Shown: piece after piece, positions 1-37,063 of the stretch | Layout of the letters: the number at the start of each line of letters is the position of its first letter | Position numbering within the stretch: the stretch's first letter is position 1 | From: Smithella sp. PtaU1.Bin162 | GTDB lineage: Bacteria; Desulfobacterota; Syntrophia; Syntrophales; Smithellaceae | DNA: 37,063 bases | Direction: 5' to 3' | Assembly: GCA_002068015.1 (NCBI GenBank) | Contig: MVRV01000122.1 | Coordinates: 1-37,063, forward strand | Made by a program: the position numbers and the translations under genes | Notes under the pieces: generated by a model | Databases searched by the model: none | What the model was told of the DNA's origin: nothing | Seen by the model: only the letters and a program-made list of their open reading frames with translations

Positions 1-52
1 ATTCTCCTTTATGGTTTCCCGATGTATATCACAAAATCGATAATAACGCTAG

Positions 53-778
53 TTATTTATGGGACAGTACGCTAGCTTCACGCCCTAATAGATTACCTTC
101 GGTAAGGAGCTTATATATCATTATTGGGAGAGTAACTTCATATAACATAAGCTGAGGAGCAGCCAATTGCATAATTTTTATGAGGTCTTCATCATCAGGG
201 ACTAGTTGATGAATAACAGCTTTTTCTTCTGTGGCATGAGCACACCAATCGGGAGGACTGACAGAATATTGTCCCGAACAAGGCAACGGCCGAACTGCAT
301 AAATAAAACAAGTATTATTTACGAGAAAGGGACACGGAATATTCATCTCAAGATAACGTGTGGACAATGGTCTGGTGACTGCTATGATATCATTGATTGG
401 CATTGATGACGAGAAGGCCTGGGTTCGTGTGTGATCTATGATATTTGAAATATTATACCCTTTATGACGCCACTTTTCGTAGTTATGAATAAATGTCTTC
501 AGCAATTCCTTATTGTTATATAAGTAATCAACTATCACCATACCATGAGCCAATGGCACAGCCACATAGTGGAAACAACAATAAGTACACTCCTTCCGGC
601 AGGTTATCATCTCACCTTTTGAGGTAAGAGTTTTTATTAGAGAATTGTAACTATTATTGCGAGCTTGGATAAGGGATTTCCGATATTTTCCACAGTATTC
701 CCTGCGCCATGCCCCATATGAACCGATATTTTCTTTTGCCTCAATTTTCTCAATTTGCCAATAACGGGTTTTCGCCAT
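53..778 (-). CDS. YkgJ-family cysteine-cluster protein
   Basis: About 241 residues, function unknown. A first cluster C-x3-C-x2-C-C (about residues 60-68) is followed by CPFL, then C-x-IY-x2-RP-x2-C, the signature of the YkgJ/UPF0153 family, whose members are thought to bind a metal or Fe-S centre through these cysteines. No signal peptide or membrane segment is visible, so it is probably cytoplasmic. I place the start at the ATG at 778 because a GAGG ribosome site precedes it by five bases; an upstream TTG at 799 is in frame but has no convincing site. It is followed on the same strand by nothing within the window and lies 100 bases beyond the end of the biotin carboxylase gene, so it may be its own unit. 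The family call is solid; no partner or substrate can be inferred. Confidence 0.8.
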   Translation of the reverse strand: MAKTRYWQIEKIEAKENIGSYGAWRREYCGKYRKSLIQARNNSYNSLIKTLTSKGEMITCRKECTYCCFHYVAVPLAHGMVIVDYLYNNKELLKTFIHNYEKWRHKGYNISNIIDHTRTQAFSSSMPINDIIAVTRPLSTRYLEMNIPCPFLVNNTCFIYAVRPLPCSGQYSVSPPDWCAHATEEKAVIHQLVPDDEDLIKIMQLAAPQLMLYEVTLPIMIYKLLTEGNLLGREASVLSHK

Positions 779-878
779 TTTAGTCCTCAGACAACCCAAT
801 TGGATAAGACTTATCTGTTTTGAATTCTCTATGCAGTCAGAATCTTCTTATTGATAACTCTTGCCTTGCCTAACTCTC

Positions 879-2246
879 TTATTTAATTGATTCTACAAAC
901 TTGGGTAAAACTGTATTTTCTATCCACTTAATGTGTACATCTCCTGTAGCAAACTCAGGCTGCTCAATCAAGAACTGCAGGAAGGGTATATTCGTTTCTA
1001 CCCCCTCGATTTTAAAATCCGCCAGTGCAGTTTTCATATTCGCTAATGCTTCTGCACGGGTATTGCCTGTAGTAATCAGCTTGCCTAATAATGAATCATA
1101 GTAAGGACTGATCTCGTATCCCTGATAACAGTGTGTGTCTACCCGGACATTATTGCCTTTAGGCAAAGCAAACTTTGTAATGAGACCAGGCGATGGCATA
1201 AAATCATCCTTGGCATCATCGGCTGTTACTCGACATTCGATAGCATGCCCCTTGAATTTAATGTCTTCTTGCTTCAGTGAGAGGGGGGCTCCAAAGGCAA
1301 CCTGAATCTGCTCCTTTACCAAGTCCACTCCAGTTATTTCCTCGGTGACAGGGTGTTCAACCTGGATACGAGTATTCACTTCCATAAAATAAAATTCATT
1401 ACGATCCTTATCAACTAAGAATTCCACTGTACCCGCATTGTTGTAACCAATACTTGAAGTAAGAGCTACGGCCGCGTCAAGCATTTTATTCCTTAAATCA
1501 TCGGGAAGATTGTGCGGAGGAGCTTCTTCGATTACTTTCTGGTAACGCCTCTGTGCGGAACAGTCTCTTTGTCCTAAATGGATTACGTTCCCGAAATTAT
1601 CTCCGATTACCTGTACTTCCACATGCCGGGCATTCTGCACATATCGCTCTACAAATAGAGTCGCATCACCAAAGAATTGTAGTGCTTCATTAGAAGACAT
1701 ATCGAAAGCATTTTTCAAATTTTTTTGTTCCGTGACAATACGCATCCCACGGCCACCACCGCCGGCAGCCGCCTTGAAAATAACAGGAAACCCTACTTTT
1801 TGAACTTCAGCTTCTACATCAACAAAACTGCTAAGACCTTCGCTACCATCGATCATGGGAACATGGCTCTTTTTGGCCAGACTTCGCGCACTTATTTTGT
1901 CCCCCAATTGCTTCATAGTTTCTGAGCGTGGACCAATAAAAATTATCCCATTTTTCTCACATGCCTCAGGCAAAGCCGCATTTTCAGCAAGGAACCCATA
2001 TCCCGGGTGAATTGTATCGGCACCTGTTTCTAAGGCAGCATTAATAATCTTCGGAATATTAAGATAACTCAAATTAACCTTAGGAGGGCCAATACAGACA
2101 ACCTTGTCGGCGAATTTTGCCCCCATACTTTCCTTATCAGCTTCTGAAACAACTAATACTGTTTCTATATCAAGATCCTTGCAGGCTTTGATAATGCGGA
2201 CGGCAATCTCTCCTCTGTTTGCTACAAGTACTTTTCTTTTTTTCAT
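879..2246 (-). CDS. accC: biotin carboxylase subunit (AccC/PycA type)
   Basis: About 455 residues, close to the roughly 450 of stand-alone biotin carboxylases. It carboxylates the biotin of a carrier protein with ATP and bicarbonate. Visible in order: the N-terminal ANRGEIA-x-RI motif, an ATP-grasp domain with the glycine-rich loop AAAGGGGRGM, HVEVQ, and the catalytic MEVNTRIQVEHPVTE segment containing the Glu and Arg used in catalysis; the C-terminal biotin carboxylase domain follows. The ATG at 2246 is preferred over an in-frame GTG at 2258 because GAGGTG and AAGGA precede it. It is the last gene of a carboxyltransferase-carrier-carboxylase unit, with a small hairpin (2323-2349) in the 133-base gap before it. 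Because the partner is pyruvate-carboxylase-like, it may serve that enzyme rather than acetyl-CoA carboxylase; sequence alone does not separate accC from pycA. Catalytic residues look intact. Confidence 0.9.
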   Translation of the reverse strand: MKKRKVLVANRGEIAVRIIKACKDLDIETVLVVSEADKESMGAKFADKVVCIGPPKVNLSYLNIPKIINAALETGADTIHPGYGFLAENAALPEACEKNGIIFIGPRSETMKQLGDKISARSLAKKSHVPMIDGSEGLSSFVDVEAEVQKVGFPVIFKAAAGGGGRGMRIVTEQKNLKNAFDMSSNEALQFFGDATLFVERYVQNARHVEVQVIGDNFGNVIHLGQRDCSAQRRYQKVIEEAPPHNLPDDLRNKMLDAAVALTSSIGYNNAGTVEFLVDKDRNEFYFMEVNTRIQVEHPVTEEITGVDLVKEQIQVAFGAPLSLKQEDIKFKGHAIECRVTADDAKDDFMPSPGLITKFALPKGNNVRVDTHCYQGYEISPYYDSLLGKLITTGNTRAEALANMKTALADFKIEGVETNIPFLQFLIEQPEFATGDVHIKWIENTVLPKFVESIK

Positions 2247-2322
2247 AAATCCTTTCACCTCAACATATCAAGAAGGAATTTCTCATCCCTTCTCGCTTTA
2301 CCATGTATTTAATTTAATCAGA

Positions 2323-2349
2323 CTGGTGGCTATTGTTCATAACCACCAG
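2323..2349 (-). other. intergenic hairpin before biotin carboxylase
   Basis: Arms CTGGTGG (2323-2329) and CCACCAG (2343-2349) enclose a 13-base loop in the gap between the carrier and carboxylase genes. No T-run follows on the minus strand, so it is more likely an RNA-stability or partial attenuation element than a full terminator. Confidence 0.4.
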
Positions 2350-2379
2350 CCTAAAATTATCCCTCGCGGGTTTGTATGA

Positions 2380-2646
2380 TTATTTCTCTGGTCTGATGAG
2401 CATTAACACATCTCCCTTTTTTACATAGTTTTCGTTCTGCGCAACAATCTTCACTACCTTCCCTTTGACAGCGGCAGGGACAGAACGGAAACACTTCATT
2501 ATCTCCAATAAGCAAACTACTGAATCTTCATTAACCTGAGAACCTTCCTCTACAAAAGGAGGATCTCCAGGACTGGGTCTGCGATAGAAAACACTGGTTA
2601 CCGCTGCTTCAATTGCCACGAGGCCATCTGCACGTTCTGCACTCAT
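2380..2646 (-). CDS. biotin carboxyl carrier protein
   Basis: About 88 residues forming one biotinyl/lipoyl domain. It carries carboxybiotin between the carboxylase (879-2246) and the carboxyltransferase (2794-4293). The biotin lysine is K51 in EIMKCF. The usual motif is (E/V)AMKM, so Ile replaces Ala and Cys replaces the Met after the lysine. Before it is a SPGDPPFVEEG loop resembling the protruding thumb of AccB, and after it the G-x-V ... NENYVKKGDVL pattern of the second half-barrel. I start at the ATG at 2646 because GGGAGG lies seven bases upstream; an upstream ATG at 2691 adds 15 residues but has no good ribosome site. There is no long Pro/Ala-rich N-terminal linker as in AccB. Carrier function is confident; the motif change is worth noting. 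Confidence 0.88.
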   Translation of the reverse strand: MSAERADGLVAIEAAVTSVFYRRPSPGDPPFVEEGSQVNEDSVVCLLEIMKCFRSVPAAVKGKVVKIVAQNENYVKKGDVLMLIRPEK

Positions 2647-2697
2647 AAAACTTACCTCCCGATTTCTAATAACTAATTTTTTGATACTCATTGATCT

Positions 2698-2743
2698 TCA
2701 GTTGCCTGAAACTATATAAACTGAAAAGGTTTCAGGCAACTGA
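2698..2743 (-). other. strong 15-bp hairpin between carboxyltransferase and carrier genes
   Basis: A perfect inverted repeat with arms at 2698-2712 and 2729-2743 (core GTTGCCTGAAAC / GTTTCAGGCAAC) and a 16-base loop sits in the 147-base gap between the two carboxylase genes. No T-run follows in either direction. It could be an mRNA processing or stabilising structure that sets subunit ratios, or a binding site; I cannot tell which. Confidence 0.6.
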
Positions 2744-2793
2744 TACCTTTTCTCAATTCATTAAAACAGGTTAATACCCACTGTAAACCTTCT

Positions 2794-4293
2794 CTATAAA
2801 TACTTCCTGTAAGATTCAGGTCCACCCGGGGTCACATTCTTCAGATCCTCATCGCCCTTCATAACTACTCTCAGTGCCCACGTTTCGAGGTCGGCATCGG
2901 GCGGCAGACCAAATCTTTTCTTACATTCTGCTTCCGACGGTTCTGAATTTATATTCGCGACCAAATTGTCAGCTATTTTCTGAATCCTTTTAGCCGGAGG
3001 AAGACTCAAAAGCTTATCTTTGAGGTTTTGATCCATATGATTCACCCCAGACTCTTCAATACCGTAAATACCGGCAGCAAACTCGACCAAGGCGTCAATG
3101 CATTGTACCCAGCGTCCCAGCTGCACATTAAGAACAGCCTGAGTTACAATGAACTGTGAGAAGGGGGTAATCATGATGGGATACCCTAGCTCTTTCAAAA
3201 TAAGAGGGATTTCCTCCAGTACATCCTGCAACTTGTCCTGGAGGCCTAATTGCGCCAGCTGTGTTGTGGTATTGGAAATAACGCCCCCGGGCACCTGGTG
3301 TTTATAGGTTTGTAAATCAAAGGGCAGTGGCTGAACATCAACTGGATGCCCATAAGCCTTCGCTATTCTCCTGAGACGATCCTCTATGACTTTAACTTTT
3401 TCCAGATCGATGTTATGGGGTATGCCCATTTGTTCCGCATTCTTGACGACATTGTAGACTGAAACGTGGGATGAGCCATATGCCAGAGGAGGAATGCAGG
3501 TGGTAATTTTCCTTATTCCCAACTCCATGGCCACCACTGCGTTATATGATTGTTCGCCGTTCATGCCGTGCATATGGATCTCGAGAGGTGTACCGTCGGC
3601 AGCCGCCTGCATCGCGGGAACGAGCTTTCTGATACGCTCCGCAACCAGCAAACCATCCACATCCTTGATACATATACTTATGGGCTTATATTTCTCAACA
3701 ATGTGTTTCACACGAGAGGTGTAGAACTCTTCGTTATGACGGGGACTGTGCCCGATGGCCATATAAGGTATTGGTTCTATTCCCAGCGATCGGAACATTG
3801 GGAATAATACCGGGAATGTGTTCTTGATCTCATCTTCAGTACAGCACATCAGCATATACCGCTGAAGCTGCGGCAACCATTCTTTACATTGCCGATAATA
3901 CATCGATACCATTGTTTTATTTTCAGCTGGTCCCGCGACTTCCAACGACATGCCCATAGATACCGTGCTAATAATCGTTTTTGAATCTTTCAGCTTATCT
4001 CTCCACAACTTATACAGGAGACGAGGGTCTTCCTTAAAGAAGCGAGCGCTAACTGTAGGCTGCCCAGGATGATGAGGAAGATTCAATTGATCATAGCCAA
4101 CTTCGCTTATTTCGCGCAGAACAGGCTCAAACATATGGTAGCTTATCATCATTCCCCACAGGCTCTGTGTTCCATCACGCAGCGTTTCGTCGACCAACTT
4201 CAGTGGGCCATTGTCCGCCGCAGCAGTGCAACCACCTATTGTGCAGCTACCAACTTGAATATCACTGGCGGAACCGATTTTCTCTTTAACCAT
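2794..4293 (-). CDS. pyruvate-carboxylase-type carboxyltransferase subunit, divergent
   Basis: 499 residues. Members of this HMGL-like TIM-barrel family (pyruvate carboxylase B, oxaloacetate decarboxylase alpha, transcarboxylase 5S) move CO2 from carboxybiotin to a small oxo-acid or the reverse. The metal ligands appear present: D40 in ETLRDGTQS, K210 in CIKDVDGLL (the normally carbamylated Lys), and H240/H242 in IHMHG. The active-site motif differs from the usual RDAHQSLxATR: here it is RDGTQSLWGMM, and the usual G-x-SQP substrate loop reads AYGSSHVS. A post-carboxyltransferase helical domain fills the C-terminus, with no fused biotin domain. The start has a textbook AAGGAGGAGG site. It is the first gene of the carboxylase unit, downstream of the sigma-54 promoter at 4420-4434. 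The acceptor may not be pyruvate; a 2-oxo acid is a guess. No membrane Na+-pump subunit is nearby. Confidence 0.85.
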   Translation of the reverse strand: MVKEKIGSASDIQVGSCTIGGCTAAADNGPLKLVDETLRDGTQSLWGMMISYHMFEPVLREISEVGYDQLNLPHHPGQPTVSARFFKEDPRLLYKLWRDKLKDSKTIISTVSMGMSLEVAGPAENKTMVSMYYRQCKEWLPQLQRYMLMCCTEDEIKNTFPVLFPMFRSLGIEPIPYMAIGHSPRHNEEFYTSRVKHIVEKYKPISICIKDVDGLLVAERIRKLVPAMQAAADGTPLEIHMHGMNGEQSYNAVVAMELGIRKITTCIPPLAYGSSHVSVYNVVKNAEQMGIPHNIDLEKVKVIEDRLRRIAKAYGHPVDVQPLPFDLQTYKHQVPGGVISNTTTQLAQLGLQDKLQDVLEEIPLILKELGYPIMITPFSQFIVTQAVLNVQLGRWVQCIDALVEFAAGIYGIEESGVNHMDQNLKDKLLSLPPAKRIQKIADNLVANINSEPSEAECKKRFGLPPDADLETWALRVVMKGDEDLKNVTPGGPESYRKYL

Positions 4294-4419
4294 AAAAATT
4301 ACCTCCTCCTTTAGTAATTTAAGTTTACAAACTTACACACATCTACAAGCATCACTATGCTAATAGTGCCTCAAAAATATAGCTACAGCCTTACCTGGGC
4401 CACCGTGACAATTCTTACA

Positions 4420-4434
4420 GCACAGACTGTGCCA
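4420..4434 (-). promoter_or_regulatory. sigma-54 (-24/-12) promoter for the carboxylase genes
   Basis: On the minus strand the site reads TGGCAC-N5-GTGC, with the invariant GG and GC at the correct spacing and one departure from the TGGCAC-N5-TTGC consensus. It lies 127 bases before the carboxyltransferase start and below a GTAAC-box array, as expected for an enhancer-dependent promoter. The site is also a near-palindrome, so an operator is an alternative. Confidence 0.7.
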
Positions 4435-4544
4435 TTTATTATTCAATTGTATTGAGTTACGTATTTAGTTGATATTACAATGAAACATTAATATGTAGGG
4501 ATGATAATAAGCAGAGTCATTAAGTGTCACATCAGAGGTTATAG

Positions 4545-4574
4545 TGTAACAGTTAGCGTAACAACACTGTTACA
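4545..4574 (-). promoter_or_regulatory. GTAAC-box array, probable activator binding site
   Basis: Two direct GTAAC boxes 12 bases apart (4546 and 4558) and an inverted GTTAC (4569-4573); the outer copies form a TGTAACAG ... CTGTTACA dyad. It lies about 110-140 bases upstream of the sigma-54 promoter at 4420-4434. The same GTAAC-N7-GTAAC arrangement recurs at 6374-6390. A run of T after 4574 means a plus-strand terminator is an alternative reading of the dyad, though its stem is AT-rich. Confidence 0.55.
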
Positions 4575-4689
4575 TTTTTTTTACTTTCTTCCTGATCAGG
4601 TTAAGATTTCCATTAAGTGTTTTTGTGTCGGATAGGTGATTTTTTTGGATGGCAGGAAGATGTGACCATTATTATAGTGATTTGAGTAA

Positions 4690-4869
4690 TCCCAGATAGC
4701 CGCTGATGCCATTCAAATCCACGTTGGTTACGGTTATTGCTCGGAATATGCTGCCTCCCGCCATTATCTGGATCAGAAACTATGGGATATCGGCGCCGGC
4801 ACTTCCGAAATTCGTCGGATGATTATTGCCCGGGAACTTATGTGCGATAATTTCCAAAGTGCACGTTAA
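4690..4869 (+). pseudogene. acyl-CoA dehydrogenase C-terminal remnant
   Basis: The plus-strand frame after a stop at 4687 reads through about 59 codons ending in TAA at 4867-4869. It matches the extreme C-terminus of a standard acyl-CoA dehydrogenase: AIQIHVGYGYCSEY (usually QI-x-GGxGY-x-x-EY), LWDIGAGTSEIRRMIIAREL, then the end. The catalytic Glu region and everything upstream are missing. It belongs to the usual ~380-residue type, not to the 605-residue type intact at 11188-13005, so it is not a simple fragment of that gene. It is followed by a hairpin (4889-4921), probably its old terminator. Confidence 0.8.
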
Positions 4870-4888
4870 TACAACCATATAATTCTTA

Positions 4889-4921
4889 TTGCAGCCACAC
4901 GGGTAATCGGTGTGGCTGCAA
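4889..4921 (+). terminator. hairpin terminator behind the acyl-CoA dehydrogenase remnant
   Basis: A perfect 12-bp inverted repeat (TTGCAGCCACAC / GTGTGGCTGCAA) with a 9-base loop, followed by TATTTTCTG, starts 20 bases after the remnant's stop codon. GC-rich stem plus a short T-rich tail fits a rho-independent terminator on the plus strand, now orphaned. Confidence 0.65.
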
Positions 4922-5206
4922 TATTTTCTGTCATAGCAAATTTAACTTTAGCCTTAAATTTGATACATTATTAAAGTTTTAAGGAATAGCTGCCGCATGC
5001 TACCTTCAACGCAACCATTGGTAACGAACCCTATGTTTCGAGGTAGAATGTTCTTAATATATAAATAAACATTTTAATACTGCCTCTCGCAAAAAGAAAG
5101 TTCTTGTCAAAAACAATTAGATCAAACAAACGGTTAATAAATGATTATCGAAAAAAGTTGCTTTTACCTTTATAAATTTGATAAAAATAAGTAAAATACC
5201 ATAAAA
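4922..5206. other. AT-rich stretch without recognised genes
   Basis: No plausible coding frame, RNA gene or promoter was recognised in these 285 bases between the old terminator and the truncated transposase. The left end of the IS element is not present here; the break seems to lie at about 5205. Confidence 0.5.
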
Positions 5207-5578
5207 ATGAACATGCGGGCAGTTGCCGCCAAACGACCTGCGGCTGGCCTTATCCACCATTTCGATCGTGTAAGCCAGTATTGCGCCCAAGAATATGGAT
5301 TATTGCTTGGCCGGTTCGGGATGAAGGCATCTATGAGTCGGGAAGGTAATTGCTACGATAACGCCCCCATGGAAAGCTTCTGGGGTGTACTCAAAAACGA
5401 ACAGTCTCATCATTGCCGGTATGCAACAAGGCGGGAGGTTGTACAGGACATTACAGAATACATCGAGATTTTTTATAACCGGCAGAGAAAGCAGTCCAGG
5501 CTCGGGTTTCTTTCTTCGGCTGCTTTTGAACGATGTTTCTATGAAAAACTGCTTGCAGCATGAATACTTTGGTGTCCA
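5207..5578 (+). mobile_element. IS3-family element, right-end remnant (orfB C-terminus plus terminal repeat)
   Basis: The frame 5207-5563 encodes about 118 residues matching the C-terminal half of an IS3-family orfB transposase: GLIHHFDRVSQY (the second catalytic Asp, usually HSDRGSQY), SMSREGNCYDNAPMESFWGVLKNE (with the catalytic Glu), and YNRQRKQSRLGF. The N-terminal half with the first Asp and all of orfA are gone, so it cannot transpose on its own. After the stop comes TTTGGTGTCCA (5568-5578), the inverted terminal repeat; its inner bases match the repeat at 19161-19170. Immediately beyond it lies a truncated beta-keto acid cleavage gene, so the insertion probably cut that gene. Confidence 0.85.
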
Positions 5579-5831
5579 CTATTGACGACCGACCTCATAT
5601 AGAGGTTATCTTCCAAGCCTACCCGTATATTGCCACCGAGAAGCATTGACTGGATACACATTGAAAATTGGTCGCGCCCTGCAACACAAACAGAATACTT
5701 GAAGTCACAAATCTGTCTCCGTGCATAGTCAAACAGAAACATCAGATTTTCAGGGCCAGGTGTAATTCCGCCCAGAACTCCCGTGACAAACTGTAAGTAA
5801 ACAGGCTTCTCAATATAACCCTTAATTTGTC
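5579..5831 (-). pseudogene. beta-keto acid cleavage enzyme (BKACE) remnant
   Basis: The minus-strand frame from about 5831 gives QIKGYIEKPVYLQFVTGVLGG, then FLFDYARRQ, MCIQSMLLGGNIRVGLEDNLYM, where it runs into the IS3 end at 5578. It aligns with the C-terminal third of the intact BKACE at 13022-13939 (for example IKPPVYLQFVTGILGG and LLLRGNVRVGMEDNL) but differs at roughly half of the positions, so it is a separate paralogue rather than a recent copy. The N-terminal zinc-site half is absent and a stop precedes the fragment. Confidence 0.8.
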
Positions 5832-5926
5832 ACCCTGAACTCGTTTCAAGGCGACATAAACCCTTGATTTTTTAGATGTTGGATCAAGCCAGGATTCTGA
5901 ACCAAGTTCAACATGACATTCTATGC
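5830..5926. repeat. REP-like intergenic dyad, imperfect
   Basis: CACCCTGAACTCGTTTCAAGG, then after about 20 bases GATGTTGGATC ... TGAACCAAGTTCAACATGAC. Each half can fold (TGAAC-CAA-GTTCA inside the second, ATGTTG / CAACAT around it). The pattern resembles paired short hairpin repeats scattered between genes in many bacterial genomes. It appears worn, and I see no second copy in the window. Confidence 0.35.
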
Positions 5927-5962
5927 GTTTTTTGACTTAGTACGAAAATAAACCCACAACTT

Positions 5963-6004
5963 ATACTCATGCTTTGTGGTGCCCCACAGGCATGAGTATT
6001 TTTT
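5963..6004 (+). terminator. rho-independent terminator-like hairpin
   Basis: A 10-bp outer stem ATACTCATGC / GCATGAGTAT, an inner TGTGG / CCACA stem and a run of six T on the plus strand. No intact plus-strand gene ends here, and on the other side a minus-strand reading frame stops at 6003, so it may be an old terminator of the decayed region. Confidence 0.6.
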
Positions 6005-6101
6005 ATGACTTCATCAACTTTATCACCTCATTTTCGTAAGGATGAACCAGGACGCCAGCTTCGCCGCAATCTTGTTTTATGCCCTTCCCGAGCTCTCAAC
6101 C
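6003..6101 (-). pseudogene. possible C-terminal remnant of an unidentified gene
   Basis: The minus-strand frame ending at TAA 6003-6005 reads GIKQDCGEAGVLVHPYENE followed by VIKLMKS. This looks like a coding C-terminus and is followed directly by the hairpin at 5963-5999. The frame is closed by a stop about 32 codons upstream. I do not recognise the family. It lies in the decayed block and on the strand of the other minus-strand remnants. Confidence 0.25.
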
Positions 6102-6125
6102 ATTCGAGCAGTCTGTTCAGACACT

Positions 6126-6267
6126 TTATTGTGCAATGTCAGCAATCACAACGTTGGCGCCCTCACGAGCAAAAACGAGCGCAGTAGCGCGAACAATGCC
6201 TGATGCTCCTCCGGTCGGCAATGAACGCGACTTTCCCTCCATGACTTTTAGTTCCGTTAGTAGCCAC
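6126..6267 (-). pseudogene. SDR oxidoreductase N-terminal remnant, frameshifted
   Basis: A GTG at 6267 is preceded by AGGAGGT at ideal spacing. The frame starts MATNGTKSHGGKVAFI; a one-base shift near 6217-6220 then moves to the frame TGGASGIVRATALVFAREG, then ANVVIADIAQ and a stop at 6126. This is the classic start of a short-chain dehydrogenase with its TGGASGI(G) NAD(P)-binding loop. The rest of the enzyme is missing. Upstream are a sigma-54-type site (6323-6337) and GTAAC boxes, so this was once the first gene of an enhancer-dependent operon read away from the regulator gene at 6555-8510. Confidence 0.75.
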
Positions 6268-6322
6268 TTTTACCTCCTACTTTTCCTTTCGGAAATTTTA
6301 AGTTATTTGAATTTGTGAAAGA

Positions 6323-6337
6323 GCATGGAACGTGCCA
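6323..6337 (-). promoter_or_regulatory. sigma-54 (-24/-12) promoter before the SDR remnant
   Basis: The minus strand reads TGGCAC-N5-ATGC, a close match to TGGCAC-N5-TTGC with correct spacing. It lies 56 bases before the GTG of the broken SDR and below the GTAAC boxes at 6374-6419. It may still fire but now drives only damaged genes. Confidence 0.7.
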
Positions 6338-6373
6338 ATAAAAATATGCTTTATATTTTAAAATTGGGGCAGT

Positions 6374-6419
6374 GTAACGCGAGCTGTAACAATGTATCAA
6401 TGGGCAGGTCTTTGTTACA
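6374..6419 (-). promoter_or_regulatory. GTAAC-box array, probable activator binding site
   Basis: GTAAC at 6374 and 6386 (12 bases apart, the same as at 4546/4558) and an inverted TGTTACA at 6413-6419. The array is 37-82 bases upstream of the sigma-54 site at 6323-6337. The shared spacing suggests one activator for both promoters; the neighbouring regulator at 6555-8510 is the natural candidate. Confidence 0.55.
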
Positions 6420-6554
6420 GGAAAAAGACCACCGGGTTCCAGATGTACCCATCCCCTGACCAATCGGATCTTCTTGGCCAAGTTGTCAAAAGTAAAAGGG
6501 GGCAAGCCTGACCTGGTAGTTGCTTTGAGGTGGAATTTAAAGGTAATATACTAG

Positions 6555-8510
6555 CTAAGATTGGCTCTTGTTTTTCATTTTCCGGTACAAGGTCATGCGG
6601 GAAATTTGCAGACAATTGGCAGCAAGACTTACATTGCCATGGCATTCGTTTAATTTTTCAAAAATCGTTTCACGGGTAAGGGTTTTGCCAAGTTTCTCTT
6701 TGATAAACATCGACCGTACTCCAGGGGAGGCCTTTTTAGGTTCCGGAAGTTGAATATCATTAACCGTTATGGTATCCTCTTCACATAATAAAATGGTTCG
6801 CTCAATCGTGCTTCTCAGCTCGCGAATGTTACCCGGCCAAGAATAATCCCTTAGTTTGTTGAGGGCCTCAGAAGTAAAATTGATTTGCCGAGAATGACGA
6901 CGAAGGAAATGTTCTGCCAGCAGTGCAATATCTTCTTTTCGTTCTTTAAGTGGTGGCAGAAAAATATCTATGCCATTTATCCGGTAGAAAAGATCCTGGC
7001 GAAATCGCCCTTCTTCTACTTCCTGGCGTAAATCTTTGTGAGTGGCACAGATCACCCTGATGTTGACGGAAATAGTTTTATGTGAACCAATACGGGTAAT
7101 TGTATCCTCTTCAAGAACCCGGAGCAGATAAGCCTGGACTTCAAGAGGCATATCCCCTATTTCATCCAGAAACAGAGTACCGCCATTGGCTGCTTCGAAC
7201 TTTCCTATTCTTCCCCCCCGTTGAGCACCGGTAAAAGAGCCTTCTTCATAACCGAACAGTTCAGAGGCAGTCAATTCCTTAGGCATTGCCGCACAATTCA
7301 TGGAGACAAAGGGATAGCCGTTGCGACGGCTATTATTGTGGATGGACTGAGCCAGGACTTCCTTTCCTGTTCCCGTTTCACCGGTTATCAAGACAGGGGA
7401 ATCACATTGCGACACTTTCTCCGCTAATTGAATGGTTTTTCGAAGCGCCGGGCTCTGACCCACCATGGAGGAAAAGGTGTAGCGCGTTCCGGAGGGCAGG
7501 CTTTCCTGTTTTACGGTCTTCTTCCCGGCTTGGTCTAACCGAAAAAAGGCACACCCCCCGATATGAGCAGCATCGATGATCCAGGAATGTGTTGTCACAA
7601 TAAAACGTTGGCCTGTCCTACGGCAGACCACGTCAAATGATTGATTAGATTTGTTAAAAAACCCCTGCCCGTTTGTCATACTGAAAACAATTTCAAGGCT
7701 GTCCCCCACCAAATTAGAGGGAAACATATTTCGGGCCAAGGAGTTCATCCTTGTGATTCTGCCTGACTGGTTATAAATTATCCCGGGCTGATCAATTTTT
7801 TGAAATATAAGCTCAAATAGAGAAGGAAATTCCCTTTCCAGCCGCCCTTGAAGATTTTTTTCAATTTCCCTTACCTGGCTGACTACCCAATTTAAATTGT
7901 TGGCTTCAATCATGTGGCTATCACCTGAGATGGTCAGCACCCCTAAAATAGTACCTGACACCCTGTCGCGAATTGGCGCGGAAGAACAAGCATATTGATG
8001 CCACCCGCTGCAGTAATGTTCCCAAGCGAATACTTGCATTGGACTACCACACACAAGAGCCGTTCCAATTCCGTTTGTTCCCGCGGCGGTTTCACTCCAA
8101 TCGGCCCCGGGTAAAAAATGCGTTTTTTCGCTTTTATTAAAAGAGCGGTTGCCGCCGTAACGTCCGTCTAAAATTGCGCCTGTTTCATCGCTCAAGCATA
8201 CTACCATTGTATGGTTTGACGGAAACGTCGCGGATATTTCTTCCATATAAGGAGTAACGGTCTGCATTAAGAACGGACGTCTCGCCCGTTCTTCTCTTAA
8301 TTGGATTTCATGATATTTCAAAGGGGCAGTCTGCATATCGGTCATTACGCCGTATTGCTTTGATCTCTGCCACGATGACAAAATGGGAACACGCGGTGTA
8401 TTAGAAGAATGCGCCCCATTATTTACAAAATCGGCCCGAGCAGATTCCAAATGGTTTAATAGCAAACCAAATTCTTTTACAGAGACGAAAGGTCGGTTAT
8501 TGGACATCAT
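6555..8510 (-). CDS. AcoR-type sigma-54-dependent activator (regulator 1)
   Basis: 651 residues with the layout of AcoR-like enhancer-binding proteins: an N-terminal GAF-like sensory domain (about 75-215, with AGTNGIGTAL and HYCSGWHQYACSSAPI), a short PAS-like segment (about 235-320), a sigma-54 AAA+ domain (about 345-570) and a C-terminal Fis-type helix-turn-helix (LAANCLQISRMTLYRKM). Walker A is GETGTGKE (377-384), Walker [11 protein letters not shown]. The sigma-54 contact loop is GSFTGA (424-429) rather than GAFTGA. It probably senses a small metabolite and opens promoters such as those at 4420 and 6323. It lies downstream of the thiolase on the same strand across a 224-base gap that shows no clear terminator. 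The start has a G-rich GGGGGGTG site five bases upstream. Confidence 0.9.
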   Translation of the reverse strand: MMSNNRPFVSVKEFGLLLNHLESARADFVNNGAHSSNTPRVPILSSWQRSKQYGVMTDMQTAPLKYHEIQLREERARRPFLMQTVTPYMEEISATFPSNHTMVVCLSDETGAILDGRYGGNRSFNKSEKTHFLPGADWSETAAGTNGIGTALVCGSPMQVFAWEHYCSGWHQYACSSAPIRDRVSGTILGVLTISGDSHMIEANNLNWVVSQVREIEKNLQGRLEREFPSLFELIFQKIDQPGIIYNQSGRITRMNSLARNMFPSNLVGDSLEIVFSMTNGQGFFNKSNQSFDVVCRRTGQRFIVTTHSWIIDAAHIGGCAFFRLDQAGKKTVKQESLPSGTRYTFSSMVGQSPALRKTIQLAEKVSQCDSPVLITGETGTGKEVLAQSIHNNSRRNGYPFVSMNCAAMPKELTASELFGYEEGSFTGAQRGGRIGKFEAANGGTLFLDEIGDMPLEVQAYLLRVLEEDTITRIGSHKTISVNIRVICATHKDLRQEVEEGRFRQDLFYRINGIDIFLPPLKERKEDIALLAEHFLRRHSRQINFTSEALNKLRDYSWPGNIRELRSTIERTILLCEEDTITVNDIQLPEPKKASPGVRSMFIKEKLGKTLTRETIFEKLNECHGNVSLAANCLQISRMTLYRKMKNKSQS

Positions 8511-8734
8511 AAAAGCACCCCCCGGAGTTATTCTACATAATGCTTCAAACCAAAATGATCACGCAGGCAACACCGCTTTTTTTATATCTCAAAACAATAA
8601 AAAAGGGAATAATTATTAACCGCAATCAACGGGTTAAATGATGCGCCAAGCTAAAAAATGTGATAAGTTATAAATTGCATTTCAAGTAAAAAATATCGCT
8701 TTTACCCGCAGTTTATAGAGATCGGTTAATATGA

Positions 8735-9904
8735 TTATTCCCGTGTCAGAAGAAGCGAAGCCCCCTGTCCGCCACCAACGCAAAAGGAGACTAACCCCAG
8801 ATGAGCATCACGACGCTTCATTTCGTATACCAACTTGGTGGCCACTATTACACCTGACGCAGCCAGGGGATGCCCCAAAGCGATTGCTCCTCCGTTAACA
8901 TTCAATATATCCATGTTTAAACTTAGTTCTCTGATACAGGGGATTGACTGAGCTGCAAAAGCCTCGTTCAATTCGATGAGGTCAATATCCTCCATTTTTA
9001 CCCCGGTCTTAGCTAAAAGCTTCCTTGTGGCAAAAATCGGACCGACCCCCATAATGTTGGGGTCTACACCCACTGAAGTAAAGCCCTTAAAGTTAGCTAA
9101 AATCTCCAGCCCCATGGCCTTTGCCTTGCTTTTCTCCATAATTACCATGGCCCCTGCTCCATCATTCATTGGTGAACTGTTCCCCGCCGTTACTATCCCG
9201 TTTTTCTTAAAGGCTGGCGGCAATTTTGCCAAGGTTTCCAAGGTTAAATCCGCACGTAATGATTCATCTTTATTAACCAGTAGTGATTTCCCCTTCCCGT
9301 GAGGTACCTCCACTGGTATAATCTGATCGTTGAAATATCCTGCATCCCATGCCCTGGCTGCCTTCTGGTGGCTCAACAGGGCAAATTCATCCAATTCCTG
9401 ACGCTTCAGATTATATTTAACCGCCACATTTTCCGCAGTCATACCCATAGAAGGATCGCCTATTGCCTGGGGAGACGTCTGAAAGGTTATAAACTTTGGA
9501 TTTGCTACTGCATAAGCCGCTGATGGTTTTTCCATAACATATGATCGTCGGGAATCGCTTTCCACTCCGCCAGCAACGACAATATCAGCATGACCGACCT
9601 GGATCATAATTGCGGCATAGTATATGGAATTCAGGGATGTAGCACACTGACGGTCCAGTGTAATACCTGGCACCTCAATAGGAAGTCCCGCTTCCAGGGC
9701 AACCATACGTGCCATATTAGCAATTTCATTGTTAAACAGGTTTCCATAAATTACATCTTCGATCTCAGTTGGGTCTATCTTGGCACGTTTTACAGCCTCT
9801 TTTACTGTCAGCGCCCCCAAGATATGAGCCGGTACTGGCGCCAGAACTCCCCGGCATCTGCCCACTGGTGTACGTACTGCTGAGACTATTACAGCTTCTC
9901 TCAT
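8735..9904 (-). CDS. acetyl-CoA C-acyltransferase (thiolase)
   Basis: 389 residues, normal for a tetrameric degradative or biosynthetic thiolase. It cleaves 3-ketoacyl-CoA with CoA to acetyl-CoA plus a shortened acyl-CoA, or the reverse. The three catalytic centres are intact: nucleophilic C87 in DRQCATS, H345 in GGAIALGHPLAASG, and the acid/base C375 in CVGGGQG; NEAFA is also present. It follows the 3-hydroxyacyl-CoA dehydrogenase gene by 59 bases on the same strand, so the last two beta-oxidation steps are paired. An AAGG site precedes the ATG. Chain-length preference cannot be read from sequence; acetoacetyl-CoA or 3-ketohexanoyl-CoA are reasonable candidates given the neighbours. Confidence 0.92.
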   Translation of the reverse strand: MREAVIVSAVRTPVGRCRGVLAPVPAHILGALTVKEAVKRAKIDPTEIEDVIYGNLFNNEIANMARMVALEAGLPIEVPGITLDRQCATSLNSIYYAAIMIQVGHADIVVAGGVESDSRRSYVMEKPSAAYAVANPKFITFQTSPQAIGDPSMGMTAENVAVKYNLKRQELDEFALLSHQKAARAWDAGYFNDQIIPVEVPHGKGKSLLVNKDESLRADLTLETLAKLPPAFKKNGIVTAGNSSPMNDGAGAMVIMEKSKAKAMGLEILANFKGFTSVGVDPNIMGVGPIFATRKLLAKTGVKMEDIDLIELNEAFAAQSIPCIRELSLNMDILNVNGGAIALGHPLAASGVIVATKLVYEMKRRDAHLGLVSFCVGGGQGASLLLTRE

Positions 9905-9963
9905 CGGTTTAACCTTCTTTCTCTTATTTATTTTTATAATCCCTAGATATGGAGATATTTTTA

Positions 9964-10830
9964 TTACTTGTAATTATAAAATCCTTTTCGAGTTTTCTGG
10001 CCATATTCTCCGGCCTTGAATTTTTGCTCTAATAATGGTACCGGTGTATCCTCTGGTTTACCCGTTTCTTCAAAGCGCCCCTGTTTTATATAGTAATAGA
10101 GATCTAAGCCTGTCAGATCCATAAGCTTGAATGGGCCCATAGGATGGTTCAGGGCGCCTACCACAGCGGCGTCGATGTCTTCAACTGAGGCTATTCCATG
10201 CTCAGCCAAATAAAGAGCCTCATCGTTGATTGCCATAAGAATCCGATTGACCACAAAACCATAAATCTCCTTAGTAATAAGCACTGGAGTTTTGTCTAGT
10301 CTCCTGCACAGATCCATAGTAACCTGCACCGTCTCCTCCGAAGTGTGTGGGCCTTTTACCACTTCAACAACTTTCATTACCAAGGCCGGATTGAAGTAAT
10401 GCATATTTAAAACCTTTTCTGGTCGTGAAGTCGCATCTACCACCTTAGAACTGGCAATGAATGAACTGTTTGTAGCGAGAATTGCATGGGAAGGGGCATT
10501 CTTGTCCATCACAGCAAACAAATTTCTCTTCAGTTCTAGTTTCTCTGTCGCTGCTTCGATGACAAAGCCGGCGTCCTTGACCGCTTCCGCCAGGTTGGTG
10601 ATGAACGATATGTTCTTTCGGGCTGCTTCTGCTACAGCCTGGGACATCTTTCCTTTGACTACTCTTTCGGGAAGGTATTTGTCCGTAAAGGCCTGCGCTT
10701 TTGCCAGTGCTTCTTGGGAAACATCAACGCAAACCGTTTTATAGCCTTGGATAGCTGCGTTCAGGGAAATCTGGTGTCCCATATTTCCAGCTCCGACAAC
10801 GCATATTTTTTTAATATCTTCAACCTTCAT
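9964..10830 (-). CDS. 3-hydroxyacyl-CoA dehydrogenase
   Basis: About 288 residues, the size of single-domain 3-hydroxybutyryl-CoA dehydrogenases. It oxidises 3-hydroxyacyl-CoA with NAD(P)+ or runs in reverse. An N-terminal Rossmann fold starts CVVGAGNMGHQ (GxGxxG), the catalytic His lies in MHYFNPALVMKVVE, and the C-terminal domain has GFVVNRIL and KGFYNYK at the end. I start at the ATG at 10830 because GGAGG lies eight bases upstream; the in-frame ATG at 10845 has no ribosome site. Fifty-nine bases ahead of the thiolase and 357 bases after the acyl-CoA dehydrogenase. Close to the Hbd/PaaH group; exact substrate unknown. Confidence 0.92.
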   Translation of the reverse strand: MKVEDIKKICVVGAGNMGHQISLNAAIQGYKTVCVDVSQEALAKAQAFTDKYLPERVVKGKMSQAVAEAARKNISFITNLAEAVKDAGFVIEAATEKLELKRNLFAVMDKNAPSHAILATNSSFIASSKVVDATSRPEKVLNMHYFNPALVMKVVEVVKGPHTSEETVQVTMDLCRRLDKTPVLITKEIYGFVVNRILMAINDEALYLAEHGIASVEDIDAAVVGALNHPMGPFKLMDLTGLDLYYYIKQGRFEETGKPEDTPVPLLEQKFKAGEYGQKTRKGFYNYK

Positions 10831-11187
10831 AATACTTGCCTCCATATTAATTATCTATTTTCTTAATGTAATCATAATGGACTATATAAGCTTCAGATTT
10901 CACTTTATTTATATATTTCTTATTTTATACTCAAAAACATCTGGGTAGGAATCTATAACCGATGTGTCTCCCACCTTACTCAACTCTAGTACTGCCCGGA
11001 CATTGAGAACAATATTTTGCAAGTAGTACCGGGCAGATAGCAGCTTTCCGTTATAGAAGTTATAATAGTAATGTCCACTACCTAATTCCTCTATCTTTTC
11101 CTTTATAACTGTCTAAGACATCCCGATCCCGCTTTGTTGTCTCCACCAACGAGCTTTTCTATTTTTTTGATGGTGGATCAAGGTTGT
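10831..11187. other. 357-base gap with a GC-rich dyad
   Basis: No gene recognised. It contains the inverted repeat CTGCCCGG (10992-10999) / CCGGGCAG (11029-11036) around a 29-base loop, the strongest structure in the gap. No T-run follows on the minus strand. It may separate expression of the acyl-CoA dehydrogenase from the downstream hydroxyacyl-CoA dehydrogenase and thiolase. I found no sigma-54-like site here. Confidence 0.45.
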
Positions 11188-13005
11188 CTATACGGCGAAT
11201 CCGTCTTCGGATATCCGCATCGCACTTGTGTCGTCCTTCGTCAAGACTTCACATTTTGCCGGAACGAGGGCTGTTGTGCGCTTGATAAAGAACACGGCGC
11301 TTTCTATCTTTCCCGAATAGAAGGCCTTTTCCTGATCCGTTGTCGCCTGGGGCAGTTTCTTCGATGCAACGGTTGCCATCACCATGTGACACCACCCCAG
11401 AAGGGTATCACCTACGCAGTTGAGGAAATCGCTTGCGGCAATGAGCGGAACATAGGGATTTATCTTCATGAGGCCGGCAAAATCCATAGACGTTTTCACG
11501 ATGGTATCAAGGGCGGTCTCCACGATTTCCGTTTCATCCTTAAAGAGGCCCATTTCCTTTGCCGGAACAAGACTGGCTTTTGCTTCCGAGATGAGATTCA
11601 TGAAGCAAAGGCCCTTTTTCATGCCAAGTTTCCGCCCCAGCAGGTCGAGGGCCTGGATACCGTTAGTGCCTTCAAAGATCATGTTGATTTTCTGATCGCG
11701 CATCATCTGTTCCACAGGGTATTCACGGCAGAAACCATAGCCACCGTAAGTCTGAACGGATAGGTCATTGACCACCATTCCCATCTCGGTACAGTACGCT
11801 TTTACAATCGGTGTCAGGACCTCAATCATGCCCTGCCACTTTTCGGTTTCTTCTCCCGTAGTTGCTGCTTTCTCCCTGTCCATGGCATAATAACAGTACA
11901 GACAAAGGAAGCGGATCCCTTCAACAAGGGATTTCTGTTTGATGAGCATCCTTCTTACATCGGGATGCTGGATAATCGGAACACGAACCGTGGTATCCTT
12001 TGATAGAATATTGGAACCCTGAACACGTTCTTTTGCATAAGCCAAGGCGTGAAGGTAGCCTGCCGTAGCCAGTGAGACACCCATCATGCCGGTAGTCTGC
12101 CGTTCCTCGTTCATCATGTGGAACATGACCTTCATGCCTTCCCGCTCTTGTCCCATGAGATAACCGATACATTTGCCATTCTCACCGAAGTTCAGCGTGC
12201 AGGTTGCGTTTCCGTGAATACCCATCTTGCTTTCGATATTTCCTGTGGCGACATCGTTTCCATCACCCAGTGAACCATCGGTGTTCACGCGGATCTTGGG
12301 AACGACGAATATGGAGATGCCCTTGGTACCAGGATCATCTCCCTCGATCCTAGCCAGGACGGTGTGAATAATATTCTCTGTCAAATCGTGGTCGCCTGCG
12401 GAGATGAAGCACTTCGTTCCTGTAATCGAGAAGGTTCCATCGGGGTTTCTTTTGGCCGAGGTTTTCAGGGCACCGACATCGGAACCTGCGCCGGGTTCCG
12501 TCAGACACATCGTGCCTCCCCATGTGCCGTCGAACATCTTGGCGAGATATATATTCTTCAATTCTTCGGAGCAGAATTTCTCTACCAGTTTCGCCGCGCC
12601 GTGGGTTAGCAAGGGATACATGACAAACGCCTGGTTGCAGGCCTGAAACATATTTATACAGGCGGCTCCGACTATCTCAGGCAGTCCCTGTCCGCCGACA
12701 TCGGGGCTATCCGCCGCGCTGAACCAGCCACCCTCGGCATAAAGTTTCCACAACCGATGGTAGGCTTCCGGGGCATAAACTTTGCCGTCCTTGAAGACCG
12801 CTTCCACCGGTTTCCTGTGGACTTCGTCTGGATATGTCGGGGCAATCTCATTTTCTGCAAATTTGACCGCTGCATCAAGAACCATATTGACCATGTCGGT
12901 ATCATGATTCTCAAAGGGCGCTTTCCCTAAAAGTGTTTCACCGATATTCAACACCTCATGAAGTATGAATCTGGCATCTCTTTCATCAACCCACTGGCTT
13001 GCCAT
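11188..13005 (-). CDS. acyl-CoA dehydrogenase, long type with extra C-terminal domain
   Basis: 605 residues, well beyond the ~380 of standard acyl-CoA dehydrogenases; the extra C-terminal ~120 residues match the domain found in DmdC (3-methylmercaptopropionyl-CoA dehydrogenase)-like proteins. It introduces a 2,3-double bond into an acyl-CoA using FAD and passes electrons to ETF. Visible: CLTEPGAGSDVGALKTSA (FAD/substrate middle domain), YGGYGFCREYPVEQMMRD and the catalytic Glu in MIFEGTNGIQALDLLGRKLG. It starts 16 bases after the BKACE stop, so the two are certainly co-transcribed. No ETF genes are in the window. Many proteins of this type are misnamed for one substrate; here the acyl chain is unknown. 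Confidence 0.9.
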   Translation of the reverse strand: MASQWVDERDARFILHEVLNIGETLLGKAPFENHDTDMVNMVLDAAVKFAENEIAPTYPDEVHRKPVEAVFKDGKVYAPEAYHRLWKLYAEGGWFSAADSPDVGGQGLPEIVGAACINMFQACNQAFVMYPLLTHGAAKLVEKFCSEELKNIYLAKMFDGTWGGTMCLTEPGAGSDVGALKTSAKRNPDGTFSITGTKCFISAGDHDLTENIIHTVLARIEGDDPGTKGISIFVVPKIRVNTDGSLGDGNDVATGNIESKMGIHGNATCTLNFGENGKCIGYLMGQEREGMKVMFHMMNEERQTTGMMGVSLATAGYLHALAYAKERVQGSNILSKDTTVRVPIIQHPDVRRMLIKQKSLVEGIRFLCLYCYYAMDREKAATTGEETEKWQGMIEVLTPIVKAYCTEMGMVVNDLSVQTYGGYGFCREYPVEQMMRDQKINMIFEGTNGIQALDLLGRKLGMKKGLCFMNLISEAKASLVPAKEMGLFKDETEIVETALDTIVKTSMDFAGLMKINPYVPLIAASDFLNCVGDTLLGWCHMVMATVASKKLPQATTDQEKAFYSGKIESAVFFIKRTTALVPAKCEVLTKDDTSAMRISEDGFAV

Positions 13006-13021
13006 AAATATTTTCCTCTCG

Positions 13022-13939
13022 CTATAGTTTCTTCAGTCCTAAAATCTCCCTCGCCTCTTCCGTCGTGGCTGGCTCGAAATCTAATTCCCGCATGATCCTC
13101 ACCATTTTCTCCACCAATTCTCCATTGTTCTTTGTCTTTTGCTTACGGTTGAGCATCAGGTTGTCCTCCATGCCTACCCGCACATTACCTCTCAATAATA
13201 ACGCCTGAGTACAGATGGGAAACTCGGCACGCCCAGCACCGAACGCTGACCACACGTAGTTCCCCGGACCGATAAGCCGGTCGGCGGTTGTTAGCAGATT
13301 AATTAGATCGTAAGGGGTTGAACCGATACCTCCCAAGATGCCGGTTACAAACTGCAAATAAACTGGAGGTTTAATGAAGCCTGCCTGTATCAGATAGGCC
13401 AAATTAGAGAGGTGCCCTGTATCGTAAGCCTCAAACTCCGGCTTGGTCCCATTTTCTGCCATAATGGGAAGCATCGCTTTCAGATCGGCAAAACTATTTT
13501 GGAAGATGGCACCTTCCAGCATCTTCAGCATCGCGCTTTCCCAAGGATATTTGAACTCTTTATATTTCTCGCCAATGACAAATACTCCCCAATTTATGGA
13601 TCCCAGATTGCAGGAAGCCAGCTCCGGCTTGAACCGTGGAACCACCGATAACCGCTGCTCTACCGTCATTCCCGCGCCACCGCCCGTGGTAAGACAAATA
13701 ATGAGTTCCTTATTCTTTTCACGAATGAGATCAATAATCTCCTGAAAGATATTAAGATCCGGCGAGGGCATGCCGTTCTCCGGATTGCGGGCATGGATAT
13801 GAACCACCGCCGCTCCCGCAGCAGCCGCATCCAGCGCATTCTGGGCGATCTGTAGGGGTGTGATGGGAAGGTACTCCGACATAGTGGGAATATTAATAGA
13901 TCCGGTTATCGCACATGTAACAATACGTTTATTGCTCAT
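13022..13939 (-). CDS. beta-keto acid cleavage enzyme (BKACE, DUF849)
   Basis: 305 residues, the normal length. The family, typified by Kce of lysine fermentation, uses Zn2+ to convert a beta-keto acid plus acetyl-CoA into acetoacetate plus the corresponding acyl-CoA. The zinc ligands H47 and H49 are visible in VVHIHARNP, and the C-terminal RVGMEDN segment carries the conserved Glu. The start has an AGGAGGTG site. It lies between the SDR and the long acyl-CoA dehydrogenase, so it may launch a beta-keto acid into beta-oxidation without spending ATP. The substrate pocket residues differ between family subgroups and I cannot assign the acid. A decayed paralogue lies at 5579-5831. Confidence 0.9.
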   Translation of the reverse strand: MSNKRIVTCAITGSINIPTMSEYLPITPLQIAQNALDAAAAGAAVVHIHARNPENGMPSPDLNIFQEIIDLIREKNKELIICLTTGGGAGMTVEQRLSVVPRFKPELASCNLGSINWGVFVIGEKYKEFKYPWESAMLKMLEGAIFQNSFADLKAMLPIMAENGTKPEFEAYDTGHLSNLAYLIQAGFIKPPVYLQFVTGILGGIGSTPYDLINLLTTADRLIGPGNYVWSAFGAGRAEFPICTQALLLRGNVRVGMEDNLMLNRKQKTKNNGELVEKMVRIMRELDFEPATTEEAREILGLKKL

Positions 13940-14049
13940 AAATCTTCACCTCCTAATTTTATGTTATTTTATTTTTACTCCCGTCAAAACCACAAACGGG
14001 CTGTCCCAACCGGAACAGCAGTGAGTTGCCGACGACCATAACAAGAAAG

Positions 14050-14069
14050 CAGGGAGTGATACGTCCCTG
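14050..14069. other. small dyad between SDR and BKACE genes
   Basis: CAGGGA (14050-14055) and TCCCTG (14064-14069) with an 8-base spacer lie in the 195-base gap between the SDR end and the BKACE start. No T-run follows. Possible RNA hairpin; low weight. Confidence 0.25.
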
Positions 14070-14134
14070 AAAAGGGGTATTAGACGCATACTCCACATCT
14101 TGGAAATATTGGTTTGGAAATGAAATCTGCTTTC

Positions 14135-14911
14135 TCAGTTGAGAGTCAAACCACCGTCTACACTGAATACCGCACCTGTAACATACCTTGAAGCGTCAGA
14201 AGCCAGATATACCACTATGCCGGCAATCTCGCCTACTGTGCCGAGTCGGCGCATTGAGATAGTTTTAACAAAGCGCTCCAATATCTGTGGATCGCTTAAT
14301 TCCTTTTCATTTAGCGACGTCATTACATATCCCGGGCATACGCAATTGACTCGCAGGTTATAACGCGCCCACTCCAATGCCAATACTTTGGAAAGCTGAA
14401 TGGCCCCCGCTTTACTGATATAATAGGGAGCAACATTAACTTCCTGCTTCAACCCCGCCGCCGATGAGATATTGATGATGCTGCCGCTCCTGCGCTCAAT
14501 CATATGTTTCCCAACCATCTGGCAGAGGAAAAATATCCCTTTGAGATTCAGATTTAAGGTGGCATCCCATTCCTCTTCGGTTACTTCAACAGCCTTCTTG
14601 GTTATTCCGATTCCAGCATTGTTTACCAGTATATCGATTTGTCCCATCTCCTTAACGGCATAAGAGACCAGCTTCTCGATCCCTTTCACTGTCGAAACGT
14701 CGGCTGCAACGGACAGTGCTTTTCGTCCCATCATTTCGATTTCTTTTGCAACCTTTTCGCAATCAGCGGGTGTACGGCTGACTACGATAATGTCAGCCCC
14801 CGCTTGCGCTAGACCCATAGCCATGCCGTACCCCAATCCTTTGGTCGCCCCGGTAACCATTGCTACCCGTCCGGTTAAGTCCATGCTGGGTATCTTGTCT
14901 GACTCTTTCAA
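14135..14911 (-). CDS. SDR family oxidoreductase
   Basis: About 258 residues, the classical SDR size. NAD(P)-dependent alcohol/ketone interconversion, probably of a hydroxy- or ketoacyl intermediate. Visible: TGATKGLGYG (TGxxxGxG), the NNAG motif, the catalytic Ser in NISSAAG and Tyr/Lys in YYISK, and the C-terminal SVDGG. I choose TTG at 14911 as start: AGGAGAG sits six bases before it and the protein then begins MKESDKIPSMDLTGRVAM. Alternatives are an ATG at 14884 (poor site) and an ATG or TTG further upstream that would add an atypical N-tail. It lies between the AbfD-like dehydratase and BKACE. With intact active site it may supply the beta-keto acid that BKACE cleaves; this is inference. 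Confidence 0.88.
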   Translation of the reverse strand: MKESDKIPSMDLTGRVAMVTGATKGLGYGMAMGLAQAGADIIVVSRTPADCEKVAKEIEMMGRKALSVAADVSTVKGIEKLVSYAVKEMGQIDILVNNAGIGITKKAVEVTEEEWDATLNLNLKGIFFLCQMVGKHMIERRSGSIINISSAAGLKQEVNVAPYYISKAGAIQLSKVLALEWARYNLRVNCVCPGYVMTSLNEKELSDPQILERFVKTISMRRLGTVGEIAGIVVYLASDASRYVTGAVFSVDGGLTLN

Positions 14912-14999
14912 GATGATCTCTCCTGCTACATATCGGTGTTGATGTTTATGCTCAAACATACCCTTATCAAGGCAATAGAACAAATTACTCTTTGTTTTT

Positions 15000-15040
15000 C
15001 CAGAGCAAGGGGGCAGGGCTAACTTGTCTCCCTGCTCTGG
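15000..15040 (-). other. GC-rich hairpin after the AbfD-like gene
   Basis: CCAGAGCA-AGGG pairs with CCCTGCTCTGG with one bulged base and a loop of about 18 bases, starting 11 bases beyond the dehydratase stop. Reading along the minus strand no T-run follows, so partial termination or 3'-end protection of the upstream message is more likely than full termination. Confidence 0.4.
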
Positions 15041-15050
15041 AATTAGACAT

Positions 15051-16478
15051 TTAGTCTTTAATACCCGCCAGATGTTTCACCAGATCTTTTTTCGCTTTCA
15101 GATCATAGTTGCTGCGGATGCCGATCATTTCCATTATGGGAGAACCTCCGCCATGAACACCCGCATACTGCCAGACGCCCGACCAGGCAGAGCAGGAAAA
15201 ATCGGAGATAAAGCGAAATAAACGGTGTTGATCTTCCGCGCTTATTCCCGGTTTGCGCATGCTGTATTTATCAAGGAATCCTTTGATATCCTTGTTGTAG
15301 AAATCTTCTTCGTACGGCATTGTTGCCGGCCATCCACCTGCCGTTGCCGAGAGGATATCATATTCATGAAAGATGTTTACTCCGGCATGATAACGTCCGG
15401 CATTGCTGTACATGAAATTCGGTTCAAAGGTGCCGGAAGATGATTTTTTGCCCGTAACCGCCGCAGCGATTCCGGCGGCATAGACCAGTTCCGCGGTAAC
15501 CATGAGCTTGGCCAGATCGTCTTTGATATGGGGTGCATTGCCCACTCCGTTGTACTCCGCCACCATAGCCGTTGCTCCGATGAAGACATCCGTCATGGCG
15601 GGCTTACAGCCGCAGTAACTGAACCGGTGATAGTTGGCGAAAAGGAGCGCCAGGCGGCCCGCATACTGCCACTCCCCGCACATAAAAACACGCTCCCAGG
15701 GAACGAAAACATTGTCGAAGACGGTGAGGGAGTCCATTACACCCCGTTCGTTGAAGGGAGCTTTGATATGGGTACGCGCTCTGGGCTGGCTTGCCCGTGC
15801 AATCAGGGAAATACCTTCGGCATCCGAGGGAATGGCAAAAGAAACAGCCCAGTCCGCGTCATCTTTGGTCATGGCGCGCGTCGGCACCACGATTATTTCG
15901 TCGGCGTAGGGAGCAATGGTATTGTGGGCCTTGGAGCCGCAAACAACGATTCCGTCTTTTCTTTTCTCGACAACTCTCAAATAGAGATCAGGATCAACCT
16001 GCTCATGAGGCCGTTTGGAACGATCACCTTTGATGTCGGTCTGCCCGGCATTGCCGCAGAGGTTATTTTTCTGGTAATATTTAAGATAATTGAAAAAACG
16101 CTGATGATATTCCGTACCCAGATCGTCATCCATTTCTTTGGTTGCAATGGATATGCCGCTGATAGTGTCATTGGCCATGCATCTCTGGAAGCAGCCGCCG
16201 CAGAGACCGCATAAATCACGAGTCAATTTCTGTCGTTTCAACAGGTCTTCTGTGTTTTGCGGAACATGTGTGTAAAGACTTATGTTTTTCCCTGTTAGAG
16301 ATGACTTGACGATGGCCTTATCCTTAAATTGGGGATCAGTTTCGGCATCATAGCTGACTCGAATCATATTCATGCCAGCTTCCACTCTGGGATCATTCCT
16401 TCCTATCTTTTCTCCACCCACATAAATATTGGGCTTCATCTTGAGCAGCCGCTCTTTGTATGCTTCATACGAACTCAT
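15051..16478 (-). CDS. 4-hydroxybutyryl-CoA dehydratase (AbfD)-like FAD/[4Fe-4S] enzyme
   Basis: 475 residues, against about 490 for AbfD of Clostridium aminobutyricum. The superfamily also contains flavin 4-hydroxyphenylacetate 3-monooxygenases, but the cluster ligands of the dehydratases appear conserved: C96 and C100 in GCFQRC (AbfD C99/C103), H284 and C291 in YHRFSYCGC (AbfD H292/C299, same 7-residue spacing). Other shared segments are DPDLYLRVVEKRKDGIVV, VSFAIPSDAEG and FDNVFVPWERVF. AbfD dehydrates 4-hydroxybutyryl-CoA to crotonyl-CoA by ketyl-radical chemistry and also isomerises vinylacetyl-CoA. An extra C90-x2-C93 precedes the cluster cysteines. It is the first gene of the catabolic cluster, behind the sigma-54 site at 16591-16605 and divergent from regulator 2. 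The substrate may be a 4-hydroxyacyl-CoA other than hydroxybutyryl. Confidence 0.85.
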   Translation of the reverse strand: MSSYEAYKERLLKMKPNIYVGGEKIGRNDPRVEAGMNMIRVSYDAETDPQFKDKAIVKSSLTGKNISLYTHVPQNTEDLLKRQKLTRDLCGLCGGCFQRCMANDTISGISIATKEMDDDLGTEYHQRFFNYLKYYQKNNLCGNAGQTDIKGDRSKRPHEQVDPDLYLRVVEKRKDGIVVCGSKAHNTIAPYADEIIVVPTRAMTKDDADWAVSFAIPSDAEGISLIARASQPRARTHIKAPFNERGVMDSLTVFDNVFVPWERVFMCGEWQYAGRLALLFANYHRFSYCGCKPAMTDVFIGATAMVAEYNGVGNAPHIKDDLAKLMVTAELVYAAGIAAAVTGKKSSSGTFEPNFMYSNAGRYHAGVNIFHEYDILSATAGGWPATMPYEEDFYNKDIKGFLDKYSMRKPGISAEDQHRLFRFISDFSCSAWSGVWQYAGVHGGGSPIMEMIGIRSNYDLKAKKDLVKHLAGIKD

Positions 16479-16590
16479 TAGTCTTTTTTCTCCTTAATGT
16501 TTTGAGATCAATCCAATGGTAATTACGATAAATTTAATTACCTTCGATTCTTGAATTTACTTTAGCGATATCTATAAGTCATTCTTATTA

Positions 16591-16605
16591 GCATTGATCA
16601 TGCCA
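16591..16605 (-). promoter_or_regulatory. sigma-54 (-24/-12) promoter for the dehydratase cluster
   Basis: The minus strand reads TGGCAT-N5-ATGC, with GG and GC at the right spacing and two departures from TGGCAC-N5-TTGC. It lies 113 bases upstream of the AbfD-like start and about 110 bases below the dyad at 16713-16732, the geometry expected for an enhancer-dependent promoter. Confidence 0.6.
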
Positions 16606-16712
16606 TTTTATGAGAGAACAAAACAATTATTATAACAACTTGATATTAATCATGTATGATTTAATATATGATTTATATATCGTTGCATGATGTTTTCTAA
16701 GACTAATGCTGA

Positions 16713-16760
16713 CACAATGTTGTTGCATTGTGAAACGGAACTGTGTTAAATAATGACACA
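16713..16760. promoter_or_regulatory. dyad operators in the divergent intergenic region
   Basis: Two inverted repeats: CACAATG-N6-CATTGTG (16713-16732) and TGTGT-N9-ACACA (16742-16760). They lie between the divergent AbfD-like gene and regulator 2, upstream of the -24/-12 site. A Fis-type helix-turn-helix dimer would bind such dyads, so regulator 2 is the likely ligand. No GTAAC boxes are present here, suggesting that the two regulators recognise different sites. The remaining 16479-16905 sequence is AT-rich with no gene. Confidence 0.5.
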
Positions 16761-16905
16761 TTTATAGTTTAAGAACGTACAATTGACCAATAGAAGATAT
16801 GGAGAAATGGTGAAAAACAATTTTGAAACGGCATTTATGATCGGAAATAAGTTGTTCAAATAAAGTATAGTGTAAAAAATGTAAGAAAGAGAGGGTAGCA
16901 ATTCC

Positions 16906-18864
16906 ATGCAGCGTGCTGACGAAAAATTTGATAAGATATTAGGCCAGTGGAGGCGATACTTCAAAAAAAGGTCCACAAGCATAGATACGACGATTATTCC
17001 CAGTGCGATTCTTGACTCATGGAATCGATCTAAAGAGAAAAACATCAATCCGTACATTAAAAAAAATTCGGTACTTCTTGAAGGTCGCCAGTTAAGAGAA
17101 CTCCTGGAGGTGAATTCAGAACTGATTAATATCAGTATCCCATTTATGAAGAATCTTCATAGCTGCGTCGCGGGCTCCGGATACATTCTGGCCCTGTTTG
17201 ATTATCAGGGATATCTTTTAGAACTGTTGGGAGATGAGGACATAGTCAATTACGTTAAACCGAGTAACTTCGTAATAGGTTCCTGCTGGAGTGAAGATAT
17301 AATGGGAACGAACGGAGCAGGTACTGCAATCGTGGAGGTGAAACCGGTGCAGATATTTGGTCCTCAGCATTACTGCATTTGTTCACGTCACTGGTCAGGT
17401 TCCGGTGCGCCAATACACAATCCGGAGGGTAAATTAATCGGTGCAATCGCCTTGACCGGACCTTATGAGGTCACGCATGCCCATGGATTGGGAATGGTCG
17501 CGGCTGTAACCTATGCAATAGAAAACAGCATGCGTGTCAGAAAAGCCCTGACTGAAGTAAATATTGCAAAAAGCTACCAGGAGACCGTCATTTCCTCGAT
17601 TCCCGAAGCTATTGTAGCTATAGACAACGATGCTAATGTTACTTTGATCAATCACCATGCAACTGAAATATTCGGTTTACCATCCGGTCAAGTAGCTGGG
17701 CGGCAAATCAGCGATATCTGCAACAAGGACAATCAGAACTTCATCAGTATGATCATGGAAAATGAGTCTTTGATCGATGCGGAAGTGACGATTCTGAAAA
17801 ACCGCAATTCATATAAGTATACTTTAACGTGTAATTCCATCACAACGTCAAATCAGAAAACGATAGGCAAAATCATCATTCTCAATGAAATCAACCGAGC
17901 GAAGACTTTAGTCAACAATATGACCGGAGCAAAAGCAAAAATTAAATTTGATGATCTCATTGGGGATGAAATAAAGTTTCTGGAAACAATCGAAATGGCA
18001 AAATTGATTTCGTCTAGTGTGTCCAATGTTCTTCTCTTAGGGGAAAGCGGTACCGGAAAGGATGTTTTTGCTCAGGCCATTCATAATGAAAGTAATCGGA
18101 GTAATGGTCCTTATATTGCTATCAATTGCGCAGCTATACCACGTGATTTAATTTCAAGTGAGCTTTTTGGCTATTCTGATGGTGCATTTACGGGATCAAG
18201 AAAAGGTGGTTCGCAGGGTAAATTCGAACTGGCTGATGGTGGTACACTCTTTCTGGATGAAATTGGAGAAATGCCTTTGGAATTGCAGGCAATTCTTTTG
18301 AGGGTCATCGAAGATAAATCTATTACGAAAATCGGGGGTGACAGAACAACATCCGTGAATGTAAGGATTATAGCAGCAACGAACAAGGATTTGAAAGAAG
18401 AAATAAGGAACAAGAAATTCAGGGAAGATCTATACTATCGCTTTAGCGTTTTTACGCTCAAAATGATTCCATTGCGGGAAAGGAAAGAAGATATTCCCAT
18501 CCTTGCTCAGTACTTTGTTCAAAAAATCAGTAATGCAATCAACAAAATAAATGTCAAGATCAATGATGACGTCCTTGCAGGATTGAAGGAGTATTCCTGG
18601 CCCGGAAATATAAGAGAACTCCAAAATGTTATTGAGAGAATGATTTATATTGCAAAGGACAGCACCCTTACGGTTGATTTAATGCCGCAAGAGATTATAA
18701 TAAATAATTATGTACAAAAATCAAACAATGAGTTGTCTGAATCAAATAACGGTACTCATAAGTTGATTTTATCAATGATGCAGTCCCATATACCTAAGAC
18801 GAAAATTGCCGAAAAATTGTGTATATCACGGAGCACTTTATATCGTTTGCTTAGAGAGTATTAA
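16906..18864 (+). CDS. AcoR-type sigma-54-dependent activator (regulator 2)
   Basis: 652 residues, same architecture as regulator 1: N-terminal GAF-like region (about 70-215, with [11 protein letters not shown] and [16 protein letters not shown]), a PAS domain (about 222-330), a sigma-54 AAA+ domain (about 348-575) and a C-terminal helix-turn-helix ([17 protein letters not shown]). Walker A is GESGTGKD (379-386), Walker [11 protein letters not shown]. The sigma-54 contact loop reads GAFTGS (426-431), where GAFTGA is usual. Divergent from the AbfD-like gene across a 427-base region holding a -24/-12 site and two dyads, so it probably controls that cluster. GAGAGGGTAG lies before the ATG. Inducer unknown. 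It is the only intact plus-strand gene of the catabolic half. Confidence 0.9.
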
Positions 18865-18930
18865 ATTAAATTCAATGGGTATAAAATTACATTGAGTGAG
18901 GTAGTCAATTGTCAATATATTACAAAATAG

Positions 18931-19170
18931 TCACTTTAAAGATATCACACTCCCTCCATCCTGGCCAATGACAATTCTCGGCTTTACTTGTGCCAATTCT
19001 CTCTCGATCTCCGCCAATGATAATCGCTTGCATATTTCCACAACGGACAAACCTCCATCCGCCACCATCTTTATCGCTTCCTCTTGAAACTCTTTCGTGT
19101 ACCGACCGTTTGGTATTCTTTCCACTTATACACCTCCGTATTAGTCTTTCTTCTTATACATTGGTGTCCA
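18931..19170 (-). mobile_element. IS3-family element, left-end remnant (orfA with internal deletion)
   Basis: A GTG at 19125 with GGAGGT upstream starts a 64-codon frame: RYTKEFQEEAIKMVADGGLS and VVEICKRLSL, the helix-turn-helix start of IS3-family OrfA, then directly AEIERELAQVK, which resembles the later leucine-zipper part; the middle seems deleted and the frame ends soon after. The terminal repeat TTGGTGTCCA (19161-19170) lies 36 bases upstream of the start codon. It matches the repeat at 5569-5578, so both remnants come from the same or closely related elements. No orfB is present here. The 140 bases between it and the tra genes hold nothing recognised. Confidence 0.8.
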
Positions 19171-19313
19171 TCTTTTTTAACCCAACACAAGTTATTTTCC
19201 CTTTTTTTGACCTCGTTAGCAACTGGCTTCGTCTGTTTCAGCGATTGATCCTAATACCATTATATTCCGAGTTTTCACTTAAGGGCATCTTCTCATCATT
19301 TCACTTATTTCAT

Positions 19314-19847
19314 TTATAAAAGAGGATATACTATTACAATGATATCTTTTGCTTTTATAAACCCAAAATATCTGGAGTCGTACGAATCTATATGATCACC
19401 CACCAAAAACATATCGCCTTCCGGAATTTTCCCGGAGTATTCAAACTTCTTCAATCTTTCCCCACCTAATGAATAATCTTTGGCCATTGCTATCAATTCG
19501 TTTTTACAATAATACTTATTACCAATATTTTTTATTTCTTCCCCAGCACTGCACCCTATTCTTTTTATCTGCAATTCCTCACCATCATCTTCAATCATTC
19601 TTACTAATTTTGCAGGTAGGTCATTTTCCCGTTTACTTCTTAAAAGAGAAAACATTACATAATCACCGGTTTTTAATTTTTTTAATTGTTTCCCTTTGTT
19701 GATAAAAAAGATCCTTTTATTAAGAGATGCTGTAGTCGTTACCGCAAAATAATTCGGGATTGCAGCGCCGGCAATAAGAATTAAAATAACAAGTATAAAT
19801 ATCTTAAACTTTGTCCACTTTGTTTTTTTATTATTGGATGTCAACAA
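19314..19847 (-). CDS. S26 signal peptidase, conjugative TraF type
   Basis: 177 residues. One N-terminal membrane segment (about 14-32) is followed by a periplasmic S26 catalytic domain: Ser41 in TTASLNKRIFF and the general base Lys95 in LQIKRIG, then the GDHIDSYDSRYFGFI box (GDN-x-xSxDSR in signal peptidase I). Such peptidases mature pilin or other exported components of conjugation systems. The start is a TTG at 19847 with AGAGGAGCGGAG before it; it overlaps the end of trbI by 17 bases, implying translational coupling. It is the last gene of the tra operon in the window. A housekeeping LepB is unlikely given the small size and location. Confidence 0.82.
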   Translation of the reverse strand: MLTSNNKKTKWTKFKIFILVILILIAGAAIPNYFAVTTTASLNKRIFFINKGKQLKKLKTGDYVMFSLLRSKRENDLPAKLVRMIEDDGEELQIKRIGCSAGEEIKNIGNKYYCKNELIAMAKDYSLGGERLKKFEYSGKIPEGDMFLVGDHIDSYDSRYFGFIKAKDIIVIVYPLL

Positions 19848-20217
19848 TCTCCGCTCCTCTCAATATTACATCGCTCATTAATACCACTTTCCTTTTTCCC
19901 AGATCATTTACCACCGCTTCGAGCTTATCCATATTGGCTTTAAATTGTTCTTCCGATATTTTACCGTTGACCATACCAACTTTTTGCTTTTCCAAAAACC
20001 CCTTAATATCAACACCAATAATATTTTGGTTTTGTTGAGGCTTTAAAATGAAGCTATGATAAACATATAAAGAAGCCAGTGTGATAATCATATTTAAAAT
20101 AATAATTAAAATATATCTCGGCTTTTTTTCTTTCAACCTAGGGGGAGTGTAACCTCTTTCCATTATGCCGGTGGATGACTTACTATCGGTTTGTTCTTCT
20201 TTCTGTTCTTTCGTCAT
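19831..20217 (-). CDS. trbI: F-type conjugation protein TrbI
   Basis: 128 residues with a cytoplasmic basic N-terminus, a single membrane segment (about 36-55) and a periplasmic tail containing VDIKGFLEKQKV ... SEEQFKANMDKLEAVV ... VVLMSDVILRGAEIVDI, the pattern of F-type TrbI proteins, which influence pilus extension and retraction. In the F plasmid trbI lies between traC and traW; here it has moved to the far end, next to the signal peptidase. GAGGCG precedes the ATG. The match rests on topology and the tail motif, so moderate-to-high confidence. Confidence 0.78.
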   Translation of the reverse strand: MTKEQKEEQTDSKSSTGIMERGYTPPRLKEKKPRYILIIILNMIITLASLYVYHSFILKPQQNQNIIGVDIKGFLEKQKVGMVNGKISEEQFKANMDKLEAVVNDLGKRKVVLMSDVILRGAEIVDIQ

Positions 20218-20241
20218 TTTTGCTCGCCTCTTTGATTTATT

Positions 20242-20271
20242 TTGTTTTCTATTTTATTTATATGATATAAT
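20242..20271 (+). promoter_or_regulatory. sigma-70-like promoter for the small plus-strand gene
   Basis: TTGTTT (20242-20247), 18-base spacer, perfect TATAAT (20266-20271). The predicted start of transcription lies about 15-20 bases before the ATG at 20295. AT-rich surroundings make chance matches common, but the position is right. Confidence 0.5.
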
Positions 20272-20294
20272 CAGTCACAGAAAGAAGTGATCTT

Positions 20295-20516
20295 ATGATT
20301 TTTATAATGCTTGTTGCCGTAATTGGACTCTTTGCTCTGGCCAGAGCCTTTTTTAAATGGCTTAACAAAGACGTTAAGACAACAATTAATAATTTGCCGG
20401 ATGGCTGGCCTGAAGGCTATCCCCCGAATGATCCCTATGCAACGGATCATTCGACTTCGGCCTGGGGTGGAAACTGCGTTGATGTTTATCATCTTGCACA
20501 TCGTTTTGACGAATAA
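20295..20516 (+). CDS. small membrane-anchored protein, unknown
   Basis: 73 residues. An N-terminal hydrophobic segment (about 2-18) is followed by a basic stretch and a polar tail with NNLPDGWPEGYPPNDPYA. It lies on the plus strand between trbI and traG, all of which are on the minus strand, and has a plausible promoter directly upstream and a weak ribosome site. No family recognised. The overlapping minus-strand frame (20271-20525) looks like a shadow. A role as an entry-exclusion or immunity-like cargo of the element is possible but only suggested by place and topology. It could also be spurious. Confidence 0.5.
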   Translation: MIFIMLVAVIGLFALARAFFKWLNKDVKTTINNLPDGWPEGYPPNDPYATDHSTSAWGGNCVDVYHLAHRFDE

Positions 20517-20574
20517 AATATCCATTATGTTTCATTTATCCTAAAGGGTGTGGATTACATCTATCACGCTCTTT

Positions 20575-23500
20575 TTATTTTTTCTCTTTATCCTCGTGGC
20601 CATCTTCTAAAGGATTGATAGATGGTTCATCTGCACCCTTTTGTACCCAGCTTTTGAGTTTATTCTTTGTGGCATCAAATGCGTCCTGGATTACCTGGGG
20701 TGCCGGCGACATTTTTTCTTCCCTGGCTTTTATTTCAGCTTTTCTTTGTTCAATCATTTTATTCATTTCGTCTTCGTTTATCTCACCCGAGTGCGGCTTA
20801 TCGTTGGAGTTAATTCTTTTTAGATCAGCGTTTGATGTATATCTATTTACATCGTTCTTCAGTGAGGCCATGTTGTCCTGATCTTTTATAACATTGTCTT
20901 CTACCTCACTTTGAATATTATTAATTTTATCGTCCGCCCCTTCGACTATATTTTTTCCCATCAACACATTGGACGCAACAAAAGATGTGTCGGCATCCCG
21001 GCCATCATAGCCTTTGTTCAGCATTTCCATTGCCTGATCGCCTGATACGTCGTATTTTTGTTTTACGTAATCGACCATTTCGCCCGTTATATTTTGGCTC
21101 TGGTTTTCCGTTAAGGATATTGACCTCGATACCATTTCTTGAATACTCTTGGTTCGTGCCGATCCGACACTTTCGTTTAATTGTTTGGCCCAGGAATGAG
21201 AATCAGCATTGGATAAGCTGTTTCTGAGAGCATGACTTTCACTCTCTCTGTATATTTTATTGAGCACATCTGCCTCTGCGCCGCTAAGTATATGACCGCC
21301 TTGTTCTCCATCAGATTTTGTTTTACCAATTGTCATCCCGCCTGCAAAATGTCCGTAGGGAGCCAATCCCATCCAGCCACCTGCACGATAGCCTACTTGC
21401 ATGGATGAATTGATTTCTTTCCGAACATCTTGCCTTACCGTTTCCGATAATGAATTATCTTCTGATACTCTTTTTGAGAATTCCCGGGATATATCCTTCT
21501 GAGCCGAAAAGACCGTTTCTTTTGATGTCCTGTTGTCCATGGCAAACTGTTCTGAATTCGTATATAAATTATTCCATCGAATATCATTTTGCAGGCTCTT
21601 TGCAGCCGATTTACTTAATTCCGCTCTATTGCTCAGTGTCATTTGTGGGTTGAAGTTCTTAACTTGCGCCCATGGCGTCCTTTCATTTTGTTCATACCTA
21701 ACTCCGCTTTGATTTTCTATCACCCGCCAGCCTTCTTTATTTTCTCCCCTCATACTTGAGGATCTTCCTGTATCTCCAATAACCGATTCTGAAGCTGATT
21801 GGTGTCGTTGTATTACTTCCGCACCGTCTCGCAGGCTTTGATCCTTGTATTCTGATGACTGCTGTCTGTCTATCTGCCCTTTGAAGCCACCAGCAGCTCT
21901 TCCTCTTGATATATCTATCACGTTGTCCATTCCGGCATCAAATTTTCCACTTCCCGCGGATACCTTATCCACTGTATTGCCGGCTGTACCCGTTCGATAT
22001 TGTTCGATTGTTTTTGCTGCACCGCCAAACGCTTGCGTTGCCGTAATATCTCCTGCGGCTGTTCCTGTATACTTGGCACCCCGGGCAAACGCGTCTAACT
22101 CGAAATCATTATTCCGGGCATTTAGCTGTGGTGCAATCGAACCCCTGAGCGAATCGGTGTATGCTGCCGCTGTCTGCGGCTCTCTGACCATTCCCCCAAT
22201 ATGTTGCCCGGTAGATGTGATCATTCCTGATACTCCGCCAGCTATCGAGGTTAACGCATAATTGCCAAACTTACATATCACCGCCGATATTACAGCAGCA
22301 AACATAACGCTTCCCGCACGCATATTTCCGTACAGGTTTAAAGCTCGCTGACCGGCTGTCGGCCATAGTGTTGCCGCTGTATAACTCATTCCATGATCCC
22401 TGATGTTTTGCAGTTCGTTAAACGTCCTGACCATCACTAAATTATGAATAATTACATCACATATCCCCCAACACGTAACAAAGATGAAAAAACCTATCAC
22501 AATGCCCAGTGTCCGGACGCTTAATGTTGTGGGAAGAAATAATATTAAAAACGGTATCATTCCAACAATTATGGCTTTGAATATGGCCTTTGCTATTGGA
22601 ATGTACTGGGATGCTACTATTGTCGCCCCTTCCCCGCCGAGCGATGCTTGTTTGTTGGCTAATAATCCTTGCGTCAGTTCAGGGTTAAGTTTTTTGATCA
22701 CCTGATCCAGTCTTTGCGCCAAGGCCATATTTAAAATAAAAGATGTTGCCCCAAAGGAAGGATTGTCATATAAATATTCAATCGTGGAGCCCAATATGCT
22801 TTCACATCTTTGCATCTCTATAGGATCGTTTGTATTAAACCCGGCGCTGGAGCATGCTTTTTTCTCCCACTGATTATACGTTGATGTCTGATTAAGAATA
22901 TTGCTGAGATTTGCCCAGGCGGTACTGCACGTAAGAGTTGTGCCACCGGGATTACTGCTGTCCCAGTATGTAACCCAGACAGCAGGATTTGCCGCAGCGC
23001 CCATTACTGTCAGCAAATCATTTGTTGTATCCAGATCGCTCATTGTTATTGCCGGCGTCGGCTGTTCCATTTCAAAGATGACACATTCTTTTACATACTC
23101 ATCTACCGACTGATTTAAGTATGCATCCATTGTATTTAAACCTGTAAATGCCAATATGGTGGAAATGCCTATTCCTCCGGCGGCATTATCATACTGTGCG
23201 CCGGGCGGATAACCGCCCGACGTTGTAATAATATCCGATAATCCTTTTTCAATCTTATTCAAGATGCCGGCAACAGCTACAAGGCCATTGGGCACTTGCG
23301 GAATTGTTTGAAATTTATTAGCCACAGGATCATATATTGTCAGATTCCCTTTCGGAACAATCAATGCCAGATATAACACAACCCCCAATCCCAAAGGCCA
23401 GGCCCAGGACAATGATGATCCTTGCTTTGTGCCGCTCATTAAACCGAATATCGTACCAAATCCTCCGAGGAAGATGCCCATTGTAATTACGGCAAAAAAT

Positions 23501-23670
23501 AAAGTCTTATATCCATTGTCCGCAAAGATAAGGGTCAATATTCTCCATGCCTCGACCTCGATATCAAAGCCGTTCCATGTATAATAATCCATATCCAGCG
23601 CATAACTTACAGAAGCCTTTGATATGATGCCGGCGACGATTATCATTTTTATAAAACTTTTGGTTTTCAT
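20575..23670 (-). CDS. traG: conjugation protein TraG (mating-pair stabilisation)
   Basis: 1031 residues. Signal-like N-terminus, then the TraG_N membrane domain: hydrophobic segments near residues 50-75, 90-108 and 365-415 and another near 455-480, followed by a long polar C-terminal half rich in Gln, Ser and Asn (about 490-1031) that ends in a charged tail. F TraG spans the inner membrane for pilus assembly, and its C-terminal periplasmic part stabilises mating pairs and acts in entry exclusion. The C-terminal half shows a GGWMGLAPYGHFAGG glycine stretch, as F TraG-like proteins often do. It follows traH by six bases, the traF-traH-traG order being typical of F-like systems. The length is slightly above F TraG (938). 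Confidence 0.85.
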   Translation of the reverse strand: MKTKSFIKMIIVAGIISKASVSYALDMDYYTWNGFDIEVEAWRILTLIFADNGYKTLFFAVITMGIFLGGFGTIFGLMSGTKQGSSLSWAWPLGLGVVLYLALIVPKGNLTIYDPVANKFQTIPQVPNGLVAVAGILNKIEKGLSDIITTSGGYPPGAQYDNAAGGIGISTILAFTGLNTMDAYLNQSVDEYVKECVIFEMEQPTPAITMSDLDTTNDLLTVMGAAANPAVWVTYWDSSNPGGTTLTCSTAWANLSNILNQTSTYNQWEKKACSSAGFNTNDPIEMQRCESILGSTIEYLYDNPSFGATSFILNMALAQRLDQVIKKLNPELTQGLLANKQASLGGEGATIVASQYIPIAKAIFKAIIVGMIPFLILFLPTTLSVRTLGIVIGFFIFVTCWGICDVIIHNLVMVRTFNELQNIRDHGMSYTAATLWPTAGQRALNLYGNMRAGSVMFAAVISAVICKFGNYALTSIAGGVSGMITSTGQHIGGMVREPQTAAAYTDSLRGSIAPQLNARNNDFELDAFARGAKYTGTAAGDITATQAFGGAAKTIEQYRTGTAGNTVDKVSAGSGKFDAGMDNVIDISRGRAAGGFKGQIDRQQSSEYKDQSLRDGAEVIQRHQSASESVIGDTGRSSSMRGENKEGWRVIENQSGVRYEQNERTPWAQVKNFNPQMTLSNRAELSKSAAKSLQNDIRWNNLYTNSEQFAMDNRTSKETVFSAQKDISREFSKRVSEDNSLSETVRQDVRKEINSSMQVGYRAGGWMGLAPYGHFAGGMTIGKTKSDGEQGGHILSGAEADVLNKIYRESESHALRNSLSNADSHSWAKQLNESVGSARTKSIQEMVSRSISLTENQSQNITGEMVDYVKQKYDVSGDQAMEMLNKGYDGRDADTSFVASNVLMGKNIVEGADDKINNIQSEVEDNVIKDQDNMASLKNDVNRYTSNADLKRINSNDKPHSGEINEDEMNKMIEQRKAEIKAREEKMSPAPQVIQDAFDATKNKLKSWVQKGADEPSINPLEDGHEDKEKK

Positions 23671-23676
23671 TTCATA

Positions 23677-25155
23677 TTATCTTCCGGTTGCTCTCTGGGC
23701 GACTGAATTGCCGAATCGACTCGTCATATCCTTGGTTATAATCATGTTGGCTTTTTGGAATTTCTCCACTAAATTATAAACAGATTCGATTTCCGATAGT
23801 GCCGTAAAGTAACTTGCCCTCAATGACTCTCTTGTTTTTTCAACTCTCTCACCTAACGCCGCCAGTTTGTCTATTTGCGGTTTAAGTACAGTATATTTAC
23901 ACGTCTCGCTAAGTGCACCGGGTTTCGCTTGTGCTTTGGCCGCTATCATCTGCCCTCTTTGGACCATAAACCATATTCTGTGATACATATCGTCCATCAT
24001 CCGATAAGCTAATGCTTTTGCTGTCGGATCGGCCAGGTTTGCCGCTAATACTTCAACATTATTTGATGCTACCGCTCCTTTAATTACCAGTGATATCGAT
24101 AGTGGATTGGAATTTATAAACGCCACCTGAGCCGCTGTTAACGGCGTCTTGTTTTGATAACTACCGGCAATATCCGTAATCATTTGTTTTACATATTCCG
24201 TGAGATTTACCTTTACGTCGCCAACCGGCACACATTGGTCATCATTCAGCCGTCTGGCCTCCACATCCCCGCTAATAAAATTATCCACAGTCTTTTCTTT
24301 ATTGCTCGAACATGGAGGCACTGCTTGAACCACTACACCGCGAGGCCCTCCAATCACTAATTCGATATCTCCGATAAATCCTCTCACTAATTCGAGATAT
24401 TCCTGGCTTTCATTAAGCCCTATTTGTTCATTAATATTGGCAATCATTGATCCTTGACGGAAGAAGAGCGCCGTTACTTCATCCGGGCAGCCGGACACTA
24501 AATTCTGCGGTGCTGAATTAGGCACCGCCGTTCCACCGGATCCCATGATTTGTTCTTTGGTATTTTGATAAGAATCTTGTAAGCCCTGTGCATTCAAATA
24601 GTCAGAATAATAATCTTCCAGTTCACCGCCGGCCTCATACACGTTCGTATCGCTAAACAGATCCGAAGCTCCTGTTTTGTCCAGAGTGTATGCTGCTATG
24701 GCCTTGGATGCCTTACACTCATCCAGTGACATGCCGTTTAAGGCGTTAGCGATGGATTCAATCGATTTTATGGCCTTACTACAGGGCTCGCATAATACAT
24801 TTAACGCCAGGTCGAAAGCAGCAGCCGGCGCCGATTGGAGTATCCTTTCCAGCTTTTTTACCAGATAATCGAAATTCATGAAGCTTATGCCGCCGGTGAA
24901 AATATCAATACCACCGCAACCCGCCTTAATTCGGGGAGGTTGTACAGTTAATAAATAATCCTTTTTAACAGGCCAACGGGCAGAGAATGATCCGCCGGAA
25001 TAATATCCTCGCTGCTGCCCTTTTGTATAATTGGGACCGGAATAAACTTTTTGCTCTACCCAATTATCGATCCAGCCGGCATTGCTTGTCCCTATTGGTG
25101 AAATTATCAGTACAAATGACAGAATTGTTATCAAGGCGATTTTGATTTTTTTCAT
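23677..25155 (-). CDS. traH: conjugation pilus assembly protein TraH
   Basis: About 492 residues. Sec signal peptide (hydrophobic 7-20, cut likely after SNA) and the TraH pattern: ISFMNFDYLVKKLERILQSAPAAAFDLALN, then Cys-containing VLCEPCSKAI, and a C-terminal helical/coiled segment (about 440-480). TraH is a periplasmic/outer-membrane component for pilus assembly. I start at the ATG at 25155 because AGGGG precedes it; an upstream in-frame start at 25221 adds residues that overlap traF and lack a signal peptide. Ten bases after traF. Confidence 0.88.
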   Translation of the reverse strand: MKKIKIALITILSFVLIISPIGTSNAGWIDNWVEQKVYSGPNYTKGQQRGYYSGGSFSARWPVKKDYLLTVQPPRIKAGCGGIDIFTGGISFMNFDYLVKKLERILQSAPAAAFDLALNVLCEPCSKAIKSIESIANALNGMSLDECKASKAIAAYTLDKTGASDLFSDTNVYEAGGELEDYYSDYLNAQGLQDSYQNTKEQIMGSGGTAVPNSAPQNLVSGCPDEVTALFFRQGSMIANINEQIGLNESQEYLELVRGFIGDIELVIGGPRGVVVQAVPPCSSNKEKTVDNFISGDVEARRLNDDQCVPVGDVKVNLTEYVKQMITDIAGSYQNKTPLTAAQVAFINSNPLSISLVIKGAVASNNVEVLAANLADPTAKALAYRMMDDMYHRIWFMVQRGQMIAAKAQAKPGALSETCKYTVLKPQIDKLAALGERVEKTRESLRASYFTALSEIESVYNLVEKFQKANMIITKDMTSRFGNSVAQRATGR

Positions 25156-25165
25156 AAAACAACCC

Positions 25166-26041
25166 CTACTTGTTTTTAAATATACTTTGGGGATCCAATG
25201 CCCCACCTTTTTGGTAATCATACACGGAATAACTCTCTATGGTAGTTTCACCCTCTAACAACCGGACGCCACGATATATACGTTCCTCTATTTCCGGCAG
25301 CGAGATTACACCCGATGAGACGATTAAGTATTCACCGCTTTTACGTCCGACAATCAAGATTGTCGGTGTCACCGTCACATTAAATGTTTCCGCCACCTTA
25401 TTATCTTTTTTTGTGTCATACGGCTGTATTTCCCAATTATATTTATCCGCAAAGAATTTTAAAATCGGGGTTTGTGCCTCGCAATACGAGCACTCCGGCG
25501 AGTAAAAATATATGAGTCCGTAGTTGCCGGTGGCCCATTTGATTTTATTTTCAATTTCTTGTGTTGTTTGTTTTGTTGTCGCTACACGGCCGGGCGAAGT
25601 TATCGGATCGGCAGCGGCCACATCATACTCCGGATGCTGTTGAGCATAAAGCATCTGAGCATTAGCAAACACCACAGATTTACGCCTAGCCATATCCAAC
25701 ATCCTTGTATATTCACCTATTGAGTTTTCCGTAGGGTTTTGTACCGCCTTTTTCTGCAGCCCTAGTAATAATTCCTGAAATTGATCCGGATGTAAATTCC
25801 ATAATTTTTCATCGGAAATATCCGCGATTGAAGGTACCTCTTTTGCGGGTTTGAGATTTAATTTTTCCTCTTCATTCTTTTTTTCGTGATCAGGATCATG
25901 ATACCACCACCAGCCGGTTTTCTTTTCTTTATAAAAAATCGCATCATTATTTTCAGCCGAGGCCAGTTTGCCCGCGACCAATAATATTGCCAATGCAATA
26001 ACTACGATTATTCTTATTTTAATTTTTAGTGCCGTATTCAA
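25166..26041 (-). CDS. traF: conjugation pilus assembly protein TraF (thioredoxin-like)
   Basis: 291 residues. N-terminal signal segment (8-29), a WWWYHDPD stretch typical of TraF, and a C-terminal thioredoxin-like domain (about 165-275) with an active CxxC, C184-S-Y-C187, in YFYSPECSYCEAQ. F TraF lacks the full CxxC in some members; here it is intact, so this may act as a disulfide isomerase for the many Cys-rich tra proteins. The start is a TTG at 26041 that overlaps trbC by 23 bases, with AGGAAA upstream. Confidence 0.87.
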   Translation of the reverse strand: MNTALKIKIRIIVVIALAILLVAGKLASAENNDAIFYKEKKTGWWWYHDPDHEKKNEEEKLNLKPAKEVPSIADISDEKLWNLHPDQFQELLLGLQKKAVQNPTENSIGEYTRMLDMARRKSVVFANAQMLYAQQHPEYDVAAADPITSPGRVATTKQTTQEIENKIKWATGNYGLIYFYSPECSYCEAQTPILKFFADKYNWEIQPYDTKKDNKVAETFNVTVTPTILIVGRKSGEYLIVSSGVISLPEIEERIYRGVRLLEGETTIESYSVYDYQKGGALDPQSIFKNK

Positions 26042-27020
26042 CTCTGAATTTCCTGATTAAATTTTCCAGTTCTTTTCCCTTCTCTTCTCTCCTGATTATT
26101 TCCAGAGCATATTCCAGCGATACATCACCTGTTAATTTATAATATTCATTTTCATTTTTAATTTCTTTTTTTCTGCCGCCCTCTTCATTTTTTACTTTTC
26201 TGTCATAAATAAACGACGGTACGGTTGTGATCGCATAATTTTCATATAGGATCGGATCTATGGCAAATCTGACTTTATATACATTGCAGTTTCCCTGACA
26301 GTCGGGATCTTTTTGAATGAGTTTTTTAATATATCGCGCAGTTTCTTTGATCTTCGCGGGCTGTCCGAGCATCCCTCTTAATACAATAATTATATTTTGT
26401 TCCTTAAGAAAGGATATGTCCTGAATATATGTTCTTATAGTGCTTTGAGGCATTGACGATGAAATAAAGATATACACATAACTGTTTTGATTAAGGACAT
26501 GTTGATCAGTTTTTCTTACTGCGTCCGGATATAAAACCTGCTTTTCTGCGACTGGCGTATTAAATGTTTCGGCCTTAATCCTTTCCATTTCTTTATTTAA
26601 AATGCTTTGATATTTTTCTGAGTAGAAATTTTTTGCCGCTTCATCTGCCCGTTTTGCCGCTTCATCATTATTTATGTCATTTACTCTTTTCCCGGATTCT
26701 AATCTCATTTTTTCTTTTTCGACCAGATTAGCTATTTTGTCCAAATCAATATTTTTTCTGTTAAGATCTTGAGCTTGCCATAATTTTCCTTTAACAAAAA
26801 TTTCTACCCGGGATACGCTATCGTCCACACTGATTAATTTTCTTCGTATTACCTGGGCACAAGCCTTTTCATCAGCCTTCAGATACACCTTGTCATCCTT
26901 TATTACTTCTACTGAATAACAGGGGGAAGGCATTTCAATAAAGGCCTCTTTCGATTCCACGGGCCGTATAAATACAAGTAATGTTATACTTAAAATTATT
27001 AATCTAAGAACATACAACAT
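26019..27020 (-). CDS. trbC: conjugation pilin assembly protein TrbC (F type)
   Basis: 333 residues. Signal peptide (about 1-23), a variable charged middle with coiled-coil character (about 85-150), then the F-type TrbC domain: YVYIFISSSMPQSTIRTYI, IIIVLRGMLGQP, DPDCQGNCNVYKVRFAIDPIL and ITTVPSFIYD, a thioredoxin-like fold. TrbC is periplasmic and needed for pilus assembly. It is longer than F TrbC (212) because of the N-terminal extension. The start overlaps the end of traU by 22 bases with AGGAAGAG before the ATG. Confidence 0.85.
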   Translation of the reverse strand: MLYVLRLIILSITLLVFIRPVESKEAFIEMPSPCYSVEVIKDDKVYLKADEKACAQVIRRKLISVDDSVSRVEIFVKGKLWQAQDLNRKNIDLDKIANLVEKEKMRLESGKRVNDINNDEAAKRADEAAKNFYSEKYQSILNKEMERIKAETFNTPVAEKQVLYPDAVRKTDQHVLNQNSYVYIFISSSMPQSTIRTYIQDISFLKEQNIIIVLRGMLGQPAKIKETARYIKKLIQKDPDCQGNCNVYKVRFAIDPILYENYAITTVPSFIYDRKVKNEEGGRKKEIKNENEYYKLTGDVSLEYALEIIRREEKGKELENLIRKFRVEYGTKN

Positions 27021-28006
27021 GTTCTCTTCCTGTAGAGTAAAAATATTAGATTATCCATTCTCCGGACATCCGGAGGGTTTTTACCCGGTCCCCAGGCAAT
27101 GTCAGTAGTTCCAAAGGCATGGCAGAAACCGGCATTTACCGGCCAGGCTATTTGATCCCGATAATGATGTTTAATCCATATAGGTGTGTACATACACTGG
27201 CAATACCAGCAAGCTCCGTCACAGATAGCGGCCTGGCGATGCATCCGGAATACCGCACGTCCGACTATCAACTCGTATGCCTGTAACAAATCATCATTAT
27301 TGGCATGTCCCGTAAGAGGGAAAAGACTCCCGGACGAGCCCACACACCAGTAAAGAGGAGACGTTGAATATCCAATATTCGATGATATGGCATCAGCTAT
27401 ACAGGATAATTGTGCCGCAAAATTAGCATAGAGTAATGCTTCCGGCTGGATAAGTACGGCTAACTCATCGTCCTGCCATAACGGATCTATTTCGGATAAG
27501 CCCACTAAATCGGTTGATGTCATCTCCTGGCACATTGAATCCAACTCTTCATCAAGAATACCTAAAATATAAAAATACCAGAAATGTGCCTGCATAAATG
27601 TCGATGTTTCCGGATTACCGGTACCTATCTCGCCACCACCTCCCCGTTTCAATGATTGCTGCCCTTCCGAGTCCATGTTTGCCCCATAACTCGGAAAGCA
27701 ATAAGGATCCTTGACCACTTCAACGTAATACGACGGCGGCCATAACGATATCGTTATCCCCATTAATTCATAAGGAGGGTAATCTACGGGACATACACAA
27801 TCCGACGCGGCTTCCATTTCCGGTACATCGTTCACATATGATCCTGCATGTATTCCCACTCCGGCGATATAAAAAGGGAAAAGACAATCCCAGCAAATCG
27901 CACTGATTAACTTACCTAATGCCGAGCTGTTAGGGCATACGGCAGTTGCGTTAGCCGGATTGATAAATAATATTAAAAATAAGACTGTAACTATTCTTTT
28001 TTTCAT
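26999..28006 (-). CDS. traU: conjugation protein TraU
   Basis: 335 residues, equal in size to F TraU (330). Signal peptide MKKRIVTVLFLILFINPANA, then the conserved AICWDCLFPFYIAGVGI and SLWPPSYYVEVVKDPYCFPS, many cysteines, and a C-terminal aromatic segment. TraU is a periplasmic protein needed more for DNA transfer than for pilus formation. Its start lies 56 bases inside the end of traW, an unusually long overlap. Ribosome site weak, suggesting translational coupling. Confidence 0.88.
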   Translation of the reverse strand: MKKRIVTVLFLILFINPANATAVCPNSSALGKLISAICWDCLFPFYIAGVGIHAGSYVNDVPEMEAASDCVCPVDYPPYELMGITISLWPPSYYVEVVKDPYCFPSYGANMDSEGQQSLKRGGGGEIGTGNPETSTFMQAHFWYFYILGILDEELDSMCQEMTSTDLVGLSEIDPLWQDDELAVLIQPEALLYANFAAQLSCIADAISSNIGYSTSPLYWCVGSSGSLFPLTGHANNDDLLQAYELIVGRAVFRMHRQAAICDGACWYCQCMYTPIWIKHHYRDQIAWPVNAGFCHAFGTTDIAWGPGKNPPDVRRMDNLIFLLYRKRTCCMFLD

Positions 28007-28619
28007 TTTGTTTTTTCTTTAAAGCGTATTCCCGTACTTCCAATTTTGTACCTTTTTGGACGGCAACCGACGGCACTGCTTTTATACCCATTCTTTCTAT
28101 TATTTCCTTGTTTGCATAATACACCGGCGTCTTCAGTTTATTTTTTACATACAAGTACGAACCGTCGGTAATTAAAAGCATCGTTCTCATATCAGCAGGA
28201 TACGGTGAATTTTTATACCAGTCCATTTGCCGGATATCTTTCGCATTGATAAAAACGATGATCCTTCTCATAAACACATATTCCATTGGATTATATTGAT
28301 AACCCTTAGGATGAATAACCATACCATCCTTGCCGATAATGTCCTCTTGAAGAGTGTAGGTCATATCAATACTAAACACCTTATCTTCTTTAGCTGCAGG
28401 TAAATCCACCAGGTCTTTCGGTTTGAATTTCTTTATTTTTTCTATTTGTTTTTTTTCAAATTTACTCCAATCATATTTGGCAATAGCTTTTTTCATCTGC
28501 GCTATGGCATCTTCTTCGATTATGGTATATGTTGCACCATACTTTCCCAGATCCTTTGCCAACACCGCAAAGGGAAGTATTACTAACCCTAAAATTATGG
28601 GTATAATTCTTTTTTTCAT
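27951..28619 (-). CDS. traW: conjugation protein TraW
   Basis: 222 residues. Signal peptide (about 1-21), KDLGKYGATYTIIEEDAI at the mature N-terminus (as in TraW), YTLQEDIIGKDGMVIHPKGY and YNPMEYVFMRRIIVFINAKD, then a domain ending PVYYANKEIIERMGIKAVPSV. TraW is a periplasmic pilus assembly factor interacting with TrbC. The start overlaps the traN stop (ATGA). The last ~20 residues overlap traU and are not conserved looking, so a downstream frameshift or natural extension is possible. Confidence 0.87.
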   Translation of the reverse strand: MKKRIIPIILGLVILPFAVLAKDLGKYGATYTIIEEDAIAQMKKAIAKYDWSKFEKKQIEKIKKFKPKDLVDLPAAKEDKVFSIDMTYTLQEDIIGKDGMVIHPKGYQYNPMEYVFMRRIIVFINAKDIRQMDWYKNSPYPADMRTMLLITDGSYLYVKNKLKTPVYYANKEIIERMGIKAVPSVAVQKGTKLEVREYALKKKQNEKKNSYSLIFNIIYQSG

Positions 28620-31120
28620 TTTGTTATTTCTTGAAGCCTGTTCACGCCTTGCTGTGTCATTTTATCTTTCACTATTTGAATTTTATTCTCCATTTTCGTT
28701 TTCGTGGCATTCACATATTCCGACAAATCTATTTTCGAAAAATCCAAATGCGAAAATTCCTCGACAGTAAAACCACGGCAATCCGGAACTTCGACGGATC
28801 CCCATCCGTTAAACGATTGAAGCTGAGAACGTCCTTGCTCCTGAATAATCCGGGCCATCATGGAATTAAAACAACAAAAGACATTCGCGTGCTGAACACA
28901 GCCGATCAGCGGCCATTCCTGCTTGCAATAATCACCTATAAAATGACAACTTCCCGTACTTGCCTTGGCTACACATTCCGTATCGGGATCACCGCACATC
29001 TTTTTAATAAATAAAAAACTGCCTTCCGACTGATCGCAACAATTAAAAAAATTAGTATTAACTCCGGACGGACGGCATTCCAACGGCTTCCCGTTAAATA
29101 CCATTAAAGTTCCCAAACACTTCCCCGTATTGTCCTTTGCCCCGTCATCTTGATAGGAAGAATTGTCGGAAGATTTGGGGTTAGAACCTTGGGTTGATCC
29201 GTCAATGCAAAGTATATTATTGCACTGCATGGCATTATTTTTTTCTGTGTTCGGAAAGCACTCGAATTGTGCACCAAATGGACAGGTAGTTGTGGTCCCT
29301 GCTATACATTGGAAGGTTTCATTGTTTAATGTCCCTTGAGTACACACCGCCGCTGCCGTACAAATATTGTCTGAACCTAAGGTATAACCCGAGGGACAAT
29401 TATTCTGAGAGGTCGAACCGGCTTCACATCTTTTTGTTGTGAGATTGAGTGTCCCTCCGGAGGGACAAGTGGGAGTCGCCGCACAAATATTGCCTGACGT
29501 TAACGTATAACCCGCAGGACAGGAAGTTGTTGTGACGCAACCAACGGTTGCCGCCGATATGCTTATGCCTGTCCACCTAGTCCAAACGCACCTGTCGTGG
29601 AACATTAGACCTGAATCCCAGGCGTCGTCCAGGACGCAACTTTGCGTGCTTATCGATCCGCTTATTGTTGCGCCTGTAAAAGTCAGCGCACCAAGGTACA
29701 AGGGCGTACCTCCGCAGCCGCCATAACAACCCCATTCGTCACAGTACTCCGGTGTCCGGGGAACTGCATACACAAGGAGCTGATTGCCGCTTCCTTGAAG
29801 ATATGTAATACAGGCCGAATTCGCTCCTCCATTGACATCACCCGAGCAGGTTGCGCCGGTTATCGACCAACTTCTGTTGTTCCCCCCGGAATTAGCCATC
29901 AGGTACATGCCGGAACCGCTGCAATACAACCTGTAGGCGCCATTAGAAAACCAATATGAAGATGACTGATTCGGATTGATGAAAACGGACGGACCTGTGC
30001 AGATGTTGCCCGGACCCGGAGTATAACCCGCAGGACAATCGCACTGGGAGGTCGAACCGGTTTCACATCTTATTGTGGAGAGGTTGAATGTCCCTCCGGA
30101 GGGACAAGCCGGAGTCGCCGCACAAATATTGCCTGGAACTAAAGCATAACCCGCGGGGCAATTATACTGAGAGGTCGGACTCGCTTCACATCTTTTTGTT
30201 GCGGGGTTAAGTGTCCCGCCGGAGGGACAAGTCGGATTCGCTGTATTCTCCGTCGTCGAACAGTCCTGTGCCGCCATCGGACAATAATACTTATTATTAT
30301 ATTGCTGGCAGATTCCCATTTCGGAATTGAAATCAATAGTACCGTCGTTATTAAAATCTTTCACACATATTTGCTGGCCGGGGCTAACTTTGCCGCCGTA
30401 GGTATCGTCATTACAGGACAGGGGTGAACATTTTTTAACGCCGCTTACATCCACACAATGGTATTGTGATCCTGCCGGGCAGACAGCATTTGTGCCTGTT
30501 ACCGATAATGTCCCGGCACTTATCTGGGAACATACCGTATCACTACATGTCATTCCTGTTAGGGAAAGCGTTGAATTGTTCCCGGCAATTGACGTCAGTC
30601 CGGCATCCGCCCTGGCGGAGCCGATTACATTTGCGCCGGAGATAGTAATTTTTCCCAACAATTGTTCTACACACGCTGTTCCACCATCACACCCGAATAC
30701 TTCGATATCCGAGCCGGTACCGACCATCCGGGAAATTTTATCCGCGGCGACCGTACCCGCTGCGATTGCATTTTGAATTTTGATGGATCCTATATTTCCG
30801 GAAGAGCAGGATATGCTGTTGCACAGCCAGCCGGTCACTATCAATGATGTCCCCTGAGAGTCCGCACTTATGCTTGTAATACCTATTTTATCCCGAATAT
30901 TTGTCGGGGCGGAGTTAATCGTTCCCGATAGTGTTATGTCTGCCGTCGTGCAATTCATTATCCCCTGGGGGCAAACAGGCGGCTCAGTTGCCAAACAGTT
31001 CCACTTTTCGGTATCAGCGTCTATTACTCCATTCCCATTCAAATCCTTGATGCAGGTACTGGCTTGTGCGGCTGTTATTGATGTCATTAATAGCAAAAGG
31101 GTAATAATATGTTTCTTCAT
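28616..31120 (-). CDS. traN: TraN-like mating-pair stabilisation protein, Cys-rich with repeat modules
   Basis: About 834 residues. Signal peptide MKKHIITLLLLMTSITAAQA, then Cys-rich modules and a C-terminal TraN signature: NCCDQSEGSFLFIKKMCG, CHFIGDYCKQEWPLIGC, NVFCCFNSMMARIIQEQGR and VPDCRGFTVEEFSHLDFSKI. TraN is the outer-membrane adhesin that contacts the recipient. The N-terminal part holds about 41-residue units of the form CPSGGTLN ... RCE ... STSQ ... CPAGYTLxPGNIC, arranged as two pairs either side of a distinct ~155-residue segment. The start is the ATG at 31120 with AGGGG upstream; an in-frame TTG at 31141 is less likely. It lies ahead of traW rather than after trbC as in F. Receptor-binding region probably the central segment. 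Confidence 0.85.
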   Translation of the reverse strand: MKKHIITLLLLMTSITAAQASTCIKDLNGNGVIDADTEKWNCLATEPPVCPQGIMNCTTADITLSGTINSAPTNIRDKIGITSISADSQGTSLIVTGWLCNSISCSSGNIGSIKIQNAIAAGTVAADKISRMVGTGSDIEVFGCDGGTACVEQLLGKITISGANVIGSARADAGLTSIAGNNSTLSLTGMTCSDTVCSQISAGTLSVTGTNAVCPAGSQYHCVDVSGVKKCSPLSCNDDTYGGKVSPGQQICVKDFNNDGTIDFNSEMGICQQYNNKYYCPMAAQDCSTTENTANPTCPSGGTLNPATKRCEASPTSQYNCPAGYALVPGNICAATPACPSGGTFNLSTIRCETGSTSQCDCPAGYTPGPGNICTGPSVFINPNQSSSYWFSNGAYRLYCSGSGMYLMANSGGNNRSWSITGATCSGDVNGGANSACITYLQGSGNQLLVYAVPRTPEYCDEWGCYGGCGGTPLYLGALTFTGATISGSISTQSCVLDDAWDSGLMFHDRCVWTRWTGISISAATVGCVTTTSCPAGYTLTSGNICAATPTCPSGGTLNLTTKRCEAGSTSQNNCPSGYTLGSDNICTAAAVCTQGTLNNETFQCIAGTTTTCPFGAQFECFPNTEKNNAMQCNNILCIDGSTQGSNPKSSDNSSYQDDGAKDNTGKCLGTLMVFNGKPLECRPSGVNTNFFNCCDQSEGSFLFIKKMCGDPDTECVAKASTGSCHFIGDYCKQEWPLIGCVQHANVFCCFNSMMARIIQEQGRSQLQSFNGWGSVEVPDCRGFTVEEFSHLDFSKIDLSEYVNATKTKMENKIQIVKDKMTQQGVNRLQEITK
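29330..29530 (-). repeat. TraN repeat block A (123-bp unit)
   Basis: Successive ATAACCC landmarks at 29384 and 29507 mark one 123-base (41-codon) unit and the start of another. Inside is the perfect 18-base palindrome at 29450-29467 (TGTCCCTCC-GGAGGGACA), which encodes CPSGG. The block is highly similar to that at 30000-30240. Confidence 0.75.
30000..30240 (-). repeat. TraN repeat block B (two 123-bp units)
   Basis: Landmarks at 30023 and 30146 are again 123 bases apart. The same palindrome lies at 30089-30106, and an imperfect copy near 30212-30229. Identical unit length in both blocks supports duplication and makes recombination between blocks possible, which would delete the intervening segment. 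Confidence 0.75.
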
Positions 31121-33327
31121 TTTTTTACCCCTGATGAACAAACAGTGTCCTGACCGGCTTCTCTCAAGGCTTCTATTAAGGAGAATGTTTCTGCAAACTC
31201 ATCAATGCATTGGCAATCCTTTAATATTTCCTCGCCCGATCCAGCCGGACATACCGTGGGATTGGGGTAACATTGCCGATAATAAAATTCGTAAGTCGTT
31301 ATATCTTTTCTATACTGTGCAGTTACGCCTGATTGCGTCGCCTGGCTGTCCTGTTTAAGCTTTCTTGTTTTGCATACTTTACTGCAAGTATCGTACGGTT
31401 GATTCCGGGCCACTCCCAAATCAAAAGTATTTCCCTCTGTTGTCCATGTTTTTGTTTTTTCGTCTTTTCTATAATCGATAAATGTTGCCACCCCATTTAT
31501 TTCGTCTGTGGTTTTGTATATAGAGCTCACCCTCTTCATGCTTTCCGTAAAATCAAAATTTTTATTATTCTGGCAAAAATATGTCCGATCCTTTTCCCAC
31601 CAATCACTACAGATATTATGAGTATAATAGCCGCTGAAGTCTTTGCATGTCGCTATCGGTATTAATCCTGTTGAAGCATTGTTTTTTACTGTATAAACAT
31701 TATCTACTTTTTCATCTTCAACCTTACAATTTGCTGAGTTTTGCTCTAAAGCTAAACATTGGTCATCAATTGATTCTTGTATTTCATCGGTTAAGGCTGC
31801 CGGGTATTGACATTGTGCAGTATAAAACGCAACCCCACCCGGATCATTCGTCGGGCCGTATAATGCCGCATTGCCTGAGTTCCATACATAGCCGCCTAGC
31901 TGGCCAAGATAGAACCAATTTTGTGGTGTTATAGTTTTAACAATTACATCTTCTATTTCAACCCTGCCTACTTCCTGCCAGGTGTAATCAATAGGTCCAT
32001 ATAACTCACAATATTCTTGGTCCCCTCTTAAACATCCCCATCTACTGATTTTACAATTTTCAAAAATAACGTTATTCCCTTCTCCTCTGAATCTATCAAC
32101 GCAACCCGGATAGCCGCAGTTGGTAAAACCACCGGATACATTATGACCTGGTATAATCGCTAAAGTACCGGCATAATAACCATCTCCCCAATCAGCCCAA
32201 TTAATAGCATTTCCGGAGACAGAAATAGCTCTTATCCCTGTTTGATAAATATAACCGCCGTAAATCGGCAGTGGTATCAATGTGTATGCACATCCAATAT
32301 TATTATTTTCACCACAATAACTTACACATGATGATTGGTTGTCAATGCATGTCGTTCCCGACACTGTAGAACCGTTTCCATAATTACATGAAGACACCTG
32401 TCCTATATTTATCTTTCTTTTAATGGTACAATTTACAGAGTTTCCTAGGGTATTGTGATATTGAATGGTGTTACTCATGACGCTATACAGGCTATTCGGA
32501 TCTGTCTGCTGGGTCGTTATTTCCTGTTGGGCTGCATTGTTAATCAACGCATCTGTTTGACCACCCGCAAAATAATTTGCCGGGTTTGTTCCCGATCCTG
32601 AATTCATTGTGCCGCATTCCCGCAAGGACTGACTATAATAAGCTATTTCTGCATCATTTATTTTGACATCGGTTAGGCTGTATTTCGGGTTAGCGGACAT
32701 AATTGCTCCGGTAGCACCTGCACCTAAATCTTTCAGAATCAGCAGAAGGTTCACCCATACAATATTATTGCCGCAGGAATTATTTACACAATAACAGCCG
32801 CCCATCTTAGTAATGTCGGTTTGTTGAACACTCAATTGACCCTGGCCATTAGCCACCCATTTCCAATACCTGCAATTTCCCCACGTCCCTGCGTCGCATT
32901 GAATTATCCCATTCCCGCATATTCCCGATACCGGAAAGGGTAATACGTATTGATAATCCATTTGTCCATCGAGGTCTGTATCCTGTGTAATTAATACCAT
33001 CGATAAATCTCCCGTACTGCCCGGCTGCACCACAATATCTACGAATTTCGTTGTTGAGGGACATTGTAATTGAGCAGAAAAACTTTTCGATTTATCAACG
33101 GTTGTCATTTGTGTTTTTGAAGATATTATCGGTTGGGCGGCATTTTGCTTAATTGCCGCACCTGATCCCAGATATCCATATACACTTGCTGCATCGTTTT
33201 GAGCGGCCTCCCTGGCTTTATCAACATCGCTTTGCGCCAGAATGAGAGAAGGATATGCTACCAGCAGGAGCAGAGCACATATCTCAACTGCGGTATATTC
33301 TAACCATGTCGTCGATGGCCGCTGCAT
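31117..33327 (-). CDS. large secreted Cys-rich protein of the tra operon, unknown
   Basis: About 736 residues. Signal peptide (hydrophobic about 13-31, after MQRPSTTWLEYTAVE; cut near LILA-QS), then a mature protein with more than 40 Cys, many in pairs such as CGNGIIQC, GCYCVNNSC and CVSYCGENNNIGC, and a C-terminal CPAGSGEEILKDCQC. No membrane segment after the signal and no family recognised; it resembles the Cys-rich surface style of TraN. Located between traC and traN, where F has trbI, traW, traU, trbC. I start at the ATG at 33327, which has AGGGGAAAG before it and overlaps traC by 44 bases. The stop overlaps the traN start (ATGA). It could be a second adhesin or a pilus-tip/tether component; inference only. 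Its cysteines should depend on TraF-type disulfide formation. Confidence 0.75.
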   Translation of the reverse strand: MQRPSTTWLEYTAVEICALLLLVAYPSLILAQSDVDKAREAAQNDAASVYGYLGSGAAIKQNAAQPIISSKTQMTTVDKSKSFSAQLQCPSTTKFVDIVVQPGSTGDLSMVLITQDTDLDGQMDYQYVLPFPVSGICGNGIIQCDAGTWGNCRYWKWVANGQGQLSVQQTDITKMGGCYCVNNSCGNNIVWVNLLLILKDLGAGATGAIMSANPKYSLTDVKINDAEIAYYSQSLRECGTMNSGSGTNPANYFAGGQTDALINNAAQQEITTQQTDPNSLYSVMSNTIQYHNTLGNSVNCTIKRKINIGQVSSCNYGNGSTVSGTTCIDNQSSCVSYCGENNNIGCAYTLIPLPIYGGYIYQTGIRAISVSGNAINWADWGDGYYAGTLAIIPGHNVSGGFTNCGYPGCVDRFRGEGNNVIFENCKISRWGCLRGDQEYCELYGPIDYTWQEVGRVEIEDVIVKTITPQNWFYLGQLGGYVWNSGNAALYGPTNDPGGVAFYTAQCQYPAALTDEIQESIDDQCLALEQNSANCKVEDEKVDNVYTVKNNASTGLIPIATCKDFSGYYTHNICSDWWEKDRTYFCQNNKNFDFTESMKRVSSIYKTTDEINGVATFIDYRKDEKTKTWTTEGNTFDLGVARNQPYDTCSKVCKTRKLKQDSQATQSGVTAQYRKDITTYEFYYRQCYPNPTVCPAGSGEEILKDCQCIDEFAETFSLIEALREAGQDTVCSSGVKK

Positions 33328-35845
33328 AATCTTTCCCCTCGTTTTTAACTTTATAATCGATCTCTGCCTTTTCTTTGGCATCAGATGTAAATAGATAATA
33401 GCTGAAGGGATCAACCGCTAATCTCGTTACCCCGCAGCCATAGGGTGTATCCATCAATATTTCGGAATATTTCGGTCTGTTTGACCTTACCGATTTCAGC
33501 AGTTGCATTTGAAATTCGCCGAGGTCGATTAATTTTTCTTCTTTGGCCTTTTCGTAATCACCCGATTCGAGATAAAACTTAAATGCCGAATTGGCCATGA
33601 TTACATTACCCACAGCACCAAATTGTTTAATATCAAGGATGGATTGGGTGATTATGGAAAAGGATCCGCCGTATTTTCTTGCCCTTCTATAACCTTCTTC
33701 TATTATTTCCTGCAGCTGACCGCTTCCTTCCTTCAGAAATTGCCAGGCTTCATCAAATATTATTAGACGTTTTCTGCTGCGATCGGATAAGTATAAATCC
33801 TGGGTGACAGCGTTGATAACCTGCAGTGTGACTACTTTGAACAATTCTTTGATCGGTTTGAGATGCTCCAATTCCAGCACCACGAATTCGTCCGAGGAGA
33901 TATCGAAGTTGGACCGGCCGCAAAACCATTTCCCGTATGCTCCCCTGGACGTAAAATCTCTTATATTGTGGGCTAATATATGGGAGAGCTGCGTAAAGAC
34001 TGTTTTATCGCCGCTGTTAGCTTTTGACTCCTCGTCTGCATACTTAGGATAGGTTATTAAATATTCATGTATCAAATCCACATCAGCATCGTTACCTGCT
34101 TCCTTCCACGCCCAGCGGGCGGCACTTTTTAATATCGTCATTTCTGTCTCTGCGTTGGCCTCGGGAACCGTACCCGTGGCCGAATAAACCATTGTGTGTA
34201 ATAACGCTACTATCGGGGGTAGATCATTATCCGGATCCCCTAAATAGGTAAACGGATTCACACATAAATGAGAATCCGGACTAAAATCCAATACCCTTCC
34301 TTTAAATACTTCTGCTTGCTTTATGTATGATCCGCCTATATCGATAATTCTGATCATGGCATTGGCGGCATAATAATTAAGCGTGATGTAGTTTACTAAA
34401 AAACTTTTCCCGGCACCCGAAGATGCTGAAATAAATAAATTATGATTGTTGGCCGCTTTGCCGAATAAATCCAGGCGACAGGGTTGACCCTTGCGTCCGA
34501 TAAACAACAAATAGGGATACCCGCCGCCGGCAAAATCCGCCTGCACGGGCAACAATGACGATACCGCTGGTGCCGGTGCTGTAAAGTCTCGATCGAGCTT
34601 TTCCAGATTATCCCGGATATTGTATAACCCGAAGGGCAGCGATGCTATAAGCAGCGGTACCAAAATACCTTTATCTTCCTGCATGACATAGCCGTTTTGT
34701 TCCCATAGCCTTTTGGCTCTCACGATTGATTCCGCAGCTTTTTGCTGATCAGCGCTCCATACCCACAGCGTGGGTACTATTTTCACAAACGGCACTCCTT
34801 TTTCTATGTCATCCACCGCGCGCATATATTCTTCTTTTTTTCGCATCAATGACGGCGCGAAGCTTCCTGCGCCCTGTTGCTGCAATACCAGGTTACATTT
34901 CATATGCAGCTTCATTTTTATGTCGGCAAACACAATGCTCAGCGAATATAAAAATGGCGTCAGTATCTGGTTGGCATCGGAAATAACGCCCCAGACACCG
35001 CCAAAGCACTCATTGGTCTGAAACGCATCTACTTCCGGGGGAAATGTTTTCACGGTCGCACACCGGAAATATCTTCCACCGATCTTGATTTCGGATAAGC
35101 TCTTTTTGATAACCGTGTCTGATAATATGACTTGCTTGTTCAGATACTCTTCTTCATTGTAGTTATTGTTATTGGCTGACGGCCGGTCGTTGAATAATTT
35201 TCTCATCCAATCGACTAAATCTGCAGGCCTCAGATCCTGCGGATGAACACCGGCTCCGGATAATATTTCCCTTACCGTACTGTACACATCAGTCACATTG
35301 ATCTTTTCCGCTTCTTTTTCCGGGATCTTTAATGCTACAAATAAACGATAATTTCTCAGGGGCATTCTTTGAAATATATCCATCCCCTTTGTGCCTTTTC
35401 GGAAAAAGCAGGCAAACTGCTCTGCCGACTTTTTTAATAATGGATTATCCCTTGTCTTCCCCTCCTGGTATAATTGCAGTTCTTCATCAATGTACTCGTC
35501 TGAATATAGTATGAATTGGATTATGCTGCCGAAGGGTATTCCAACTCGGAATAGTCCCTCTAAAATGAAAGATGTTTTTTCACCGGCAAATGCCAGCGGT
35601 GTGCATTCCCAAAGGAATCCTATTGTTTCATCCACGTTATAATAAAACACTTTTTCCTTATCGTATGCCCTCCATGGTAAATACGATGAAAACTTATTAT
35701 GCTGGCTTATTCGTTCTATATCAGCTACCGTTGCGTCCCGATCCCGCCCTAATAAAATGTCCTGTATTTTATGACGGAATATATAAATCAATATTGACAA
35801 GACGCCTGTGGCTATTAATGCCGGCATTACGTAAAATATTTCCAT
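33284..35845 (-). CDS. traC: type IV secretion ATPase TraC (VirB4-like)
   Basis: 853 residues, similar to F TraC (875). N-terminal membrane-near region (hydrophobic about 8-25), a TraC N-terminal domain, and a C-terminal P-loop ATPase: Walker A ASSGAGKS (474-481), Walker B LIIFDEA (694-700), and a C-terminal TQSILDIKQFG sensor-like motif. It energises pilus assembly and substrate export at the inner membrane. It lies 13 bases after traV and overlaps the next gene. Intact; the best-supported T4SS gene here. Confidence 0.93.
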   Translation of the reverse strand: MEIFYVMPALIATGVLSILIYIFRHKIQDILLGRDRDATVADIERISQHNKFSSYLPWRAYDKEKVFYYNVDETIGFLWECTPLAFAGEKTSFILEGLFRVGIPFGSIIQFILYSDEYIDEELQLYQEGKTRDNPLLKKSAEQFACFFRKGTKGMDIFQRMPLRNYRLFVALKIPEKEAEKINVTDVYSTVREILSGAGVHPQDLRPADLVDWMRKLFNDRPSANNNNYNEEEYLNKQVILSDTVIKKSLSEIKIGGRYFRCATVKTFPPEVDAFQTNECFGGVWGVISDANQILTPFLYSLSIVFADIKMKLHMKCNLVLQQQGAGSFAPSLMRKKEEYMRAVDDIEKGVPFVKIVPTLWVWSADQQKAAESIVRAKRLWEQNGYVMQEDKGILVPLLIASLPFGLYNIRDNLEKLDRDFTAPAPAVSSLLPVQADFAGGGYPYLLFIGRKGQPCRLDLFGKAANNHNLFISASSGAGKSFLVNYITLNYYAANAMIRIIDIGGSYIKQAEVFKGRVLDFSPDSHLCVNPFTYLGDPDNDLPPIVALLHTMVYSATGTVPEANAETEMTILKSAARWAWKEAGNDADVDLIHEYLITYPKYADEESKANSGDKTVFTQLSHILAHNIRDFTSRGAYGKWFCGRSNFDISSDEFVVLELEHLKPIKELFKVVTLQVINAVTQDLYLSDRSRKRLIIFDEAWQFLKEGSGQLQEIIEEGYRRARKYGGSFSIITQSILDIKQFGAVGNVIMANSAFKFYLESGDYEKAKEEKLIDLGEFQMQLLKSVRSNRPKYSEILMDTPYGCGVTRLAVDPFSYYLFTSDAKEKAEIDYKVKNEGKDYAAAIDDMVRIYRS

Positions 35846-35858
35846 TTTTCCCCTTTTA

Positions 35859-36383
35859 TTATTCTTCGGAATCTATTAAATAATTGCCCACTACCCACTG
35901 CGGATCATCTATTAACAAATAAATATATCTCATCATGTATAATTCGTTCATATCTCCCTTATACGGCAATACCAATACCCTTATTACCTGCGGTGGCGCT
36001 ACTAAAGGTGTATTCGGCAGCTTCAGCATTGTGGCTAATTTTTTATTAACCGCCTTTTGATACATCGTTGCGGATGATTCCGTTGTCATGCGTTTATCCC
36101 CTGACTCGATTGTTTCTGAGGGAAAACAGGCAGTACAATATGTATCTTCCGCTACATTATTATTTTTTGCATCTTTACGGCATTTTTCACACGCTGCTTT
36201 ATTTTCTTTTTCGTTTAATGTGTTGTTCTTCTTTTTTTGCAGAGATTCCTTGTAGGCGCCTTCGACTTTAATGCATTTTCCTTTATCGTAATCCGGGCAG
36301 GAGAAATCTTCTTTATAGGGATTCAATACGGCCCCGCAGCCCCATAGACACAGTATTGTAATGATCATGAGACATTTTTTCAT
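35859..36383 (-). CDS. traV: type IV secretion lipoprotein TraV
   Basis: 174 residues. Lipobox LWGC with lipid-attached C16, then FSCP ... GKCIKVEGAY (C29, C37), the TraV signature; TraV anchors the outer-membrane core complex with TraK and TraB. The middle holds C65-x2-C68 and C83-x2-C86 around a charged stretch, which could bind a metal or form disulfides. The C-terminal part (about 105-170) is the conserved TraB/TraK-binding region. Start overlaps the traB stop (ATGA). Confidence 0.82.
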   Translation of the reverse strand: MKKCLMIITILCLWGCGAVLNPYKEDFSCPDYDKGKCIKVEGAYKESLQKKKNNTLNEKENKAACEKCRKDAKNNNVAEDTYCTACFPSETIESGDKRMTTESSATMYQKAVNKKLATMLKLPNTPLVAPPQVIRVLVLPYKGDMNELYMMRYIYLLIDDPQWVVGNYLIDSEE

Positions 36384-37063
36384 GGAAGCTCTTCCCCTTT
36401 GTTTATTTCTTTTATTTCCAGTTCCACACCTTCCGATATCACCAGCGTTACATTTCTGACTGCTCCAACTTCAATAACGGGCATTGTCTGTCTGGCCAGA
36501 TCCAAATAAAATTTGGATACTTCTTTGGCGGCGCTGGATATACCCTGGCCGGCACCGGCTTGCAGCACCTGGTTTGTATCTATTGACTGCGTTTGACCAA
36601 GCGGACTGATACTGACTGTGGTTGTTTGCGCTTTAATCGCGTCGCCTATCCCGGAAAAAAATCCCGCCAGCACTGATCTTGCCACTATGGCGCCCATTTT
36701 ACTTACAACCGTGCCCCGTAATCCTATTTTACCATCGGAATCGACAACGAATCCTTTGACATGTTGATCGATCACCGCCGTTCCTTTTTTGGAGAGACAC
36801 GATATGCTGGTAATCCTCAAGTGCGCTCTTTCATCCGCCAAAGATCCATGCCCTTCACTGATTACAAAACACCCCTGAAGATTTGCCCGTACCTGGTTGG
36901 GTAAAAAAGCAAGGTCTCTAATCCGCAATAAAACCGGGACAGGCTGTCCTTTGCCTCCCTCTGTTGTCGGCGCATCCAAGCCACTCAGCATCGTGGCCTC
37001 CATAAAAGAAGGGGGTAAATACACCGTCTTTTTTTTGCTTTTTTTTTCGGCTGCCTTTTCTTT
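36380..37063 (-). CDS. traB: type IV secretion protein TraB (VirB10-like), 5' part outside window
   Basis: The C-terminal 227 residues of an F-type TraB; the frame stays open to the right edge of the window. A Lys-rich stretch is followed by the VirB10-like domain: VPVLLRIRDLAFLPNQVRA, GCFVISEGHGSLADERAHL, ISCLSKKGTAVIDQHVKGFV, RSVLAGFFSGIGDAI and QTMPVIEVGAVRNVTLVISEG. TraB spans the envelope and joins the ATPases to the outer-membrane core. An internal GTG at 37024 could be mistaken for the start. The next genes to the right should be traK, traE, traL. Confidence 0.88.
   Translation of the reverse strand, partial: KEKAAEKKSKKKTVYLPPSFMEATMLSGLDAPTTEGGKGQPVPVLLRIRDLAFLPNQVRANLQGCFVISEGHGSLADERAHLRITSISCLSKKGTAVIDQHVKGFVVDSDGKIGLRGTVVSKMGAIVARSVLAGFFSGIGDAIKAQTTTVSISPLGQTQSIDTNQVLQAGAGQGISSAAKEVSKFYLDLARQTMPVIEVGAVRNVTLVISEGVELEIKEINKGEELP

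Follow-up and report, generated by a model that had tools for sequence, protein, structure and literature searches.

A candidate sigma-54-controlled catabolic cluster in a Smithella genome pairs a divergent AbfD-fold protein with a beta-keto acid cleavage enzyme

Which compound could a bacterium break down with a gene cluster that combines a protein of the AbfD/HpaB fold with a beta-keto acid cleavage enzyme (BKACE)? The question is raised by a 37,063-nucleotide stretch of Smithella sp. PtaU1.Bin162 (contig MVRV01000122.1, hereafter the window), in which an earlier note had placed six enzymes on the minus strand at 8735-16478, and all six open reading frames (ORFs) were found as given. They encode a [4Fe-4S]/flavin protein of the AbfD/HpaB fold (475 aa, 15051..16478), an SDR dehydrogenase resembling FabG, KduD and 2-deoxygluconate-3-dehydrogenase (14135..14983), the BKACE (13022..13939), a long FadE5-like acyl-CoA dehydrogenase (ACAD; 605 aa, 11188..13005), a 3-hydroxyacyl-CoA dehydrogenase of the 3-hydroxybutyryl-CoA dehydrogenase type (HBD; 9964..10845) and a thiolase (8735..9904). 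Pfam and PDB assignments are unambiguous and catalytic or family motifs intact in all six: HpaB_N/HpaB for the dehydratase-like protein, with AbfD as the top PDB match (1u8v, 349 bits); adh_short_C2 and the Ser-Tyr-Lys motif for the SDR; PF05853 above cut-off (333 bits), with the zinc-binding HxH and conserved ED motifs, for the BKACE; Acyl-CoA_dh and Acyl-CoA_dh_C of the FadE5 type for the ACAD (top PDB match 6ijc); 3HCDH for the HBD; and Thiolase N/C for the thiolase. The start of the SDR, a TTG at 14983, is uncertain, given that homology runs only from about residue 34 on.

We tentatively propose, at slightly less than an even chance, that these genes form a catabolic cluster for some hydroxylated or keto carboxylic acid under sigma-54 control. 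Its likely role, as predicted from sequence, would be to convert a hydroxy acid to a beta-keto acid, to activate this through BKACE independently of ATP, and to break the product down to acetyl-CoA. The SDR would oxidise a free 3-hydroxy acid to the beta-keto acid, from which BKACE, using acetyl-CoA and no ATP, would generate an acyl-CoA and acetoacetate. The dehydratase-like protein, with its AbfD fold, Fe-S cluster and different catalytic set, may remove or shift an unactivated hydroxyl group or double bond in a CoA thioester, and the ACAD, HBD and BKACE-associated thiolase, together with a crotonase and a CoA-transferase from elsewhere, could carry the products to acetyl-CoA. We infer the order and direction of these steps as well as the substrate, and no transporter or activating enzyme hinting at the latter was found in the window. 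Crotonase, CoA ligase and CoA-transferase are likewise not recognised among the ORFs of the window. The earlier note was right about this local absence and had supposed that BKACE and the dehydratase could replace the missing steps, but reading of ORFs showed that the genome does encode crotonase, CoA-transferase and CoA ligase outside the window, which makes the local absence weak evidence and such a replacement unnecessary.

The dehydratase-like protein resembles AbfD in structure but not in affiliation. Its HpaB-type fold is confirmed by Pfam, by an AF2 model (pLDDT 92) and by Foldseek (TM 0.95 to 1u8v), and it shares with AbfD of Clostridium aminobutyricum (PDB 1u8v) and the archaeal enzyme (6vjr) all [4Fe-4S] ligand positions (C99, C103, H292, C299) as well as Y296, K300 and T190. 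The designation "AbfD-like", which holds to this extent, does not extend to phylogeny or to the whole active site, since the tree places the protein in a 38-member clade apart from characterised AbfD (SH-aLRT 100), with Ala at the E455 position and Asp at the E257 position. Across this clade the E455 position is A or G and the E257 position mostly D, and E450, R408 and R362 (window numbering) are clade-specific. Zhang et al. reportedly found in 2015 that E455 (and E257) is essential in AbfD of C. aminobutyricum. Formation of an enoyl-CoA from a 4-hydroxyacyl-CoA, previously suggested for this protein, is thus not supported. It is conceivable, if somewhat doubtful, that the clade is a branch of flavin/[4Fe-4S] radical enzymes with a new function, which would generate the substrate radical without E455, the base used by AbfD, and would act in an anaerobic pathway not yet described, where BKACE would supply acyl-CoA substrates ATP-free. 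An SDR gene, another feature that sets the window protein apart from AbfD, lies within 8 kb of the clade member in 18 of 34 loci; a BKACE gene is near in only two of the 34, one of which is the window itself.

The BKACE, in turn, has Ile15 where Kce of the lysine pathway has Glu14, and scores under cut-off for the characterised equivalogs NF053538, NF052387 and NF053568, the best being NF053538, 3,5-dioxohexanoate:acetyl-CoA acetone transferase (371 bits; cut-off 430). Its nearest orthologues (96% and 86% identical, the former in the same genus) are encoded in another operon, alongside thiolase-fold proteins and ACADs, and orthologues at 74% are ApbA-BKACE fusions, most of them with a permease gene and an HBD-like gene nearby. 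Genome-wide counts, drawn from family searches and individual fetched stretches, give 11 intact BKACE genes in this genome. A literature search on inositol with BKACE-type genes gave no lead.

A second copy of the exact six-gene set was found neither among close dehydratase homologues in genome contigs nor among neighbourhoods from relatives in the order, and gene order is not conserved; we therefore reject a conserved six-gene operon. A similar set does occur in Clostridiales Family XIII bacterium Pcl387_bin75 from termite gut, which encodes an SDR, a dehydratase of the same clade (48%), an HBD, a BKACE and a thiolase of the same clade (62%) within about 10 kb. The dehydratase clade occurs in one and the thiolase clade in four of the 297 genomes of that bacterium's order, and among 155 genomes of the window's order the thiolase clade is found in the window genome only. 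In all four Clostridia the thiolase adjoins a BKACE or lies one to three genes away, and in two of them it also adjoins an AtoAD-type CoA-transferase, as expected if the thiolase processes BKACE-derived acetoacetate. Because the dehydratase and BKACE occur together once more in this Bacillota genome, along with an SDR, an HBD and a thiolase of that rare clade, their pairing looks functional and is, judged from these sequences, probably not an accident, in line with the earlier suggestion that the two work together. That an unrelated bacterium from termite gut has a similar set suggests an anaerobic degradation pathway not yet described. The termite-gut cluster differs in having a crotonase, Ptb, Buk, a thioesterase and a sugar-type ABC transporter and no long ACAD, and its BKACE is of another subgroup, only about 38% identical to that of the window, so the substrates may differ.

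Sigma-54 control appears plausible from a promoter-like site and flanking activator genes. A sigma-54 (-24/-12)-like promoter, TGGCATGATCAATGCT, lies on the minus strand at 16590..16605, 112 bp upstream of the dehydratase gene, and the cluster is bordered by two sigma-54-dependent activators as probable regulators, one of PrdR/DhaR/AcoR-like architecture (6555..8510, minus strand) and a divergent one with GAF/PAS sensor domains (16906..18864, plus strand). The window contains three copies of the motif where 0.07 would be expected, as counted with a pattern refined after matches had been seen; all three precede genes, or remnants of genes, on the minus strand, and the motif is also found ahead of paralogous dehydratase operons in the same genome. 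Scans for sigma-70 promoters and terminators performed no better than on shuffled sequence. The genes may belong to more than one transcription unit, given gaps of 195 bp between the SDR and BKACE genes and 342 bp between the ACAD and HBD genes. One sigma-54-like site (6322-6337, minus strand) belongs to a decayed neighbour cluster at 4693..6337, which retains fragments of an ACAD (4693-4842, plus strand), an IS3-type integrase (5207-5563, plus strand), a BKACE (5590-5823, minus strand) and an SDR (6141-6215, minus strand). The biotin carboxylase block at 879-4293, also preceded by such a site, was rejected as part of the pathway, as it is a genus-conserved block of its own.

This setting invites a different explanation, in which two modules, SDR-dehydratase and BKACE/beta-oxidation, act on different substrates and are chance neighbours in an accessory island. 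The flanks are accessory, one bearing decayed genes and what is left of IS3 elements and the other an F-type conjugation system, the two modules are separated by the gaps given above, the 96% BKACE orthologue resides in a different operon, and with 11 intact BKACE genes in the genome chance proximity is not rare. However, a single cluster from an unrelated phylum again joins the dehydratase clade to a BKACE and to the rare thiolase clade, and the reading frames are intact next to a decayed copy; both points argue against mere coincidence, which we regard as rather unlikely. A classical 4-hydroxybutyrate/GABA-type route with a true 4-hydroxybutyryl-CoA dehydratase is far less probable: fold, Fe-S ligands, Tyr296 and Lys300 match AbfD, and HBD, ACAD and thiolase are present, but clade and residues led us to reject the cluster protein as a true AbfD, and the route leaves BKACE and SDR unexplained. 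Moreover, the genome encodes true AbfD paralogues elsewhere, one of them (contig C128) beside a CoA-transferase-like gene, a crotonase, an HBD and a thiolase.

The earlier note's speculative link to Smithella-type propionate dismutation via a six-carbon beta-keto acid fits a host that is probably in Smithella's family, the family of a genome encoding a protein 100% identical to one from a MAG labelled Smithella sp., but fares worst, and we reject it as largely refuted by gene distribution. Conservation would be expected of a core energy pathway, yet hardly any family members have the set: of 51 genomes from the family, 8 encode a BKACE at least 50% identical and only 3 one at least 74% identical, the thiolase clade has the distribution described above, and the window holds no mutase-type rearrangement gene. 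Degradation of a triacetate-like acid (3,5-dioxo or cyclic-diketone-derived) to acetyl-CoA or butyrate is improbable, though less so. The SDR would produce a beta-diketo acid, BKACE would yield acetoacetyl-CoA and acetoacetate, and thiolase, HBD and ACAD would oxidise or ferment the product. The NF053538 score favours this route, as does a Clostridia cluster in which the thiolase clade accompanies a cyclase-type hydrolase and a Trp-type BKACE, much like the published phloroglucinol cluster; against it, the window has no cyclohydrolase, its BKACE carries Ile15 rather than the Trp of the characterised lyase, the dehydratase is left without a role, and other loci fit phloroglucinol better (a cyclase with BKACE on C181, a Trp-type BKACE on C165).

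If our reading of the cluster as a hydroxy or keto acid pathway is correct, anaerobes of at least two phyla would share an undescribed route that combines ATP-free acyl-CoA formation by BKACE with a second AbfD-type branch, and comparison with a clade that lacks E455 would offer a direct test of the radical-generation mechanism proposed for AbfD. Proteins annotated as "AbfD" in genomes of syntrophs, Chloroflexota, Spirochaetota and archaea may then be members of a different clade.

Among known systems, the combination of SDR, BKACE and thiolase follows an established logic, that of deoxyribonate catabolism in Pseudomonas simiae (PMC6365646), where oxidation of a free 3-hydroxy acid by an SDR is followed by BKACE, which forms an acyl-CoA and acetoacetate, and then by a thiolase. 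The window has the same three kinds of gene, those for SDR and BKACE lying side by side, and in addition the radical-dehydratase-like protein, an ACAD and an HBD; a lactonase, a glycerate kinase or an MFS transporter was not found in it. From the anaerobic phloroglucinol pathway of Clostridium scatologenes, in which an HBD-like dehydrogenase operates with BKACE (PMC10470551), it differs in having no recognised phloroglucinol reductase or dihydrophloroglucinol cyclohydrolase and no Trp-type BKACE (Ile15 instead of Trp16), while it shares the association of BKACE with a dehydrogenase and a thiolase clade related to that of the similar Clostridia cluster.

Six minus-strand ORFs at 8735-16478 encode the families named in the earlier note, and our best reading of the sequence is that they would form one inducible catabolic unit for a hydroxy or keto acid, in which BKACE could provide acyl-CoA with no need for ATP, and an unactivated hydroxyl or double bond could be handled by a branch of the AbfD fold other than AbfD itself. 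Judged from order and strand, a transcript from an upstream site would begin with the gene for the dehydratase-like protein (15051-16478) and continue through those for SDR, BKACE, acyl-CoA dehydrogenase (ACAD), hydroxyacyl-CoA dehydrogenase (HBD) and thiolase. Inspection of the translations revealed catalytic motifs in SDR (Ser-YxxxK), BKACE (HIHAR and MEDN), ACAD (FEGTNG), HBD (HYFNP) and thiolase (Cys in RQCATS and in CVGGG). Two sigma-54 activators are encoded, on either side of the cluster.

The host probably belongs to Smithellaceae, judged from a single protein: one encoded by a MAG labelled Smithella sp. (L030) is 100% identical to a protein of G032, a genome of the same family as that of the window. 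The cluster is located in an accessory region, since an F-type conjugation system takes up most of the window's right half and the left side carries decayed genes, an insertion sequence remnant and a block conserved in the genus. The conjugation genes (TraG, TraH, TraF, TrbC, TraU, TraN, TraC, TraV, TrbI and a peptidase S26; 19314-37024) suggest a conjugative element. The decayed second cluster (4693-6337) comprises ACAD, BKACE and SDR fragments with an IS3-type integrase fragment, and a sigma-54-like site precedes the SDR remnant. Beyond it, the carboxylase block kept across the genus encodes a divergent OadA/PycB-like carboxyltransferase (2794-4293), a separate biotin carrier (2380-2691) and a biotin carboxylase (879-2258), the carboxyltransferase showing just 63% identity against ~90% for the carboxylase.

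Because its pattern was tightened following a less stringent search (12 found vs 9.3 expected), the enrichment of the sigma-54-like, -24/-12-like element TGGCAYNNNNNRTGCT in the window is only suggestive, with three copies vs 0.07 in shuffles and three never reached in 100 shuffles. One copy precedes the dehydratase gene by 112 bp, another precedes the carboxylase block by 126 bp, and the third lies ahead of the decayed SDR/BKACE piece. A related pattern was found eight times in other stretches of the same genome vs 1.6 expected; six of the eight fall in intergenic positions ahead of genes, among them two further dehydratase operons (L096 and L101).

The closest solved relative of the window dehydratase is AbfD (TM 0.95; predicted model pLDDT 92), and an alignment of 93 relatives indicated that all [4Fe-4S] ligand positions, Tyr296, Lys300 and Thr190 are retained, with Ala at the E455 position and Asp at the E257 position. 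The proposed AbfD-like identity is upheld for fold and ligands, but not for E455, E257 or membership of the AbfD clade: in a maximum-likelihood tree the protein falls in a clade of 38 rows (SH-aLRT 100) that excludes AbfD and its archaeal counterpart; those two group with five further paralogues encoded by the window's own genome. Fixed differences in the 38-row clade include Q466 to Glu and G424 to Arg. Zhang and colleagues reportedly found in 2015 that the AbfD variants E455Q and E257Q were without measurable activity, and are said to have proposed that E455 deprotonates Tyr296. Since this putative base is Ala in the window dehydratase, we infer that the 38-row clade must use another base or catalyse another reaction, if that role holds.

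Elsewhere in this clade, a dehydratase (L110, genome G022) adjoins, as read by eye, a phosphotriesterase-like (lactonase-like) protein, HBD, a CoA ligase and SDRs, neighbours that hint at gamma-lactones or 4-hydroxy acids as substrates of some clade members. A separate HpaB-fold clade without Fe-S ligands (L030:9998-11536 and its orthologues within the order) shows 84-100% identity among many genomes of the family, which is odd for strict anaerobes, and has a long ACAD nearby at three loci (L021, L027 and L029).

The earlier note suggested that BKACE and the dehydratase could replace steps missing from the cluster. Such replacement is not required, because ORFs read from fetched stretches of the same genome include crotonase-like, CoA-transferase-like and CoA-ligase-like genes; contig C128 (L099), for example, pairs a true-AbfD paralogue with genes for thiolase, HBD and crotonase and with a CoA-transferase-like gene. 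The suggested link to Smithella-type propionate dismutation is unsupported, since a core pathway for propionate would be expected in far more genomes: BKACE at ≥74% identity occurs in 3 of 51 family genomes (8 of 51 at ≥50%), and the thiolase clade was found in no genome of the window's order outside the window genome.

The window BKACE stays below threshold for all characterised subgroup models, the nearest being 3,5-dioxohexanoate:acetyl-CoA transferase. Its 3.6-Mb genome encodes 11 intact BKACE genes and one fragment, several beside TRAP transporters, and nine HpaB/AbfD-like genes. A cyclase-type protein adjoins BKACE at one locus of this genome (L086:8721-10439) and another BKACE carries the Trp typical of triacetate lyase (L085:2078-2902), making these loci candidates for phloroglucinol-type degradation. 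In five genomes, BKACE at 74-75% identity to the window protein is fused to an N-terminal ketopantoate-reductase-like (ApbA) domain (L145-L149), in most cases near a permease (CitMHS/GntP-type in L145, L146 and L147) and an HBD-like gene (L145, L147 and L149).

The main rival to a single catabolic unit is a mosaic built from two modules. Among 34 members of the dehydratase clade, 18 have an SDR within 8 kb, 8 an HBD and 2 a BKACE, and close orthologues of the window BKACE in G002 (96%) and G032 (86%) reside in other operons with thiolase-fold proteins, OB-fold proteins, an ACAD and a CoA ligase, accompanied in G002 by ETF and ETF-QO. The second BKACE case among the 34 loci is an informative one, L015, from a termite-gut Clostridiales Family XIII bacterium. 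Among 297 genomes of its order, the dehydratase clade occurs only in this one (other matches ≤46%), and the thiolase clade in four (59-62%, then a gap down to 52%), where it adjoins BKACE or sits one to three genes off in all four. A dehydratase-clade locus would have this thiolase within 10 kb by chance at ~1e-4 ((4/297) x (20 kb / 2.2 Mb)), or ~0.004 expected in 34 loci vs one observed besides the window, as estimated after the case was seen and with genomes treated as independent. L015 encodes SDR, dehydratase, HBD, crotonase, Ptb, thioesterase, Buk, SDR, BKACE, thiolase, adjoined by a sugar-type ABC transporter, and its first-listed SDR, dehydratase and thiolase are 49%, 48% and 62% identical to those of the window.
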